A DNA stretch of 64,000 bases, from NCBI RefSeq assembly GCF_003967355.1, contig NZ_BIFH01000013.1, positions 926,651 through 990,650 of the forward strand. The letters are read 5' to 3'. Under the pieces are notes generated by a model that made no database searches, had not been told where the DNA came from, and saw only the letters and a program-made list of their open reading frames with translations. A program made the translations under genes and the position numbers. Within the stretch, counting starts at the first letter, position 1. Each line of letters opens with the position of its first letter. This DNA comes from Embleya hyalina (GTDB taxonomy: Bacteria; Actinomycetota; Actinomycetes; Streptomycetales; Streptomycetaceae). Shown here one piece after another: positions 1 through 64,000 of this stretch.

Positions 1-1383
1 CCAGCGGCTGTCCGGCACGCCGATGACGGCGGCCGAGCCCACCGAAGGGTGCGCGGTCAGCACGGCCTCGACTTCGCCGGCGTAGATGTTGAAACCGCCG
101 GAGATGATCATGTCCTTCTTGCGGTCCACGATGTAGATCAGGCCCTCGGCGTCCTGGCGGGCGAGGTCTCCGGTGTGGAGCCATCCCCCCTCCAGTGCCA
201 CTTCCGTCTCGTGGGGGAGGTTCTTGTAGCCCTGCATCACCCCGCGGCTCCGCATGGCGATCTCGCCCACCTCGCCCAACGGAACGTCGTTGCCGTCGTC
301 GTCGATGAGCCTGATGCGGTTGCCGACCACGGGACGGCCACAGGAGGCGAGTTGCTCCAGGCTCGCGGTCTCGTGTGCGGCCTTGGTCAGGACCGTCCCG
401 ATGCCGGCCGACTCCGTCTGCCCGTAGATCTGGGAGAAGACCGGACCGATCCGCTCGCGAGCCTCCGCCAGGCGCATCGGCGACATCGGTCCGGTGGCAT
501 ACCAGACGACCTCGAGGCTGGAGAGGTCTCTGGTCTCCGGACGCTCCTGATCCAACAAGGTGTAGATCATCGTCGGAAGGCCGTTCACACAATTGATGTG
601 CTCGGCCTCGATGACGTCGAGGAATCGGCCGGGTTCGAAGCCCTGCTCGATCACGACCGTCCCGCCACGCAGCAGTGTCGGGATGACGGCCAGCCCGGCC
701 GCGTGGGTGAGCGGGGCCGCTGCCAGGTAGCGCGGGAGGTGTGGCTGCTCGAAGTCGGCCATGTGCGCGTAGACCATCTGCACCATCGACCGATGAGGCT
801 GCATCACGCCCTTGGGTCTGCCGGTCGTCCCCCCGGTGTACTGCAGCCAGGCGACATCCGTCTCCGTCGCCGGACCGCGGTCGAGCGATCGAACCGCCGG
901 GGGCTCGCCCTCGGGCGGACCACCGGCGGCGGGGATCACCATCAGGTGTCGCAGGGAGTCGACCTCGGCGAGGATGTGGCGTCCGTGCTCCTCCAGGGGT
1001 GCGGTCACCACCAGCACCGTGGCCTCCGCGTCCTCGCAGACGGTGATGTGGTCGGTGGCCGAGGCCAGGGTCTGCAGCCCGGTGAAGCGGCCGCCCAGGA
1101 GATACGTCGCGGCCTGGACGATCCACGATTCGGGCATGTTCGGACCGAGCATCGTGACCCCCACGCCGAGCCCCACTCCCCGCTGGGCCAGCGCGGCCAC
1201 GTACCGCGAGAGGAGGTCCCTGACGTGCGCGTAGGTCAGTCGCCGAGCACCGGCCACGAAGGCCTCGGACGAGCCGTGCCGGCCGAGCGCCTGGATGATC
1301 AGGTCACCCAGCGTGACTCCGGAGGATGCCGTCGTGGCGGCTGCCGAAGCCGCGGCGCCGTGACCCGAGAGGTGGTGAGACAT
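1..1383 (-). CDS. Acyl-CoA synthetase (FadD-like, AMP-forming), C-terminus cut by window edge
   Basis: The 461 codons from the ATG at 1383 to the window edge encode an ANL-superfamily ligase that activates a carboxylic acid as acyl-AMP and transfers it to CoA. Visible motifs in order are the P-loop YTGGTTGRPKG near residues 181-191, the GQTES motif near 322, TGDLAR near 405, and DRKKDMIISGGFNIYAGEVE at the start of the small C-terminal domain. The gene then continues off the window, where the catalytic lysine should lie. The substrate cannot be read; FadD13-like or aryl/fatty acid ligases fit. An AraC-type regulator lies 90 bp upstream on the same strand and may control it. Confidence 0.93.
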   Translation of the reverse strand, partial: MSHHLSGHGAAASAAATTASSGVTLGDLIIQALGRHGSSEAFVAGARRLTYAHVRDLLSRYVAALAQRGVGLGVGVTMLGPNMPESWIVQAATYLLGGRFTGLQTLASATDHITVCEDAEATVLVVTAPLEEHGRHILAEVDSLRHLMVIPAAGGPPEGEPPAVRSLDRGPATETDVAWLQYTGGTTGRPKGVMQPHRSMVQMVYAHMADFEQPHLPRYLAAAPLTHAAGLAVIPTLLRGGTVVIEQGFEPGRFLDVIEAEHINCVNGLPTMIYTLLDQERPETRDLSSLEVVWYATGPMSPMRLAEARERIGPVFSQIYGQTESAGIGTVLTKAAHETASLEQLASCGRPVVGNRIRLIDDDGNDVPLGEVGEIAMRSRGVMQGYKNLPHETEVALEGGWLHTGDLARQDAEGLIYIVDRKKDMIISGGFNIYAGEVEAVLTAHPSVGSAAVIGVPDSRW

Positions 1384-1473
1384 GCCTCAAAGCGTGGCCG
1401 CCGAGCGGGCGGGCGTGCCACCGATGTTCCGCCTCGAATTTCCGATAACCCGCCAGGCCGACGGAGGCGGTGC

Positions 1474-2250
1474 TCAGCTGTGAGCCGCACCCGCCGCGGA
1501 GCGGTACCGACCGGGCGTCTGGCCGACGAGATCGGTGAAGGCGTCGATGAAGCTGCCGGGGTTCGCCCAGCCGAGTCGTATCGCCGTCTCGGTGACCGAG
1601 GTACCTTCACAGAGTTCGAGCAGCGCTCGCTGAATCCGCAGCAGTGTGCGCCACTGATGGAAGCTCATCGACAGTTCGATGCCGAACAGCCGACTGAGAG
1701 TGCGTTCGCTCGAGCCGGTTCGGCGCCCCAGCTCCGCCAGCGTCGCCGACATGGCCGGGTCGGCGTGCAGCAGGTCGGTGACGGCCTTGAGGCGAGGATC
1801 GCTGGGCTCCGGCAGCCGTAGTGGCTCCTGCGGGGCGCGGATCAGCTCCGCGCCGATCACCGCGAGCAGCAGACGGCCACGGTCACTGGCGGCGGGCTCG
1901 TGCTCGCCGGTCATCGCCAGGTACGCCTCGCGCAGCAGCGCACTGGCCACGAAGACCGACGGTTCGGGCGGCAGTTCTTCGGACAGTGCCGCCGGAACCG
2001 GGAGCACGCGGACATCGGTCTCGCCGTGGGAGCGACTGCCGTGGACGTAGAAGGGCGGCACCCACGTGATGCGGTTCGCCGGGGCCACCCAGGTGCCGAC
2101 CTTGGTCGTGGTGACGAGCGCCCCGGAGGCGGCGTACCTCAACTGGCCGTAGTCATGGAAGTGCGCGGCGATGTCCGCACCGTGCGCCATGGGCTCGCAG
2201 ACCGGCGTGTCGTCGGTCCAGAACACTGCTTGCCGCGCAACCTCGGTCAT
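1474..2250 (-). CDS. AraC-family transcriptional regulator
   Basis: A 258-residue protein with an N-terminal cupin-like sensor (AHFHDYGQLRYAASGALVTT and WVPPFYVHG are typical of the AraC cupin) and a C-terminal double helix-turn-helix of about 100 residues (TLAELGRRTGSSERTLSRLF, then LGWANPGSFIDAFTDLVGQTP). The frame is open to 2361, but that extension is low-complexity. The ATG at 2250 shares its A with the stop of the upstream short ORF (TGATG), so translational coupling is plausible. The likely target is the adjacent acyl-CoA synthetase gene (inference). Confidence 0.9.
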   Translation of the reverse strand: MTEVARQAVFWTDDTPVCEPMAHGADIAAHFHDYGQLRYAASGALVTTTKVGTWVAPANRITWVPPFYVHGSRSHGETDVRVLPVPAALSEELPPEPSVFVASALLREAYLAMTGEHEPAASDRGRLLLAVIGAELIRAPQEPLRLPEPSDPRLKAVTDLLHADPAMSATLAELGRRTGSSERTLSRLFGIELSMSFHQWRTLLRIQRALLELCEGTSVTETAIRLGWANPGSFIDAFTDLVGQTPGRYRSAAGAAHS

Positions 2251-2702
2251 CAGCAGCCACCATAGCTCGCGCCGGCGGGCCACCGGGCCGGCCCGGCGCG
2301 AGCGGGGTGCCTCCGGGGCGGGGGACGGTGTCGCGCGGCCACCACACCCGGGTGCCTCCACCCGAGCGCCGATGAGGGGCGCGACGCCGACTGGAAGATG
2401 TTCCGTTCCCGGTGGAATTTTCGCAACTCGTGCAATTTGAGCCGTGATTGCTCGGTGTCGAGTCCGTTGTGGAACTGGAGGGACAGGTCCGCCACCGCAT
2501 CACGCGAAGCCATGAACCCCTGCCACTTCTGCTGTGGCTGAAGCCAGGTGTCCGTGGCGGTAAGGATCGCAACGATGAGGGCAAGGGTCGGAACCCAGGC
2601 CACGAGCCAGGAGGTCTTGCCGCCCGAAAGGTTCTGATCGGCCGCGCGTCGCGCCGTCTCCGTTGTCCGTTGGCTCTTCACTGATCCCCATCGATCCCCC
2701 AA
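2250..2702 (-). CDS. Small hypothetical protein, one membrane segment
   Basis: The 150-codon frame begins at TTG 2702; GTG 2681 is an alternative start. It has a basic N-terminus, one hydrophobic segment (TSWLVAWVPTLALIVAILTA, about residues 31-50) and an amphipathic helix ending near RKFHRERN. That pattern resembles the second half of SLATT/DUF4231 proteins, but only one of the two expected membrane helices is present. The last 40 residues are Arg/Pro/Ala-rich and may be out-of-frame sequence. Its stop overlaps the AraC start. It could be a remnant; I do not recognise it with confidence. Confidence 0.35.
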   Translation of the reverse strand: MGDRWGSVKSQRTTETARRAADQNLSGGKTSWLVAWVPTLALIVAILTATDTWLQPQQKWQGFMASRDAVADLSLQFHNGLDTEQSRLKLHELRKFHRERNIFQSASRPSSALGWRHPGVVAARHRPPPRRHPARAGPARWPAGASYGGC

Positions 2703-2894
2703 GCATCACCGACCGGCGCTGGTAGGAGGACCCTGCCCCGGAGCGTGTCTCACGAAGACTCCGAACGGTCCTTCCCGGGACCGACCCGAAGCGATGCACC
2801 CCGGTGCGACGTCGGGTCGTCGCGCCCAGCCGCCCCGATCGCCCGGCGTGCCGCCCTCGCTCGTCCCGCGTCGGGTTCGCCAATTTGTGCCGCA

Positions 2895-2910
2895 ACTGGT
2901 TCAGACCATT
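2895..2910 (+). promoter_or_regulatory. dre-like DasR operator
   Basis: The 16-mer ACTGGTTCAGACCATT matches the Streptomyces DasR consensus ACTGGTCTAGACCACT at 13 of 16 positions and is a near-palindrome (TGGT..AGACCA). It overlaps the first bases of the predicted -35 hexamer, as expected for a repressor site. DasR is the GntR-family N-acetylglucosamine-phosphate sensor that controls chitin genes, and the gene downstream is a chitin-type LPMO. Confidence 0.7.
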
Positions 2911-2938
2911 GACCGACCGGAATCACCGCTTCTAGCGT
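2909..2938 (+). promoter_or_regulatory. Predicted promoter of the LPMO gene
   Basis: The -35 TTGACC (2909-2914) and -10 TAGCGT (2933-2938) are separated by 18 bp, a good match to HrdB-type Streptomyces promoters. The -35 shares two bases with the dre-like operator. Confidence 0.55.
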
Positions 2939-3175
2939 GCTGAACGCGCCCCCGGCAACGAACGTACGCGACACGCGCAGGTCGCGCCCGACACGATCCG
3001 AATCCGGACCGTGTGGTTCCACGTTCGGATGCGGTATTCGACGTCCCATCGACTCGACGACCACGCTCCGGCGCACGCGCGCACGCGCGGTTCGACACGC
3101 GCGCGGATCGATCCGAGGCCGCGTCCGAACGAGTCTGCCCGTCCCGGCACGACTTCGTTCACGAGGAGAAGTTCG

Positions 3176-3778
3176 ATGCGCAAGCTACGCAAGAGGAACG
3201 TCCTGGCCACGCTGAGCGCCTCGGTGCTCGCCCTGCCCTTCCTGCTGCCCGCGCCCGCCGCCTCCGCCCACGGATTCATCTCCGGCCCGGAGAGCCGGTC
3301 CGCGTACTGCTACGACGGCACGGTCCAGGACTGCGGCGACATCCAGTGGGAGCCACAGAGCGTCGAGGGCCCGAAGGGCTACCCCGCGGGTGGACCGCCC
3401 GACGGGCAACTGTGCGCCGGCGCCGACGAGCGCTGGGCCCCGCTCGACGACCCGCGCGGCGGCCAGTGGCCCACCACCCGGCTCACCTCCGGCTCCAGGT
3501 TCGCCTTCACGTGGGAGATCCAGGCCAACCACTCGACGACCTCGTTCCGGTACTACGTCACCAAGCCGACCTGGAACCCCGCCACACCGATCACCCGCGC
3601 CCAGATCGAGAGCACCCCGTTCCTGAACGTCCCGTACCACGGAGCCCAGCCCGGCACGCACGAGGTGCACACCGGCACCCTGCCCACCGGGCGCACCGGC
3701 CGAGCGGTGATCTTCGCCGTCTGGACCATCGACGACACCGACAACGCCTTCTACTCCTGCTCCGACGTGACCTTCTGA
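3176..3778 (+). CDS. Secreted lytic polysaccharide monooxygenase, AA10 (chitin-binding type)
   Basis: A 200-residue secreted copper enzyme that oxidatively cleaves crystalline chitin or cellulose. The signal peptide is residues 1-31 (basic n-region RKLRKR, hydrophobic core, APAASA). Cleavage leaves His32 as the N-terminal copper ligand (HGFISGPESR). His119 in ANHSTTSF completes the histidine brace, and Phe192 in NAFYSC is the likely axial residue. Cysteines at 45, 53, 80 and 195 can form disulfides. There is a single catalytic domain with no extra carbohydrate-binding module. The start is set by GAGGAGAA at 3163-3170. A dre-like site upstream suggests control by amino-sugar signalling. Confidence 0.95.
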   Translation: MRKLRKRNVLATLSASVLALPFLLPAPAASAHGFISGPESRSAYCYDGTVQDCGDIQWEPQSVEGPKGYPAGGPPDGQLCAGADERWAPLDDPRGGQWPTTRLTSGSRFAFTWEIQANHSTTSFRYYVTKPTWNPATPITRAQIESTPFLNVPYHGAQPGTHEVHTGTLPTGRTGRAVIFAVWTIDDTDNAFYSCSDVTF

Positions 3779-4458
3779 CGCCATCGCAACCACACACCCA
3801 CCGCACCCCCCGGCGGCCGGCCGCACCGGCCGCCGGTCGCGGATGCTCGGCGTGGTGCCGGGCGATCGGCTCCCCACGCCCGTCGCGCGGCGGCGGCGAG
3901 GTGGCTGGTGCGCCAGGCGATCACGTGGTCGGGACGGATCAGCAGGGCGCCGTGGTCGCCGATGCCGCAGGCGTCGGCGGGCCGTTCCGTTGCGGGGGCG
4001 ATTCGGCGGCGCAGGTATGCCGTGTCGAGCGTGGAACGGAGCCCGTCGTCGCCGGGCAGGGGCAAGTGCGGCAATTGGGTACCGGGCTCGCCGCGCCGGC
4101 GGTCCGGCTCGGCGGCCACCGGTGGTCCGGCGGCCGGATCGTCGCCCGGCATCGGGTATCGATAGCCGATGGCCGCTGCCGCCTCGCCGAGCAGCGGGCG
4201 GTCCTCGATCGGGACCAGGGCGCGGTCGCGGGCACGCAATAGTGCCTGCTCCACGGTGATCCGACCCACTGCGCGACGTTCGGGCTCGTAGTCCTCCAGC
4301 CGTCGCGGGTCGGCGTGGCCGCGCAGGACCGAGACCCGTTCGGTGGTGAGGTTCCAGGCGTCCTGGATGCCGGCGTTGGCGCCGAAACCGCCGGTTCGGT
4401 GGGGTGGCGCGTGGACCGCGTCGCCGAGCAGGCAGACGCGGCCGGCGCGGTAGACACC
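3754..4458 (-). pseudogene. C-terminal remnant of an FAD-dependent aromatic monooxygenase
   Basis: Reading down from 4458, the frame opens directly after an in-frame TGA with YRAGRVCLLGDAVH, then TGGFGANAGIQDAWNL. This is the second FAD-binding (GD) motif and following helix of the PheA/TfdB/MhpA flavoprotein hydroxylase family. It continues through a plausible C-terminal region (GALLIRPDHVIAWR). The N-terminal Rossmann motif and the DG motif, about 280 residues, are absent, and no start codon precedes the homology. The reading frame then runs into the LPMO terminator region. This is a 5'-truncated gene, probably created by the same event that left the transposase fragment 600 bp away. Confidence 0.75.
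3810..3836 (+). terminator. Stem-loop terminator after the LPMO gene
   Basis: A perfect 11-bp stem (CCGGCGGCCGG / CCGGCCGCCGG) with a 5-nt loop lies 32 bp after the LPMO stop. It has no U-tract, as is common in GC-rich actinomycetes. Confidence 0.75.
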
Positions 4459-4546
4459 TCACGCTGCCAAGCGGTCAAGCGGGGGTCGTGAGCGGCCGGT
4501 GTAGCCTTCTGGCTGTTCGATTTCGGGCAGGGGGTGTGGGGACGCA

Positions 4547-4678
4547 ATGGGCGTAGCGCGGGTCATGGAGTCGTTGGCAGAGCAGGGTGTGACGGTGTTG
4601 TTCAAGGTCGATGCCGAGCGCATGCGCGTTGGTGCTTCCCGATTGACCGCGCGGTGCAGGGCGGGCAACGAGCCGTGA
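4547..4678 (+). CDS. Short ORF coupled to the following hypothetical gene
   Basis: Forty-three codons from ATG 4547 encode an opening (ESLAEQGVTVLFKVDAERMR) that looks like a real protein N-terminus, not random frame. The last 15 residues lose that character. Its TGA (4676-4678) overlaps the GTG start at 4675 of the next ORF (GTGA). It is either a small gene coupled to its neighbour or the N-terminus of a formerly longer protein cut short by a frameshift. Confidence 0.4.
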   Translation: MGVARVMESLAEQGVTVLFKVDAERMRVGASRLTARCRAGNEP

Positions 4679-5067
4679 TCGAGCTTCCCGAAGGGTCATG
4701 GTGGGACTGGGACATTGTCGACTGGACCCCCGGGCGGTTGCGTCTGGGTGCCGGGCATGACATCTCGTATGCCCACGGCCTGGAGGTGGTGTTCGGCGAC
4801 CCGGTCTTCGTCACGTGCCCGTCCTTCTTCCAGGACCCGGTGTTTCGTGCGCCGACGCCCGACGAGGTCCGACTCGTTGCTCGGCAGGTCGGTGAGATAC
4901 CTTCCGTGCTGATTGCCTTCGAGGCCGATGCGGGCGGGCCGAGTCCGGCCTCCGGCCTGGTCGCGGCTGGGCGGCTCGACATCGTCCAGGGAACCGTTTT
5001 CCGTTACTGGCGCGAGAATCTGGCAGTCGGGGAACGTCTGGCTTCCTGGGTGAAACCTCCGGCTTGA
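4675..5067 (+). CDS. Hypothetical protein
   Basis: A 130-residue soluble protein starting at GTG 4675 (IELPEGSWWDWDIVDWTPGR). It has many aromatic residues at the N-terminus, a central DISYAHGLEVVFGDPVFVTC segment and a DPVFRAPTPDEV motif. The frame is open to 4534, but codon use becomes poor upstream of 4675. I recognise no domain; similar short proteins occur in Streptomyces genomes near small partner ORFs. Overlap with the preceding short ORF suggests co-translation. Confidence 0.65.
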   Translation: MIELPEGSWWDWDIVDWTPGRLRLGAGHDISYAHGLEVVFGDPVFVTCPSFFQDPVFRAPTPDEVRLVARQVGEIPSVLIAFEADAGGPSPASGLVAAGRLDIVQGTVFRYWRENLAVGERLASWVKPPA

Positions 5068-5072
5068 GTGGT

Positions 5073-5284
5073 CCTCGGCCTTCCCGCCGCACCGAGGGCT
5101 TCGCCCGACGGCGGGAAGGCGGCGAATTCGTCGAATGGCCGGCGGTTCTCGAGGCAGTGGTGGAGCCGGCCGAGCAGCCGGTTGAAGAGGTTGCGCCGGG
5201 CGGCGGTGTGCCGGTCGGAGTGCTCGTCGCGCCGGCGCCGCTGGTGGGCTTTGGCGCCCATGGAGGCCGACAGGGACGCGAAAG
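5073..5284 (-). pseudogene. Remnant of an IS110/IS116-type transposase, C-terminal end
   Basis: The minus-strand frame reads ARRNLFNRLLGRLHHCLENR then PFDEFAAF, the pattern of the last 60 residues of IS110/IS116/IS902-family transposases (helix with NRLLG.LHHCL, then YDE.AAF). No DEDD catalytic region or start codon is visible upstream, and no terminal repeats were seen. It lies between the truncated monooxygenase and an intact hypothetical gene. Confidence 0.5.
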
Positions 5285-5389
5285 CCCATGGATATCCCGC
5301 ATGGTCGAGCTGACGAGGGAGGCCGAATCGCCGCCGGCGTCGCCGCTGGTTGCGCGCGGCCGGAGTCACGATGGCGGTGGCCGTCTGCG

Positions 5390-5980
5390 GTGCGGGGGGT
5401 GATCGCCGCTGTCGCGCGCGGGGCGGGCTCCGTGGATCCGTCCACCACGGCCGCCGCGCCGATTCCCCGCGATGCGCCCGCGTGGGGCCCACAGGAGCCG
5501 GGCCCGTTCACGTGCGGCCGGCCGATCGGATACCCCACGACCGAGCGGTACGACGGGTTCGGGCTGTCGCCGTTGACGATCGAGCATCCCGCCGGGGCGC
5601 CGGACGGTCGTCCGACGGCCGTGGCCACCCTGACCCCGTCGTCGCCGACCGGATTGAACGCCACCGAGGTGTATCCCGTCCTGCTGGTACTGCGCGACGG
5701 GATCGTGGTGGGCGGCCCGGTCCAGGCCGGTGCCCGGGGGCCCGGACGACTGCTCCGCAGCCCGACCTGGGGTCCTGGCGATCAGACGGTCAGGGATCTC
5801 GCTCCGGCCTGGTTGTGTGGCGCGGTGACCTGGGAGCAGATGTGGGCGCACCCGGGAAGGTACACGCCGGCGCTCGTGATGACCCCACCCACGACCGACG
5901 GCAACCGGCCCGGCAGCCGTGCGATCGACGCGTCCTATCCATTGCTGATCTCGACGGCGCGGCTCGACGCGCGGCCGTGA
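5390..5980 (+). CDS. Hypothetical protein, possibly exported
   Basis: About 196 residues from GTG 5390; the frame is open from 5288, where it would overlap the transposase remnant. The N-terminus (VRGVIAAVARGAGSVDPSTT) is only weakly signal-like. The body is Pro/Gly/Thr-rich with well-spaced Trp and Tyr (GPFTCGRPIGYPTTERYDGF, LCGAVTWEQMWAHPGRYTPA) and two cysteines. No domain is recognised. A strong stem-loop follows the stop within 8 bp, which supports this as a transcribed gene end. Confidence 0.5.
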   Translation: MRGVIAAVARGAGSVDPSTTAAAPIPRDAPAWGPQEPGPFTCGRPIGYPTTERYDGFGLSPLTIEHPAGAPDGRPTAVATLTPSSPTGLNATEVYPVLLVLRDGIVVGGPVQAGARGPGRLLRSPTWGPGDQTVRDLAPAWLCGAVTWEQMWAHPGRYTPALVMTPPTTDGNRPGSRAIDASYPLLISTARLDARP

Positions 5981-5987
5981 GATGGAT

Positions 5988-6027
5988 CTCGTCCGGTGCG
6001 ACCGCCATCGTCGTCGCACCGGACGAG
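5988..6027 (+). terminator. Stem-loop terminator
   Basis: A perfect 15-bp inverted repeat (CTCGTCCGGTGCGAC / GTCGCACCGGACGAG) with a 10-nt loop starts 8 bp after the stop at 5980. Confidence 0.8.
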
Positions 6028-6276
6028 GGTCGTGTCAGCGACCTGATTTCGGTGCTCGTCGAGGAGCAGCCCGCCTTGACCGAGACGTTCCGGCCGGTCT
6101 CGCGGGAGACCGGATCCGAGAACACTCGGCCCGGGTTTTGCGAGGGATCGAACTCGGGCCGCAACGGCCGGTTTCCGTGAGCGTCCGGGAAGCCGGGCAG
6201 ACAAGACTCGCGTCGGTGCACGCGGCGGTACGCGAGCGCTCCAATTCAGCGGGTTCGGTCTCGTCGGTGTCTTCGG

Positions 6277-7383
6277 TCAGGGATGTGGTGCTGTGGTTGC
6301 GGGGGTGGGGGCGGGTTTCGGTTTTGTGGCTCGTGTTGCCCTGCGTGCGGGGCCGAGGTGGGTTCGCAGACGCCAGGTGGTGAGGATCTGCTGCTCCTTG
6401 GCCGGTTCCATTCCGTGTTCGTCGTGGCGGGGGTGCGCCACGGCGGGGTCGCCGGTGGTCATCCACGTCCAGGTGTCGTGGATGGTCTCCTCGATGGGAC
6501 GGCAGGAGAATCCGGCGGCACGTGCGCGGTCGGCCGCGATGGTCCATGCGCGGGGTCCGGGCTGCCACAGGGGCAATTCCGTGAAAGGGCTGATGCCGCA
6601 GCGTTGGAGGAGGGCGTCTTCCACCCAGGCGAAGGAGGCCGTGGAGCCGGTGGTCAGGCGGCAGGCGCGGAGCAATCGGGCGAAGGTGAGCGATCCGTCG
6701 AGGGGCGTGGTGAGGTTGAACGACGCGTCCTGCGAGCCCGCGGCCACGTCGAGGGCGAAGGCGGCGATGTCGCGGACATCCGTGACCTGCACCTGCCGGT
6801 TCGGATCTCCGGGGGCGAGTACGGTCCCGCCGCGTTGCACGCGCCGCAGCCACCACGGCAGGCGGCCGACGTATTCGTACGGGCCGACGAAGATGCCGGC
6901 CCGCAGCATCGTCGACCGTTCGCCGAAGACGGAGCGGACGGCGCGTTCGCAGCCCGCCTTGAGTTCGCCGTACCGCTGCGGTGCGAACGGCCGCGCGGAC
7001 CCGTGCGGTGAACCGGTGGCGTCCGGTGGGCAGTTCCGGATCGCCGACTCGTCGCTCACGTGCCGCTCGGGCCAGTCGCGATAGGCGGCGGCGCTCGACA
7101 CGAACACGTACCGGTCGACCGCCTCGTGGAGGCTGCGCGCGCCGTGCAGAACGGTGTGGGGGATGTAGCCGCTGGTGTCGATCACGGCGTCCCACGGGCC
7201 GCAGGCCGACAGGCTCCTTATGGCCTCGGGCGACGAGCGGTCGCCGCGCAGGGCCCGGACGCCGGGTGTGTCGGGGCCCGACAGGCCGCGGTTGAACGTG
7301 GTGACGCACAGGCCGCGCCGGACGGCCTCCTCGGCCAGGGCGCGGCCGAGGAACCAGGTTCCGCCGAGAATCAGCAGCCTCAC
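6277..7383 (-). CDS. NAD-dependent epimerase/dehydratase family protein
   Basis: A 368-residue extended-SDR protein. The Rossmann motif is at the N-terminus (RLLILGGTWFLGRALAEEAV, residues 2-21), followed by SSAAAYRDWPE and an RYGELKAGCE segment, where YxxxK is replaced by YGELK. The C-terminal 40 residues are Pro/Thr/Lys-rich and look disordered. The GTG start at 7383 overlaps the stop of the acyltransferase gene (GTGA). It resembles the isoflavone-reductase/mRNA-binding-like NAD-epimerase subgroup, which often lacks a standard catalytic triad. The substrate is unknown; linkage suggests work on the product of the acyltransferase. Confidence 0.85.
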   Translation of the reverse strand: MRLLILGGTWFLGRALAEEAVRRGLCVTTFNRGLSGPDTPGVRALRGDRSSPEAIRSLSACGPWDAVIDTSGYIPHTVLHGARSLHEAVDRYVFVSSAAAYRDWPERHVSDESAIRNCPPDATGSPHGSARPFAPQRYGELKAGCERAVRSVFGERSTMLRAGIFVGPYEYVGRLPWWLRRVQRGGTVLAPGDPNRQVQVTDVRDIAAFALDVAAGSQDASFNLTTPLDGSLTFARLLRACRLTTGSTASFAWVEDALLQRCGISPFTELPLWQPGPRAWTIAADRARAAGFSCRPIEETIHDTWTWMTTGDPAVAHPRHDEHGMEPAKEQQILTTWRLRTHLGPARRATRATKPKPAPTPATTAPHP

Positions 7384-8645
7384 GGGTGGATCGGCTCCGC
7401 CCGCGGAGGCTGGGTCGGGATGACGGGCGGCGCCGGCGTCTCGAGGTGGGCCAGTGCCTGGAGGTAGAAGTCGGCCATCCGCTCCCCGAGGGGCAGCGCC
7501 TCGTCGACGACCAGGCACAGTTGCGCACTCGTGCCGTGGACGAGCAGGGCCGCCACGAACAGGTGGCCGGGCGGCAGGGCGGGATGGAAGGCTACGAACT
7601 TCGGGTCGAGGCCCGCGCCGGGGGTGAACAGGAGCGTGGTGCTGCCGCCGATGACATGCCGGGGGTGCAGTTGCCGCCCGAGCAGCCAACCGCAGAGGCG
7701 GCCGGGCAGCCACCGCACGAGGTCCCGTGCGGCCGCGCGATGACCTTGCGCGGCGGCGCCTCGGGCGATGAGGTCCACCAGGCGCTCCCGGGGCGAACTG
7801 GACGCGCCGAGCAGGGGCAACCGCAGGGCGAGCACACGGTTGCCCCACGACGGCGGGTCGTCGGGACGGCGGGCATCGACGGCCAGGAACAGCGCGGGCC
7901 GGTGCAGCCGTACTCCGGAGGCCGCCGACCATCGGTGCAACATGCCGGTGAGCGCGGCGAGATGGGCCTCGTTCGGGCCGCCGCCGAGCGGCTGGGCGAC
8001 GCGTCGCAGGCGTGCCCTGTCCACGTGGGCGTACAGGAGACGACGTCGCCCCGACAGCGGTGTCGCCGCGGTCGCCCCGGCGACGCTCGTCCCGGCGATC
8101 TCGCCCAGCAGTCGGCCCATCAGCCCGGCGGCCCGCACCGCCCGGCCCGGCAGCGGTTCGGGTCGGCTCGTCCCGGTCGGGGTGGCGCCGGTGAGTACGG
8201 TGCGCAGCGTGTGGGACGCCGCGCCGCCGTCCTGGCAGCAGTGGTGGACGCGGTAACACAGGCTGTAGCAGCCGGGTTCGTAGCCGTGGATCAGCGACAG
8301 GTCCCAGTCGGGCCGATCCCGTTCCAGCGGGCGGTCGAGCACGGAGGCCGCCACCGCTTCGAGGGGCGTGTCCCTCGGCACCTCGACCTCCACGACGTGC
8401 CGGGCGAGATCGAAGTGGGGGTCGTGGACCCATCGGGCGCGCCGCGACGAGCCCGTGAGCCGGCAGGTCAGTCCCGGCAGGACATCGACGAAGCCCGCCA
8501 GCCACGCGCGCAGGTCCTCCACACGCGGTGGGGCACCCTCGAAATGTGCGATTCCCGAGACGTCCGAACGCCCCGGGTCGCGCTCCTCCCATCCGAGGAA
8601 CATGCGGTCGAGTCCGTGCGCCCGAAAACTGGGTGTCAGCGTCAC
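7380..8645 (-). CDS. WS/DGAT-like acyltransferase
   Basis: About 421 residues from GTG 8645; an ATG at 8696 is possible but adds a non-homologous stretch. The active-site motif HHxxxDG is present as VHHCCQDGG. Other family marks are NRVLALRLPLL and a late GGSTTLLFTPGAG segment. Family members esterify fatty alcohols or diacylglycerol with acyl-CoA; actinomycete paralogues make wax esters or triacylglycerol, or acylate natural products. An AT-rich stretch (8660-8695) directly upstream, with CATAAA in the minus orientation, may be its promoter. It overlaps the epimerase gene, so the two form an operon. Confidence 0.85.
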   Translation of the reverse strand: MTLTPSFRAHGLDRMFLGWEERDPGRSDVSGIAHFEGAPPRVEDLRAWLAGFVDVLPGLTCRLTGSSRRARWVHDPHFDLARHVVEVEVPRDTPLEAVAASVLDRPLERDRPDWDLSLIHGYEPGCYSLCYRVHHCCQDGGAASHTLRTVLTGATPTGTSRPEPLPGRAVRAAGLMGRLLGEIAGTSVAGATAATPLSGRRRLLYAHVDRARLRRVAQPLGGGPNEAHLAALTGMLHRWSAASGVRLHRPALFLAVDARRPDDPPSWGNRVLALRLPLLGASSSPRERLVDLIARGAAAQGHRAAARDLVRWLPGRLCGWLLGRQLHPRHVIGGSTTLLFTPGAGLDPKFVAFHPALPPGHLFVAALLVHGTSAQLCLVVDEALPLGERMADFYLQALAHLETPAPPVIPTQPPRAEPIHP

Positions 8646-8820
8646 GACCGGGAGCGTACCAACTTTTATGTCGCTTACGTTGCATATCGTGACCAAACAG
8701 GCGAACGGGCGGCCCTTGATCGAGCGTCGGGTCCCGCCTCGAACCGCCGCCGCCGGTGGGTCGTCGACGCCATGGTTCAGCGGGGCCGGTACGCATGGGG
8801 TTGTGCCGGCGATGGTCTCG

Positions 8821-9693
8821 TCACGCGGTTCCGTGCCGCATTCGCCTGGTCACCGTGTCGAGTGTCGGCCAGGGCGGACCCTCGTGCAGCAGGCGCAGAA
8901 GTTCCGCTCCGAATCGCCTCCCGTTCGGGAACCGGTCGCCGAGCTCCCAGCGCCACGCGGCGACCATCGCGACAACGAGCTGCCGACACTCGTCCAGCAG
9001 CTCCCGGTCGATGCCCGGGTAGTGCTCGCAGACCGCCTCGGGAGCATGGGCGAGATCGAACTCGACGGGTCCGCGACAGCACGTCTCGAGGTCGACGAAC
9101 AACGGGCCGTTCGTCGTGCCGAGCACGTTGCCCGGATGCGGTTCGCCGTGGAGCAACTGCTCCACGGCGCCGCGGCCTTCGATCGCCCGACGCAGGCGCG
9201 CCAGTCTGCCGCTCAGGAACACGCGGTCCGCGTCGGCGAGTTCCGGCGAGCGATCCGGGTCGGCGACGACCTCCTCCGCCTCCGTGATCCGGTCCGTGAA
9301 TCTCGGGCTCGGCACGTCGACCGCGCGCATGCCGGCGTGCAGCCGCTCCAGCGCCCGCGCGTAGTCGACCGGTGAGGGGGGCGGTGTCACGGGCTCGAAG
9401 TAGGTCCACAGCGTCACCGCGAAGCCGTCGCGCGTGTGCACACGCGGGTCCGTCCGAGGCTCCAAGGGACACACCGGGCCGCCGACCTCGGCGAGCCGCT
9501 GCGCGAGTTCGATCTCGAATCGGGCGACCTCTTGTCCCACGAGGGCGACCCGGGCGAAGACGTCGCACGGGGTCAACCGCAGGGCCAACTTGTTCGAGTC
9601 GTGCAGAACGGTCGCCTCGTCGGCCGGCAGGCCGAGCGACGCGGCGACCGAGGTCGCGGCCGCGATCGCACGCGTGACGTCGGTCGTCTCCAT
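8821..9693 (-). CDS. Aminoglycoside phosphotransferase (APH)-fold kinase
   Basis: A 290-residue protein with the APH catalytic loop LLHGEPHPGNVLG and the Mg-binding FVDLETCCRG motif (DLE in place of D-W-E). The N-lobe is short and starts near NKLALRL. Members of this fold phosphorylate small alcohols such as aminoglycosides, choline or homoserine; the sequence does not show which. HGEPH instead of HGD is common in housekeeping-like APH relatives, so antibiotic resistance should not be assumed. It lies 175 bp upstream of the acyltransferase on the same strand. Confidence 0.88.
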   Translation of the reverse strand: METTDVTRAIAAATSVAASLGLPADEATVLHDSNKLALRLTPCDVFARVALVGQEVARFEIELAQRLAEVGGPVCPLEPRTDPRVHTRDGFAVTLWTYFEPVTPPPSPVDYARALERLHAGMRAVDVPSPRFTDRITEAEEVVADPDRSPELADADRVFLSGRLARLRRAIEGRGAVEQLLHGEPHPGNVLGTTNGPLFVDLETCCRGPVEFDLAHAPEAVCEHYPGIDRELLDECRQLVVAMVAAWRWELGDRFPNGRRFGAELLRLLHEGPPWPTLDTVTRRMRHGTA

Positions 9694-10245
9694 CCCCGAA
9701 TCCTGGCACGAACGAGCGGGGACGATGCCAACGAGCGTGGCCGGCTTCCGCGTTCCCTGTCATACCAACCCCGCCGACGCCGTCCGACACCCGATGGGCG
9801 GCGATCGACAGGGAGCGGGCCGGCGTCGATGCGCACGCCCGCTCCCGCTCACTCGAAAAATGCGACGGCTTCTCGCCGACGGCCCCTGGGACATCCGGCG
9901 TCCGTCGCGTGGACGGAACCGGAAGCACCGGTCCTGGCCCGGCGTTCTTCGTCGATACGATGGGTCCGACCGGCGTGACGGTGGACGTGCCCGCGGGCCC
10001 CCGGGTGACCATGGATGGCATCCGCCGGTTCGGCGTGTGCGATCGTCTCGACGCGTCGTACATCGGGTATGACTCGTGACACATCGCCTGCCGAGTGGCG
10101 GCGTTCATTCCGGGGGGTTCGACGATTCGGTCCGAAGTCCCACCGGATACGAAATGAAGTATTAGCCTGCGTTTCGGGTGCAAGCGCCTTCACTGTGAAC
10201 GATCGCCGACGCGCTCGCTCGTTCGCCGACCCATCGGGGGAATTC
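9694..10245. other. Intergenic region between divergent APH-like and ROK genes
   Basis: These 552 bp hold no ORF with convincing codon use. An AT-richer patch near 10150-10170 (ATGAAGTATTAG) is a candidate ROK promoter, but no clear -35/-10 pair stands out. Confidence 0.5.
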
Positions 10246-11502
10246 GTGGCCGATCTCCGTACCCTGCTCAGGGCGGGCGATGCCGGCAATCGCCGCCGCG
10301 TCCTGCAGGCCCTGATGATCCGCGGCGGGAACCAGACCGACGTGGCCAAGTACGCCGGCATCGCGGCGGCGACGGCGGGCAACATCCTCAGCGCCCTCGA
10401 GGGTGAGCACGTGGTGCGGCGCCAGGCGTCCGGACGCGAACAGCAGGTGAACCTGCAACCGCTGACCGGCGTCGCGGTGGGCGTCGAACTCGGCTTCCAG
10501 CGCACGTCGGTGGTGGCCCGGCGGGTCGACAGTCCGCACCTGGCGCCGGTCGGCAGGCAGGACGACGTGGGTGCCAGGCACGGTGTCCAGGCGTGGTCGA
10601 ACGCGGTGTTCGCGGCGGTGACCGCGCTCGCGGAGGAACTGGGCGAATCGCCCGACGACATGGCGACGGTCGGGCTGGCCGTCCCGGGCGCGGTCGATCC
10701 GCGCTCCGGGCTGCTGACCCCTCCGGTGTTCCCGCTGTGGCGCGATCAGCCGGAGCCGCGCGCGGAGTTGGAGCGGCTGCTGCGCGACAAGGCACGTCCC
10801 GGCACGCTGCGCGGCGAGTTGCGCGTGGTCATGGACAACGACGGCACGCTGGGCGCGCTCGCGGAGAGCGTGCACTCCCACCCCGACGCGGAGATTCTGC
10901 TGTGGATCAAGGGAGCGACCGGCGTGGGCGGCGGGCTGGTCGTCGGCGGCCAGGTGATCCGCGGCGGCAGTGGCTCGGCGGCGGAGATCGGGCACATCGT
11001 CGTCGATCCGGAGGGCGACTACTGCCAGTGCGGCGGACGCGGCTGCCTGGAAACCCTGATCGGGGCGAACACCCTGATCCGCAACGTGCGTTCGGGCCTC
11101 GGGCAGCTGCCCGTCGCCGCGCAGCCGACCGACCTCTACCAGATCGCCGACAAGGCCCGGGCCGGCAACCAGGTGTGCCTGCGGGTCCTGCGCGAGGCGG
11201 CGTTCCACCTCGGCCTCGTCCTCGGCAACGTCTGCAACGTGCTCAACCCGAGTCTCGTCCTGCTCGGTGGGGCGCTGGGTTCCGCGCACGACCTGATCCT
11301 GGCGGATTGCCGGTCCGCGATCGACCGCACCGCGCTCGCCGCGGTCCGCCTCGACGCCTCCCGTCCCGAACTGGTGGGCCCCGGCGATCCGGAGGCGAAA
11401 CATCCGCGCTTCCGCCTGGAGCCGAGCCGGCTCCCCGACGCCATCGCCCGCGGCGCGCTCATCCTGGGCATTCAAGGCGCGGGTTTCGCCGAAAATCGTT
11501 GA
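10246..11502 (+). CDS. ROK-family transcriptional regulator
   Basis: A 418-residue protein with an N-terminal winged helix-turn-helix (about residues 15-65, RRRVLQALMIRGGNQTDVAK) and a sugar-kinase-fold ROK domain. The ROK zinc motif is present (GHIVVD then CQCGGRGCLE), as are GLAVPGAV and VMDNDGTLGALAE. GTG 10246 is chosen because GGGGG at 10236-10240 is well placed; the frame stays open to 10015 but lacks homology there. ROK regulators respond to sugars or sugar phosphates. The adjacent lasso cluster is a possible but unproven target. Confidence 0.88.
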   Translation: MADLRTLLRAGDAGNRRRVLQALMIRGGNQTDVAKYAGIAAATAGNILSALEGEHVVRRQASGREQQVNLQPLTGVAVGVELGFQRTSVVARRVDSPHLAPVGRQDDVGARHGVQAWSNAVFAAVTALAEELGESPDDMATVGLAVPGAVDPRSGLLTPPVFPLWRDQPEPRAELERLLRDKARPGTLRGELRVVMDNDGTLGALAESVHSHPDAEILLWIKGATGVGGGLVVGGQVIRGGSGSAAEIGHIVVDPEGDYCQCGGRGCLETLIGANTLIRNVRSGLGQLPVAAQPTDLYQIADKARAGNQVCLRVLREAAFHLGLVLGNVCNVLNPSLVLLGGALGSAHDLILADCRSAIDRTALAAVRLDASRPELVGPGDPEAKHPRFRLEPSRLPDAIARGALILGIQGAGFAENR

Positions 11503-11701
11503 TTTCGCGGTGGATTACGTTTCAGGTTGGGCATTGTCGCCGGTCCGAGGTGTTCGATTCGTTCATTCCGAAAGGTTCATGTCGGGTCCGACACCCGTAA
11601 TTTCCGGGTCCTCCCGAGGTGGGGTCGAAAGCCGACCACCGCTTGTATGGTGGAGAAAACGTTTCGCGCCCGCCGCGGTGACGAGTCGAAGGCTGGGGAG
11701 A

Positions 11702-11983
11702 ATGCGCAGGGTTGGCGACGCTCGCATGCCGGAATCACCGGAGACTTCCGCACCCGAGGCACTTGAGGTACTTGAGGCACCGGAAGCACCGGGCGCACCG
11801 AACGCATTGAAAGCGCCCGTATCCCCCGAAGAACCCGGATCACCCGAAGCGCGCGAATCACCCGAGGGTGCCGCCGGTGCATACCAGGCCCCGATGGTCG
11901 TCGCCGTCGGCTCGGTGCGCCGGGCCACCAAGGGCAGTGCCGCCAGCGGCAAGGCGGACGCGAATTCGCAGTTCTACTGGTGA
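11702..11983 (+). CDS. Lasso peptide precursor (A protein)
   Basis: The 93-residue precursor from ATG 11702 (ATG 11726 is also possible) ends in a canonical lasso leader-core junction. The leader has the RRE-binding pattern YQAPMVVAVGSVRRATK, with Tyr61, Pro64, Gly70 and the conserved Thr76 at position -2. The predicted core is GSAASGKADANSQFYW, with Gly78 and Asp86 spaced for a 9-membered macrolactam ring and the 7-residue tail ANSQFYW, whose bulky residues could lock the thread. The first 60 residues are acidic and rich in Pro/Ala/Glu repeats, far longer than the usual 20-40 residue leader. The stop overlaps the cyclase GTG. GAAGG and GGGGAG precede the start. Confidence 0.88.
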   Translation: MRRVGDARMPESPETSAPEALEVLEAPEAPGAPNALKAPVSPEEPGSPEARESPEGAAGAYQAPMVVAVGSVRRATKGSAASGKADANSQFYW

Positions 11984-13938
11984 ACCCGTCCTCCGCGACG
12001 GCGCCCGGCCGCGCGCGGCCCGCCGAGGTCGCCGTGGCCCCCGGGTTCGTCGTCGCGATCCGGGAGCGGCCCGCACGGTCGCCGGCCGAACCCCCCGCCG
12101 ACCCCGCATCGTTGGGCCTGCCCGGCACCGCCGTGTGGTCGGCGCTGCCGGGGCTGCGCGTGTACGGGGCATGGCGGCCGGGGCAGGTGCGCTCGGCGGT
12201 GTACCGCGACGTGCGCATGGTGGTACTGGGTCACTGCCTGGCGTCCGACGACCGGCTGGCGCGCGAGCTTCGCGACATGATCGAACGCGAGGGGATCCGG
12301 GCCGACGGGATCGACGGTGGCGAGGGCCGGGTGGGTCGCGGGCTCGACCTGCCGGGCGCCTACGTGTGCGTCGTGGCCGCCCGCGACGGCGTGCGCATTC
12401 GATCCGATCTGGCCGGACAGTACCCGGTGTTCGTCTCGCGCGCGGACGGATGGGCCGTCGCCGCGTCGCACGCGCGCCTGCTCGCCCGGCTGCACGACCG
12501 CGAGCCCGACGCCGTCACCGCCGCCGCGCGGATCGCCTGCGCGCACGTGCCTCCACTGTGGGCGGACCGATCCCCGTTCCACGACGTCGCGCGGGTGACG
12601 GGCGGCGCGGTTCTTCGACTACGGCCCGGCGCGCCGCCCGTGGTGGGCCGCACCGGGACCCTCTTCGGTATCGACCCCCTCGCGCGCGGCGCGCACACGC
12701 TGCGCGACGCGCTGACCGAGGCCGTGGCCGCGCGCCGTGCCGCCGGCGCCGTGGCAAGCGACTTCAGCGGCGGACTCGACTCGACGACGCTGGCGTTCCT
12801 CGCGGCACGCGCCGGGCATGGGCCGGTGTCGGCGGTGACCTACCACCACCCGGATGCCCCGGCGGGCGACCTGGCCCATGCCCGGCGGCTCGCCCGTCTC
12901 GACGACCGGTTGCGTCACATCGTGGTCGAAGGCCGCCACGACACACTGCCGTTCGACCGGGACGCCGCCCGAAGCCAACCGACCCACACGGCGCCCGTGT
13001 GGCGGACCGACGACGACGAGCCGGTGCCGGGGATGCTCGCCCGCGGTCGGTCGCTGCTGCGCCTGGCCGCCGTCGGCCCACTGGACAGCCATCTGACCGG
13101 TGAGGGCGGAGACGCGGTTCTGGGCGCGCCCCCCGCGTATCTCGCACATGTCGCGAGCCGCGGGCACGCGCGTACGTTCGCCCGGCACTGTCTGGCGCAG
13201 GCCCGACGCCACGACACCTCCGCCGCGGCGTTGGCGGCGCGGGCGCTGCGTACGGCCCGGACATCGGGCTCCGAGGCGCTTGTACACCTCGCCGCGGCGC
13301 TGCGGTCGGGGACGATCGCCGACGGCCCCACCTCGTGGATCGACGGCGTGACGTGGTGGCCGCCGGTCGGCGAGGCGGTGTCGTGGCTGACACCGGCGAC
13401 GCGTCGCGCGCTCGCGGACCGCGCGGAGCGGGTGGCGTGCGACGGCACACACCACCTCGACGGCGCCGCGGCGGCCGTGCACGTCGCCGGTGCCGGCGAA
13501 CTGCGGCATTCCGCGGACGCGCAACGCCACCTGCGCGAACTCGGCCACCGGTACGGCGTCGACGTGCACGCGCCGTTCCTGGACGACAGGGTGGTGCGGG
13601 CGTGTCTCGCGGTCGCGCCGGGGGAGCGCGTCGACCCCGCGGGCGGCAAGCCGTTGCTCGCGGCGGCGTTGCGCGGCACGGTTCCGTCCGCCGTGCTCGG
13701 CCGCCGGACGAAGGGCGACTACAGCCGCGAGGAATACCTGGGCGCGCGGCGGGCCGAGCCGTGGCTACGAGCCTTGTGGGCGGACTCGGCCCTGGCGGAC
13801 GCCGGTATCGTCGAACCGGCGGCGGTGCTGCGGAGCCTGGCGCGGTTCACCGCGGGCGTCGCGGTACCGCTCGGCGCGATCCGGCAACTCGTGGCCACGG
13901 AAGTGTGGTTGCGTGCCCGGCGGGAGGAAGGATCGTGA
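11980..13938 (+). CDS. Lasso peptide cyclase (asparagine-synthetase-like C protein)
   Basis: A 652-residue asparagine synthetase homologue. Its ATP-pyrophosphatase loop is SGGLDSTTLAFLAA at residues 263-276. It lacks the N-terminal nucleophilic cysteine of glutamine-hydrolysing asparagine synthetases, as expected for lasso cyclases, which adenylate the ring Asp/Glu side chain and let the core amino group close the macrolactam. C-terminal marks include GEGGDAVLG and GRRTKGDYSREEYLG. The GTG start at 11980 overlaps the precursor stop (GTGA), and the stop overlaps the next start, so all three genes are translationally coupled. Confidence 0.93.
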   Translation: MNPSSATAPGRARPAEVAVAPGFVVAIRERPARSPAEPPADPASLGLPGTAVWSALPGLRVYGAWRPGQVRSAVYRDVRMVVLGHCLASDDRLARELRDMIEREGIRADGIDGGEGRVGRGLDLPGAYVCVVAARDGVRIRSDLAGQYPVFVSRADGWAVAASHARLLARLHDREPDAVTAAARIACAHVPPLWADRSPFHDVARVTGGAVLRLRPGAPPVVGRTGTLFGIDPLARGAHTLRDALTEAVAARRAAGAVASDFSGGLDSTTLAFLAARAGHGPVSAVTYHHPDAPAGDLAHARRLARLDDRLRHIVVEGRHDTLPFDRDAARSQPTHTAPVWRTDDDEPVPGMLARGRSLLRLAAVGPLDSHLTGEGGDAVLGAPPAYLAHVASRGHARTFARHCLAQARRHDTSAAALAARALRTARTSGSEALVHLAAALRSGTIADGPTSWIDGVTWWPPVGEAVSWLTPATRRALADRAERVACDGTHHLDGAAAAVHVAGAGELRHSADAQRHLRELGHRYGVDVHAPFLDDRVVRACLAVAPGERVDPAGGKPLLAAALRGTVPSAVLGRRTKGDYSREEYLGARRAEPWLRALWADSALADAGIVEPAAVLRSLARFTAGVAVPLGAIRQLVATEVWLRARREEGS

Positions 13939-14810
13939 GGATTCCCGCGCACGTGCGCCACGAGACGATGCCCGACGGCGGCGTGGTGGTGCTCGACTGC
14001 GCCGACGGCCAGTGGTACGTGTTCAACTCCGGCGCCCGGGACTTCTGGCAGTGCTGGTCGTCCGGACGAAGCCTCGCGCAGAGCGTCGCGGCCGTCGCGG
14101 AGCGGCACCCGGACCTGCCGCGCGAGCGGATCATCGCGGACGGCACCGCGCTGCTGCGACAGTTGACCGCGCTCGGCCTGGTGGAGGCGGAAGGCGAGGG
14201 TCGGGTCGGGGCGCGGTCGTCCGCCCGGGGGTGGGCCGCCCGCTTCGGGTTCGCCGAAGCCCCCTCGCGGGCGGCGAACCCCGCTCGGAGCGACGGCGCC
14301 GGCGCCGTTCCGGGCGCCGCGACCCGGGCACGGCCGATGGCCCGACGGCGTGCGATGGCCCGACGACGTGCGACATCCCGACGACGCGCGATGTCGCAAC
14401 GACGCCCGATGGGCCCACGACGCTCGGCCCTCGGCCCGCGGGTCGCCCTGCTCGGCGCCGCGCTCGCCGTGCGGCTCCCGTTCGCCGTCGTACATCGCGC
14501 GGTGCGCGCGACCCGGGGCCGATGGGCCTCCGTCCCGGAGGACCCGCGTCGGGCCGAGGAATGCCTCGCGGCCCTGCGCCACATCGCGCGCCGGTTCCCG
14601 GGGCGCGCCGCATGCCTGGAGCTCTCGCTGGCCGCCGTCCTGCTGTCCGCCGCACACCGACGCCGCCTGGACTGGTGCCTGGGGGCGGCCCCGGATCCGT
14701 TCCGATTCCACGCATGGGTCGCGTGCGACGGCGCCGCGGTCGCCGGCTCGTTGTCCGGGCCGGAGGACGACGGCGATCCCCCGCCCTACCGCGCGGTCCT
14801 GACGGTCTGA
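13935..14810 (+). CDS. Fused lasso RRE and leader peptidase (B1-B2)
   Basis: A 291-residue fusion. Residues 1 to about 90 form a PqqD-like RiPP recognition element (MPDGGVVVLDCADGQWYVFN) that binds the precursor leader. About residues 180-291 form the transglutaminase-like B2 protease with Cys227 in AACLELSLAAVLL and His259 in FRFHAWVACDG, which removes the leader. In most actinobacterial lasso clusters B1 and B2 are separate genes; here they are joined by a linker containing five Arg-rich six-residue repeats. The GTG start overlaps the cyclase stop. No lasso ABC exporter gene follows in the window. Confidence 0.88.
   Translation: MRIPAHVRHETMPDGGVVVLDCADGQWYVFNSGARDFWQCWSSGRSLAQSVAAVAERHPDLPRERIIADGTALLRQLTALGLVEAEGEGRVGARSSARGWAARFGFAEAPSRAANPARSDGAGAVPGAATRARPMARRRAMARRRATSRRRAMSQRRPMGPRRSALGPRVALLGAALAVRLPFAVVHRAVRATRGRWASVPEDPRRAEECLAALRHIARRFPGRAACLELSLAAVLLSAAHRRRLDWCLGAAPDPFRFHAWVACDGAAVAGSLSGPEDDGDPPPYRAVLTV
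14336..14425 (+). repeat. Five 18-bp tandem repeats in the lasso B linker
   Basis: Five consecutive 18-bp units, such as GATGGCCCGACGGCGTGC then GATGGCCCGACGACGTGC, diverge progressively and encode a basic series of about six residues each (MARRRA-like). They lie between the RRE and protease domains and keep frame. Confidence 0.85.
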
Positions 14811-14937
14811 ACGCCCTTTGATCGCCGCACGGTTCGGATTGGCCGTTCCGCGGCCCGGCGGCGCCGTCGACCGTCGAATCCGCATTGCCGCCGAATTCCA
14901 CCCACCGCGTCCGACCATGTGAAATCCGAAGTCGCTC

Positions 14938-14955
14938 GGCACGATTTCTCGTGCC
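14938..14955. terminator. Small stem-loop after the lasso operon
   Basis: GGCACGA and TCGTGCC form a perfect 7-bp stem with a TTTC loop, 128 bp after the lasso B stop and before the next small gene. It could be a terminator or part of an operator. Confidence 0.4.
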
Positions 14956-15048
14956 CGATCATGCCTACCTCGCACCCGAACGCCGTCCCTACGCTCCCCA
15001 CACAGGTCGGTACAACACCGGTCCGCGTGTTCGGAGGAGCGAGGACAC

Positions 15049-15213
15049 ATGAGCGAGAACAAGCGTGGGCGACGCAAGCCCTGGATCACGATCGCCGTCG
15101 AAGCCGATTTCACCATCGGCAGGCGCCAGATCATCCGCGCCGTCAAGATCCTCTGCGGCCTGCTGGTCGCCGCCCTGCCCATCCTGCTGCGCGGCCTGGG
15201 CCTACTGCCCTGA
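15049..15213 (+). CDS. Small membrane protein of 54 residues
   Basis: Begins MSENKRGRRKPWITIAVEAD. The basic N-terminus is followed by a middle segment TIGRRQIIRAVKIL and one membrane helix (CGLLVAALPILLRGLGLLP) at the C-terminus. The ATG at 15049 follows GGAGG (15033-15037) and GAGG (15041-15044). Codon use is typical of the neighbourhood. It is downstream of the lasso operon with its own upstream region; a role in lasso export or immunity is conceivable but unsupported. Confidence 0.6.
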   Translation: MSENKRGRRKPWITIAVEADFTIGRRQIIRAVKILCGLLVAALPILLRGLGLLP

Positions 15214-15340
15214 ACCACGCCGCCCCCGCCCGGGCGCCCCACGGGTGGTCGGCCTCCGCCGCAGTCCGCTGCGGACGGTGGCCGACCCACCCGACCCGTC
15301 GGCCCGCCGACGCGGGCTCGGATGTCGACGCGCACTGTCC

Positions 15341-15389
15341 GGTGCCGGGTGCCGGGTGCCGGGTGCCGGGTGCCGGGTGTCAGGTGCCG
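15341..15389. repeat. 7-bp tandem repeat
   Basis: GGTGCCG is repeated five times perfectly (15341-15375), then one variant unit and one more copy. It lies in non-coding sequence between the small membrane gene and the DUF981-like gene. Confidence 0.9.
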
Positions 15390-15479
15390 GTGCGCCGGTC
15401 GGGTCGCAATCGGGTGAATGCCGGCGTCGGTGGCCGAAGGATCGAGTGATTTGCGCTACTTGGTGATTATTGTCCGAAT

Positions 15480-16205
15480 ATGAGTCAAGGTGCGTACAAT
15501 CTCGCGGCCTCCGGTTTGAAGATCGACTGGAACCAGATGCCGACCTACAACACGATCATGTCCGTGGCGGCCGGAGCCGGGCTGCTGCTCGTGGTCGCGC
15601 TGGGGTGGCAACTCCTCTCACCCGGGCGCAGGATCGTTCCGGAGGCGTGGGCGCTTGCCTTCGGGGCCCTGGCGTTCGTGCTGATCACGACCGGTCTGCA
15701 CATGACCCTCACCTGGCCGCTGGCCGGTCAGGGATTCCCGTTCGACAACATCGTGTTCGGCGAGCCGTCGCTCGGCTTCGGCGTGCTGCTCGCGTGCGCG
15801 TCGCTGTACCTCTGGAAACGAGGAGCCGCCCTGGCCGAGGACCCCGACCGGCTGATCCGCACCGCGGGACTGGCGTCGCCCATCTCGGTCTTCGTGTTCG
15901 GCATGGGCCTCGCCTGTTTCGGGATCGCGGCGGCGGGCTGGAAGTACACGCTGTTCGCCGCGCCTCCCGAGGAGCCGATCTCGGGCGAGTTCGCCGATCA
16001 CCCGATGCTGGAGGCGAGTTTCATCTCCAGTCTGTACGTGCTGGTCGGCATCGGCGCGATCCTGTTCCCGCTCGCCCTGCTCCGCCCCAACGGTTGGCCG
16101 GTTCGCGTGGTCGGAGTGGCCTGGACCCTGTCCGGACTGGCCTTCCTGTTCTTCGGCGGGCTGAACTACTTCACCCACATCGGCCTGATCGTCAACACGA
16201 TGTGA
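15480..16205 (+). CDS. DUF981-family membrane protein
   Basis: A 241-residue protein with about six transmembrane helices (for example TIMSVAAGAGLLLVVALGW, ALAFGALAFVLITTGLHM and VLVGIGAILFPLALL). The pattern GLHMTLTWPL, FDNIVFGEPSLGFG and HPMLEASFIS is typical of DUF981 proteins, whose function is unknown. ATG 15480 lacks a strong Shine-Dalgarno. It is transcribed toward hmp, with a shared stem-loop between the two stops. Confidence 0.8.
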   Translation: MSQGAYNLAASGLKIDWNQMPTYNTIMSVAAGAGLLLVVALGWQLLSPGRRIVPEAWALAFGALAFVLITTGLHMTLTWPLAGQGFPFDNIVFGEPSLGFGVLLACASLYLWKRGAALAEDPDRLIRTAGLASPISVFVFGMGLACFGIAAAGWKYTLFAAPPEEPISGEFADHPMLEASFISSLYVLVGIGAILFPLALLRPNGWPVRVVGVAWTLSGLAFLFFGGLNYFTHIGLIVNTM

Positions 16206-16215
16206 CACCCCGCGC

Positions 16216-16253
16216 CGCCCGTCCCGTGCCCCGGTGTGTCGGGGCGACGGGCG
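16216..16253. terminator. Bidirectional terminator between DUF981 and hmp
   Basis: CGCCCGTC pairs with GACGGGCG and GCCCCG pairs with CGGGGC around a GTGTGT loop, giving 14 bp with one 4-nt bulge. It sits between convergent genes. Confidence 0.75.
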
Positions 16254-16263
16254 AGGGGCGACG

Positions 16264-17454
16264 CTACTCGCCGCCGAGCCACAGATCGGGGCCGAAGACC
16301 TCGTAGTGGATGTCGGCGGCGGGGACGCCGCGTTCGATGAGCCGGGCGCGTATCGCGCGCATGAAGGGCAGCGGGCCGCACAGGTAGGCGCGGGCGGCGG
16401 TCGGGACGGCGATGTCCGTCAGGTCCATGCGTCCCGCGCGGGCCTCGGTGGTGCCCTCCGCGTCGGGCGATTCGTACCAGAAGTGCGCCGCTGCCGAGGG
16501 CAGTTCGGCGGCCAGTCGGGTGTGTCGCGCGCGCAGGGCGTGCTCGGCGGGAGAACGATCGGCGTGCAGTACGGTGACGGGTCCGGCGTGGTCGACACTC
16601 ACGAGGTGGTCGAGCATCGCCACCATCGGAGTGCAGCCGATGCCGGCGGAGATCAGCAGCAGCGGCGCGTCGGCGTCGATGGACGGCACGTCGCCGTACG
16701 GGGCGGACAGGGTCAGGCGCGAGCCTTCCCGCACGTGCGCGTGCAGGTGGTTGGACACCTCTCCGTCGGGCGTGCCGTGCACCCGCTTGACGGTGATCGA
16801 CAGGGTCTCGGCGGGCGCCGCCGACAGGCTGTACTGCCTGATCTGCCGTGCACCGTCGGCGAGTTCGACCTGGACCGAGACGTACTGTCCCGGCCGGAAG
16901 CGTGGTGCGTCCGCGCCGTCGACCGGCCGCAGCCGAAACGTGACGACGTCCGCGGTCTCGCGCGAGCGCCGCACGACCTCCCAGTCGCGCCAGGTGCTTC
17001 CGTCGACGGCGCCGGCCTCGGCGTACAGGCGGGCCTCGACGGCGATCAGGGCGTTGGCCATCAGCCAGTAGACCTCGTCCCACGCGCGGGCGACGTCGGG
17101 TGTGACGGCCTCGCCGAGCACATCCACGATCGCCGCGAACAGGTGGGTGTGTACGACGACGTACTGGTCGCGGGTGACGCCGAGCGACGCGTGCTTGTGG
17201 GCGATGCGGGCGATCAGGGCGTCGGGACGAACCTGCGGGTGCTCGACGAGCGCGGTGGCGAACGCGGCGATCGAACCGGCCAGCGCCCGCTTTTGCGAAC
17301 CGTCCGCCTGGTTGCCGCGGTTGAACAGGTCGCGGAGGAGTTCGGGGTGGGCCGCGAACAACTTCTTGTAGAAGAGGTCGGTGATGTCACCGATGGCCGC
17401 GCCGATCGTCGGAAGCGTGGCGCGGACGGTGGTTGTGGCCTGCTCGGACAACAT
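16264..17454 (-). CDS. hmp: Flavohemoglobin (nitric oxide dioxygenase)
   Basis: A 396-residue three-domain protein that converts NO and O2 to nitrate using NAD(P)H. The globin domain (residues 1 to about 140) has the distal Tyr29 (DLFYKKLF) and proximal-region IAHKHASLG with His88. The FAD domain follows (RQYSLSAAP, FRPGQYVSV), then the NAD domain (ISAGIGCTPM and YLCGPLPFM). Length and order are standard. It lies 99 bp downstream of nsrR on the same strand, with an NsrR-like operator just before its start, which indicates NO-induced expression. Confidence 0.97.
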   Translation of the reverse strand: MLSEQATTTVRATLPTIGAAIGDITDLFYKKLFAAHPELLRDLFNRGNQADGSQKRALAGSIAAFATALVEHPQVRPDALIARIAHKHASLGVTRDQYVVVHTHLFAAIVDVLGEAVTPDVARAWDEVYWLMANALIAVEARLYAEAGAVDGSTWRDWEVVRRSRETADVVTFRLRPVDGADAPRFRPGQYVSVQVELADGARQIRQYSLSAAPAETLSITVKRVHGTPDGEVSNHLHAHVREGSRLTLSAPYGDVPSIDADAPLLLISAGIGCTPMVAMLDHLVSVDHAGPVTVLHADRSPAEHALRARHTRLAAELPSAAAHFWYESPDAEGTTEARAGRMDLTDIAVPTAARAYLCGPLPFMRAIRARLIERGVPAADIHYEVFGPDLWLGGE

Positions 17455-17464
17455 GACGACTCCT

Positions 17465-17487
17465 AATTGGTATCACAGATGCGTATT
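17465..17487 (-). promoter_or_regulatory. NsrR-like operator upstream of hmp
   Basis: On the minus strand the site reads AATACGCATC then a short centre then ATACCAATT, an imperfect inverted repeat of the NsrR type. The left half AATACGCATC is identical to that at the nsrR promoter (18020-18042). It lies 11 bp upstream of the hmp ATG. Confidence 0.7.
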
Positions 17488-17553
17488 AAAGAGCGGGGGA
17501 GGTGGGCGAAGGGCGTGAGACGGGCGAGGAATGGAAGGTCGGGGCGGGACGAA

Positions 17554-18003
17554 TCAGCCGGACGCGGTGGGCGCCCGGGCGATCATGCCGATCAGCGTCG
17601 GGCCGGTGGGCGAGGCGATCAGGTCGGCGAGGGTGATCGGGTCGAGCGAGGCGTAGAAGGCCTCCTGCGCACGCCGAAGCGCCCCGCGCAGACGGCAGTT
17701 CGCGGCGAGCGGACACGGCGAGTCGCCCTCGCAGGCCACCACGTCGCCGGCTCCCTCCAGTTCCCGGACCAGCGTCCCCATGGACGCGGACGCGGCGCCC
17801 GGCCCCAGGCTCAGACCGCCACCCCGACCGCGTCGCGCCTCGACCAGGCCGAGGTGCTGGAGGCGTGCGACCGCCTTGGCCGTGTGGGTGTACGGGATGT
17901 CGATCGCCTCGGCCACCCGGCGGGTGGTCAGGGACTCGTCCCGGGTGGCCGCGAGACACATCAGTGTCCGCAGCGCCACATCGGTGAACATGGCCAGTCG
18001 CAT
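17554..18003 (-). CDS. nsrR: NsrR, NO-sensing Rrf2-family repressor
   Basis: A 149-residue Rrf2 protein with an N-terminal winged helix and an iron-sulfur loop. Cys91, Cys97 and Cys103 (CEGDSPCPLAANC) keep the CX5CX5C spacing of Streptomyces NsrR, and Asp8 is present at the position of its fourth, non-cysteine ligand. ATG 18003 gives this numbering; a TTG/ATG three codons earlier is possible. NO destroys the [4Fe-4S] cluster and relieves repression of hmp and of nsrR itself. Operator-like sites precede both genes. Confidence 0.93.
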   Translation of the reverse strand: MRLAMFTDVALRTLMCLAATRDESLTTRRVAEAIDIPYTHTAKAVARLQHLGLVEARRGRGGGLSLGPGAASASMGTLVRELEGAGDVVACEGDSPCPLAANCRLRGALRRAQEAFYASLDPITLADLIASPTGPTLIGMIARAPTASG

Positions 18004-18019
18004 GCGGAGCACGCTATTT

Positions 18020-18042
18020 AATACGCATCACGAATGCAACTT
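18020..18042 (-). promoter_or_regulatory. NsrR-like operator upstream of nsrR
   Basis: On the plus strand AATACGCATC, a short centre, then ATGCAACTT. It lies 17 bp before the nsrR start and shares its left half with the hmp site, consistent with autoregulation. Confidence 0.7.
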
Positions 18043-18123
18043 AAGCTCCCGAGGGCCACCCCGACCGCGCCGCGACCCTTTACCGAGGACGAGACCGACG
18101 AGTGACCGGCAACGGCCGCCCTC

Positions 18124-18894
18124 TCAGCACGACGGGACCTTGCCTCCCGTCCCGAGCGCCTTCAACGCATCCACCGCACCGGCCAGGGTCTCCACGGGGA
18201 CGAGTCGCAATCCGCCGTTGCCCGCCCGGTCCGCCTCGCCGCACTCGGCCCTCGGAAGGACGAACACCGTTGCCTGGTCCCGTTTCGCGGCCAGGAGCTT
18301 CATCGGCAGACCACCGATCCTGCGGACCCGGCCGTCGGCGTCGATCGCGCCGGTGCCGGCGATGGTGCGTCCGCCGGTGAGGTCTTGCCCGGACAGTTTG
18401 TCCACGATGCCCAGGGCGAGAAACAACCCGGCGCTCGGCCCACCGACCCTGCCGGTGTGAAACGTCGGCTTCGCCTGCTCGGTCGACATACCGAGGTACG
18501 CGAGAGCCGCGACCGTGGCATTGTCCTGTGCCTTGTTCATGTCCCGGAGATTGGCTTCTAGGACCTGCTGGCCCGACTTCCCGTCGGGATAGACCGACTC
18601 CTTCGGCACGACCGCCTTGTCGGTGTCCCACCACGCGCGCAGCAGGGAACCGAGGTGATGCCTCTCGCCGCGTGCGCCGACCCCGACCGTGGTCAACAGC
18701 AGTCGACCGGTGGTCGGGTACACCCTGGCGGGGCCGGAGATCTCGACGACCGGCCGGCCCTCGTTCTCGCCCAGGGTGTCCAACGTCGACGAGGGCCGGA
18801 CCACGACGTACGGCACAGGCACCGAAAACGCGAGGGCGAACATCAGCAGGACGAGGAACAGGGACACCCGGAGCACAAGCTTGGAACGAGCCAC
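18124..18894 (-). CDS. Membrane-anchored Lon-like (S16) serine protease
   Basis: A 256-residue protein with one N-terminal membrane helix (residues 6-25), a SPVPYVVVRPSSTLDTLGE stretch typical of YlbL-type secreted proteases, and an S16 catalytic domain with Ser154 in VGGPSAGLFLAL and Lys199 in GGLPMKLLAAKR. The usual PDZ domain between the N-terminal region and the protease domain is missing: AYLGM passes almost directly to FHTGRVGGPSAG, about 90 residues short. Activity may therefore be PDZ-independent. The substrate is unknown. Confidence 0.85.
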   Translation of the reverse strand: MARSKLVLRVSLFLVLLMFALAFSVPVPYVVVRPSSTLDTLGENEGRPVVEISGPARVYPTTGRLLLTTVGVGARGERHHLGSLLRAWWDTDKAVVPKESVYPDGKSGQQVLEANLRDMNKAQDNATVAALAYLGMSTEQAKPTFHTGRVGGPSAGLFLALGIVDKLSGQDLTGGRTIAGTGAIDADGRVRRIGGLPMKLLAAKRDQATVFVLPRAECGEADRAGNGGLRLVPVETLAGAVDALKALGTGGKVPSC

Positions 18895-18989
18895 GCCCCA
18901 TCATTGAACAGGGCGCGATCCCACCCGCCCCCGGGGGGGTTCGGGCGACGCGAGAAACCCCGATGCGGACAGCGCCGATCGTGGGGTGT

Positions 18990-20105
18990 TCAGGGGTGTT
19001 CGTTTGCGAGATCGCCGGTTCGAGGTCGGTCGTCGTTTCCGGCGGGAACCGTGGTTGGCTCGGTGGCGCAGGGTGCCGGCGGGGCCGGAACGTGGGCGAA
19101 GTCGCGGGCGTTGTCCGGGCGGCGTGCCCAGCGGCCCGAGAGTACGGAGCAGACGATCAGTTGCAGTTGGTGATACAGCATCAGCGGCAGGATCGTCGTC
19201 CCGGCGTGGGCACCGAACAGGACCGCCGCCATAGGCAGGCCCGCGGCCAGGCTTTTGGTGGCGCCACCGAACACGATGGTGATCCGGTCTTCGACCGTGA
19301 AGCCCAGCCGTCGGGACGACGTCGCCGTCAGGCCGAGCGTGGCGCCCAGCAGCGCGGCGGTCACCACGACCAACGCCGCCAGCCGTGCCGGCGTGACCTG
19401 TTGCCAGACGCCTTGGACCATCCCGGCGCTGAACGCGCAGTACACGACGAGCAGGATCGAACCACGGTCGACGAGCCCGAGCCACGTCTTGTGACGGGTG
19501 ACGAACGCGCCCAGCCGGGGGCGCAGGAGTTGACCGGCGAGGAACGGCGCGAGCAGTTGTGTGCCGATGGAGAGCAGCCCGGACGCGGAGACGTCCACGC
19601 GCGAGCCGATCAACCACGCGGCGAGCAACGGCGTCGCGAGCATGCCGAGCAGACTGGAGTACGTACCGGCGCAGATCGCCGCAGGCACGTTTCCGCGCGC
19701 GACGGACGTCAGCGCGATCGAGGACTGCACGGTGGACGGGACGACGCACAGGAACAGCAGTCCGATGTACAGGTCCCGGGTGAGTACCTGTGGAACCAGG
19801 CCCGAGGCGGCGAGCCCGAAAGCGGGAAAGACGACGAACGTGCAGCAGACGATGGTGAGATGGAGCCGCCAGTGGCGGAGTCCGGCGACCGCCTCGCCGG
19901 TGGACAGTCGTGCGCCGTAGAGGAAGAAGAGAAGCCCGATGGCCACGTCCGCGCCGACGCCGAACGTCGAGGCCGCCCGACCCTGAGCGGGCAGGACCGC
20001 GGCCAGGGCGACGGTACCGAGCAGGGCCGCGATGTAGGGGTCGATCGGCAGTCGCCGCATCGTCCCGAGGAGCCGGGTACGGTGGCCGGGCGTGTCGTCC
20101 TGCAT
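18990..20105 (-). CDS. SBF-like (bile acid:sodium symporter family) transporter
   Basis: A 371-residue protein with about ten membrane helices, matching the SLC10A7/YfeH branch of the bile acid:Na+ symporter superfamily. The conserved elements VVPSTVQSSIALTSVARGN and IVFGGATKSLAAGLPMAAVLF correspond to the two crossover regions. The C-terminal 40 residues are polar. The substrate is not evident. The small secreted protein gene lies 96 bp upstream on the same strand. Confidence 0.88.
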   Translation of the reverse strand: MQDDTPGHRTRLLGTMRRLPIDPYIAALLGTVALAAVLPAQGRAASTFGVGADVAIGLLFFLYGARLSTGEAVAGLRHWRLHLTIVCCTFVVFPAFGLAASGLVPQVLTRDLYIGLLFLCVVPSTVQSSIALTSVARGNVPAAICAGTYSSLLGMLATPLLAAWLIGSRVDVSASGLLSIGTQLLAPFLAGQLLRPRLGAFVTRHKTWLGLVDRGSILLVVYCAFSAGMVQGVWQQVTPARLAALVVVTAALLGATLGLTATSSRRLGFTVEDRITIVFGGATKSLAAGLPMAAVLFGAHAGTTILPLMLYHQLQLIVCSVLSGRWARRPDNARDFAHVPAPPAPCATEPTTVPAGNDDRPRTGDLANEHP

Positions 20106-20201
20106 GACTTCCTTCGGTGCTGTGGTGGGGCATGGGTGGTGCGGAGTCGGGTCGGAGGCGGCGGCCGAGCCGGAAGCGAACCCGTTCGGCCGCCGCCGGA
20201 C

Positions 20202-20468
20202 TCAGTCCCCTCCCTCCAGGTCGCTGCCGACGACGCCGCCGGTCGCCGCGTTGAGCGATCGATCGATTTCCAGCACCGAATCGGGTTTGAAGCTGCCGAC
20301 CGGCAACACCGTTACGGTTGGCGCGAGTTGCACGACCGGGGTGGACGCGGCCTCGGGTGTCGGGGCCGGTTGTCCGCCGGTGTCGGCCGCGGCCGACACC
20401 CCGGGGCTTGCCGCGAACAGCAGACCGGCCGCGAGGGTGGTGACGGTGAGAGTGTTCAGTGCTCGCAC
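20202..20468 (-). CDS. Small secreted hypothetical protein
   Basis: Eighty-eight residues from GTG 20468 with GAGGAG 9-14 bases upstream. The signal peptide is clear (RALNTLTVTTLAAGLLFAAS, cleavage near VSAAA). The mature part is about 60 residues, Pro/Thr/Val-rich then acidic (GVVGSDLEGGD), and has no cysteine. No family is recognised. The gene follows the isocitrate-lyase-family gene by 82 bp. Confidence 0.6.
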   Translation of the reverse strand: MRALNTLTVTTLAAGLLFAASPGVSAAADTGGQPAPTPEAASTPVVQLAPTVTVLPVGSFKPDSVLEIDRSLNAATGGVVGSDLEGGD

Positions 20469-20550
20469 GTGGTCGGGACTCCTCGTCGTGGGCGAGGCGG
20501 ACGGCGACGGCGGCGGATGGGCGGACGGGTGGGCGACCAGATCGGTACGG

Positions 20551-21414
20551 TCACACCGAGACCGCGTCCCGGGCCGAGTGGTGGCGGCTGATGTTCTTCT
20601 CCAACAGCTCGGTCGACTCGCGGACGCCGATGCCGGCACCCTCGTTCACCTGGGGGAGCCGTCCGTCGGCGAAGGCGAGGTCGGCGAGCGCGGCGTCGAT
20701 GGCGCTGTGCGCCGCGAACAGGCACGGCGTGCTGTAGATCGCGACGTCCACGTCCAGTTCGGTCAGTTCGGTGAGCGAGAGCCGTGGTGACTTGCCGCCG
20801 GCGATCTGGTTGAACAACAACGGTTTGTCGCCGATCACGGCCCGGATCCGACTGATCCACTCGATGCTGCGGACCCCGTCCACCAGAACCACGTCGGCGT
20901 CGGTCTCCGCGAGTGCGGCGGCGCGCCGCAGGATCTCCTTCTCCTCCGTCGCGTCGGTGCGCGCCACGACGAGCAGGTCGGTCCGCGATTCGAGCACCAG
21001 GTTCAGTTTCGTCAAGTACTCGTCCAGCGGCAGCACTTGCTTTCCGTCCGCGTGACCGCAACGGCGCGGACGTTGCTGATCCTCCAGGATGACCCCGGAA
21101 GCGCCTGCCCGTTCGAGCTGTTGCACGACGTGGCAGGCGACCTCGGGGTCGACGTAACCGTCGTCGATGTCCACGAGCACGTGGTGCCGGGGGAAGGCCA
21201 GTCGCAGGCGCTCGGCGAAGTGCACCATGTCGGGCCAGGCGATGAAGCCGATGTCGGGCAAGCCGTAGTGGGACGCGGCGAAGCCGAATCCGGAGACGAA
21301 GAAGCCTCCGTAGTGCTGGGCCGCGATGGACGCGGAGTACATGTCGTAGATGCCGATGAGAGGCGTCGTTCGGGGGCGGGAAATCTCTTCGCGCAGGGCG
21401 CTGCCGTAAGTCAC
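20551..21414 (-). CDS. Isocitrate lyase/PEP mutase-superfamily enzyme
   Basis: A 287-residue TIM barrel. GTG 21414 is preferred because GGAGG lies 4 bases upstream. The metal-binding DIDDGYVDPEV and the catalytic loop LEDQQRPRRCGHADG are present. The CGH loop is the lyase type (isocitrate or methylisocitrate lyase, dimethylmalate lyase) rather than the ED-K-NS loop of true PEP mutases, so phosphonate synthesis is unlikely. Lys in the common KKCGH is Arg here. The substrate is probably a small 2-hydroxy or 2-oxo dicarboxylate. Confidence 0.85.
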   Translation of the reverse strand: MTYGSALREEISRPRTTPLIGIYDMYSASIAAQHYGGFFVSGFGFAASHYGLPDIGFIAWPDMVHFAERLRLAFPRHHVLVDIDDGYVDPEVACHVVQQLERAGASGVILEDQQRPRRCGHADGKQVLPLDEYLTKLNLVLESRTDLLVVARTDATEEKEILRRAAALAETDADVVLVDGVRSIEWISRIRAVIGDKPLLFNQIAGGKSPRLSLTELTELDVDVAIYSTPCLFAAHSAIDAALADLAFADGRLPQVNEGAGIGVRESTELLEKNISRHHSARDAVSV

Positions 21415-21754
21415 GGTTCCTCCGAAGTCGAGAGCGAGTCCTTCCGCCGCGACCGATATGCGCGGGAGCGTGCAGTCGACGCTTCGGCCCGGCGCGGCAC
21501 GGCCCATGTCGAGATGGACGACGCGACGTGCCGGTGCGGACGAAAGTCTGTCGACTACTACATGTGACGGAAAGACTTCGCTCCGTAGTATGTGGAGGTG
21601 GGCAAGTCTTTGTCAAGATTCAACCAACTCGCTGTTCGAATCCCTTTGATGACCCCTTGACAAGACCGACCACGCCATCTGCCGGCCGAGCGTCCGAGGG
21701 ATAGTTGCTGCTCCGCGCTGATCGTGGACCGGGCGGTGGGGGTGGGGTCGGTGT
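21415..21754. other. AT-richer intergenic region before the isocitrate-lyase-like gene
   Basis: No ORF is supported in these 340 bp. They contain the promoter below and an 8-bp inverted pair TTGTCAAG (21610-21617) / CTTGACAA (21656-21663) that could be an operator. Confidence 0.5.
21587..21616 (-). promoter_or_regulatory. Predicted promoter for the isocitrate-lyase-like gene
   Basis: On the minus strand a perfect TTGACA (21616-21611) is followed by 18 bp and CATACT (21592-21587), about 170 bp upstream of the GTG start. The -35 overlaps one arm of the TTGTCAAG inverted repeat. Confidence 0.5.
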
Positions 21755-22942
21755 TCAGGCTGCGCGGAGCAGTTCGTCGGTCAGGATGCGGCGGTACGCG
21801 CCGATCCGGCCGGGGCCGCCCACCGTCACCGCGCCGACCAGGCGCCCCGCGCGGTGGTATGTGACCTCGAGCCTGCGGCCAAAGACGTCGTATCGGACGA
21901 CTCGGCGCTCGTCGGAGTGCGCGGGCAGCCCGACGGCGCGCAGCGTGGACCCGTGCAGGTCGGACCAGAAGGAGGGCACGACGGTGAACGGCCGGGCGTC
22001 GTCGTGGTGGAGCAGGGTGCGTGCCGCCGCCGCGGCCTGTTCGGCGGCGTTGCTCCAGTGGCCGAGCGCGATCGGCGCGCCGTCGGCGAGCGGGTGCGGC
22101 CATCTGGCGATGTCGCCCGCCGCGACCACGTTCGGCAGCGGCGCGCCGCTTTCGTGCAGCACCCGCAGGCACGGATCGCACGCCACGCCCCCGGCCACCG
22201 GTACGCCCGATCCGGCCAGCCATCCGGTGTTGGGCTCGGCACCCAGGGCGAGGACGGCGAGGTCGGCGTCGACGGTGTCGCCGTCCGAGAGCACGACGCC
22301 GGTCAAGGCGGGGTTCCCGGTGAAGCCCAGCGCGGTGCGACGGGTCACCAGGGCGATGCCGGCGGCCCGGTGCAACTCCGCCACGTAGGCGCCGACTTCG
22401 TCCGCCACCAGGCGGGCCAACGGCTGGGCGGTCGAGACCACCAGGGTGACGTCGAGCCCGCGTCCGCGGGCGGCCCCCGCGATCTCGCTGCCCAGATAGC
22501 CGCCGCCGACCACGACGATGCGACGGCCCGTACGAAGCCGGGTCCGCAGCGCCGCTGCGTCGTCGCGCCCGCGCAGGGTGAGCACCCCGTCGGGGACGTG
22601 GTCGGCCGGATGGGTCCGAGCGGCGGCGCCGGTGGCGATGACCAGTCCGTCGTAGTCGAGTTCGCGGCCGTCGGCCAGCCGGACCGTGCGGCCCACCGGA
22701 TCCAGGGCCTTTGCCGGGGTGCCGAGCAGCCAGGTCGCGTCGAGGTCGGGCGGGATCGGCAGGTCGGCGTCCTCGGGCCGCGCCGCTCCGGTCAGGTGCC
22801 GCTTCGACAACGGCGGGCGGTCGTACGGGAGATGGGGTTCGTCGCCGACCAGGGTCAGGGTGCCGCGAAACCCCTCGGCACGCAGCGCCTGTGCGGTCCG
22901 CAGACCCGCCAGGGAGGCGCCCACGATCACGACGCGCCTCAT
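21755..22942 (-). CDS. FAD/NAD-dependent ferredoxin reductase
   Basis: A 395-residue pyridine-nucleotide-disulfide-type flavoprotein of the putidaredoxin/rhodocoxin reductase group. It has the N-terminal FAD motif VVIVGASLAGLRTAQALRAE, PYDRPPLSKRHLTG, the internal NAD motif VVVGGGYLGSEIAGAARGRG, and NVVAAGDIARWPH. It passes electrons from NAD(P)H to the ferredoxin encoded just upstream, whose stop overlaps this ATG (ATGA). No cytochrome P450 or Rieske oxygenase gene lies in the window, so the terminal acceptor must be elsewhere. Confidence 0.93.
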   Translation of the reverse strand: MRRVVIVGASLAGLRTAQALRAEGFRGTLTLVGDEPHLPYDRPPLSKRHLTGAARPEDADLPIPPDLDATWLLGTPAKALDPVGRTVRLADGRELDYDGLVIATGAAARTHPADHVPDGVLTLRGRDDAAALRTRLRTGRRIVVVGGGYLGSEIAGAARGRGLDVTLVVSTAQPLARLVADEVGAYVAELHRAAGIALVTRRTALGFTGNPALTGVVLSDGDTVDADLAVLALGAEPNTGWLAGSGVPVAGGVACDPCLRVLHESGAPLPNVVAAGDIARWPHPLADGAPIALGHWSNAAEQAAAAARTLLHHDDARPFTVVPSFWSDLHGSTLRAVGLPAHSDERRVVRYDVFGRRLEVTYHRAGRLVGAVTVGGPGRIGAYRRILTDELLRAA

Positions 22943-23136
22943 GCGCCGTCCTCGGCGATGGTGACGGCGCGGGCCGGGCACATCAAGGCGCCCGTGCGTA
23001 CGTGCCGGGCCAGGGCGGCGGGAGGTGCCGGCTCGTAGATGAGACGGTCTTCGTCGTCGAAGGCGAACACGTCCGGGGCGGCGAAGACGCATTGACCGTG
23101 GCTCTCGCACACCGTCATGTCCACGGTGACGCGCAT
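22939..23136 (-). CDS. [3Fe-4S] ferredoxin
   Basis: Sixty-five residues from ATG 23136 with GGGAG upstream. Cys10, Cys16 and Cys53 (CESHGQC and LMCPARA) form the three-cysteine pattern of actinomycete P450-type [3Fe-4S] ferredoxins. The acidic stretch DDED suits partner docking. It is co-translated with the reductase. Confidence 0.93.
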   Translation of the reverse strand: MRVTVDMTVCESHGQCVFAAPDVFAFDDEDRLIYEPAPPAALARHVRTGALMCPARAVTIAEDGA

Positions 23137-23214
23137 GGGCGAACTCCCTTGCAGGGTCGGACGAAAGGGGGATTGAAACGCGCGTACCGGCGGGGGCTCC
23201 GGCATGGTGACGGC

Positions 23215-24192
23215 CTACGGTGTGACGACCACGCGGCCGCGGGTCGCGGGCTGTTCGGCGGCTTCGTGAGCCTCGACGATGTCGTCGAGAGCGAAGCTCC
23301 GGACCTTCGGGAAGCACAGGTCGCCGGCGCACAGCGCGGCGGTGAGGTCCACCGCGGCAGCGTGGTTGGCGTCGTCCGGGAAGTCGTCGTTGCCCAGGAA
23401 ATGCACGGTGACGTTCTTGACCGCGAGCGACCGGAACGGCACCGGGGCCCGGCTGCGGCCGTTCGCGTAGGTCGCGATGGTCCCGCCGTACGCGAGAGTC
23501 TCCAGCCAGGTCGCGAGGTTGTCGGCGAACGCGCAATCGGCGACGCGGTGCACGCCGCCGGGCGCCAACTCCAGGATCCGCCGGGCGACCCGGCCGGAGG
23601 CCAGATCGACGGCGTGATGCGCGCCCGCCGCCAGGGCCCGGGCGACCTGGGCATCCTGCCGCACCGCCGCGATCACCGTGGCCCCCGCACGCCGACCCAC
23701 GGCCAGGGAACTGCGGCCGACCGAGCCCAGCGCGCCGGTGACCACGACGGTCTGCCCGACCACCGTCCCGTCGCCGAGGATCGCCCGATGCCCCGTGATA
23801 CCCGGCCTGCCCAGGCCCGCGACCTGGTCGAACGGGACCCCCGCCGGCAGCGCGACGGCCTGCGGGTCGGGAACGACGGTGTACTCGGCGGCGGTGCCGA
23901 ACGGCCGGTAGGACTGCGCGAGGTAGACCCAGACGCGCTGCCCGAGCCGACGGGCGTCGACACCCCGTCCCACCGCGTCGATCACTCCCGCGCCGTCGTC
24001 ATGGGGGATGATCCGCGGAAACCGCATGACCGAACCCGACGTCCCCCGCCGCTTGCGGGTATCGCACCGATGGACGGCGGAGACGGCCACCCTGACGCGG
24101 ACCTCGCCCGGCGCGGGCGACGGCGTCGGCAACTCGCCGACGGTCAGCACGTCGCGGGCCGGACCGTTGCGCTCGTACCAGGCCGCTCGCAC
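23215..24192 (-). CDS. Zinc-independent MDR oxidoreductase (quinone oxidoreductase-like)
   Basis: A 325-residue medium-chain dehydrogenase/reductase: GroES-like N-terminal half (APGEVRVRVAVSAVHRCDTR and IPHDDGAGVIDAVG) and a Rossmann half with VVVTGALGSVGRSSLAVGRR. Catalytic and structural zinc cysteines are absent, so it belongs with NADPH:quinone reductases and enoyl reductases. The substrate is unknown. It is upstream of the ferredoxin pair on the same strand (78-bp gap) and divergent from an AraC regulator that may control the set. Confidence 0.9.
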   Translation of the reverse strand: MRAAWYERNGPARDVLTVGELPTPSPAPGEVRVRVAVSAVHRCDTRKRRGTSGSVMRFPRIIPHDDGAGVIDAVGRGVDARRLGQRVWVYLAQSYRPFGTAAEYTVVPDPQAVALPAGVPFDQVAGLGRPGITGHRAILGDGTVVGQTVVVTGALGSVGRSSLAVGRRAGATVIAAVRQDAQVARALAAGAHHAVDLASGRVARRILELAPGGVHRVADCAFADNLATWLETLAYGGTIATYANGRSRAPVPFRSLAVKNVTVHFLGNDDFPDDANHAAAVDLTAALCAGDLCFPKVRSFALDDIVEAHEAAEQPATRGRVVVTP

Positions 24193-24571
24193 GACCGCTC
24201 ACCGCGCGCCGGTCGCGCGGATCGGGCCGCCGAGCCGGGCCGACGGTGGCGCCGGGTCGGGTGACGCACCGCGCGGACTTCGAGAGGCCGCGGGGGCCTT
24301 CGCGATGCGCGTGATGGGGTCGTTGGGGTCGTTGGCGTCGTTGGGGTCGTTCACAACGGGTTCCGTTTCGCTCGGGAAAGTACGCCGCGTGACGTGCCGG
24401 GCGACTCGGTTCGAGTCGTCCGCGGTTCGTGGCACTCGTTCCGTGACTCTTCGACCGTATGGACGCCACCGGGACCGGACGAGGGACCCGGCCCGCCGGC
24501 GAAGGGACGGCACATGCCAACGAGACGGCCGGCATCGACGCGGCGCCGATCGTGACCTAGCCTCGGAAACC
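24193..24571. other. Divergent intergenic region with a short tandem repeat
   Basis: These 379 bp separate the MDR and AraC genes. Inside are four 9-bp units TGGGGTCGT (one variant TGGCGTCGT) at 24315-24350. No coding sequence is supported. Confidence 0.6.
24315..24350. repeat. Four 9-bp tandem repeats
   Basis: TGGGGTCGT occurs at 24315, 24324 and 24342, with the variant TGGCGTCGT at 24333. The direct-repeat spacing of nearly one helical turn could suit an AraC-type regulator. Confidence 0.8.
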
Positions 24572-25666
24572 GTGCTCAACGGAACCGTCTCCGCCCGCAT
24601 GGGGCGCTTCATGGTCGACGCCGCGCGCCGAGCCGGAATGGATCCGGCCAGGCTGGTGCGGCTCCCCGACGTCGGCGACACCGTCCTGGCCGACGAGTTC
24701 GCTCGCGTGTCCACACCCACCACGCTCGTGCTCTGGGAGCAGATCGTCACCGGACACCCCGGGGCGCACGCCGGCACGCACGCCGTCGGACTGGCGCCGA
24801 TGGGCACCTTCGGCGTGTGGGACTACCTGTTCACATCCGGCGAGACACTCGCCGAATCGCTGCGCATCGGCTGCGGACACCTCACCGTCATCGGGGATCC
24901 GGGCGCGGAGAAGCTGCATGTGACCGACGACGGCCGGCTGTTCACCGTGACGCACTCCACCGGCCCCGCCGGACCCGATGTGGTCGCCGCCGTCGAGCAG
25001 TTCGTCGTGCCGTTGATCAGCCGCCGGGCAACAGAGGGGCTGCGGCGTCCCGTCGTCCCGGTGCGGGTCACCTTCCGGCACCGACCGCCGAGCACCGTGG
25101 GCCCGTTGACCGATCTCCTGGGCACCCGCAACATCGACTTCGACGCCCCCGTCAACTCGATCACCTACCTCGCCGAGGACGCGCACGCCCCGATGCCGCA
25201 AGCCCAGCCGGGCCTGCAGGACGTCCTGCGCAACCACGCGGACATGATCATCGCGTCGGCCAGACCGGTCCTCGACTGGCACGGCACCTTCCGCGCCACC
25301 CTGCGCGCGACCTTTCGCGACCCCGATCTCTCCCTGGCCACGATTGCCCGGCGAATGGACCTGGGCCCGCGGACGCTGCAGCGCCGACTGGGCGAACTCG
25401 GCACCACGTGGCGCGACGAAGTGGAAGTGGTACGCGAGGAACTCGCCATGGACCTCATCCGCGACAGCGACCTCCCGATGCGGACGATCGCGGCCCGCGC
25501 CCGCTTCAGCGACGCCCGGGCCCTGCGCCGCGCCGTCCACCGCTGGCACGGCACCACGCCGAGCGACCTGCGCCGCCGCCACGCGCCACCGACGCAACCG
25601 GGACGCGAGGAGGCATCCCCGGAACGGCCGCTCACCGACCCACCCGGGCGCGGCCCGCACGCGTGA
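24572..25666 (+). CDS. AraC-family regulator with arabinose-binding-like N-terminal domain
   Basis: About 364 residues from GTG 24572; ATG 24600 is an alternative. The N-terminal 200 residues (FMVDAARRAGMDPARLVRLP and GTFGVWDYLFTSGETLAESL) match the Arabinose_bd domain of OruR/GadX-like regulators. The C-terminal HTH is LSLATIARRMDLGPRTLQRR then DLPMRTIAARARFSDARALR with RRAVHRWHGTTPSDLR. Such proteins control catabolic or stress genes; the divergent MDR and ferredoxin genes are the natural candidates. Confidence 0.88.
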   Translation: MLNGTVSARMGRFMVDAARRAGMDPARLVRLPDVGDTVLADEFARVSTPTTLVLWEQIVTGHPGAHAGTHAVGLAPMGTFGVWDYLFTSGETLAESLRIGCGHLTVIGDPGAEKLHVTDDGRLFTVTHSTGPAGPDVVAAVEQFVVPLISRRATEGLRRPVVPVRVTFRHRPPSTVGPLTDLLGTRNIDFDAPVNSITYLAEDAHAPMPQAQPGLQDVLRNHADMIIASARPVLDWHGTFRATLRATFRDPDLSLATIARRMDLGPRTLQRRLGELGTTWRDEVEVVREELAMDLIRDSDLPMRTIAARARFSDARALRRAVHRWHGTTPSDLRRRHAPPTQPGREEASPERPLTDPPGRGPHA

Positions 25667-25965
25667 TCCACGTCGCGGGTCCGCGTCGGCGGGGGCGCCG
25701 GCCGCGTGGACGTTCCCGCCCCGACCGCTCTCGACACCGGACGCGCCGCCGGCGGCGGGCACCGATCGGGCGCGCCACCCGCACGCCGTTGCCGGCCGGG
25801 ATCCGCGCGGGCTCGCCGCCGGCACGGCGCCGGTCGTGCCCTCCCTGCCGCCGTACGCCCACCCGGGTGGGTCGGCTGCCCCCGGGTGGGTCGTACGTGC
25901 GTACGCGGCGACCGGTGGTCCGACGCGGGACCCTTCTCAGCCGCCGCTGATGCGCACCGCGTCGG
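25667..25965. other. Convergent intergenic region
   Basis: About 300 bp between the AraC and pentapeptide genes. I see no gene and no confident terminator stem. Confidence 0.5.
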
Positions 25966-26535
25966 CTACCAACAGATCGGGTTCGACCAGCAGTCGCGAC
26001 GAGCCCCGACGAGATTCGCGCCGGTGAAGTCCGAGTAGGGCAAGTTGGCGCGGGTGAGGGTGGAGTCGGAGAGGTTGGCGTTGACGAACTTGGAGTAGAA
26101 AATGCCGGAGTCGCTGAGATCGGCCCCGTGAAGGTTGGCGCCGGTGAGATCGGTGAAGAACATGTCCGAATCGCGGAGGTCGGCGCGTTCGAGACGGGTG
26201 CCGCTGAGGTTCGCGCTCGAGAGATCCGCCCCGTTGAGGTTCACGCCGTCCAGGTTCAGTCCGGAGAGGTCGCTCTCGACGAATCGGGGATGCGGCAGGC
26301 CCTGACTGATTCGGCGGAACTCGTTCCAGCGCTCCACACCCTCCTTCTTCAGCATGTCCCCCCAGGGATCCGGCTTCTTCGCCGCCCGTTCCGCCTTCGC
26401 GGGAGCGGCCGGGGCGGCGGAGGCCGCCGTCAGCGGGGGCGCCGACAGGGCGGTGGCGGCGAGGACGATCGCCGCAGAGCGCAGGGTCTTGACACGAAGG
26501 GCACGCACGAGAACACCTTTCGAACGAAGGATCAC
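25966..26535 (-). CDS. Secreted pentapeptide-repeat protein
   Basis: A 189-residue protein with a signal peptide (LRSAAIVLAATALSAPPLTA, cleavage near ASA) and about twelve A(D/N)Lxx-type pentapeptides from residue 88 to 178 (for example SDLSGLNLDGVNLNGADLSS). These fold as a right-handed quadrilateral beta-helix. Export is unusual, because the gyrase-protecting Qnr/MfpA members are cytoplasmic. The C-terminus GARRDCWSNPICW carries two cysteines that could cap the helix with a disulfide. Confidence 0.85.
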   Translation of the reverse strand: MILRSKGVLVRALRVKTLRSAAIVLAATALSAPPLTAASAAPAAPAKAERAAKKPDPWGDMLKKEGVERWNEFRRISQGLPHPRFVESDLSGLNLDGVNLNGADLSSANLSGTRLERADLRDSDMFFTDLTGANLHGADLSDSGIFYSKFVNANLSDSTLTRANLPYSDFTGANLVGARRDCWSNPICW

Positions 26536-26791
26536 GCATCCGTGATCGTCGACATCGGTCGTTCACGCACCCCGACGCAATGCCCGGCGCCCCCTCGACA
26601 CCGTGCGACGCGTCGGCCTCGAGGGACTGTCGTGGGTGGCGCTGTGGATCGAGTAGATAATCGTCGCGACCCAACGTCCCGAGGAATCCCCGAAAGATGC
26701 GGTTCGCCGCGTCGAAGTTCCGGCAACACGTCAACCAAAGCGGCCGGCGACGCCGACTTGCGACTGCTATGCGTACACCCCGCCCGGACGA

Positions 26792-28234
26792 TTACGCTGC
26801 GGCTACGGCCGCCCCACCGGTCCGGCGGTCGAGAGCGGCGGTGAAGGCACGCAGGAGCAGCGCGGCTGTGGCGGCCAGCCCGGTGAGCAGGCCGAGCCAC
26901 AGGCCGAGGGTGTCGGCACCGAACCCGAACGCGAACAGGCACGACGCGGGCAGGCCGATCGCCCAGTAGCCGACGAGCGTGACGCGGAAGCCCGTCCTGG
27001 TGTCGTCGAGGCCGCGCAGGAGCCCGACGCCGATGTTCTGGGCGCAGTCGAAGAACTGCAGGGCTGCGGCGACGATCAGCAGTCGGGTGGCGATCGTCAG
27101 GGCGTCCTCGGAGCCGGAGTCCAGGAACGGGGCGAGGACCAGGTGTGGCACCGCCAGGTACACGACACCGACTGCGGCCATGACGCAGGCCGCGCATCCG
27201 AGCGCGGTGCGCATCAGGCGGCGGGCTCGGGCGTGGTCGCCGAGCGCGAGTTCGCGGCTGACGTTGATCGACGCGGCGTGGGAGAGCCCGACGGCGACCT
27301 GGAAAACGATGTACACCAGTTGGTTGACCGCGGTGTGGGCGGCGAGGGCGGCCGGCCCGAACGATCCGGCCATCAGGGCGGTGACGAAGAAGAACCCGGC
27401 CTCGGAGCCGTATGTCGCGGCGATCGGCACGCCCAGTGCGACCAGGCGGCGCACGGTGGCGCGGTCGGCCTTGGTGGGGTTCAGGGCCAGCAGCGGGGCG
27501 AGTTCGCGGTCGCGGCGGGCGACGGCGTACAGCGCGATGAACGTCAGCAGATAGACCCCCGACGTCGCGGCGCCGATCCCGACCAGCCCGGCCTCCGGCA
27601 GGATCCATGTGCCGTGGACGAGGGTCCAGTTCAGTCCCGCGTTGACGGCGACGGAGGCGACCGTGATGTGCAGGAGCGCCTGGGGACGACGCATGCCGAC
27701 CGTGAACTGGCGCACGACCTGGAACCACAGGCACGGCAGCAGGCCGGGGGCGAGGGCGGCGAGCATGTGCTGAGCGCGGTGGGCGACCTCGTGGTCCTGG
27801 CCGAGCAGGGGGAGCGCCTGGCCGACCGCGAGCAGGAGCACCGCGCCCACCAGGCCGGCGCCGGTGGCCACGGCCATCGCGGCGCGGACGACGCCGCGCA
27901 CCTCCTCCCGCGCGGCGCCCGCGGCTCCGGATTCGATGCCCCCGGTGTCCGCGGTTCCCGGCGCGGTCGTCGCCGCCTCGTCGGCGGCGCGTTCGGCCCG
28001 TGCGGCGGCTGCGGCGACCTGGTTGCCGACGGCGGTCACCAGGCCCACGCCCATGGTGCGCACCTGGTTGAACACGACGATCGCCAGTCCGCCCGCGGCG
28101 AGTTCCTCGGTGCCGAGCAGGCCCATCATCACGGTGTCGGTCGTGGTCAGCGCGACCTGGGCGAGCTGGGTGAGGATCAGCGGGACGGCGAGCACCGCCA
28201 GGGCGCGGCCGTCGCGTAGGAAGGTCGTGGACAT
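26792..28234 (-). CDS. MATE-family efflux transporter
   Basis: A 480-residue protein with about 12 membrane helices and the MATE halves VPLILTQLAQVALTTTDTVM and GVPIAATYGSEAGFFFVTAL. ATG 28234 has GAGGAG upstream; the frame remains open to 28324. A polar insert at about residues 105-140 is longer than usual. MATE proteins exchange H+ or Na+ for organic cations or natural products. Its divergent promoter shares the iron box with the ABC importer, so it may export an iron-regulated metallophore (inference). Confidence 0.92.
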   Translation of the reverse strand: MSTTFLRDGRALAVLAVPLILTQLAQVALTTTDTVMMGLLGTEELAAGGLAIVVFNQVRTMGVGLVTAVGNQVAAAAARAERAADEAATTAPGTADTGGIESGAAGAAREEVRGVVRAAMAVATGAGLVGAVLLLAVGQALPLLGQDHEVAHRAQHMLAALAPGLLPCLWFQVVRQFTVGMRRPQALLHITVASVAVNAGLNWTLVHGTWILPEAGLVGIGAATSGVYLLTFIALYAVARRDRELAPLLALNPTKADRATVRRLVALGVPIAATYGSEAGFFFVTALMAGSFGPAALAAHTAVNQLVYIVFQVAVGLSHAASINVSRELALGDHARARRLMRTALGCAACVMAAVGVVYLAVPHLVLAPFLDSGSEDALTIATRLLIVAAALQFFDCAQNIGVGLLRGLDDTRTGFRVTLVGYWAIGLPASCLFAFGFGADTLGLWLGLLTGLAATAALLLRAFTAALDRRTGGAAVAAA

Positions 28235-28363
28235 CGTGCGCAGCGGCTCCTCGGGATCGGGCAGGGCACCGTAGCAGCCGGGTTCCACACTGTCCGGACA
28301 GGGTCGGGCGAGGACCGGGAGCACGATGCGCCACCGTCGGCGATCTTGCGCAATCGGCCCCCA

Positions 28364-28382
28364 TTAGGGTAGGCAAACCTAA
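28364..28382 (+). promoter_or_regulatory. Iron box (DmdR1/IdeR-type operator)
   Basis: TTAGGGTAGGCAAACCTAA matches the 19-bp consensus TTAGGTTAGGCTAACCTAA at 17 positions. It lies 38 bp upstream of the SBP start and 130 bp upstream of the MATE start. The iron-loaded DtxR-family repressor would silence transcription when iron is sufficient. Confidence 0.88.
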
Positions 28383-28419
28383 TCAAATTGTGGCTGTGGT
28401 TCGAGAACGAGGACGCACC

Positions 28420-29964
28420 GTGTACGTGAACAGGCGCCAACTGCTGATAGCCGGCGGAGGGATCGGGGCCGCCACCCTCGTCGGATGCTCGTCCCAGGGC
28501 GGCGACGCCCCCGCACCGCAGACCACGGGCGGTGCCCCGAAGAAGGGCGGCACGCTCCGCGTCGGCGCGCTGGGCCGCGCCGGGGCGATCACCCGCGACC
28601 CGCACGGCACGCAGAGCAACGAGAGCGACTATCTGGTCCTGTCGCTCGTGTTCGACACGCTGACGGTGCCCGCCGGCAAGCCCAACACCGCGCCCCGCTT
28701 GGCCGCGTCGTGGGAATCCGCTCCCGACCTGAAGACCTGGCGCTTCAAGATCGCCCCCGGCGCCCTCTTCCACGACGGCAGCCCGGTCACCGCGGCCGAC
28801 GTCGTCTGGTCCCTGCGCCGCCTGCGCAACACCAAGTCGGGTGCCTCGCGCCTGCCCGGCATCCAGGCGGACAACATCACCGCCGACGGTGACGCCACCG
28901 TGGTCCTGGTGTCCGACTACCCCAACGCCGAACTGCCGCTGCTGACCCGGCTGAGCAGCTTCGTCCTCAAGAAGGACACCCCGGACGGAGCGCTGGACAA
29001 GGCGCCCGGCACCGGTCCCTTCAAACTCGACTGGTACCGCAACGGCAACGCCCGCCTGGTCCGCAACGAGAAGTGGTACGGCGGTGAAGTCCTCCTCGAC
29101 GCCGTCGAGATCACCATGTTCGAGACCGCGCAGGCGATGTCCAACGCGATCCTCGCCGGTCAGATCGACCTGGCCTCCAACGTCGGCCCGGTGGCCGCGC
29201 GCATCGCCGAGACCCGCAAGGACCTGCGGGTCGTGCGCCGCCCGAACGACATGGCCATGCCGATCGTCATGCGCGCCAAGGACGGTCCGTTCGCGGATCC
29301 GCGCGTGCGCGAGGCCCTGCGCCTGGTCGTCGACCGCGACGCCATGGTCAAGCAGGTCCTGTCCGGCTACGGCACCGTCGCCAACGACATCATGGGCACC
29401 GGCGACCCGCACTACGCCCGCGACATACCCCAGCGCACCCGCAACCTGGCCCGCGCCGGGCAACTCCTCGCCGAGGCGAACTTCGACCTCGGCAGGACGT
29501 ACGACCTGATCACCACCGAGGACATCGCCGGACTCGCCGAATCCGCCACGCTGTTCGCCAACCACGCCCGCGAAGCCGGCATCAGGATCAACGTCGTCAA
29601 GCAGGAGTCCGGAAAGTTCTGGGACGAAACCTGGCAGAAGGGCACCCTCTACACGACGTATTGGGGCACCAACGACTCGGTGCTCTTCCTCGGCTCCAAG
29701 CTCATGGTCGGCGACGCCGGCCAGAACGAGGCCCAGTTCGCCGACCCGGCGTTCGACGACGCCTACCGTCGAGCGGTCGGGGCCGCCGACGAGGCCGGCC
29801 GCGCCGCCGCCCTCGTCGACGTGCAGAAGATCCAGCACGAGCGCTCCGGCTACCTGCTGTGGGGCATGGCCGACGGCATCGACGTCGCCACCGCCAAGGT
29901 CCAAGGTCTGCCCACCCTGGCCGGATACGGCCGCGTGCAACTCCAGAGCACGTGGCTGCGCTGA
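28420..29964 (+). CDS. ABC importer substrate-binding lipoprotein, SBP family 5
   Basis: A 514-residue lipoprotein of the oligopeptide/nickel/opine-metallophore binding family (SBP_bac_5). The N-terminus carries a twin-arginine-like NRRQLLIAGGG followed by a lipobox LVGC. Family marks are GGTLRVGAL, LVLSLVFDTLT, LKTWRFKIAPGALFHDGSPV, ADVVWSLRRL and APGTGPFKLDWY. GTG 28420 follows GAGGA; the open frame begins at 28390. The iron box upstream indicates iron-regulated uptake, which is unusual for this family but known for opine-type metallophore importers such as Cnt. Confidence 0.93.
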   Translation: MYVNRRQLLIAGGGIGAATLVGCSSQGGDAPAPQTTGGAPKKGGTLRVGALGRAGAITRDPHGTQSNESDYLVLSLVFDTLTVPAGKPNTAPRLAASWESAPDLKTWRFKIAPGALFHDGSPVTAADVVWSLRRLRNTKSGASRLPGIQADNITADGDATVVLVSDYPNAELPLLTRLSSFVLKKDTPDGALDKAPGTGPFKLDWYRNGNARLVRNEKWYGGEVLLDAVEITMFETAQAMSNAILAGQIDLASNVGPVAARIAETRKDLRVVRRPNDMAMPIVMRAKDGPFADPRVREALRLVVDRDAMVKQVLSGYGTVANDIMGTGDPHYARDIPQRTRNLARAGQLLAEANFDLGRTYDLITTEDIAGLAESATLFANHAREAGIRINVVKQESGKFWDETWQKGTLYTTYWGTNDSVLFLGSKLMVGDAGQNEAQFADPAFDDAYRRAVGAADEAGRAAALVDVQKIQHERSGYLLWGMADGIDVATAKVQGLPTLAGYGRVQLQSTWLR

Positions 29965-30995
29965 CCTCGGGCGCACCGGCGGCCGGGTCCACCGACCCGG
30001 CCCCCGCGGGCCCGCCCGCCCCACCTCGCGTCGGCGCCGACCGGGCGCGCCGGGCGGGGCGGGTCGCGCTGCGCGTGGGCGCCGTCCTGCTGCGCCGCGC
30101 CCTGGTGTTGGCCGCGCTGTTGGCGGTCGTGTTCGCCGCCGTCGAGATCCTCCCCGGCGACGCGGCCACAGCCTCCGCGGAACGTGGCGACAGCGCCGCC
30201 GCGATCGCGGCCCGGCGTGAACACCTCGGCCTGGACCGGCCGTTGTGGGAGCGCTTCACGGACTGGATGACCGCACTGCCCACCGGCGACCTGGGCACGT
30301 CCGCGCGCGGCGAGAAGGTCGCCGACCTGCTGCGCGATCCGTTCCCCAACACCCTGGCCCTGGCGGGCGCGGCGTTCGCCCTCACGATCGCCGCTTCCCT
30401 GGCGCTCGGCTGCCTGGCGGCCGCGCGCCCCGGCCGGCGCACCGACCGCGTGATCGGCCACACCGCCACGACCGCGTTCGCCATCCCCGACTTCGTCCTG
30501 GCCACCGGCCTGGTCCTGGTCCTGTCCCTGTGGACGGGTTGGCTACCCGCGGTCACCGTCGCCGACGCGTCCGGCAAACCCGCCGAATGGACCATGATGA
30601 TCATGCCGGTGCTCGCCCTCGCCGTCCCACAGACCGGCTGGAACACCCGCATCGTGCGCGGTGCCCTCGCGGACCAGGCCGGCGCGCCCCATGTCGAAGC
30701 CGCCCGCCTGGACGGCCTGTCCACCACCCGCGTCCTGCTGCGCCACGCGCTGCCCGGCGCGCTCCCCGTCATCGCCACCGGCATCGCCACCTCGACCGGC
30801 ATGCTCCTCGGCGGCGCCGTCGTGGTGGAGACCCTTTTCAACTACCCGGGCATCGGTACCGTCCTGGCCGGCGCGGTCGCCGGTCGCGACACCACCCTGA
30901 TCGCCGGATCCGTCGCCCTCGCGGGCGCCGCGATCACCCTCGTCCTCCTCGCCGCCGACCTCGTCCGCGCCAAAACCGCGGGAGCCGGCCGATGA
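29952..30995 (+). CDS. ABC importer permease (DppB-type)
   Basis: About 347 residues from GTG 29952, overlapping the SBP stop by 13 bp. An N-terminal Pro/Ala-rich tail precedes six membrane helices. The EAA-like loop is EAARLDGLSTTRVLLRHALP, and LGLDRPLWERFTDWM is the DppB-type periplasmic start. It pairs with the next permease. Confidence 0.9.
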   Translation: MAALTSGAPAAGSTDPAPAGPPAPPRVGADRARRAGRVALRVGAVLLRRALVLAALLAVVFAAVEILPGDAATASAERGDSAAAIAARREHLGLDRPLWERFTDWMTALPTGDLGTSARGEKVADLLRDPFPNTLALAGAAFALTIAASLALGCLAAARPGRRTDRVIGHTATTAFAIPDFVLATGLVLVLSLWTGWLPAVTVADASGKPAEWTMMIMPVLALAVPQTGWNTRIVRGALADQAGAPHVEAARLDGLSTTRVLLRHALPGALPVIATGIATSTGMLLGGAVVVETLFNYPGIGTVLAGAVAGRDTTLIAGSVALAGAAITLVLLAADLVRAKTAGAGR

Positions 30996-31825
30996 GCACC
31001 CCCGCCACCTCGACCGACACCGCCGCCGCTCGGCGCCGGTACGCGCGCCGCGCGCTGCCCCTCCTGCCGGCCGCCCTGTTCCTCGGCGCGGCTCTCGCCG
31101 GACCCCGGCTCGCACCGCACACCATCGACGCCCCGGTGACCGCCACCTACGCCACAGCCGGCGACGGCGCCCTCCTCGGCGGCGACCAGCTCGGCCGCGA
31201 CGTGTGGTCCCGACTCCTGCACGGCGGAGGCGAGTTGATCGGCTGCGCCTTCCTCATCGGCGCCGCCGTCACCGCGACCGCGGCCCTGCTCGGCTGCCTC
31301 GCGGTGCTGCGCCCACGCGCGGGCCGCGTCCTCGAACGCACCGCCGACGTCGCCATCCTCCTGCCGTCCGTGTTGGGCATCATGCTCGTCGCCCTGGCCT
31401 GGCCGGACGGCGGACGCTGGGCAGTGATCACCGCCGCCATCGTCCTGGGCATCCCGTTCGCCGTGCGCGTGGTCGCCGCGGCAGCCGCGCCGCTCGCCGC
31501 CGCCGGATACGTCGAAGCCGCCCTGATGCGCGGCGAGTCCAGCCTCTCCATCACCGTGCGCGAACTCCTGCCCAACCTCCGAGGCACCGTGACGGCCCTG
31601 TTCGGACTGCGCTTCGTCGAAGCCGTCTACATCATCTCCACGGCCGCGTTCCTCCAGATCGGCCCACAGCCACCCGAAGCCGACTGGGCACTGATGATCC
31701 GCGAGAACGCCCCCGGCATCCTCCTCAACCCGTGGGCCGTCCTGGCCCCCAGTGCCGCCGTCGCCCTCCTCGCGATCACCGTCAACCTCGCCACCTCGGC
31801 ACCGGCCCCCGCACCCAGGCGGTGA
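30992..31825 (+). CDS. ABC importer permease (DppC-type)
   Basis: A 277-residue second permease. LLGGDQLGRDVWSRLLHGG is the DppC/NikC signature; the EAA loop is EAALMRGESSLSITVRELLP. ATG 30992 overlaps the previous stop (ATGA). Confidence 0.92.
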   Translation: MSTPATSTDTAAARRRYARRALPLLPAALFLGAALAGPRLAPHTIDAPVTATYATAGDGALLGGDQLGRDVWSRLLHGGGELIGCAFLIGAAVTATAALLGCLAVLRPRAGRVLERTADVAILLPSVLGIMLVALAWPDGGRWAVITAAIVLGIPFAVRVVAAAAAPLAAAGYVEAALMRGESSLSITVRELLPNLRGTVTALFGLRFVEAVYIISTAAFLQIGPQPPEADWALMIRENAPGILLNPWAVLAPSAAVALLAITVNLATSAPAPAPRR

Positions 31826-31832
31826 GTTCGAC

Positions 31833-33500
31833 ATGAACCCGCGAACCCCCACCCGTACCGGACCCGGATCCGGATCCGGACCCGACGACGGCACACGCCA
31901 CGACACGCGTTCGGACACCGCCGACCGTGCCGCCGATACGGTCGCCGCCACCATCGCCGGATTCGGTATCCGCCTCCCCGGCGGCCCCTACCTGCTGCAC
32001 CCGGCCGACGCAACCGTGCACGCGGGCCGCGTCACCGCGCTCACCGGCGCGTCCGGCTCCGGAAAGACCACACTCCTCAAAGCCCTGCTCGGCCACCTGC
32101 CGCCCGGCGCCACCACCGACGGCACCGCACGTGTCCTCGGCCACGACGTGCTGCGCCTGGACCGCGCCACACTGAACCGGCTGCGCCGCACCGAACTCGC
32201 CTACGTCGGCCAGGACCCCGGCTCCGCGCTCAACCCCCGCATGAGCGTGCGCCGCATCGTCGCCGAGACCGCTCACGACCGAACCCGGTCGGCCGTCGAA
32301 GCCCTCCTCGCCGAATGCCGCCTGCCCCTCGACGGCGGGTTGCCCGACCGCCGCCCCGGCGCCCTGTCCGGCGGCCAGCAGCGCCGTGTCGCCCTCGCCC
32401 GCGCACTGGCCCGCAACCCCCGCCTCCTGCTGCTCGACGAACCCACCGCCGGACTCGACCCCGCACTGCGCGACGAGATCGCCCAACTCCTGCGCCACCT
32501 CGCCGACACCCGCGGACTTGCCGTGCTGATGGCCTGCCACGACCCGGAACTGGTCGGGGCGTGCGCCGACGACACCATTGCCCTCACCACTCCCGGCACC
32601 CTGGGTACGGCCGGTACGGCAGCGCAGCCGCCCCCCGACCCGAAGCGGGTGCGGACGCGGATACCGGCGGAGGGGATCACACCCGGCGAGCGCACCACCC
32701 CCCGGATCGACCCCGTTCACGTGCGCCCGCCCACCGAGTCGATCGCCCCGGCGGTGCCCGCGCAGCACGGACTCGCCGCTCACCAGGTCACCGTCGCCTT
32801 CGGTACCGGTCGCGGTCGCCGCCTGGCGCTGGACGGCCTGGACCTCACGCTGCCGGCAGGCGGCGCGGTGTCGATCGTCGGCCCGTCCGGTTCCGGGAAG
32901 ACCACGCTGCTGCGCGTGCTCGCCGGACTCGCCCTGCCCGCCTCCGGCACCCTCACGCTGGACGGCGCGCCCCTGAGCCCGGCGATCCGCCGCCGCGGAC
33001 GCGACCGGCAGCGCCGCATCCAACTCATCCCGCAGAACCCGCTCGCCACCCTCAACCCGAGCCGTACCGTCGGGGCGGCCCTCACCCGCCCACTGACACT
33101 GCACACCCGACTCACCCGCGGCCCGCGCGCCGAACGTGTCGTCGAACTGCTCGAACTGGTCGGTCTGCCCGCCGCCTTCGCCGATCGCTACCCCGTCGAG
33201 CTGTCCGGAGGCCAACGCCAGCGCGTCGCCATCGCGCGGGCCTTGGCCGTGGACCCCGACTACCTGCTGTGCGACGAAATCACCAGCGCCCTCGACCCCG
33301 ACACCGCCACCGCGATCATGGACCTCCTGAGCGCCGTGTGCGCCGAACGCGGCACAGCCGTCGCCGTGGTCACCCACGACCACCACCTGGCCGCCGACTA
33401 CACGCAGACCGTGCACGTCCTCACCGACGGCCGCCTCATCGCTCGTGGCGACGCCGCGACCCTCCTGACCCACGACACGGGGGTGGTCCGGAAGCCCTGA
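31833..33500 (+). CDS. Fused double ATPase of the ABC importer
   Basis: A 555-residue protein joining DppD- and DppF-like domains. Domain 1: Walker A GASGSGKTT near residue 72, signature LSGGQQRR, Walker B LLLLDEPTAGLDP. A linker of about 75 residues rich in Pro and Thr follows. Domain 2: Walker A GPSGSGKTT near residue 350, signature LSGGQRQR, Walker B YLLCDEITSALDP. Both sites look complete. ATG 31833 lies 7 bp after the permease stop. The four-gene unit forms a full importer. Confidence 0.93.
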   Translation: MNPRTPTRTGPGSGSGPDDGTRHDTRSDTADRAADTVAATIAGFGIRLPGGPYLLHPADATVHAGRVTALTGASGSGKTTLLKALLGHLPPGATTDGTARVLGHDVLRLDRATLNRLRRTELAYVGQDPGSALNPRMSVRRIVAETAHDRTRSAVEALLAECRLPLDGGLPDRRPGALSGGQQRRVALARALARNPRLLLLDEPTAGLDPALRDEIAQLLRHLADTRGLAVLMACHDPELVGACADDTIALTTPGTLGTAGTAAQPPPDPKRVRTRIPAEGITPGERTTPRIDPVHVRPPTESIAPAVPAQHGLAAHQVTVAFGTGRGRRLALDGLDLTLPAGGAVSIVGPSGSGKTTLLRVLAGLALPASGTLTLDGAPLSPAIRRRGRDRQRRIQLIPQNPLATLNPSRTVGAALTRPLTLHTRLTRGPRAERVVELLELVGLPAAFADRYPVELSGGQRQRVAIARALAVDPDYLLCDEITSALDPDTATAIMDLLSAVCAERGTAVAVVTHDHHLAADYTQTVHVLTDGRLIARGDAATLLTHDTGVVRKP

Positions 33501-33543
33501 CCGGTCGGGCGGTTCGGTGCATGGTCGCGTGTCACACGCCGAG

Positions 33544-33566
33544 CGGTCACGCGCCCCCCGTGACCG
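33544..33566. terminator. Stem-loop between convergent ABC ATPase and response-regulator genes
   Basis: CGGTCAC / GTGACCG form a perfect 7-bp stem with a 9-nt loop, 43 bp after the ATPase stop. Confidence 0.55.
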
Positions 33567-33600
33567 GGCCGCCGGCGATGGTCGACTCTTTGACGGTGAC

Positions 33601-34320
33601 TCAGTCGGAAACCACCAGCCGGTATCCGACGCCGCGCACGGTCTCGATCACGGGCACACGTACGGCCGTGCCCGACGGCCCGGCCGTACTCGTGTCCGTG
33701 TCGCGACCCTCGCGGCCGATCTTGCGCCTGAGGTAGCCGACGTACACCTCGACCACGTTCGCGGGCCCCTCGTAGTGCGCGTCCCACACGTTCGCCAGGA
33801 TCTCGGTCTTCGACACCGCGTCGCCCGCACGGCGCATCAGGAACTCCAGCAGCGCGAACTCCCTCGGGGTGAGCTGTACTTCCACACCGTCGACGGCGAC
33901 CCGGCGGCGCGCGGGGTCCAGGGTGAGAGCGCCCACCTCCAGTACCGCGGGCCGTACCGGCGCTCCCCGGCGCACCAGCGCGCGCAGGCGCGCCACGAGG
34001 ACCACGAAGCTGAACGGCTTGGTGAGGTAGTCGTCCGCCCCCAGGTCGAACGCGTCCGCCTGGTCGTATTCGCCGTCCTTCGCGGTCAGCATCAACACCG
34101 GAGTCCACACGCCCGCCTCGCGCAGCCGCTCGCACACCCGGTAGCCGCTCAGGCCCGGCAGCATGATGTCGAGCACGATCACGTCGTAGGTGTTCTCGGT
34201 CGCGGCCCACAGGCCGTCCGGGCCGGTATGGACCACCTCGACGTTGAAGCCCGCGTCCACCAGCCCCTGTCGCACGGTCTCCGCCAACCGCACCTCGTCC
34301 TCCACCAGCAGCACCCGCAC
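33601..34320 (-). CDS. OmpR-family response regulator
   Basis: A 239-residue regulator: receiver domain with phospho-acceptor Asp51 (VIVLDIMLPG), acidic pocket EDE at 7-9 and conserved Lys in DYLTKPFSF; winged-helix DNA-binding domain (LTPREFALLEFLMRRAGDAV, VVEVYVGYLRRKI, VRGVGYRL). GTG 34320 follows GGAGGTG. Near the C-terminus an insertion of about 20 residues (TSTAGPSGTAV) precedes the final VRGVGYRL strand. Its partner kinase is encoded divergently at 35332-36894. Confidence 0.93.
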   Translation of the reverse strand: MRVLLVEDEVRLAETVRQGLVDAGFNVEVVHTGPDGLWAATENTYDVIVLDIMLPGLSGYRVCERLREAGVWTPVLMLTAKDGEYDQADAFDLGADDYLTKPFSFVVLVARLRALVRRGAPVRPAVLEVGALTLDPARRRVAVDGVEVQLTPREFALLEFLMRRAGDAVSKTEILANVWDAHYEGPANVVEVYVGYLRRKIGREGRDTDTSTAGPSGTAVRVPVIETVRGVGYRLVVSD

Positions 34321-34622
34321 CCGACACCTCCACCGCCGCGCACCGGCCGCCGAAACCGCCGACCGTGCCGCCAGCACACCATCCCGAACCCAAGAAGACG
34401 CTGAGACACGGCAACGCGAGTGGCCGCTCCTCCGCGCGGGACGCGCCACCGCGTACGACTCGGTCGCCGTCCTCAGCGGATTCTCAGGACCCTCCCGGCA
34501 CGCTCGGGGTGGACAAGGCGGAGCGATGTGCTCCGGGGCGTCCGGACCGGCGCCGGACCGCGGGGAACTCGGCGGGCGCGGTACGGACGCGAGACCACTG
34601 GACGGGAGAGGAGGTGCGTGTC

Positions 34623-34730
34623 GTGTCGTTCGCCGCCGCCGACCCGGCCGTGAAGGTCCCCGACGCGCGCTCGTTGCCGGCATCGCTCGGCGCACCGGGC
34701 ATCGCCGTGGCAACGGAGGCCGGGGCATGA
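34623..34730 (+). CDS. Possible short leader ORF before the PAP2 gene
   Basis: A 35-codon ORF from GTG 34623 with GAGAGGAGG 8-9 bases upstream. It ends in a TGA that overlaps the PAP2 start (ATGA). It encodes VSFAAADPAVKVPDARSLPA and a Gly/Ala-rich tail. A strong ribosome site and coupling support translation, but the peptide has no recognised features. Confidence 0.35.
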   Translation: MSFAAADPAVKVPDARSLPASLGAPGIAVATEAGA

Positions 34731-35335
34731 GCGCCCTCGCGCTCTCGGGCGCGTCCGTCGACGGACCGCTGTACCGGCACGTGACCGACCTCGCCCGCGA
34801 GTCGCCCGTGTTCCTCGATCGGGTGGTGACCGACTGGTCGACGTACGGTCTGGCGCTGTTCGCGATGCTGATGCCGATCGTGTGGTGGACGGCCCGCGGC
34901 CGCGACGCCGCGGTGATGGCCCGCGCGCTGGCCGCGCCCGCGATCGTGGCCCTGGCGTATCTGCTGGACACCGGGCTCAAATCGATGTTCGCGGAACGCC
35001 GCCCGTGCCGGACGATGACCGGAACCTTCACCCTCGAGGCGTGCCCGGGCCCGCACGACTGGTCGTTCCCGAGCAACCACGCCGTCGTGGCTGCCGCCGC
35101 CGCCACGGCGCTGTGGCTGGTGGACCGGCGGATCGGTGCGCTCGCCGCCGTTGCCGCGCTCGCGATGGCGGCCTCACGCGTGTGGGTGGGCGTGCACTAC
35201 CCGCACGACGTGGCCGCCGGCCTGCTGATCGGAGTCCTGGTGGCCTGGCCCCTGAGTCGGGCGGCCGGTCGTGCCGCGCCGTACGTCGACCGGCTCCGGC
35301 ACTCACGATGGCGGGCGTGCGTGGCGACCCGATGA
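34727..35335 (+). CDS. PAP2-family membrane phosphatase
   Basis: A 202-residue protein with about five helices and the three phosphatase motifs: KSMFAERRP (KX6RP), PSNHA (PSGH-type) and SRVWVGVHYPHD (SRX5HX3D). Typical substrates are undecaprenyl pyrophosphate or phosphatidic acid. ATG 34727 overlaps the short leader ORF stop, and the PAP2 stop overlaps the kinase start, so the three are coupled. Association with a two-component system suggests response to cell-envelope stress. Confidence 0.92.
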   Translation: MSALALSGASVDGPLYRHVTDLARESPVFLDRVVTDWSTYGLALFAMLMPIVWWTARGRDAAVMARALAAPAIVALAYLLDTGLKSMFAERRPCRTMTGTFTLEACPGPHDWSFPSNHAVVAAAAATALWLVDRRIGALAAVAALAMAASRVWVGVHYPHDVAAGLLIGVLVAWPLSRAAGRAAPYVDRLRHSRWRACVATR

Positions 35336-36894
35336 AGGACCCGGCCCCCGGCGTCCGGCCGCCCGGGCGCACGTGGCGTCGCCTCCCCGAGCCGGCGACA
35401 CGCGGACCGAGGAAGCGCGAGGCACCCGAGACCGGGCGACGGCTCACTACAGTGACCGACATGTGGGCCCGGCTCGGCGCGTGGTACCGACGGCACGCCG
35501 GGGTGCGCGCGCGGTCCGCGCTGGCGGCCGCGGCGGTCGTCGCGGTCGTGGTCGCCGTCGCCGCGGCCGCGTTCCTGTTCCTCTACCACCGCTCCCTGCT
35601 CGACTCCCTCGACGGCGACGCCCGTCGCCGCGCCGACGCGGTCGCCGCCGAGTTGACCCGTACCGACCCGACACGCCAGGCGTCCGGGGCGATCCCACCG
35701 GAGCGCGGAGACCTGACACCCGTCCAGATCCTCGGCCCGGACGGCGCGGTGGTCGCGTCCTCGCCCTCGGTGCGCGGCCTGCCACCGCTGACACCGCTGC
35801 GCCCGCAACCGGGTCGGACGGAGCGTGAGGACCGCCGCCTCGTTCCCGGCCAGAGCGACACCTACCGCGTCGCCGCGCTGGGCGTGGCACGCGCCGACGG
35901 CACCTACACCGTCCTGGTCGGCGAGTCCCGCGGGGCCGTCGACGACAGCGTCGAGGACGCCGGCGCGCTCCTGCTGCTCGGCTGCCCCTTCCTGATCGCG
36001 GTGGTGGCGGCGGCCACGTACCTGTTCGTCGGACGATCCCTCGCACCTGTGGAGGCCATGCGCCGCAAGGTGTCCGTGGTCACCGCCGACCGGCTCGGCG
36101 AACGTGTGCCGGTCCCCGAGGCCCGCGACGAGGTCGCCCGCCTCGCCGAGACCATGAACGCGATGCTCGACCGCCTGCAGACCCAGGTCGACGCCCGGCG
36201 CCGCTTCGTCGCCGACGCCGGCCACGAACTGCGCAGCCCCGTCACCACGCTCCGCGGCGGCCTCGACGTCCTCGCGGCGCGGTCGCTCGCCGCCCGTGAC
36301 GCCGACCTGGTCGACCTGCTCACCGCCGAGGTCGGCCGCCTCGACCATCTCGTCGACGGGCTGCTGTGGCTGGCCCGCGCCGACGAACACGGCCTGCACG
36401 TGCGCCACACCGACGTCGACCTGGACGACCTCGTCGACGCCGAACGCCGCCGCCTGGCCGCCCGCCACCCCGGACTGCGGATCACCGCCGACCCGAACCC
36501 GACCCGGGTGCACGGCGACGCCGGGCAACTCGCCCGGATCCTGCGCAACCTCGCCGACAACGCCGCGACCCACGCGTCGTCCGCCGTACGCCTGACGGTC
36601 GCGCCGTCGGCCGACGGACACACGGCCGTGCTCGGGGTGGCCGACGACGGCCCCGGGGTCCCCCTCGCCGAACGCGACCACATCTTCGAGCGGTTCGTCC
36701 GCCTCGATCCGAGCCGCGACCGCGACTCCGGCGGCGTGGGACTGGGTCTCGCCATCGTGCGTCAACTCGTGGCCGCCCACCACGGGAGCGTGGTCGTCGA
36801 CGAAGCACCGGGCGGAGGAGCGCTGTTCCGAGTCGTCCTGCCGACGAAGCCGAACCGGCCCCCGAACCCGGCACACGACAACACCGACGGCTGA
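35332..36894 (+). CDS. Two-component sensor histidine kinase
   Basis: About 520 residues from ATG 35332 (ATGA overlap); ATG 35461 is an alternative shorter start. It has two membrane helices (LAAAAVVAVVVAVAAAAFLF and LLLLGCPFLIAVVAAATYLF) flanking an extracytoplasmic sensor of about 110 residues, a HAMP segment, then HisKA with His298 (DAGHELRSPVTTL) and HATPase_c (NLADNAATHA, DDGPGVPLAERDHIFERFVR, GGVGLGLAIVRQL). It should phosphorylate the divergently encoded response regulator. Confidence 0.93.
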   Translation: MKDPAPGVRPPGRTWRRLPEPATRGPRKREAPETGRRLTTVTDMWARLGAWYRRHAGVRARSALAAAAVVAVVVAVAAAAFLFLYHRSLLDSLDGDARRRADAVAAELTRTDPTRQASGAIPPERGDLTPVQILGPDGAVVASSPSVRGLPPLTPLRPQPGRTEREDRRLVPGQSDTYRVAALGVARADGTYTVLVGESRGAVDDSVEDAGALLLLGCPFLIAVVAAATYLFVGRSLAPVEAMRRKVSVVTADRLGERVPVPEARDEVARLAETMNAMLDRLQTQVDARRRFVADAGHELRSPVTTLRGGLDVLAARSLAARDADLVDLLTAEVGRLDHLVDGLLWLARADEHGLHVRHTDVDLDDLVDAERRRLAARHPGLRITADPNPTRVHGDAGQLARILRNLADNAATHASSAVRLTVAPSADGHTAVLGVADDGPGVPLAERDHIFERFVRLDPSRDRDSGGVGLGLAIVRQLVAAHHGSVVVDEAPGGGALFRVVLPTKPNRPPNPAHDNTDG

Positions 36895-37139
36895 CCCCCG
36901 AACGCCCGCCGCCGGCCCCGGACACCCCGGCAAGTCGGCGGGCCGGTTGTGGCGGCGCCACGTCGCTCACCGACCCGTGTCCCGGCGCTGTGCCGCACTC
37001 GCGGTCCGGGGTTTCCAGGCAGCCCCGATCACTGAACCTCGCCGGGCCCACGTCTTGCCCGGCTGTCGGGGAGCGTTCGGCGCCTGGTCGGACCGGCTTG
37101 GCTTCGTGCGGCAGGGAATCCACGCCCGGCCCGGCCCGT

Positions 37140-37700
37140 TCACGACTGCGGACTGATCCCTCGTACCGTCAGGGTGAGCAGCCGGTTCGCCTCGGCGGCG
37201 GGGTTCGGATGATGCTCCGTGGCGAGTGCGAGTCCCGTGACGAGTGTGATCAGGTCGGCGGTGGTCACCTCGGGTGCCACCGCGCCGGCCCGTACGGCAC
37301 GCCGCAGCAGGGGGTCGACCGCTCCGCCGAGCCGCAGCGAGCACGCGTCGGCGTGGTCCGCGTCGTCCCCTCCGTCCTGGAGCAGCGCATCGGCCATGCC
37401 GCGCGCGGAGGTTGCGTACGCGGTGAGCGCGCTCAGCCAGTCCAGCAGTGCCGCCCTGGGATCGTCCGCCTCGGCGAGATCCACGGCACGGGCGCGCAGG
37501 TCGTCGATCCGTTTGCCGAACACGGCCGACAGCAGAGCCCGCCGGCTGGGGAAGTGCCGGCGCACGGTGGCGGATCCGACCCCGGCGGTGCGGGCGATCT
37601 GCTCCAGGGAGGCGTTGGCGCCGTGCGCGGCGACCTCCTTCTCCGCAACGGCGAGGATCAGTGCGTGGTTGCGCCGCGCATCCGCGCGCTGGACCGTCAT
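37140..37700 (-). CDS. TetR-family regulator
   Basis: A 186-residue protein with a TetR N-terminal HTH (HGANASLEQIARTAGVGSAT then VRRHFPSRRALLSAVF) and a C-terminal ligand domain of the SBDP/TetR_C type. ATG 37700. It is transcribed away from the NmrA-like gene, with a perfect palindrome between them, a classic local-repressor arrangement. Confidence 0.93.
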   Translation of the reverse strand: MTVQRADARRNHALILAVAEKEVAAHGANASLEQIARTAGVGSATVRRHFPSRRALLSAVFGKRIDDLRARAVDLAEADDPRAALLDWLSALTAYATSARGMADALLQDGGDDADHADACSLRLGGAVDPLLRRAVRAGAVAPEVTTADLITLVTGLALATEHHPNPAAEANRLLTLTVRGISPQS

Positions 37701-37753
37701 GGCGTCGTCTCCGACCTTGCTAAGTGGCGGGGTCCTCCGTATCGTACTCGGAG

Positions 37754-37778
37754 GTAAACGGCGGGGCCCGCCGTTTAC
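37754..37778. promoter_or_regulatory. Palindromic operator between tetR and nmrA-like genes
   Basis: Perfect 12-bp arms GTAAACGGCGGG and CCCGCCGTTTAC surround one central base (37766). A second inverted pair CCTCCG / CGGAGG lies just upstream (about 37734-37754). Size and position fit a TetR dimer site controlling both divergent genes. Confidence 0.8.
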
Positions 37779-37814
37779 TGTGCCGTCCACCTCCGGGTCG
37801 TCCGAGGAGCAGCA

Positions 37815-38723
37815 ATGACCACAGAGTCCGCCCCCGTTCTGGTCATCGGCGCCACCGGTCGGCAGGGGGGTGCCACCGCTCGGGCGCTGCTCGCGGCGGG
37901 TATCCCCGTCCGGGCGCTGGTCCGTGACCCCGCGACCGCGGCGGCGAAAGCCGTCGCGCAACTCGGCGCCGATCCGGTCACCGGCGACCTGGACGACCGC
38001 GACTCCGTGAGCCGGGCCGCCGTGGGAGCGCGCGCCGTCTTCTCCGTCCAGATGCCCGACATGGACGGCCGAGGGTTCGACGGCGAGGTCGCGCAAGCCG
38101 TCAATCTCATCGCGGGCGCGCGGGCCGCGGGTGTCTCGCAGTTCGTGCACACCTCTGTCTCCGGCGCGGGGCAGCACGTGAGCTGGGTCAAGGACCGGTG
38201 GGCCTGGCTGGAGCCCTACTACACCGCCAAGGCCGGGATCCAGGACCGGGTCCGTGAGGCGGGCTTCACGCACTGGACGCTGATCAAACCGGGCTTCTTC
38301 ATGGAGAACTTCCGCCCCTCCGCGCACATCATGTTCCCCCGCGGCCTCCGGGGCGGTCTGGTGAGCCTGCTGAAGCCCGCGACCCGGCTGTCCCTGATCG
38401 CCGTCGACGACATCGGCACGGCAGCCGCCGCGGCCATCGCCGCGCCGGAGCGATTCGACCGAGTCGAGCTCGAACTGGCGGGCGACTTCCTGGCGATGAC
38501 GGACATCGCCGCGATCCTCTCCCGCGCCCTGGGTACCGAGCTGACCGCGCCCGACATGACCGAAGCGGAGGCGACGGCCGCCGGGATGCCCGACATGGGC
38601 TTCGCGCAGGCCCACATCAACGAACACCCTCAACCGGCCCGCCCCGAGTTCGCACGGGATCTCGGTCTGCCGCTCACCGGCTTCGAGGCATGGGCGCGAA
38701 ACCACCTCGGAAGCACCACGTGA
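37815..38723 (+). CDS. NmrA-family NAD(P)-binding protein
   Basis: A 302-residue atypical SDR with the N-terminal motif VLVIGATGRQGGATARALLA, then PVRALVRDP, and no YxxxK catalytic pair. NmrA/HSCARG-like proteins sense NAD(P) state or reduce small molecules. ATG 37815 follows GAGGAG (37804-37809). Probably repressed by the divergent TetR protein. Confidence 0.92.
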   Translation: MTTESAPVLVIGATGRQGGATARALLAAGIPVRALVRDPATAAAKAVAQLGADPVTGDLDDRDSVSRAAVGARAVFSVQMPDMDGRGFDGEVAQAVNLIAGARAAGVSQFVHTSVSGAGQHVSWVKDRWAWLEPYYTAKAGIQDRVREAGFTHWTLIKPGFFMENFRPSAHIMFPRGLRGGLVSLLKPATRLSLIAVDDIGTAAAAAIAAPERFDRVELELAGDFLAMTDIAAILSRALGTELTAPDMTEAEATAAGMPDMGFAQAHINEHPQPARPEFARDLGLPLTGFEAWARNHLGSTT

Positions 38724-38747
38724 CGTGCACCCCACGGTTGTTCCGTC

Positions 38748-38775
38748 CGCCCCGCCCCGCGGGTCGGGGCGGGCG
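38748..38775 (+). terminator. Stem-loop terminator after nmrA-like gene
   Basis: GCCCCG (38754-38759) pairs with CGGGGC (38765-38770), and the stem extends outward with a bulge through CGCCC / GGGCG. It starts about 25 bp after the stop at 38723. Confidence 0.6.
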
Positions 38776-38991
38776 ACGGTGACGGGTTCGTCGATGGTGC
38801 GAGCCCCGAGGTCGGCCTCGGTACCGCTATTCGACGGCGCTCGACCGCCTTCCGCCGGGTTGCGGTGCGAGCCGACCCGAGTCTCGTAGAGTCGTTCTGC
38901 GGTTGTTCGGACAGTCTGTGTGGTTTTCTGGGAGCGTCATGAAGGGCGCGGCCCGTCCGGCGGGGCGCGGGGACGAAGGCCTGGGGGAGGC

Positions 38992-39408
38992 ATGGATCCG
39001 ATCGTGGTCGCGGCCGGCAGCGCCGTGGTGAGTGCGATGGCAACGGAGGCGTGGGGGCGGGCGAGGTCGGCGGTGACTGGGGCGTGGCGTCGGGTGCGCC
39101 CGGATCAGGCCGATGCCGTGGGCACCGATCTCGCGCGGGTGCGCGACCAGGTGCTGGAGGCGCGGCGCGGCGGTGACGAGGACACCGAGCAGGCCCTGAT
39201 CGGGAACTGGCGGCTGCGACTGCAGGAACTGGTGCGGGAGAACCCGGCGTTCCACGACGAGCTGCGGCGGCTGGTGCAGGACGAGCTGCTCCCGGTGCTG
39301 CCGGCCGGCGAGCGGTCTCGGGTCGGGGCGATCTTCATGAGCGCGAAGGCCGAGGGTCACGGCCGGGTGTACCAGGCCGGGCGGGACCAGCACATCACCG
39401 AGTCATGA
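38992..39408 (+). CDS. QAGRD-motif small protein, partner of the beta-propeller protein
   Basis: A 138-residue soluble, helix-rich protein. ATG 38992 follows GGGGGAGG. It begins MDPIVVAAGSAVVSAMATEA, has an amphipathic middle (WRLRLQELVRENPAFHDELR) and ends GHGRVYQAGRDQHITES, with QAGRDQHI at residues 128-135. The same QAGRD.(H/Y)I motif is near the N-terminus of the next protein. The arrangement (short helical protein, terminal QAGRD) occurs in Streptomyces multi-gene sensor or conflict loci, but I know no established function. The stop overlaps the next ATG. Confidence 0.75.
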   Translation: MDPIVVAAGSAVVSAMATEAWGRARSAVTGAWRRVRPDQADAVGTDLARVRDQVLEARRGGDEDTEQALIGNWRLRLQELVRENPAFHDELRRLVQDELLPVLPAGERSRVGAIFMSAKAEGHGRVYQAGRDQHITES

Positions 39409-40682
39409 CCCCCGAGCCGCACGATCCCTCCGGCGCGCGGATACGCGGCCGGGCGCGCGACGACGGGCAGGTGCACCAGGCCGGGCGGGACATCTACATC
39501 ACGCAGCACCGGGACGGCATCTCACGCGTGCGACCGGTAACGGCCCTGGCCGGCGTCGCCACCGTGGTCGTCGTGGTGTTGATCGTGCTCGCCTCGGTGA
39601 ACCACTGGTGGCCCGACGACGCGAGTCCGAAGCCTTCCTCCGGCGCCGGCCCGGTCTCGCCGGCGATCGGGGTCACGCCCGGATCATCCCCATCCACGGC
39701 AGCCCTGGTACCCACGGCGACGTTACGCCCCTGGCGGTTCGCTACCGGGAGCACGATCTCCTCGTCGCCGACGGCGACGGACGCGGTGGTGTACGCGGGT
39801 ACCGCCGACGGCACGGTGTACGCGTTGGACGCTGCCGCCGGCACCAGGAAATGGACCCACCCGACCGGCAGCACGGTCACTTCGTCGCCGACGGTCGTGG
39901 ACGGGGTGGTGTACGTGGGTGTCGCCGACGGCACGGTGTACGCGCTGGACGCCGCCACCGGTACGAAGAAGTGGACGTACCCGACGGGAAGTTCGGTCAC
40001 CTCCCCTGCGGTCGTGGACGCGGTGGCATACGTAGGTACCGCCGACGGCACGGTGTACGCGTTGGACGCCGTCACCGGCACCAGGAAGTGGACCCACCCG
40101 ACCAGCAGCACGGTCACTTCGTCGCCGACGGTCGCGGACGGGGTGGTGTACGTGGGCGTCGCCGACGGCACGGTGTACGCGCTGGACGCCGCCGGCGGTA
40201 CGAAGAAGTGGATGTACCCGACGGGAAGCGCGGCCTCGTCCCCCGCCGTGGCCGACGCGGTGGCGTACGTGGGCGTCAACGGCGGCACGGTGTACGCCTT
40301 GGACGCCGCCACCGGCTCGAAGAGGTGGGCCTACGCGACTGGCAGCACGGTCACTTCGTCGCCGACGGTGGCGGACGCGGCGGTGTACGTCGGTACTACG
40401 GACGGCACGGTGCACGTTGTCGACGCCACCGAAGGCACCAGAAAGTGGACCTACCCGACCGGCAGCACGGCTACATCGCCCGTGGTGACCGACGCGAAGG
40501 TGTACGTCGGCACCATCGACGGCACGGTGTACGCGCTGGACGCCGCGACGGGCGCCAAACGGTGGACGTACCCGACCGGTAGCGCATCCTCGTCATTCGC
40601 CACGGCGAACGGGATGCTCTACGTCGGCACCCACGATGGGACGCTCTACGCGCTGGACGCCGCCACCGGCATCGGGCCGTGA
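39405..40682 (+). CDS. Membrane-anchored PQQ-type beta-propeller protein
   Basis: A 425-residue protein: cytoplasmic N-terminus with QAGRDIYI near residues 25-33, one membrane helix (about 45-66, VTALAGVATVVVVVLIVLAS), a Pro/Ser-rich stalk, then eight PQQ-like blades of about 39-40 residues built on DGTVYALDAATGTKKW and VYVGTADG. Eight blades with a tryptophan near each start predict an extracellular eight-bladed propeller. PQQ-binding enzyme residues are not evident, so it is probably a scaffold or ligand-binding module, BamB-like in fold. ATG 39405 overlaps the partner gene stop (ATGA). Confidence 0.85.
   Translation: MTPEPHDPSGARIRGRARDDGQVHQAGRDIYITQHRDGISRVRPVTALAGVATVVVVVLIVLASVNHWWPDDASPKPSSGAGPVSPAIGVTPGSSPSTAALVPTATLRPWRFATGSTISSSPTATDAVVYAGTADGTVYALDAAAGTRKWTHPTGSTVTSSPTVVDGVVYVGVADGTVYALDAATGTKKWTYPTGSSVTSPAVVDAVAYVGTADGTVYALDAVTGTRKWTHPTSSTVTSSPTVADGVVYVGVADGTVYALDAAGGTKKWMYPTGSAASSPAVADAVAYVGVNGGTVYALDAATGSKRWAYATGSTVTSSPTVADAAVYVGTTDGTVHVVDATEGTRKWTYPTGSTATSPVVTDAKVYVGTIDGTVYALDAATGAKRWTYPTGSASSSFATANGMLYVGTHDGTLYALDAATGIGP
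39740..40670 (+). repeat. Roughly 117-120-bp tandem repeats coding the propeller blades
   Basis: The motif GACGGCACGGTGTACGC recurs, sometimes with one or two changes, at about 117-120-bp steps through the gene. Near-identity of blades 2 and 4 (and of 1 and 3) indicates recent duplication of a two-blade unit. Confidence 0.85.
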
Positions 40683-40958
40683 CCACAACCGCGATCCGAA
40701 CGGTCGTGCTGCCGGCGGCGATTCATCACCACGCGCATCACACCGCACCAGAGCATTGATCAGGGCACGTCGGTCGCGCTGTACGAGGTTGGTGGAAGCC
40801 AACGCGGGTCGGACTCGCAACAGGCCGAGGTGGCGCGTCGGTGTCGGTGTGGCATCGCGCGTGGGTGGACGGCGGGGCGGACGCATTGCGCTCCGCCGGC
40901 CCGCCGGGTGCTCACCGGCGCGTGTCGGACGAGCGGTTCGGAGTACGGTGTGGCCCCG

Positions 40959-41084
40959 GGTGAAACCATCGCGAGGCGGACCGGTGCGGTGATCGTCTTC
41001 GCGGACGAGACCGCGCTGTCGCTGCCGCCTCCGGTCCGCGCGACGTGGTCACCGCGGGGCCGCACCCCTACGCCTCGGGTGCGG
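40959..41084 (+). pseudogene. Remnant of an IS630-type transposase
   Basis: The plus frame reads AVIVFADETALSLPPPVRAT then WSPRGRTPTPRVR. This is the second catalytic block of IS630-family DDE transposases (FxDE.G....P...RTW...G.TP.V). Only about 42 residues are left, with no start, no DDE context and no visible terminal repeats. It precedes another gene remnant. Confidence 0.6.
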
Positions 41085-41188
41085 ATGGGCACTTCGTGTA
41101 CCAGGAGAAGCCCCCGCGCACATCATCGAGCGCGTCACCCCCCACGGTCCGCGTCCACGCCGTCCCGGCCGGGATGGGCCGTCGCCGC

Positions 41189-41403
41189 GGCGACGTCAAC
41201 CGCGACCCCTCCGACGTGCTCCGGACCACCCTGCCGCCGGACGCCCGCGGCTACCACAGCGGCCGGGCCACCCAGCGCGGCGGCAACGAACTCGACTACA
41301 CGATCGGCAACGTGAACACCGAGGACTGGACGGCCACCGTCCACACCGAACAGGGCGGCGACCACTGGCCGGTCTCGTTCACCCCGGTCCACCGGCGGCC
41401 GAG
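41189..41403 (+). pseudogene. C-terminal remnant of an endonuclease/exonuclease/phosphatase-fold protein
   Basis: GDVNRDPSDVLRTTLPPD, then GGNELDYTIGNVNTEDWTAT and GGDHWPVSFTP, are the last active-site blocks of the EEP superfamily (GDxN, LDY, SDH-type), close to the CdtB-like secreted nucleases of actinomycetes. Immediately upstream the matching WAVA is in another frame (41176-41187), so a 1- or 2-base shift broke the gene at GDVN. The N-terminal two-thirds are missing. The frame stays open into the secreted protein gene at 41687. Confidence 0.65.
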
Positions 41404-41686
41404 CCGCGCACACCCCGGCCGAGGCCAAGATCGCCGAGCTCATCCCGACACCGCGGGACATTCGGTGACCACGCCTCGCCTCCACGACGGGCCATCGAGT
41501 GTCGTGACGGACCGAGCGTTCGAATCGCCCGAACGAGAGCGATACAGACCGCCGGCCGCCGTGCCCGGGACACGGAGGACGAGAGGGCGCTGGTCGGTCG
41601 GGGCTGCCGGCTCCTGCCGCCGGATCGCGGGAGCGCGGGAACCGCAGGAGCCACAGGACAGGAGCCACAGGAGAGGAACCTCCGCG

Positions 41687-42223
41687 ATGTCCTCGACAAC
41701 CCCCGTGCGCCCGGCATGGGCCCGTTGGCGGCGCCGGACCGCGGCCGCCGTCGTGTCGCTGCTCGTGGTGACCGGTCTCGTCGCCGTGACCGCGCCGACC
41801 GCCCACGCGGTCGCCTCGACCACGTGCACCGGCACCAGCCAACTCGGCTACAGCCCGGGGCTGACCCTCACGCCGCAGACCGTCACCGTGTCCGCGAGCG
41901 ACTCCGTTCCGACCTGCACCTCCACCGATCCCACGATCACCGGCGTGATCATGAGCCCGTACTCCTACCCGGTCGCGAACGCCGCCTGCAACAGCGTGCA
42001 GGTGGACCCCGGCAACGTCCTCGTCATCCACTGGAACAACGCACAGACCTCCACCGTCACCGGCCTCACCTACACCACGGCCGTCGTCGCCGGCGTCTCG
42101 GTGAGCACCGGCACGGGAACCGTCGCCGCCGCGGTCGTCACCTGGCTCTACCCGCTCGTGAACCCCCTTCTGAGGCCGTATATGCAAGGTGAAGTGGCTT
42201 CTAAGTACGTATCAGCCAATTGA
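41687..42223 (+). CDS. Secreted hypothetical protein
   Basis: A 178-residue exported protein. ATG 41687 follows GGAGAGGAA. The signal peptide (RRRTAAAVVSLLVVTGLVAV, cleavage near AHA) is followed by a Thr/Ser/Val-rich beta-type domain with cysteines (TTCTGTSQLGYSPGLTLTPQ). The last 35 residues (YPLVNPLLRPYMQGEVASKY) depart in composition and enter AT-rich DNA, so the original C-terminus may be lost. Function unknown. Confidence 0.65.
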   Translation: MSSTTPVRPAWARWRRRTAAAVVSLLVVTGLVAVTAPTAHAVASTTCTGTSQLGYSPGLTLTPQTVTVSASDSVPTCTSTDPTITGVIMSPYSYPVANAACNSVQVDPGNVLVIHWNNAQTSTVTGLTYTTAVVAGVSVSTGTGTVAAAVVTWLYPLVNPLLRPYMQGEVASKYVSAN

Positions 42224-42262
42224 TTCGTCATTTGTATTGGCATTTGCGTTCTTCTTCTCGTC
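42176..42262. other. AT-rich patch
   Basis: This 87-bp stretch has far lower GC than its surroundings (for example ATTGATTCGTCATTTGTATT) and spans the end of the secreted gene. No terminal repeats or ORF are seen. It may be an insertion scar or the promoter region of the next gene. Confidence 0.5.
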
Positions 42263-42320
42263 GACCTGGGGCATCCTTGGCGAAGCCGTATCGCGCCGGC
42301 GTACCGGGAGGGGACAGCTG

Positions 42321-42800
42321 ATGACCCGAGTGAAGGTGCCGACCGGAACCAAGTGTTTCCACCTGCACGGCAATCTGTCCCGTCCCGCCGTACTCACGGT
42401 GGTCGATTTGGCCGCGAACTGGGAGCAGCACCGGGCTGAGGTGACCTTCGACTGCGCGACCAACGGTCCGCAACGGCACGTGTTCGAGGGGCCCTTGCTT
42501 CGAGACGTGGTCACCTCGGCAGGCCCGGCTTTCGAGAGCCGACAGCGCAAGGAGCGGTCCCGCTACGTCCTTGCCGTGCACGGCGGCGACGGGCACGGCA
42601 CGATGCTGTCCTGGGCCGAGATCGACCCGGACTTCGGCAACGCGCCCGTTCTCCTGGCCACCGCGTTGGACGGGCGCCCACTGGACGATCACGGCACGCA
42701 ACTCGTCGTCCCGACGGACCGCTGCGGTGCACGGTACGTCAGCGCCGTCACCGGTGTCTGGCTCGGCCGGTGCGAGCCGCCCCTGCCGTCGGCGTTCTGA
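42321..42800 (+). CDS. Standalone molybdopterin-binding-domain protein (sulfite-oxidase-like)
   Basis: A 159-residue protein equal to the oxidoreductase molybdopterin-binding domain alone. Marks are HLHGNLSRPAVLTVVDLAAN, VTFDCATNGPQRHVFEGPLL and GVWLGR near the end. The active Mo-ligating cysteine could be Cys45 in DCATN, but the usual full enzyme is much longer and carries a dimer domain. Such small versions occur in actinomycetes with unknown partners. ATG 42321 follows GGGAGGGG. Confidence 0.75.
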   Translation: MTRVKVPTGTKCFHLHGNLSRPAVLTVVDLAANWEQHRAEVTFDCATNGPQRHVFEGPLLRDVVTSAGPAFESRQRKERSRYVLAVHGGDGHGTMLSWAEIDPDFGNAPVLLATALDGRPLDDHGTQLVVPTDRCGARYVSAVTGVWLGRCEPPLPSAF

Positions 42801-42938
42801 GCGGGCCCAGGCGGTCGGGATCGGCGTGGCGACGCTGCCGGAACTTCGACGTCGACGGCACGCTGTGCGTGCTCCCCCACGGGGACCCGGACTTCGCGGA
42901 AGGCATGGTCGACACGGTCCTGTGTCGCCGGTGCGCGG

Positions 42939-44372
42939 TTACATCAGGTGTGCTCGGCAGGCCAGTTGTACGGCGAGTCGTTGTCGGGGGTCGGTCAGGT
43001 CCGCGCCGAGGAGGTCCTCCACCTTGCGGACACGTTTGGTGACGGCGTTGCGGTGGAGGTGGAGTTCGTCCGCGGCGCGGGCCGGGGAGCCCTGGTGGTC
43101 GAGGTAGGCCTGGACGGTGCGCAGCAGCGGGACGGCGCGTTGCGGGCCCAACGCGAGTACCGGGGCCAGGAGTTCGCGGACGGCTTCGTGGGCGGCGTCG
43201 GAGGAGTACCAGTCGAGGAGCATGCGGTCGAGGCCGGCGGCGTCGTGGGCGGTGACGGGACCGGTGTCGCCGGCGCTCGATCGGGTCAGGGCGGTGTGCG
43301 CCTCGCGGGCGGACGTGCGCAGGCCGAGCACGCCGCGGTGGGCGGCGCCGATGCCGCAGCGCAGGTCGGCGTCGGGGTTGCGGTCGCGCAGTGCGGCCAG
43401 GACGCGGTCGGCGTCGGCCAGTGTGGTGCGCATGCCGTCGCGGCCGGGGTCGGTGGGGTGGGATCGGGCGAGGATGAGGGCTTCGTCGAGGCGGGCGGCG
43501 TTCCAGGTGACGGCGCTGGTGGAGCGGAGCAGGCGCAGCGCCGACGGGGTGGCGGTCTCCAGGAGGCGGTAGCGGTCGGTGCCGGTGAGGGCGACCGGTT
43601 CCACGCGGAGCACCACATGCCAGGTGTCGACGGGCAGGCCGAGGGCGCGGCCGCGCCCGGCCAGGCGCAGCGCCTGGGCCTCGGGGACGGCGAGGAGTTC
43701 GGCGAGGAGCTGGCCCCGCGAGCGGACGGGGATGTCGTCGGTGGGACCGGCCGCCGCGGCGAGTGCGGCCAGGGCCAGGACGGCGTGGACGGCCTGGCCG
43801 GCGGGTCCGGGTCGGTCCGGGGCGCTGAGCCAGGTATCGCCGTCGGGTCCGCGGGCGGACGCGCCGGCCTCGCCGGGTTCCGGGACGCGGTGCGCGACCG
43901 GGACGCCGAGGAGGCGGCCGGCGGCTCGGGCGACACGTTCGGGGTCGCCGGCGAGGGGTGGCAGCTCGTGGGCGGCGGCGTGGACCCGGGCGAGGGCGTC
44001 GGCCGCACCGCCGCGGACCGCGCGGTCCACGGCGAGGATCAGGGCGGCCAGGTCCCCGTCGGTGTGCAGGATCGCGACCCGGCCGCGATCGGCGAGGCCG
44101 AGGGCGGTCGCGGGGACGGGTGCGTCCGGGGTGAGCGTGGTCAGCACGAGGCCCGCGGCGCCGGCGGCGGCGAGGTCGCGGACGGCGACGTCGAGCCGGT
44201 AGCCGCCGAGCGGCGTGGCGAGGACGACGAGGCAGCCCGCGGGCGCGTGCGCGAGGCGGTCGGCGCGGGTTTCCAGACGCACGCCGGTGAGCGGGAGGGC
44301 GTCGACGGGTCCGGCGATGACGGTGAGGCCGTCGGTATCGGGGCCGTCGAGGAGGTCCGCGAGTACGATCAC
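42939..44372 (-). CDS. PucR-family regulator
   Basis: A 477-residue protein with a PucR N-terminal sensor region, a GGDEF-like central part and the C-terminal HTH_30 domain (LLRTVQAYLDHQGSPARAAD then ELHLHRNAVTKRVRKVEDLL). GTG 44372 starts VIVLADLLDG. PucR proteins activate purine, allantoin or related nitrogen-compound catabolism. It is divergent from the DUF917/hydantoinase/NCS1 genes, which it probably controls. Confidence 0.9.
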   Translation of the reverse strand: MIVLADLLDGPDTDGLTVIAGPVDALPLTGVRLETRADRLAHAPAGCLVVLATPLGGYRLDVAVRDLAAAGAAGLVLTTLTPDAPVPATALGLADRGRVAILHTDGDLAALILAVDRAVRGGAADALARVHAAAHELPPLAGDPERVARAAGRLLGVPVAHRVPEPGEAGASARGPDGDTWLSAPDRPGPAGQAVHAVLALAALAAAAGPTDDIPVRSRGQLLAELLAVPEAQALRLAGRGRALGLPVDTWHVVLRVEPVALTGTDRYRLLETATPSALRLLRSTSAVTWNAARLDEALILARSHPTDPGRDGMRTTLADADRVLAALRDRNPDADLRCGIGAAHRGVLGLRTSAREAHTALTRSSAGDTGPVTAHDAAGLDRMLLDWYSSDAAHEAVRELLAPVLALGPQRAVPLLRTVQAYLDHQGSPARAADELHLHRNAVTKRVRKVEDLLGADLTDPRQRLAVQLACRAHLM

Positions 44373-44460
44373 GGCGCCCAGTGTGCCGGCCGCACATGTT
44401 CGGCCCGATCGGGTGCGCGTGGCACACGTCCGATACGCCTGCTGTTCGTACCTTTGACCC

Positions 44461-45498
44461 ATGGAACTCGACGCCGGACTGCTTCCGGACTTCGCGCGCG
44501 GCTGCGCCGTCCTGGGCTCGGGCGGCGGCGGCTCGACGGCGGTCACCCTCGCCGGGGCCCGACAGGCGGTGGCCGAGCACGGGCCGGTGCGGGTGCTGCG
44601 CCCGGCGGACCTGCCCGCCGACGCGGCCGTGATGACGGTCGGCACGGTGGGTTCGTCGCCGGTGATGGGCGAGCGCCTCGGGGGGCTCGGCGAGGCGCGG
44701 CGCATGGTGGATCGGGTGACGGCGGTTCGAGGTCGGGCGCCGGTGGCGCTGATGTCGAGCGAGATCGGCGGCTCGAACGGGTGTGTGGCGGTGACGTGGG
44801 CCGCGCGGGTGGGCCTGCCGCTGCTCGACGCGGACAGCATGGGTCGGGCCTTTCCCCGGATGGATCAGAACGTGCTGGAGTTGGCCGCGATCCCGGCCAC
44901 GCCCGCCGTGCTGGCGGACGAGCGCGGCCGCACGGTGGTCGTCGACCACGCGGACGGGCCCTGGTTGGAGCGGGTGGTGCGGGGCGTGTTGAACGCGTTC
45001 GGTGGGCAGGCCGCGTGCGCGGATTATCCGCTGACCGCCGGACAGGTCGCGCGGCACGCGGTGCCGGGGTCGATCCGGCGGGCGCTGGCGGTGGGCGCGG
45101 CGTTGGCCGACGGTGTGCCGGAGGATCCGTCGCCGGTGGCGCGCCGGGTGGTCACGGGCAAGATCGCCGCGATCGAGCGGCCGGCGGATCCGGCCACGGG
45201 CATCCTGGTCGAGGGCCTGGGCCGGGACGCGGGCCGGCTGCTGCGGATCGAGGCGCAGACGGAGTTCCTGGCCGTGCTGGAGGACGGCCGGCCGGTGGTG
45301 GTGACGCCGGACATCATCGCGCTGGTGGACACCCGGACGGGTGAGGCGTTGCAGGTCGAGGCGTTGCGGTACGGGTTGCGGGTGTCGGTGTTGGCCCTCG
45401 AGTGCGCGCCGGCGTGGCGTACCGAGGCGGGACTTCGGCTCGGCGGGCCGGCGGCGTTCGGGTTGGATCTGCCCGGATGTACGGAGGCCCGGCGATGA
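44461..45498 (+). CDS. DUF917-family protein (first copy)
   Basis: A 345-residue protein of the DUF917/S-Me-THD-like family that accompanies hydantoinases. Marks are GCAVLGSGGGGSTAV (residues 15-29), SSEIGGSNG, LLDADSMGRAFPRMDQ and the C-terminal VTPDIIALVDTRTGEALQVE. A paralogue lies at 50082. The stop overlaps the next ATG. Confidence 0.9.
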   Translation: MELDAGLLPDFARGCAVLGSGGGGSTAVTLAGARQAVAEHGPVRVLRPADLPADAAVMTVGTVGSSPVMGERLGGLGEARRMVDRVTAVRGRAPVALMSSEIGGSNGCVAVTWAARVGLPLLDADSMGRAFPRMDQNVLELAAIPATPAVLADERGRTVVVDHADGPWLERVVRGVLNAFGGQAACADYPLTAGQVARHAVPGSIRRALAVGAALADGVPEDPSPVARRVVTGKIAAIERPADPATGILVEGLGRDAGRLLRIEAQTEFLAVLEDGRPVVVTPDIIALVDTRTGEALQVEALRYGLRVSVLALECAPAWRTEAGLRLGGPAAFGLDLPGCTEARR

Positions 45499-46850
45499 GC
45501 GGCGGGGTGCGCACGATCGGTGTGGACGTGGGCCCGACGAACACCGATGGCGCGCTGTTGGCCGGGGACGTGCCGGTGGCCACGGTCAAGGTGCCGTCGG
45601 CCGGGGATCCGGTGGAGAGCGTGCGGACCGCGGTGGCCGCGCTGATGCGCGAGGCGCCGCGTGGGCCGAGGGCCGCACACGTGGCGATCGGCCTGCGCAC
45701 CGCGGCGCACGCGGTGACCCGGCGGGCCGGGTTGACCCGGGTCGGGGTGCTGCGGATCGGCGGTCCGGTGTCGGACGCGGTGCCGCCGCTGGCGCAGTGG
45801 CCCGCCGATCTGCGCACGGCCGTGCACGCGGGCAGCGCGATGGTGGACGGCGGCGCGGGGTTGACCCGGGCCGATGCCGTCGCGCTGGATCGGGACGCGG
45901 TGGCGCGGTTCGCGGGCGCGCTGGCCGGTCGGTGTGACGCGTTCGCGGTGACCGGGGTGTTCTCCCCGATCGACGACACGCAGGAGCACGAGGCGGCCGA
46001 GATCATCCGCCGGGAGGTGGGGACGGACGCGTTCGTGGGCCTGTCCGCCGGGTCCGGTGGGCTGGGTCTGATCGAACGGGAGAACGGTACGGTCCTCGAT
46101 GCCGCGTTGTCGCGGCACACCCGGGCGCTGGCGGACGCGTTGACCGCCGCGCTCGGCGCGCTGGGGTTGTCGTCGGCGACGGTCCTGGTGGCGCGCGGCG
46201 ACGGCACGTTGACCTCGCTGGAGTATCTGCGGCTGCATCCGGGTCTGGCCCTGGGCAGCGGCCCGGCGGGTACGCTGCGCGGCGCCGGGTTGTTGACCGG
46301 GCTGGCCGACGCGGTGGTCGCCGACGTCGGGGCGCGGCGGATCCGGGTGGGCGTGTTGGCGGGTGGTTTCCCGCAGGAGAGCCGACCCGGCGTGGTCATC
46401 GGCGGTGTGCCGGTGAGCTTCCCGATGCCCGATCTGATCCGGGTGCCGGCCGACGATCCGGACGCGTTCGAGGAGGCGGTGGACCGGATGCAGCCCGGTG
46501 CGGCGCGCCTGCCGCTGGTCGTGGTCGGCGGTGGCTCGGCGGCGTCGGCGGCCGGCTCGGCGCCGGCCGCGGACATCGTGCTGCCCGAACACGGCCTGGT
46601 GGCCGGGGCGTTCGGGGCCGCGCTCAGTCCGGTCGGCGGTGCGTACGAGCAACTGGTGCGCACGGGCGAGGCGGGCGAGGCGCACGCGGTGGACGAGGTC
46701 CGCGAGGGTGCGCGGCGCAGCGCGGTGCGCGCGGGGGCGGATCCGCGCCGGGTCGTCGTACTGCCGGTCGAGCGGGTGCCCGTGCCGTACCTTCCCGGCC
46801 CCGCGTTCAGTCTGCGGGCGCGAGCGGTGGGCCCGCCGTCACCGCTGTGA
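45495..46850 (+). CDS. Hydantoinase/oxoprolinase-like protein with altered nucleotide-binding motifs
   Basis: A 451-residue HyuA-type protein of the ASKHA fold. ATG 45495 follows ACGGAGG and overlaps the DUF917 stop. Compared with the paralogue at 48476, the phosphate-1 loop is GVDVGPTNTDGALL (Pro in place of the second Gly) and phosphate-2 is DVGARRIRVGVL instead of DVGGTTADVGIL. About 90 residues are also missing overall. ATP hydrolysis may be weakened, and it could act as a regulatory partner of DUF917. Confidence 0.85.
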   Translation: MSGGVRTIGVDVGPTNTDGALLAGDVPVATVKVPSAGDPVESVRTAVAALMREAPRGPRAAHVAIGLRTAAHAVTRRAGLTRVGVLRIGGPVSDAVPPLAQWPADLRTAVHAGSAMVDGGAGLTRADAVALDRDAVARFAGALAGRCDAFAVTGVFSPIDDTQEHEAAEIIRREVGTDAFVGLSAGSGGLGLIERENGTVLDAALSRHTRALADALTAALGALGLSSATVLVARGDGTLTSLEYLRLHPGLALGSGPAGTLRGAGLLTGLADAVVADVGARRIRVGVLAGGFPQESRPGVVIGGVPVSFPMPDLIRVPADDPDAFEEAVDRMQPGAARLPLVVVGGGSAASAAGSAPAADIVLPEHGLVAGAFGAALSPVGGAYEQLVRTGEAGEAHAVDEVREGARRSAVRAGADPRRVVVLPVERVPVPYLPGPAFSLRARAVGPPSPL

Positions 46851-46955
46851 CCGGGCTTCGCACCGCATTCGCGGGGCCGTACGCGTCCCGGTGACGCGCG
46901 CCCCGTTCAGCTTTCACCTTCGCCCTTCACCGTGCCTCGCCCTGGAGGAATGCGC

Positions 46956-48371
46956 ATGACCACGGACAGCAGAACGCCCGCCGTCGCGAAGGAGCCTCGT
47001 GTGGGCACATCGGACGCCCTGGACGAGGACTATCCGCTGGAGCGGGTGCCGAGGTCCGCGCGCCACGCGTGGTTCAACGTCGCCGTCCAGCGTTTCGGCC
47101 AACTCTCCGACCTGACCCAGTTCCTGCTCGGCGCGACGCTGGGCGCGGGGTTGAGTTTCTGGGGCGCGTTCTGGGCCTTCACGCTCGGTTCGGTGATCCT
47201 GGAGGTGGTGTGCGTCTTCGTCGGCGTCGCCGGGATGCGCGAGGGGTTGACCACGTCGGTGCTGGCGCGCTGGACCGGGTTCGGCCGCTACGGGTCCGCC
47301 CTGATCGGGCTGGTGATCGCGGTGAGCCTGTTCGGTTGGTTCGGGGTGCAGACCGCGGTGTTCGCCGCCGGGTTGCACTCGTTGGCGTCGGGTGTGCCGC
47401 TGTGGGGGTGGTGTCTGATCACCGGTCTGGGGGTGACGCTCCTGGTGTTGCGCGGGTTCCGGGCGATGGGGTGGACGGCGTTCGTGACGGTGCCCGCGTT
47501 CCTGGGGCTGGCCGGGTGGGCGATGACGGTGGAGATCTCCCGGCACGACATGGGCGATCTGCTCGCGTCCCCGCCGTTCGGCGAGCACATATCGATCGCG
47601 ACCGGCGCGACGATCGTGGCCGGTTCGTACATCGTGGGCGCGGTCACCACGCCCGACATGACGCGCTTCAACCGGTCGACGGGGGACGTGGTCAAGCAGA
47701 CGCTGGTCGGGATCTCGCTGGGCGAGTACGTGTTGGGCCTGGCCGGGGTGTTGTTGGCGTACGCGGTGAAGTCGTCCGACGTGATCGCCATCATCACCGC
47801 GTCCTCGGGCGTGGTGGGGGTGCTGATCCTGGTGTCGGCCACCGTGAAGATCAACAACTGGAATCTGTATTCCGCCTCGCTCGGCCTGATCAGCGCCGTC
47901 GAGTCGACGATCGGGGTGCGGTTGAACCGTACGGCCGTGACGATCGTCTTCGGCGTGCTGGGCAGCCTCGCGGCGGCGGCCGGCATCCTCGACCGGTTCA
48001 CCGACTTCCTGACCGTGCTCGGTGTGGTGACCCCGCCGATCGCGGGCATCATGGTCGCCGAGTACTTCGTGACCAAACGCTGGCGCCCGCAACTGGACGC
48101 CTCCCGGGCGATCGGCCGGCTCCCGGAGACCGAACCCTCGTGGGTGCCCGCCACGATCGTGGTGTGGAGCGCGGCCTCGGTGGTCGGCTGGTTGTGCGAC
48201 CACTACCAGTGGTGGGGCGTGCCGGCGCTGAACTCCCTGCTGCTGGCCGGGTTCGGGTACATCGTCGCCGGCCGGCTGAACCTGGTGCACCCGCACCGCG
48301 AACTCCCGGTCGAGCAACCGGCCCACCCGGCGGCGGCCCGTGAGATCGAGGCGGCCGCGACGGCGATCTGA
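46956..48371 (+). CDS. NCS1-family nucleobase/hydantoin permease
   Basis: A 471-residue transporter with 12 helices, CodB/Mhp1-like: LERVPRSARHAWFNVAVQRF, LTQFLLGATLGAGLSFW, TTPDMTRFNRSTGDVVKQTL and IKINNWNLYSASLG. NCS1 members import cytosine, allantoin, hydantoins or uracil with Na+ or H+. ATG 46956 follows GGAGG (46944-46948). Flanked by hydantoinase genes, it probably brings in their substrate. Confidence 0.92.
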   Translation: MTTDSRTPAVAKEPRVGTSDALDEDYPLERVPRSARHAWFNVAVQRFGQLSDLTQFLLGATLGAGLSFWGAFWAFTLGSVILEVVCVFVGVAGMREGLTTSVLARWTGFGRYGSALIGLVIAVSLFGWFGVQTAVFAAGLHSLASGVPLWGWCLITGLGVTLLVLRGFRAMGWTAFVTVPAFLGLAGWAMTVEISRHDMGDLLASPPFGEHISIATGATIVAGSYIVGAVTTPDMTRFNRSTGDVVKQTLVGISLGEYVLGLAGVLLAYAVKSSDVIAIITASSGVVGVLILVSATVKINNWNLYSASLGLISAVESTIGVRLNRTAVTIVFGVLGSLAAAAGILDRFTDFLTVLGVVTPPIAGIMVAEYFVTKRWRPQLDASRAIGRLPETEPSWVPATIVVWSAASVVGWLCDHYQWWGVPALNSLLLAGFGYIVAGRLNLVHPHRELPVEQPAHPAAAREIEAAATAI

Positions 48372-48393
48372 ATCCATCGGCCCTTCGGTCGTT

Positions 48394-48446
48394 CGCCACA
48401 TCGCCACATCGGCACATCGCCACGCCGGCACACCGGCACACCGCAC
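48394..48446. repeat. Short CACATCG/CACACCG repeats
   Basis: Imperfect 8-9-bp units (CGCCACAT, GGCACATCG, GGCACACC) fill the gap between the permease and second hydantoinase genes, ending before the GAGGA ribosome site. Confidence 0.7.
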
Positions 48447-48475
48447 TCTCGCACTTCGGCAAGAGGAATCACCAC

Positions 48476-50089
48476 ATGCGCATCGGAATCGACGTCGGAG
48501 GCACCAACACCGACGCCGCCCTGCTCGGCGACGACAACCGCGTCGTCGCCGGCACCAAGTCCCCCACCACCGCCGACGTCACCTCCGGTGTCGCCGCAGC
48601 CGTCGCCGCGCTGCTCGCCGCCCCCGGTGCGGACGGACGGCCCACCGATCCGGCCGCCGTGGACGCGGTGATGATCGGCACCACCCACTTCCTGAACGCG
48701 CTGATCGAGGGCGAACGCCTCGCCGAGGTCGCGGCCGTACGGCTCGGGCTGCCCGCGACCGAGGCGCTGCCGCCGATGGTCGACTGGCCCGAACGGCTGC
48801 GCGACGTGATCCGCGGCGGCACCTGGCTGTGTCACGGCGGGCGCGAGTACGACGGCCGGATGATCTCGCCGCTCGACCCGGCGGAACTGCGACGCGTGGC
48901 GGCCGACATCCGGGCCCGGGGGCTGCGGTCGATCGCGATCAGCTCGGTGTTCTCGCCGGCCGCGGCCGAGGACGAGATCCGCGCGGCCGAGATCCTGACC
49001 GCCGAACTCGGCGACGTGCACGTGTCGTTGTCGCACGAGATCGGCCGGGTCGGCCTGTTGGCGCGCGAGAACGCCACCATCGTCAACGCGTCGCTGCGCG
49101 AGTTGGCCGAGCACATCGTGGACGCGTTCGGCGCGGCGCTGACCGGCGCCGGGATCACCGCGCCGTTCTTCATATCGCAAAACGACGGCACGCTGATGGA
49201 CATCGCCCACGCCCGCCGCTACCCGGTGGCCACGTTCGCCTCCGGGCCGACCAACTCGATGCGCGGGGCGGCGTTCCTGTCCGGGCTCACCGACTGCGCG
49301 GTCGTCGACGTCGGCGGCACCACGGCGGACGTGGGCATTCTCGTCGGCGGCTTCCCGCGCGAGGCGGCCGGCGAGTCGGAGGCGGCGGGGGTGCGTACCA
49401 ACTTCCGCATCCCGGACGTGCTTTCCCTCGGCATCGGCGGCGGCTCGCTGGTCGCCGCCGACGGCGAGGTCGGGCCGCGCAGCGTGGGCTACCGGCTCAC
49501 CGAACAGGCCCTGGTCTTCGGCGGCGACACGCTCACCGCCACCGACCTGGCGGTGGCCGCCGGCGCCGCCGACATCGGCGACAAGGGCGCGGTGGCGGAG
49601 GTGGATCGCGCGTTCGCCGAACGCGGACTGGCCCGGATCGCCGAACGGCTGGCCGAGACGGTGGACCGGATGCGTACCTCGGCCGCGCCGCTGCCCGTGG
49701 TCGCCGTCGGCGGCGGCAGCGTGCTGATCCCGGGCGGCCTGCCCGGCTTCCCCGACGTACGCAGGCCGGCCCACTTCGACGTGGCCAACGCCGTCGGCGC
49801 GGCCATCGCCCAGGTCGGCGGCGAGGTCGACCGTGTCCACAAGGTCCCCGAGGGCAAGCGCGACCAGGTGCTCGCGGGTGCCCGGGCCGAGGCGATCCGG
49901 CGTGCCGAGGACTCCGGCGCCCGGCCCGGCACGGTCCGCGTCGTCGACGTCGAGGAGGTGCCGCTGGCATACCTGCCCGGCGGCGCGACCCGCATCCGCA
50001 TCAAGGCCGTCGGCGACCTGGACCTGGACCGACTCGGCGCGGCGAGCACCGGGTCCGACGAGAAGAACGGATTCCCCACCCATGCGTGA
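48476..50089 (+). CDS. Hydantoinase/oxoprolinase family protein
   Basis: A 537-residue HyuA-type protein with an intact ASKHA site: IGIDVGGTNTDAALLGDD at the N-terminus, NDGTLMD, GPTNSMRGAAFLSGL, VVDVGGTTADVGILVGGFPR and VAVGGGSVLIPGGLPG. The C-terminal part ends with YLPGGATRIRIKAVGDLD. It hydrolyses a cyclic amide with ATP, such as a hydantoin or oxoproline-like ring; the substrate is not certain. ATG 48476 follows GAGGA. It overlaps the next gene by 8 bp. Confidence 0.92.
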   Translation: MRIGIDVGGTNTDAALLGDDNRVVAGTKSPTTADVTSGVAAAVAALLAAPGADGRPTDPAAVDAVMIGTTHFLNALIEGERLAEVAAVRLGLPATEALPPMVDWPERLRDVIRGGTWLCHGGREYDGRMISPLDPAELRRVAADIRARGLRSIAISSVFSPAAAEDEIRAAEILTAELGDVHVSLSHEIGRVGLLARENATIVNASLRELAEHIVDAFGAALTGAGITAPFFISQNDGTLMDIAHARRYPVATFASGPTNSMRGAAFLSGLTDCAVVDVGGTTADVGILVGGFPREAAGESEAAGVRTNFRIPDVLSLGIGGGSLVAADGEVGPRSVGYRLTEQALVFGGDTLTATDLAVAAGAADIGDKGAVAEVDRAFAERGLARIAERLAETVDRMRTSAAPLPVVAVGGGSVLIPGGLPGFPDVRRPAHFDVANAVGAAIAQVGGEVDRVHKVPEGKRDQVLAGARAEAIRRAEDSGARPGTVRVVDVEEVPLAYLPGGATRIRIKAVGDLDLDRLGAASTGSDEKNGFPTHA

Positions 50090-51140
50090 GATCGGCATCG
50101 AACAACTGGCGGACATCGCGCGCGGCGCGGGCATCCTGGGCACCGGCGGCGGCGGTGACCCGTACGTGGGCCTGCTGCTCGCCCGCGAGGCGGTGCGCCG
50201 GCACGGCCCGGTGACCGTGGTCGACATCGACGAGGTACCGGCCGACGCGACGGTCGTGCCGATCTCGTCGATGGGCGCGCCCACCGTGCTCCTGGAGAAA
50301 CTGCCCTCGGGCCGCGAGGAGATCAACGCGCTGCGTGCCCTGGAGGCGGTGCTCGGCCGCCCGGCCACCCACCTGGTGCCGATCGAGATCGGCGGCGTGA
50401 ACTCGATGATCCCGCTGGCCGCGGCCGCGCAGACCGGGCTGCCGATCGTCGACGGCGACGCGATGGGCCGCGCGTTCCCGGAAGCGCAGATGGTGCTGCC
50501 CGGCCTGATCGGGGTGTCGAACTCGCCGATGGCGCTGGCCGACGACAAGGGCAACACGATCGTGGTGCGGGCGGTGGACAACACCGAGGCGGAGCGCATC
50601 GCCCGCGCGGTGTGCGTCGAGCGCGGCTGCCAGATCTCCTGCGCGGACACCGTCCTGCGCGGCGACCAGCTCCGCGACGGTCTGGTCCCGGCCACGTTGA
50701 CCCTGGCCGAGAACCTGGGCCGGGTGGTCCGCGAGGCCCACGCGGCGCACCGCGACCCGGTCGCCGAGGCCCGCGAACTCCTGGGCGGCGTACACCTGTC
50801 GGCGGGCAAGGTGGTCGACGTCGAACGCCGCACCGAGGGTGGCTTCGCCCGCGGCCGGGCCCGCCTGGAGGGCGAAGGCGCCGTCCTGGAACTCGACTTC
50901 CAGAACGAGCACCTCCTCGCCCGCCGCGACGGCCGCGTGGTCGCCACCACCCCGGACCTGATCTGCGTCCTGGACACCGAGACGGGCGAGCCGGTCACCA
51001 CCGAGGGCCTGCGCTACGGCCTACGCGTCACCGTCCTGGCCGCGCCGTGCGACCCCCGCTGGCTGAGCCCGGCCGGCCTGGCCCTCACCGGCCCGCGCTA
51101 CTTCGGATACGACCTGGACCACCACCCCCTGAGCGGCTGA
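50082..51140 (+). CDS. DUF917-family protein (second copy)
   Basis: A 352-residue DUF917/S-Me-THD-like protein. Marks parallel the first copy: GILGTGGGGDPYVG, PIEIGGVNSMIPLAAAAQTG, IVDGDAMGRAFPEAQMVL and TTPDLICVLDTETGEPVTTE. Gene order is hydantoinase-DUF917 here but DUF917-hydantoinase in the first pair. A strong terminator follows. Confidence 0.92.
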   Translation: MREIGIEQLADIARGAGILGTGGGGDPYVGLLLAREAVRRHGPVTVVDIDEVPADATVVPISSMGAPTVLLEKLPSGREEINALRALEAVLGRPATHLVPIEIGGVNSMIPLAAAAQTGLPIVDGDAMGRAFPEAQMVLPGLIGVSNSPMALADDKGNTIVVRAVDNTEAERIARAVCVERGCQISCADTVLRGDQLRDGLVPATLTLAENLGRVVREAHAAHRDPVAEARELLGGVHLSAGKVVDVERRTEGGFARGRARLEGEGAVLELDFQNEHLLARRDGRVVATTPDLICVLDTETGEPVTTEGLRYGLRVTVLAAPCDPRWLSPAGLALTGPRYFGYDLDHHPLSG

Positions 51141-51144
51141 ACCC

Positions 51145-51182
51145 CCGGGTGCCTCGACGGTGTTCCCCGCCGAGGCACCCGG
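51145..51182 (+). terminator. Stem-loop terminator closing the hydantoinase operon
   Basis: CCGGGTGCCTCG and CGAGGCACCCGG form a perfect 12-bp stem with a 14-nt loop, starting 4 bp after the stop at 51140. Confidence 0.85.
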
Positions 51183-51272
51183 CCGACCGCCGAAAACGGA
51201 GCCGCTCGTCCTGAGGTGGTGCGCCCGGTGACTCGGATCACTGCCTTGCGACGGCCCTTGGACTCCGTGGGC

Positions 51273-51295
51273 TTGAGTCTCCGGTAGGGGGAGAC
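51273..51295 (+). promoter_or_regulatory. MerR-type operator/promoter before the merR gene
   Basis: TTGAGT (51273-51278) acts as the -35, and the inverted repeat GTCTCC (51277-51282) / GGAGAC (51290-51295) lies in the spacer, as at MerR-family promoters with lengthened spacers. A clear -10 is not seen. The MerR start is 15 bp away. Confidence 0.55.
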
Positions 51296-51309
51296 GAGAG
51301 GGTGGGGGC

Positions 51310-52248
51310 ATGAACGGCGACACGCTCTACTCGATCGGCGATCTGGCCCGGCGGACCGGACTGACGGTCAAGGCCATTCGGTTCTACTCCGACCGCGGGA
51401 TCGTGCCGCCGACCGAGCGTAGCCCGGCCGGCTACCGCCTCTACGGCATCGAAGCCGTCGCACGCCTGGACCTCGTGCGGACGCTGCGGGACCTGGGACT
51501 GGATCTGCCCACGATCCGAAGGGTCGTGGACCGGGAGATCCCGCTTGCCGAGGTCGCCGCGGCGCACGCGGAGGCGCTGGCGGCGCAGATCGGCACGCTG
51601 CGCCTGCGGCGCGCGGTGCTGACGGCGGTGGCCAGGCGCGGGTCCACCCCCGAGGAGATGGATCTCATGCACAAGCTGGCCAAGCTCTCCGAGGACGAAC
51701 GCCGACGTCTCGTCGGCGATTTCCTCGACGCCGCCTTCGGCGACTTGGGCGCCGGTCCCGAGTTTGTGGGGATCGTGCGATCGATGACCCCCGAGCTGCC
51801 CGAAGACCCCGAGACCGAGCAGGTCGAGGCATGGGTGGAGTTGGCCGAGTTGTCCCGGGACCCGGACTTTCGCGCCGTCGTGCGGCGCATGGCCGGGCAC
51901 CATGTGGCCGATCGTGCCCGGGGCGGTGCCGCGGGCCTGCGCCGCGATCCCGTGGCAACGGTCCGCGACCAGGTCGGTCCGGCGATGGTGGCCGGGATCG
52001 ACCCGGCCTCGCCCCGGGCGGATCCGGTCGTCGCGGCGATCACGGCTCGGTACGCGCACGCGTTGCGAAGCCCCGACGACCTCGCTCTTCGGCGTCGGTT
52101 GTCCACCCGGCTGGAAACCGCGAACGACCCTCGCCGGGAGCGGTACCTCCGGTTGCTCGCGGTGATCAACGGCTGGCCCGCCCCGGAAAGCCCGACACGC
52201 GAACTCGACTGGTGCATCAGCGCCCTGCAAGCCCGAATGGCGGCCTAA
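51310..52248 (+). CDS. MerR-family regulator
   Basis: A 312-residue protein with an N-terminal MerR winged helix (YSIGDLARRTGLTVKAIRFY and DRGIVPPTERSPAGYRLYG, residues 7-46), a coiled-coil dimer helix and a C-terminal ligand domain of about 190 residues with no cysteine metal motif. This suits the drug- or small-molecule-sensing class. It is probably autoregulated through the palindrome upstream. The neighbouring A-T-TE gene is convergent, so it is not an obvious target. Confidence 0.92.
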   Translation: MNGDTLYSIGDLARRTGLTVKAIRFYSDRGIVPPTERSPAGYRLYGIEAVARLDLVRTLRDLGLDLPTIRRVVDREIPLAEVAAAHAEALAAQIGTLRLRRAVLTAVARRGSTPEEMDLMHKLAKLSEDERRRLVGDFLDAAFGDLGAGPEFVGIVRSMTPELPEDPETEQVEAWVELAELSRDPDFRAVVRRMAGHHVADRARGGAAGLRRDPVATVRDQVGPAMVAGIDPASPRADPVVAAITARYAHALRSPDDLALRRRLSTRLETANDPRRERYLRLLAVINGWPAPESPTRELDWCISALQARMAA

Positions 52249-52397
52249 CAAACCACCCGCACCCCACCCCCCGAGCCCCGCCCAACAGGTACCACCCACC
52301 ACGCAACCACGTCCGCCCAAGCCCCACGGCCACCGCACTCCGGCAGAGGTCCACTCCGGGGAAGGGCCGCAGTCTCCTGCCCCGTCGCGTGTTGGGG

Positions 52398-55082
52398 TCA
52401 GGTCGGGGAGGTGTCGCCCAGGCATCGGTCGATCTCCCGGCGCAGCCGGGCCTGGAGCGTGACCACGTGTGGTCGCGTGGTGAGCATGTGGTGCTCGCCG
52501 GGGACCTGGACGTAGCGGACGGGCCGGTCGGAGAACCTGTCCCAGTCGTGCAGGAGTTCGAGCCATAGCGCCCTGGCCTCGACGGGGGGCATGTCGTCGA
52601 ACATCGGCAGCGGCGGAGGCTCCGCGCCGTGGAAGACGGCGATCTGCGGAACGGTCCCGCTCGGGTCGTATTCGGCCCGGACCGCCTTCAGGGACTCGGC
52701 GAGCGTCATCCAGTCCGTGAACTTCGCCAGGTCCATGTCCAGTTCCTGCAGCCGCCGCTCCGACGCCGAGCCGATCACCTCGGCGAGTTGTTCCCCGGCC
52801 GGCCGGCCGCGCAGCTTGGCGGGCAGCGTCCGTGACTGCTCCGGCGTGATCAGGCCGAGGAAAAGGGCCAGTACCGAGATCGTCACGGAGAAGTCGAGGC
52901 CGGTCAGGAGCGGGCGCAGCAGTGGCGGAAAGTCGATGGAGCCGAGGAACGCCACCTGTTCGCCGCGCGATTGCAACTCCTGCGCGATGGCGAACGCGAC
53001 GATGCTGCCGGACGAGTAGCCGGCGAGCGCGTACGGGCCGTGCGGCTGCCGCGCCTGGATCGCGTCGGTGTACGCGGCGAGCATGTCGGTGTGCGTCGCG
53101 AACGGCGCCTCGCCCTCGTTGAAGCCCCGGGCACGCAGCGCGTGGAAGGGCCGGTCGCCGGTGAAGTACCGGCTCAGGTCCAAAAGCGCGAGCACTTCAC
53201 CCGCGCCGGGGTGCACGCAGAAGAGCGGTGCCTTGTCGCCGTCGTCACGCATCGGCACGACGGGGTCGTAGGCCCGTGCTTCGCCGGTGATGCGTTCGGC
53301 GAGCGCGCGTACGGTGGGCGCGATCAGCAGCGTGCTGGTCTCCACGTCCGGCACGTCGAGACGAGAGCCGACGGCGCGGCGCAGCCGGAGCAGGTCCAGC
53401 GAGGTGCCGCCGAGGTCGAAGAAGTCGGCGGTGGCGCTGATTTCGTCCGGCTTCATGTCGAACAGGTCGGCGTAGATCTCGACGAGGGCTTCCTCGGTCG
53501 GCGTGCACGGCGGCGAGTATTCGCCCTGGTGGCGCCGCACCAGGTCCGAGGTGCGCGTGATGGCGCCGGCGAACTCGCCGGCCTCCAGTTTGGTGCGCAG
53601 GGTCGACCGGGAGATCTTGCCGAGGCTGTTCTTGGCGAACTCCTCGCGGGGCAGGGGGATCACGAGCGCGGGCCGGAACGCCCAGTGCATGACGACGGTG
53701 CTGCGGACGGCGGTCAGCACGCCGAACAGCGCCCGATCGTCGTCGGTGGTCGGATGGAAGGCGATGACGAGTTGCTCCGTGTCGCTGCCCGGTGGCCTGG
53801 TCGGGAACGCGGCGACGTGCGACGGGGCGACGCCGTCCAACTGGTGCAGCGCCGTTTCGATGTCATGGCTGTAGTAGTTGACGCCGTTGACGATGATGCT
53901 GTCCTTGTTCCGGCCGATCAGCGTGAGGCGGCCGTCGTCGATCCGACCGATGTCGCCGGTGCGCAGCCACCCGTCTTCCGTGAACGCCGCGCGTGTGGCC
54001 TCCTCGTTCCGGTAGTAGCCGGGGGTGATCATGGGCCCGTGGAGCTGCAGTTCGCCCGCGTCGGAGATCCGCATGTCCAGGTTCTCCACGGGACGGCCCA
54101 CCGCGGCGAACTCCTGCTCCCGGTCCGCGTCGGGGAAGTCGAGGGAGTACACGCTTCCCGCGCAGGTCTCGGTCATGCCGAACGCGGGCCACAGCACGCC
54201 GTCGGCCAATCCGAACTTCGCCAGGAACGCGGTTCCGGTCGCGCAGGGCACGGCTTCGCCGCCGCTGACGATGTGCCGCAGGCAGGAGAGGTCCACCTCC
54301 GCGGAGAGCCGGTACCGGTCCGAATTGAGCAGACCGAGCAGGAAGTTCGGGGTGAACGTGACGGTCACCCGGTGCCGGGCGATCAGACGCAGGAAGTCGA
54401 GCGGTTCGTCGAGGATCGCCGCCGGCGACGCGTGCACCTGCGAGGCCCCGGCGAAGACGGGCAGCAGATGGCATTCCAGGAGTGCGGCGACGTGGTCGAA
54501 GCCGACCCAGTTGAGCGTGACGTCCGCGGGCGTCAGGCGGTGGAACCCGTTCTTGGCGGGCATCGACGCCAAGAGGTTGCCGTGGGTGAGCATCACCGCC
54601 TTGGGCAGGCCGGTCGATCCGGAGGTCGCCATCAGGACGGCGACGTCGTCCGGACCGGAGTCGTACGTGTCGCTCGCCGGTTCGTGGCGCGCCAACTCCT
54701 CGAACGTGGCGATTCGCACGCCCGGCAGGTGGAGCCGCTCACCGGCCACGAGCAGGGGCCGGCCCAGGAGTTCGTGCATGTGCCTGTGCTGGTCGCGGTC
54801 GGCGTCCTTGGTGCCCGGCGGGAGCGGGCACGGGACGAAACCGCCGAACACGCATGCCCAGAAGGTCGGAAGGAACGATCGAGCTTCATCCAGGAGGATC
54901 AGGACATTGTCGCCGGGTCGCAGACCCTGCCGGCGGAGGCCGGTCAGCACGCGGAGCGCTTCGTCCAGCAGTTCCGCGTAGTCGCTCTGCCGCACGCCCG
55001 TTTCGGAGCAGTAGTGGAGCGTGGAAGTCGGGTGGGCCTGCGCCGCGCGTGTCAGCAGTCGGCCGATGTTCGGCATCTCCAT
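52398..55082 (-). CDS. A-T-TE NRPS-like synthetase
   Basis: An 894-residue single-module enzyme without condensation domain. Adenylation: ATSGSTGLPKAVMLTHGNLL, NWVGFDHVAALLECHLLPVF, FGMTETCAGS and TGDIGR, and DSIIVNG with a KNSLGKISR lysine. Carrier: DFFDLGGTSLDLLRLRR with the phosphopantetheine Ser near 561. Thioesterase: ALAGYSSGSIVAFA with Ser near 690 and late His in PGEHHML. This layout is that of EchA, RalA and fungal AtrA/TdiA, which activate and dimerise aryl-2-oxo acids into quinones or furanones. The WVGFDHVAALLECHL segment looks like that group. The product is not known. Confidence 0.88.
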   Translation of the reverse strand: MEMPNIGRLLTRAAQAHPTSTLHYCSETGVRQSDYAELLDEALRVLTGLRRQGLRPGDNVLILLDEARSFLPTFWACVFGGFVPCPLPPGTKDADRDQHRHMHELLGRPLLVAGERLHLPGVRIATFEELARHEPASDTYDSGPDDVAVLMATSGSTGLPKAVMLTHGNLLASMPAKNGFHRLTPADVTLNWVGFDHVAALLECHLLPVFAGASQVHASPAAILDEPLDFLRLIARHRVTVTFTPNFLLGLLNSDRYRLSAEVDLSCLRHIVSGGEAVPCATGTAFLAKFGLADGVLWPAFGMTETCAGSVYSLDFPDADREQEFAAVGRPVENLDMRISDAGELQLHGPMITPGYYRNEEATRAAFTEDGWLRTGDIGRIDDGRLTLIGRNKDSIIVNGVNYYSHDIETALHQLDGVAPSHVAAFPTRPPGSDTEQLVIAFHPTTDDDRALFGVLTAVRSTVVMHWAFRPALVIPLPREEFAKNSLGKISRSTLRTKLEAGEFAGAITRTSDLVRRHQGEYSPPCTPTEEALVEIYADLFDMKPDEISATADFFDLGGTSLDLLRLRRAVGSRLDVPDVETSTLLIAPTVRALAERITGEARAYDPVVPMRDDGDKAPLFCVHPGAGEVLALLDLSRYFTGDRPFHALRARGFNEGEAPFATHTDMLAAYTDAIQARQPHGPYALAGYSSGSIVAFAIAQELQSRGEQVAFLGSIDFPPLLRPLLTGLDFSVTISVLALFLGLITPEQSRTLPAKLRGRPAGEQLAEVIGSASERRLQELDMDLAKFTDWMTLAESLKAVRAEYDPSGTVPQIAVFHGAEPPPLPMFDDMPPVEARALWLELLHDWDRFSDRPVRYVQVPGEHHMLTTRPHVVTLQARLRREIDRCLGDTSPT

Positions 55083-55122
55083 GATTCCCCGTTTCGTCCT
55101 TGCCGGTTCGCTCGCGTGGGCC

Positions 55123-55956
55123 TTACGCCAGGTGCGCGGTGAAGAAGGTGACCGGGTGGTTTTGCTGCGGACGGCCGTAGCGCTCACCCAGTTCGTCCAC
55201 GGTGGACTCCGTCACCGACCAGCCGAGCGACGCCAGGTGCGTCCGGGCGTCGCGGCGTGGCTCGGTGTTCGTGATCCCGTTGATGTCGATCCCGAAGTCG
55301 GTGATCGTCGAACGTACGGTCGCGTCGGCGCCGCGGATGTCCGCCGCCATCGCCCATACCGCGATCGTGCTGCCGGCTGCCGACAGTTCGTGCATCCCGT
55401 CGAGCAGACGCTCCTCGGCGGTCGGCGGCAGGAACGGAAACAGGCCCTCCGCCAGCCACGCCGTGGGCAGCTTCGGATCGAACCCGGCTCGATCGAGCGC
55501 GCTGCCCCAGTCCGTCCGCAGGTCGATCGACACCGGGCGCCGATCACACCTCGCGCGCGCGTCGGCCTGGTCGAGCACGTTCTGCTTGAAGTCGAGCATC
55601 GGGCCGTGATCGAGTTCGAACACGGTGCACCCCGCGGGCCACGCGAGCCGGAACGCCCGGGTGTCCAGCCCCGCCGCCAGGATCACCACCTGGTTCAGCG
55701 CGAACTCGGCGAAGTAGTCGTCCAGGAACCGGGTGCGCAACGCGGTGATGCCGACGAGCGCCCGCAGGTTCTCGGCGTTGTCGCGTTGCCCGATCTGTGC
55801 GTGGCTGACCGGGAAAACCTCGGACATACCCGCGGCACGGACGAAGTCCGCGGCGAACTCGTCCTGGAACAGCGGACGGTCGCCGCCGGTCTCGACGGCC
55901 CGCGTGGCGGCCACGATCACAGCCGTCACGTCCATCCGTGCTTCCGATGTCGCCAT
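55123..55956 (-). CDS. SAM-dependent methyltransferase, LCMT/TIGR00027 type
   Basis: A 277-residue class I methyltransferase. The SAM-binding motif is VVILAAGLDTRAFRLAWP, followed by FELDHGPMLDFKQNVL and AEGLFPFLPP. ATG 55956 follows GGAGGAAGG. It lies 40 bp upstream of the A-T-TE gene on the same strand, so it is likely an O-methyltransferase that modifies the same product. Confidence 0.92.
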   Translation of the reverse strand: MATSEARMDVTAVIVAATRAVETGGDRPLFQDEFAADFVRAAGMSEVFPVSHAQIGQRDNAENLRALVGITALRTRFLDDYFAEFALNQVVILAAGLDTRAFRLAWPAGCTVFELDHGPMLDFKQNVLDQADARARCDRRPVSIDLRTDWGSALDRAGFDPKLPTAWLAEGLFPFLPPTAEERLLDGMHELSAAGSTIAVWAMAADIRGADATVRSTITDFGIDINGITNTEPRRDARTHLASLGWSVTESTVDELGERYGRPQQNHPVTFFTAHLA

Positions 55957-56290
55957 GCCTTCCTCCGCGTGTGTGACCTCGGGGCCCGTGCCGGGTCCGG
56001 CCGTGGGCCGCGGGGTTCGCGGCGGGCGGTCCGGCCCGTGTCCGGGCGTTCGGAATTCCATCACCACCCGAACGCTCCGGTTGGGTGGCGCGGGCCTACT
56101 CTGGCACGCCGGATGGGCCCGCAGCCCAGGGTCGGGCCGGCAAGCATCCGAACGGCGGAGCGCACGCCCCCGGCGCGCAGGTCGATCGCGGTCCGGCAGC
56201 CGGGCCACACCGGGCAGGGGTCACCCGCGCGGCCTCATCTCGGAGGCTAAATCGTGCGAATGACTCAATTAGTAACTATTGTAACTTTCT
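55957..56290. promoter_or_regulatory. Divergent control region of the A-T-TE and epimerase genes
   Basis: No gene lies in these 334 bp. The last 40 bp are strikingly AT-rich (AATTAGTAACTATTGTAACT), contain the palindrome TAGTAACTA, and run directly to the epimerase GTG without a Shine-Dalgarno. This suggests a promoter and a leaderless transcript. Confidence 0.5.
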
Positions 56291-57274
56291 GTGCTTAATA
56301 CCTATGACACGGTCCTCGTTTCCGGTGGTCTCGGTTTCATCGGAACGCACATGACCCATGCCCTCCTGGCCCTCGGGAAGAAGGTAAGGATCGTCGATAC
56401 CGGTCGCACCTCGCTCTCGGACGACCCGCCGCCGGGGGTCACGTTGTTCCCGGTGGACATCCGCGAGACGGAGAAGATCGCCGAGCTGGCGGCCGGGGTG
56501 GACCTCGCCTTCCACATCGCCGCCAACGCCAACGGGACGTTGTCGATCACCGAGCCGCGCCTGGACTTCGAGATCAACGCGCTCGGCACGTTCTCGTTCG
56601 CCGAGGCGATGCTGGCCGCCGGGGTGCGCAGGGTCGTGTACGTGTCGTCCGCGTCCACGTACGGCACACCACGGAAGTTCCCCATGGACGAGGAGCATCC
56701 GAACCGACCCTTCGTCCCCTACGGCGCGTCCAAACTCGGCGGGGAGGTGTCCTGCCTGGCCCTGCATCACGCGTGTGGGCTGCCGGTGGTGGTGGGTCGG
56801 CCGTTCTGCGTCTACGGCCCGGGCGAGAACCCGCGGGAGGCGATGGTCGAGGTGGGCCGGTTCCTGCGCTGGCACCTCAACGGCGCGCCGATTCAGATCG
56901 TCGGCGACATCGACGGCAAGACCCGCGATTTCGTGCACGTCACCGACCTTGTCGCGGGGCTGCTGACGCTCGCCGACCGGGGACGACTGGGGGAGGTGTA
57001 CAACATCGGTTCGGGCACCGAGACCTCGATGCGTGGACTCGTCGACGTGATCGGCGAGGTCACGGGACGCAAGCCCGCGGTCGACGCGATCACGGAGATC
57101 GAGGACGACACCTACCGTCTCGTCGCGGACATCGCCAAGATCGAGGCGCTCGGATACCGCCCCGCGGTGTCCCTGCACGATGGGGTGCGCGACCTGGCGC
57201 GGGCGCTGGGCCCCGCACCGGAACTGCCCGGAGCCCCCACCATCTTCGCCCGGGGACAGCACGCCGAACGGTGA
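56291..57274 (+). CDS. NAD-dependent epimerase/dehydratase (nucleotide-sugar type)
   Basis: A 327-residue extended SDR with the Rossmann motif VLVSGGLGFIGTHMTHALLA, catalytic Ser/Tyr/Lys region (SSASTYG and YGASKLGGE) and the nucleotide-sugar YNIGSGTETSMRGLVDVIGE. It is similar to UDP-glucose 4-epimerases and 4,6-dehydratases. GTG 56291 lacks an SD. It is divergent from the A-T-TE/methyltransferase operon and might supply a sugar for its product (inference). Confidence 0.9.
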   Translation: MLNTYDTVLVSGGLGFIGTHMTHALLALGKKVRIVDTGRTSLSDDPPPGVTLFPVDIRETEKIAELAAGVDLAFHIAANANGTLSITEPRLDFEINALGTFSFAEAMLAAGVRRVVYVSSASTYGTPRKFPMDEEHPNRPFVPYGASKLGGEVSCLALHHACGLPVVVGRPFCVYGPGENPREAMVEVGRFLRWHLNGAPIQIVGDIDGKTRDFVHVTDLVAGLLTLADRGRLGEVYNIGSGTETSMRGLVDVIGEVTGRKPAVDAITEIEDDTYRLVADIAKIEALGYRPAVSLHDGVRDLARALGPAPELPGAPTIFARGQHAER

Positions 57275-57462
57275 CCCGAGCGCTCCGGGAGGCCGACGGG
57301 CCCAACGGCCTCGACGCCGGTCTCCCTCACGGTTCGCGCGCGGGGCCGGTCGGAATGCGAGCGGTGGCGGCTGGGCCGGACGGGCAGTCGCCGTGAGCCG
57401 TTCGGTGGTATCCGGCGTGGCGGTCGGTCCCCCGGGGATCGGCCGGTTGTCGGCTTCGGCGC

Positions 57463-59196
57463 ATGCGACGTCCCCGTGCTCTCGTCCTGGCGAGGATCGC
57501 CGCCGCGGCTCCGGCTCCGACCGCCGAACTTCCCGCGGCGCCCATCGCCGTACAACTACCGGCCCTCAACGACCTCCACGGCAACCTGCGTCCCGTGGAC
57601 GGACCGGCGGGTGCCATCACGCGACGAAAGCCCGACGGAACCCTGGAGAGTGTCCAGGCCGGCGGTGTCCCGCAATTGGCCGCACTCCTCGACAGGGCTC
57701 GCGACGGGCAGAGCGACACGCTGACCGTCGGGGCCGGGGACATGATCGGCGGCAGCCCGCTGCTGTCCGCCGCCTACCACGACGAACCGACCGTCGACGC
57801 CCTCGACGCCCTCGGCCTCGACGTGACCTCCGTCGGCAACCACGAGTTCGACGAGGGTCCCGCGGAGCTGCTGCGGATGGCCCACGGCGGGTGCCACCCC
57901 GAAGACGGCTGCTCGATCCCCGAACACCCCTACGCCGGAGCCCACTTCCCTTACCTCGCCGGCAATGTGACGTACAAGGGACACGACGAGCCGATCCTTC
58001 CACCCTATTGGATCACCCGGTTGCCCAGCGGCCCCAGGATCGGATTCATCGGGCTCACCACCCGGGACACCCCGCAGGCCGTGCCGGCGCCGTACGTTCG
58101 TGACCTGTCCTTCGAGGACGAGGTGCCCCGGGTCGACCGGTACGCCGACGAACTCGACCGACAAGGCGTGAAGGCCATCGTGGTACTCGTCCACGAAGGC
58201 AGCCCGCCTCCGGGACCGGCGTACGACGACGATTGCGACACCAAGGGACCGGCGTCCGAACTGCGCGGACGCATCAGGTCCATCGCCGCGCAGGCATCCC
58301 CCAAGGTCGACCTGTTCGTCACCGGCCACTCGCACGAGGCGTACGTCTGCCACGTGCGCGGACCGGCCGGCCGGGAACGGCTGGTCACCCAGGCCGCGTC
58401 CTTCGGCCGTACCTATACCGACGTGCGATTCACCGTGGACCCCGCGACGGAGGACGTCGTGGTCGACTCCGCACGGGCCCGCAACCACGTCGTGGATCGG
58501 GCCGGTCCAGAGGACCCCGAGGTCGGCAAGGTCGTCGCGGACTGGGAGGAGCGGTCCAAGGCCCTCGCCGACAAGCCCGTCGGCTACATCGCCGGGGACC
58601 TGCTCGGGCGCGGTTCCACCAGGCCGGAGACACCGTTGGGCGATCCGGTCACCGACGGGCAGGTGGAGGCCACTCGCGGAGACGGGGCGCAACTGGCCCT
58701 GCTCAACCCCGGTGGCATGCGGGCCGACCTGATCTACAAGGCATCGGGCAACGAGGGCGACGGTGTCGTCACCTACGCGGAGGCCTTCCGGGTGCTGCCG
58801 TTCCACAACGGCCTGATCACCATGACCCTGACCGGCGATCAGTTGTTGGAAGCGCTGCGCCAGCAGTTCTCCGGTATCAACGAGACCGAGACCAGGGTGC
58901 TGCAACTGTCCTCGGCGCTGCGCTATTCGGTCGACATGAAGCGGGCGGGCGCCGATCGGCTGCTCGCCGACACCGTGCGTGTCGACGGCAAACCGGTCAT
59001 GGCCGGCGACAACTTCCGCGTCACCGTCAACAGCTTCCTTGCCGACGGCGGCAACGGCTTCACCGTCTTCGCCGCCGGCACCGACCGAAGCGGTGAGACG
59101 ACCGACACGGCGTCCTTCGCCGAGTACCTCCAGGCATACTCCACGCCCACCACGCCGTTCGCGGTTCCGCCGGCCGACCGGGTCACGTTCCTGTAG
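57463..59196 (+). CDS. 5'-nucleotidase/2',3'-cyclic phosphodiesterase family metallophosphatase
   Basis: A 577-residue two-domain hydrolase. The metallophosphatase domain has LNDLHGNL, GAGDMIGGSPL, VGNHEFDEGP and TGHSHEAYVC; the 5_nucleotid_C domain has LLNPGGMRADL, YAEAFRVLPFHNGLITMTLT and NSFLADGGNGFT. Such enzymes are normally exported, but the N-terminus is short (MRRPRALVLARIAAAAPAP) with a poor hydrophobic core, and no LPxTG tail is present. The start may be truncated. A perfect 16-bp terminator follows. Confidence 0.9.
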   Translation: MRRPRALVLARIAAAAPAPTAELPAAPIAVQLPALNDLHGNLRPVDGPAGAITRRKPDGTLESVQAGGVPQLAALLDRARDGQSDTLTVGAGDMIGGSPLLSAAYHDEPTVDALDALGLDVTSVGNHEFDEGPAELLRMAHGGCHPEDGCSIPEHPYAGAHFPYLAGNVTYKGHDEPILPPYWITRLPSGPRIGFIGLTTRDTPQAVPAPYVRDLSFEDEVPRVDRYADELDRQGVKAIVVLVHEGSPPPGPAYDDDCDTKGPASELRGRIRSIAAQASPKVDLFVTGHSHEAYVCHVRGPAGRERLVTQAASFGRTYTDVRFTVDPATEDVVVDSARARNHVVDRAGPEDPEVGKVVADWEERSKALADKPVGYIAGDLLGRGSTRPETPLGDPVTDGQVEATRGDGAQLALLNPGGMRADLIYKASGNEGDGVVTYAEAFRVLPFHNGLITMTLTGDQLLEALRQQFSGINETETRVLQLSSALRYSVDMKRAGADRLLADTVRVDGKPVMAGDNFRVTVNSFLADGGNGFTVFAAGTDRSGETTDTASFAEYLQAYSTPTTPFAVPPADRVTFL

Positions 59197-59236
59197 AAGA
59201 CCCTCTCGATACACGTCCGTTCCCGAAGGCGTCCGG

Positions 59237-59275
59237 ACCGATTCCCGCCCGGAAGGACCCCGGGCGGGAATCGGT
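59237..59275 (+). terminator. Strong stem-loop after the 5'-nucleotidase
   Basis: ACCGATTCCCGCCCGG and CCGGGCGGGAATCGGT form a perfect 16-bp stem with a 7-nt loop, 40 bp after the stop. The hemC fragment begins at its last base. Confidence 0.88.
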
Positions 59276-59571
59276 TGCCGCCGCTCGACGTCCTCGCCGC
59301 ACCCGACCACCCTGACACCGCCCGTCAGGCCACCGCCGAGCGCGCCCTGCTGCACACCCTCCGCGGTCACTGCGACAGCCCCGTCGCCGGTTATGCCGGC
59401 ACTCACCCCACGGGCGAACTCTCCTTGCGCGCCGCCGTGTTCACCCCCGACGGCAAAACCGTCCTCAACGCCCACGAATGGGCCGGCCCCCTCGACCCCG
59501 CCGGCCTCGGCGCCTCCGTCGCCCTCCTGCGCCCAGGGGCCCGCGAACTCATCGACACCATCCCCCACTGA
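59275..59571 (+). pseudogene. C-terminal domain fragment of porphobilinogen deaminase
   Basis: A 98-residue frame (first possible codon TTG 59275) matches the HemC C-terminal third: [20 protein letters not shown] with Cys33 as the dipyrromethane-cofactor cysteine, [29 protein letters not shown] and [11 protein letters not shown]. The two N-terminal HemC domains (about 220 residues) are absent, and the fragment starts inside a terminator stem with no ribosome site. It cannot make hydroxymethylbilane. The stop gives a natural HemC C-terminus, so it is a 5'-truncated copy. Confidence 0.75.
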
Positions 59572-59674
59572 CCCACCGCACGACACGGTCCCGTACCGGT
59601 GACCCGGGTGATCCCTCGGCGCGGGCCCGGATCGTCGTCCGCGTTCCGGTGGGACGCCCGGAGCCGTCGCACCC

Positions 59675-60648
59675 TCAGCGGCGTGGGGCGAAAGCGCCGA
59701 GGAGGATCCGCTCGACCAGGTCCTCGTATTCGATGCCCACCGCGGCGGCCATCAACGGGAGTGGGCCGTGCGGCGCAGGGCCGGCAGGGTGTTGAGTTCG
59801 AGCCAGTGGAAACGCCCGTCCGGCGCGATCACGAAGTCGCTGCGCGAGTGGGACGAACAGCCGAGAGCGAGGTGCGCTCGCCGGGCCGCTTCCCCGATCT
59901 CGAGCGCCGTCACGTCCGGCAGGTCGGCCGGACACCCGAAGGAGTGCAGATCCGGGCCGGCCTTCGCCGTGCGGTCGTAGAAGTCGCCGACGACGAAGAC
60001 CTCCGTGGCGGGCAGGGACGACGGAACGAGGTCCGTCTCCAGAACGCCGACCGTCACCATCCTGCCCTCGACGAACGGTTCGACGAACAGCGCGTGGCCG
60101 GCGCCGCGCAGGTCCTCCAGCGCCTGCACGAGCCGCATCCGGTCGCGTGCCACGGCCGGGCCGACGGAGCTGCCCTCGTCGCGCGCCTTGACGATGACGG
60201 GCACGCCCAGGCGCGCGAGGATGCCTTCGTCGGCCGCCGTGTCGGCGGCTTCCGTGTCCGATACGAGGACATCGGCCAGAACCGGCACACCCGCGGCGCC
60301 GGCCACCGTCTTGGCGGTCGGCTTGTCCATGGCGAGCGCACTGGCTCGGACACCGGAGCCCGTGTACGGGATGCCCATCGTCTCCAGGAAGCCCTGTAGT
60401 GTCCCGTCCTCCGCCCGCCGCCCGGCCAGTGCCAGTAACGCCACGTCGACCGTGCGCACCTTCTCCACGAATGCGGGATCGACGGTGTCGAGCACGCGGG
60501 CCCGGTATCCGAGGGCGATCAGTGCGCGCGCCACGTCGGCACCTGTTTTCAGGGAGCGTTCACGTTCGTGGCTCGCTCCTCCCGTGAGGACGCCGACGAC
60601 GCCGGCGGCATGCCGGATCGGGGCGGTGACGCTCGCACTACGAGGCAT
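59675..60648 (-). pseudogene. D-alanine-D-alanine-ligase-like ATP-grasp gene with a late frameshift
   Basis: From ATG 60648 the frame encodes a Ddl-like ATP-grasp protein (GVLTGGASHERERSLKTGAD, IPYTGSGVRASALAMDKPTA, VIVKARDEGSSVGPAVA) as far as HWLELNTLPALRRTAHSR, stopping at 59752. The missing end, LMAAAVGIEYEDLVERILL, is in another frame directly after the break (down to 59675). A single-base loss near 59755 explains both. The essential NTLP segment of the active site is retained, but the C-terminal helix is lost. It is either a true pseudogene or a sequence error; about 300 residues would be normal. Confidence 0.8.
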
Positions 60649-61753
60649 GGCGCTCCCCATCGGTGGGACGGTGCAGGGCAGGTCGAGCAAGCAGGGCCAC
60701 GAGGCGGCCCGCCATGGGGGCGCCCGGTTCGGCACGCGTTACGTGAGCCTTGTCGTTTGCTTGCGAGAACCCGCGGCGTGGCCTTGGTGTCGCGGGGAGA
60801 CGGGAGCAACCCGCTGAGCCCGCGCGGTGCGCCGTCCGCGGACCACCGCCCCGACCTCGTCTGCCGTCGCGCCTGCGGTCCTGTCGTTCGGCGCCGGACG
60901 CGTGGTGGGCTCCGTGGTGGTGTCGGTGGCGCGGATTAGGGTGGGCCGAGCTGCGCGTGGTGTGTGTCGGTTCCGGCCGGTTCGAGTTCGCGCGTCGACG
61001 CGACGTCCGGGCGACCTTGAACGGCGGTCGTTGCATCTGCATTTGCGCGTTCCCTCGAACGGGTGACATTTCCTTCGGGGTGTCCGAGGCCCCGCAAAAC
61101 ACCGGAGAACGAATTCGACCGTCGATCTCGATCTCCGCTCCTGATTCGGCGTCGGGCGATCGAATGCGATCGGGACCGATTGCAGTCGCGACCGGATTCA
61201 TTGTCGGGGTCACGAAGTCGTGGGGATGTTCGACGAGTTAACGTCGGTATGTCCCGGTGCACGGCGTTGCGCCGAATGCGTGGCGAGCGTCCTGTGGGGC
61301 CTGATTCAATGTCCGAGTCAATCCAGGAAAAGGCCCCGGGTGCGATCGAGGCGCGCCCAGGGCCGGAAACTTCGAACGGGTATGCAGATGATCGAATCAT
61401 TGCGCCGCCGATTTTGTCGGGTGAGTCGCGGCGCCGCTCGAATGTAGCATTCCGTGCCGCCTCGGCCCGGAAACCCGCGGGATCGACGCGTGGGACGTGG
61501 ACCTGCGCTTCGCGTCGTGGTGGGCCGCGACACCCGACCGCGCGACGCGTCCGGGCGCGGCGGGGATCGTTCCGGCGGACCCGGCGTTCGGTGGGGCGTT
61601 CCATCGCCCGGTGGGTACGCATCCGCGTCCACTGAACCCCTCCGGGTGCCGCCGCGCGGCGGTACCCGGCCCTCTCGACTCGCCGCCCGTCCCCACGCAT
61701 GCCCCCCGTTCGCGGAGCGCGCGCGGGGTCCTCCAGATTCGGACGGAGAAGCC
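60649..61753. other. 1.1-kb region without a convincing gene
   Basis: Frames here are long only because of high GC; their codon use is poor on both strands. Sequence from about 61060 to 61400 is slightly AT-richer, with many GATC/ATCG words. I find no transposase or clear promoter. It could carry a small RNA or simply be decayed DNA. Confidence 0.5.
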
Positions 61754-62761
61754 ATGTCCGCCCCCTCGCCTGCGGTGACCTGTCCGACCTGCCGGTGGAA
61801 GCTCGACCCGCCCCAGGGCACCGCGGGCCGCCCCGGGAAGCACCGCACCGAGCGCTGCCGGATCTCGACGGCCAACGAGCGTTGCCGGGCCGGGCGCCGC
61901 GCCCGCCGCTCCCGCGTCACCGACGAACCCACCCCGGCCGACGGCCTCCCGACGCTCGCCGGTTCCGTCGTCGACGCACACCGGCGGGGCCGTACCTCCC
62001 CGCAACTCGTCCATTTATACGGGCAGTTGCGCCGGGAGGCCCGTCGCCTGGCCGACGGCGTCGCCGGCCCCCGCACCTCCACCCCCGACACCGCCGCGCC
62101 GCCGTCCGGGCCCGCGCCGGTGCCGCGCGTGCCCACCGACCTCGGCGTCGTGCCGGCTCAGCCGCCCGACACCTGCGCCGCCGTCGCCCCGGCGGTGTCC
62201 GCGCCCCGGTCGGCCGACGCCTCGCGGCGGTGCCGCGCGTCCTGTACCGCGGCGGTCGTGCCGGGCCGCGCGACCTCGCCCGCGTCACGCGTATGGGGAG
62301 GAGCGCGGCGAGGCGGTCCTGGACGGCAGCCACCGCCCGCCCTGGACGACGACCGGGGTCGTTGCCGAGGAACTCGGGCGCGATCTTCACAAGTTGCCCT
62401 CGCCATGGGACCGGTCACGCCGGGCGGCCCCGACACTCCCGCGACTGCCTCGCTGCGGCCGACGCCCTGGCCTGCCACCCGCGCGGCCTGTGGCTCGCCG
62501 TCGAACGTCGCGCCCCTTCCCCGCTTCGCCCACCACCCCCCCGGCCGTCACCGCAGCCGCCCTGGAGCGCACCTTGGTTCCCGACCGGCCCCGAGCCCAG
62601 GCCCTCACTCTCGTCTCGGACGACGACCCCGAATGGACCCGCCGCCACCGGAACGGCGTCGACTACGCCGTCCCGACGACCCACCTGGAGGCCGCATCCC
62701 CGAGCCCGGCCTGGCCCGGAATCCGCTCGTCTCCCGCGAGGACCCCACCCCCGCCCCATGA
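61754..62761 (+). pseudogene. Broken zinc-ribbon gene of unknown function
   Basis: ATG 61754 (after GGACGGAGAA) opens a good frame with a Cys-rich N-terminus (VTCPTCRWKLDPPQGTAGRP ... ERCRISTANERCRAGRRARR) and a helical LVHLYGQLRREARRLADG. Beyond about 62200 the coding signal shifts frame: YGEERGEAVLDGSHRPPWTT and VVAEELGRDLHKLPSPWD are in a second frame (62280-62425), HPRGLWLAVERR in a third (about 62470-62505), and DDDPEWTRRHRNGVDYAVPT in the second again (62610-62680). At least two frameshifts break the gene. The family is not named. Confidence 0.6.
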
Positions 62762-62780
62762 CGCCCCGCACGGAGCCGCC

Positions 62781-63254
62781 ATGACCACGCCACCCCCACC
62801 CCCCGACGCCGCCGCCGCTCCCGCCCGCCCGGCCACCTCCGCGTTCGCCGCGTTCCGCCGACGCCACCACGACCCCTACCGGCGCTACGCCCGCACCCGC
62901 GTCGAGGACCGCCGTGCCGATACCGCCGTCGACGACGCGTTCGCCGAACTCGCCGCCCGCTGGGACGAGATCCTGCGCTCCGCCAACCCGGCCGGGCACG
63001 CCTGGTGCGTCCTGCACGCCGCGGTCGACGCCGCCGACACCCCCGACACCGTCCGCGACGCGCTGCACCGGGCCCTGCCCCCCGACCAGGCCGACGCCGT
63101 CGTGTTGCACTACCGCCTGGGCATGACCTTGACCACCACCGCGAACCTGATGGGCCTGGACGTGTCCGCCGTCGCAATGCGGTTGGTCATGGCCGAACGC
63201 GCCCTGCCCGCCGCCACCATCCGCGACCTCGAACGCACCCACCACCACGCCTGA
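62781..63254 (+). CDS. Sigma-70-region-4-like protein
   Basis: A 157-residue protein. ATG 62781 follows CGGAG. A Pro/Ala-rich start precedes FAAFRRRHHDPYRRYARTRV, a region-2-like helix, and a C-terminal HTH (VVLHYRLGMTLTTTANLMGL then DVSAVAMRLVMAERAL) that resembles sigma region 4. The conserved promoter-melting region 2 is weak, so it may be a sigma-like regulator rather than a full sigma factor. Confidence 0.7.
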   Translation: MTTPPPPPDAAAAPARPATSAFAAFRRRHHDPYRRYARTRVEDRRADTAVDDAFAELAARWDEILRSANPAGHAWCVLHAAVDAADTPDTVRDALHRALPPDQADAVVLHYRLGMTLTTTANLMGLDVSAVAMRLVMAERALPAATIRDLERTHHHA

Positions 63255-63496
63255 CCCACCGTTCGACGGACGGCCGCGCCGACCACCGCGGCCGTCCCCA
63301 CCGACGGCCCCGGCCCAGGACGTCACCGCGCGCCGCGCCGCGTGCCTCCGTGCGCCCGAATCCGCGCCGGTGCCGCACGAACGGGCCCCGAAACCCGCGT
63401 TCACCCACAGGAGTTGCCCACCACCGGATCCTCGATTCCCTAGCATGGGGACGTGTCACCCTGGCGGGGGAGTGGCGCGGACGTCGAGGGGACACC

Positions 63497-64000
63497 ATGG
63501 ACGAGGACACCGGTTCCGGCCCGCCCCCGATCGATACGAGAACACCCAGCGTCGCGCGCATGCACGACTATCTCCTCGGCGGCACCGACAACTACCCGGC
63601 CGACCGCCGTGCCTGCGGGAAGCTTCTGCGCGTGGCCCCCGATGTCCGCGCCCTGGCGCTGAACAACCGGGCGTTCCTGCGGCGCGCGGTGCGCGTTTTG
63701 GCGCGCGAGCACGGGATCCGGCAGTTCCTCGACCACGGTTCCGGGCTGCCGACGCGCGACAACGTGCACCAGGTCGCCCAGGCCGTCCACCCCGACTGCC
63801 GCGTCGTCTACGTCGACAACGACCCCACCGCGCTGGCCCACGGCCGTATCCTCCTCGACGAGGACGACGGATCCACGATCTTCCTGCGCGCGGACCTGCG
63901 CGAGCCCGACGCCATCCTCGACCACCCCGACCTCCGGGCCACCCTCGACCTGGAGCGGCCGGTCGCCGCCCTGTTCGTGTCCGTGCTCCACTGCATCCCC
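63497..64000 (+). CDS. DUF574-type SAM-dependent methyltransferase, partial
   Basis: The first 168 codons from ATG 63497 (GAGGGG upstream), running off the window. The pattern SVARMHDYLLGGTDNYPADR, then NRAFLRRAVRVLA, QFLDHGSGLPTRDNVHQVAQ, VVYVDNDPTALAHGR and VAALFVSVLHCIP is that of the actinomycete S-adenosyl methyltransferase family PF04672. Substrates are largely unknown; Streptomyces genomes carry many copies. Confidence 0.93.
   Translation, partial: MDEDTGSGPPPIDTRTPSVARMHDYLLGGTDNYPADRRACGKLLRVAPDVRALALNNRAFLRRAVRVLAREHGIRQFLDHGSGLPTRDNVHQVAQAVHPDCRVVYVDNDPTALAHGRILLDEDDGSTIFLRADLREPDAILDHPDLRATLDLERPVAALFVSVLHCIP

What the first reader, a model, noticed from the sequence alone, without database searches (positions are those of the whole stretch)
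11702..14810. Compact lasso-peptide cluster with a 16-residue core
Three genes overlap at GTGA junctions: precursor, cyclase, and RRE-protease fusion. The precursor ends in YQAPMVVAVGSVRRATK followed by GSAASGKADANSQFYW, with Thr at -2 and Gly1/Asp9 spaced for a 9-residue ring. The ring is almost all small residues (GSAASGKAD) and the tail ends in Gln-Phe-Tyr-Trp. I do not recall a described lasso peptide with this core. No exporter gene is adjacent.
Basis: partly seen in the sequence, partly recalled or inferred. Interest (0 to 1): 0.85.

Follow-up and report, generated by a model that had tools for sequence, protein, structure and literature searches.

The report
Conserved lasso peptide with own regulator
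A small gene set that should make a knotted peptide sits next to its own control gene, and nearly the same peptide recurs in many soil actinobacteria, so it probably has a shared job that has not been tested.

Summary
In detail: precursor, cyclase and RRE-protease fusion lie as stated, with GTGA overlaps and core GSAASGKADANSQFYW. Homology supports a lasso peptide. But the core is not a one-off: 34 genome records from at least four actinobacterial families carry G[SN][SA]xxGx[AS]DANxx[YF]YW, although the cyclases outside the genus that one search found are only about 40% identical to the window's. A ROK search of 293 genomes hit 8, and 8 of 8 have the lasso genes alongside; linked ROKs form one clade. 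A palindrome-like motif is enriched in the ROK-precursor gap and the ROK promoter, suggesting a private, self-regulated switch. No conserved ABC exporter was seen; B is fused in 11 of 11 tested. I read it as a conserved, uncharacterised lasso family with its own ROK switch: a new variant of a known kind. Production, threading, ligand, export and target are untested, and the main mining papers were not held.

The parts
10246..11502 (+). ROK-family transcriptional regulator (predicted N-terminal helix-turn-helix, C-terminal ROK domain with CQCGGRGCLE metal-site motif)
   Evidence: Pfam ROK 121.1 bits, cut-off 22.9; AF2 model mean pLDDT 73.8 with helices 14-25, 30-37, 41-53; Foldseek best matches are ROK repressors 1z05 and Mlc 1z6r. 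The start codon is from my own gene caller.
10148..10157 (-). weak candidate ROK site upstream of the ROK gene (TCATTTCGTA on the minus strand)
   Evidence: score 7.9; 8.3% of 230 control upstreams score as high, so weak in the window itself
11553..11572 (.). candidate ROK site between ROK and precursor (TTCGATTCGTTCATTCCGAA)
   Evidence: best EM motif instance at 11562-11572, score 9.5; coordinates
11702..11932 (+). lasso precursor leader, 77 aa, with YxxP, Gly -8 and Thr -2
   Evidence: NCBIfam NF033521 24.3 bits; translation; P at -14 and G at -8 in 34 of 34 family leaders, Y at -17 in 31
11933..11980 (+). core GSAASGKADANSQFYW, predicted Gly1-Asp9 isopeptide ring; stop codon 11981-11983
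   Evidence: family cores
11980..13938 (+). lasso macrolactam cyclase (Asn-synthetase type)
   Evidence: Pfam Asn_synthase 97.4 bits; NCBIfam NF033561 290 bits, cut-off 300
13935..14810 (+). fused RRE (residues 17-83) and leader peptidase (residues 176-272)
   Evidence: Pfam PqqD and Transglut_core3, lasso_biosyn_B2
15049..15213 (+). 54-aa protein with one predicted membrane span; possible accessory gene
   Evidence: strong hits only in G000 and G004, the two genus members with the cluster, absent from G020 and G031; five further weak hits, E 0.0015-0.008. Link to the system is inference.

Best explanation
A lasso peptide operon under a dedicated ROK repressor. ROK binds palindrome-like TTCAAnnTGAA sites in its own promoter and before the precursor gene and keeps both low; a small-molecule ligand, most simply a hexose-type sugar in the window's clade, releases it. 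Precursor, cyclase and fused B are then translated together. The RRE holds the YxxP...G leader, the peptidase cuts after Lys -1, and the cyclase activates Asp9 and joins it to the Gly1 amine around the threaded tail (predicted monoisotopic mass 1640.72). Because the product is nearly constant while its enzymes have diverged, it most likely acts on a conserved partner. Shown: gene order, homology, core conservation, ROK linkage, motif enrichment. Inferred: repression, the ligand, ring and threading, export route, the partner.
For: All three lasso parts recognised. Core family in 34 genome records, 17 distinct peptides from 29 distinct DNA sequences. In 13 loci found without using the core, core pN 0.116 against cyclase pN 0.383 (12 cyclases) at similar pS; 3 of 571 sixteen-codon cyclase windows are as conserved. 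ROK upstream in 10 of 10 and in 24 of 27 core-scan loci, the other 3 lacking upstream DNA; ROK search 8 of 8 beside lasso genes; 23 linked ROKs in one group, 100/100, against 26 paralogs. Motif in 18 ROK-precursor gaps, LLR 56.8 against 22.9-27.9 in 5 shuffles, and enriched in 15 untrained ROK upstreams, mean 9.13 against shuffle mean 4.98, maximum 6.59 of 300. Sugar-contact residues as recalled from ROK kinases are kept in the window ROK.
Against: No product, binding or expression data. The window's own sites are weaker than those of relatives. Sugar-contact residues are changed in the Herbidospora and N. cavernae ROKs read. Two of six genomes (G051, G078) have no match to the 16-base form of the site. 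No exporter is known. Thr -2 is replaced by Phe in 8 and Ala in 1 of 34 leaders.
Confidence: 0.55

Rival explanations
1. Closed loop: the mature lasso peptide or a linear piece of it is the ligand of ROK, so peptide and regulator form an autoinducer or feedback circuit and the peptide is a signal.
For: One-to-one linkage of ROK and a nearly invariant peptide; the strong 16-base site has only two matches away from the ROK promoter in six genomes, arguing against a wide sugar regulon; sugar-contact residues are changed in Herbidospora and N. cavernae while the core stays.
Against: Sugar-contact residues are intact in the window and the Streptomyces ROKs listed; characterised ROK regulators are recalled as sugar or phosphotransferase-partner sensors; nothing here shows peptide binding.
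Confidence: 0.17
2. An ordinary antibacterial lasso peptide that leaves through an unlinked transporter; the ROK gene only ties production to nutrient state.
For: Five other clusters of the wider cyclase family have split B, and four of them an ABC-type gene next to B2 (by eye), so relatives of this pathway are exported; ABC genes lie within about 10 kb in 3 of 18 neighbourhoods.
Against: No conserved linked exporter and no GNAT-type acetyltransferase in the ten genes scanned; near-constant core.
Confidence: 0.25
3. The enzymes make an unthreaded macrocycle or nothing under natural conditions; the all-small ring and aromatic end do not form a stable lasso.
For: The ring GSAASGKAD holds no bulky residue; threading cannot be tested here.
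Against: Full enzyme set; Gly1, Asp9, Tyr15 and Trp16 in 34 of 34 cores, though the scan pattern itself fixed Asp9, Tyr15 and Trp16 for 27 of them.
Confidence: 0.1

Closest known systems
Albusnodin / ikarugamycin-family macrolactam cyclase clusters (NCBIfam NF033561)
   Same: Closest named cyclase family: window 290 bits against a cut-off of 300; the G051 homologue passes with 338.9.
   Different: Albusnodin's cluster has an acetyltransferase gene and a conserved Lys10 (PMC9266682, passages); here position 10 is Ala in 34 of 34 and no GNAT-type gene is among the ten scanned.
Split-B lasso clusters with exporter (A-C-B1-B2-D), here L132-L135
   Same: Same enzyme classes and gene order up to B.
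   Different: B1 and B2 are separate, an ABC-type gene follows (by eye) and no ROK match was found in them.
Triculamin and lariocidin
   Same: Lasso peptides of bacteria.
   Different: Lys acetylation serves them as self-resistance (PMC13352647, passages); no such gene was seen here.
ROK repressors (Mlc, Lmo0178, 1z05)
   Same: Fold and metal-site motif.
   Different: This clade is tied to one lasso family; a dedicated lasso regulator of ROK type was not found in the two paper searches for it.

Membership tests
Lasso peptide biosynthetic cluster | Precursor with recognised leader, Gly1 and acidic residue at 7-9 | tested here: met
   NF033521 over cut-off; Gly1/Asp9
Lasso peptide biosynthetic cluster | Asn-synthetase-type cyclase | tested here: met
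Lasso peptide biosynthetic cluster | RRE and transglutaminase-like leader peptidase | tested here: met
   PqqD and Transglut_core3 in one protein
Lasso peptide biosynthetic cluster | Threaded isopeptide product | not testable with these tools
   needs MS and NMR
Albusnodin/ikarugamycin cyclase family NF033561 | Score over the curated cut-off of 300 bits | tested here: inconclusive
   290 for the window, 338.9 for G051
Albusnodin-type lasso peptide | Conserved Lys10 | tested here: not met
   Ala10 in 34 of 34 cores
Albusnodin-type lasso peptide | Linked acetyltransferase | tested here: not met
   none among ten neighbouring genes; a WS/DGAT-type acyltransferase at 7380-8522 on the other strand does not recur in the nine relatives
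ROK-family repressor | ROK domain | tested here: met
   121.1 bits, cut-off 22.9
ROK-family repressor | N-terminal DNA-binding helix-turn-helix | tested here: met
   predicted only: AF2 helices 14-25, 30-37, 41-53; best structural matches are ROK repressors
ROK-family repressor | Binding to operator and ligand | not testable with these tools
   only motif enrichment and residue conservation

The most novel reading that the evidence does not exclude
A conserved actinobacterial peptide signal: a nearly invariant lasso peptide and its private ROK regulator form a closed circuit, the ROK fold having been turned from sugar to peptide sensing in at least part of the clade, with a co-occurring ~50-residue membrane protein as receptor, porter or immunity factor.
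Probability: 0.16. Interest if true: 0.88.

Novelty: new variant of a known kind. Interest (0 to 1): 0.6.

Why it matters
Lasso peptides are mostly studied as antibiotics with variable cores and exporters (general knowledge). Here one core is held almost constant across several actinobacterial families and is tied to a regulator of a family known for sensing sugars. That points to a conserved physiological role and makes it testable: find what releases the ROK protein, switch the cluster on, and see what the peptide does.

Tried and rejected
Uniqueness of the core: rejected. Chance hits of the core pattern: 8 of 35 stretches (L022, L025, L031, L036, L040, L044, L052, L054) had no ROK, cyclase or B match and were dropped. 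ROK as a random neighbour: rejected; the genome has 21 ROK matches in 12 Mb, yet the linked ones form one group.

Conserved exporter: not found, with limits. The screen sees ABC ATPase motifs; its membrane-span count is crude and missed the SBF-type transporter that Pfam shows. Its reach differs between loci, from under 1 kb to about 10 kb a side, and the window slice ended at 32000, before an ATPase-like gene at 32016-33500 (by eye). A non-ABC or distant exporter could be missed.

A regular-expression test for RRE fusion failed (0 of 23, too strict) and was replaced by Pfam. K-mer counts in 17 ROK-precursor gaps gave mostly GC-rich words; CTTCGAATTG-like words reached 8 of 17, no more than shuffle maxima of 7-9. 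Picked out afterwards, TTCGAATTGA had 8 of 17 against a shuffle mean of 0.25, which is circular. The EM search used 120 seeds for the real set and 60 for the shuffles. The test in the ROK upstreams uses other DNA; two of 17 were dropped as too short. Several ROK starts were called too far downstream, so some of those regions lie inside the gene. The 16-base pattern was taken from relatives' ROK promoters, so its hits there are partly by construction; the informative part is how few lie elsewhere (two, both in G234), and its reversed control gave three hits.

Rows dropped. ROK tree: near-copies L021, L029, L034, L046, L017, L042, the truncated L041 and L048, and 23 of 49 paralog loci without a CxCGxxGCxE-bearing frame, while 4 linked ROKs without the exact motif were kept. 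Cyclase tree: L021, L029, L046, L017, L051 and truncated copies. Rates: 24 representatives of 34 cores. The 13 loci include close pairs.

Plasmids: no match with the precursor. Papers: exact core 0; six core fragments 0; ROK family plus lasso 1; ROK plus lasso 2, of which PMC13381572 uses a B. subtilis rok mutant host (passages) and PMC10293955 was seen in listings only; Herbidospora plus lasso 2, listing only; other listings. PMC9415966 (passages) gives antiSMASH lasso predictions in two Crossiella strains; those passages show neither core nor regulator. PMC9266682 and PMC13352647: passages. PMC5391289, PMC5835390 and PMC12070363 are not held; their tables may already list this family. Supplements were not searched.

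Full report
What is there. The window is G000:C13:926651-990650 of a 12.05-Mb genome. A 93-aa precursor (11702-11983) ends YQAPMVVAVGSVRRATK-GSAASGKADANSQFYW; the cyclase (11980-13938) and RRE-protease (13935-14810) follow with GTGA overlaps. Pfam and NCBIfam recognise all three as lasso parts. The predicted lasso mass is 1640.722.

The core is a family. A cyclase search of 297 family genomes hit 10 at E 1e-60 or better, the window's own included: one same-genus relative at 83% identity and eight others at 41-43%. All ten have a sister core upstream. A core-pattern scan of the genome-contig collection gave 35 stretches, 27 of them real precursors. With six more genomes from the genome searches and the window this makes 34 genome records: Streptomyces and Wenjunlia, Herbidospora, Nonomuraea cavernae and a record titled [Actinomadura] parvosata, Saccharothrix, Crossiella, a record titled Nocardia sp. 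NRRL S-836, the window's genus, and one other family of the order (G661). G1, G6, D9, A10, N11, Y15 and W16 are the same in 34 of 34, but the scan pattern fixes six of these seven (all but G1) for 27 of them. I therefore repeated the rate test on 13 loci found by cyclase or ROK alone: core pN 0.116, pS 0.561; cyclase pN 0.383, pS 0.533 (12 cyclases); 3 of 571 sixteen-codon cyclase windows are as conserved. In the wider set of 24 representatives pN is 0.099 for the core, 0.320 for the 18 leader residues next to it, 0.378 for the cyclase, 0.374 for ROK and 0.410 for B.

A regulator belongs to it. In nine relatives and the window a ROK gene lies just upstream on the same strand, 10 of 10. In the 27 core-scan loci it is found in 24; L028, L037 and L051 start too close to the core to show it. 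ROK search in 293 genomes of the order: 8 hits at E 1e-50 or better, the window included, all eight with lasso genes beside the ROK. One of them, G661, has a core the pattern would have missed, GSSSSGTSDANSQYYW. A tree of 23 linked ROKs and 26 paralogs from three genomes puts the linked ones in one group, 100/100; the cyclases do the same (21 rows, 7 outgroups, 100/98). The AF2 model (mean pLDDT 73.8; residues 225-271 poor) is closest to ROK repressors.

Regulatory DNA. In 18 ROK-precursor gaps an EM search found TCAATTCGAA-like sites, LLR 56.8 against 22.9-27.9 in five shuffles; N. cavernae has none. The same motif is enriched in 15 ROK upstreams that were not used to build it: mean best score 9.13 against a shuffle mean of 4.98 and maximum of 6.59 (300 sets), 9 of 15 at 9 or more against a maximum of 4; against 230 other gene upstreams p = 4e-7. 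By eye the site often reads TTCAATTTGAAG just before a TAATCT-like -10. In six whole genomes the 16-base form, with up to two mismatches, hits the ROK promoter in four, with two other hits in one of these, and none in G051 and G078. In the window both sites are weaker. I take this as a candidate operator and a local regulon, not as proof of binding.

Exporter and accessory genes. Five other clusters of the wider cyclase family (L131-L135) have split B1/B2, four with an ABC-type gene next (by eye), none with a ROK match. Here B is one protein in 10 of 10 relatives tested and in the window. ABC genes lie near the cluster in 3 of 18 neighbourhoods, at different places. A small one-span ORF lies on the opposite strand 40-360 bases after B in 13 distinct genomes; that they are one family is clear for some and by eye for the rest. 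A search with one of them hit 5 of 297 family genomes, all five with the cluster and next to it, though five other cluster-bearing genomes gave no match. None was seen in Herbidospora, S. niveus, L017, L032 or L121. The window has instead a 54-aa one-span protein at 15049-15213, strong only in the two genus members with the cluster. Whether the two kinds are related cannot be told (17-26% identity).

How it most likely works. Residues recalled as sugar contacts in ROK kinases (DND, EIGH, CLE) are kept in the window ROK and changed in Herbidospora and N. cavernae. I favour ligand-released repression, with a peptide-sensing loop as a live alternative. Lasso formation follows the standard route by homology. 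The steady core argues for a conserved partner, which is unknown.

Known or new. Lasso peptides and ROK regulators are known. In the held library I found neither the core nor a lasso-ROK pairing, but three key papers are not held. I file it as a new variant of a known kind: a conserved lasso family with fused B, no conserved linked ABC exporter, and its own ROK switch.

Noticed in passing
L059 (G000:C15:476000-495000): A second cyclase of this family (38% identical) in the same genome with no precursor or B seen beside it; matches of similar identity occur in 4 of 4 genomes of the genus. Only L059 was inspected.
   Followed up: partly
L131 (G000:C45:4000-19000): Another lasso cluster in the same genome: leader YVAPEVVEVGGFAEVTL, likely core GQQGELLEFILERTS, split B, no ROK match.
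   Followed up: partly
L057/L060 (G392:C10): A related precursor with likely core GTAAHDTADMNTARYY, separate B1 and no ROK match.
   Followed up: partly
L021, L023, L029, L034, L039, L050, L051 and L049: Herbidospora and N. cavernae leaders have Phe, not Thr, at -2, with Asn at core position 2; their ROKs, where in reach, have DAD or DTD for DND.
   Followed up: partly
window 14330-14425: The linker of the window's RRE-protease fusion is a run of Arg-rich near-repeats (RRRAMARRRATSRRRAMSQRR).
   Followed up: no
window 16264-18012, minus strand: Globin/FAD/NAD flavohaemoglobin-like gene next to an Rrf2-type regulator, looking like a nitric-oxide response pair.
   Followed up: no
window 44461-51140: Two look-alike gene pairs (starts MELDAGLLPDFARGCAVLGSGGGG and MREIGIEQLADIARGAGILGTGGGG, each beside an MxxGVDVGxTNTDxxL-type gene) flank a permease-like gene (by eye).
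   Followed up: no
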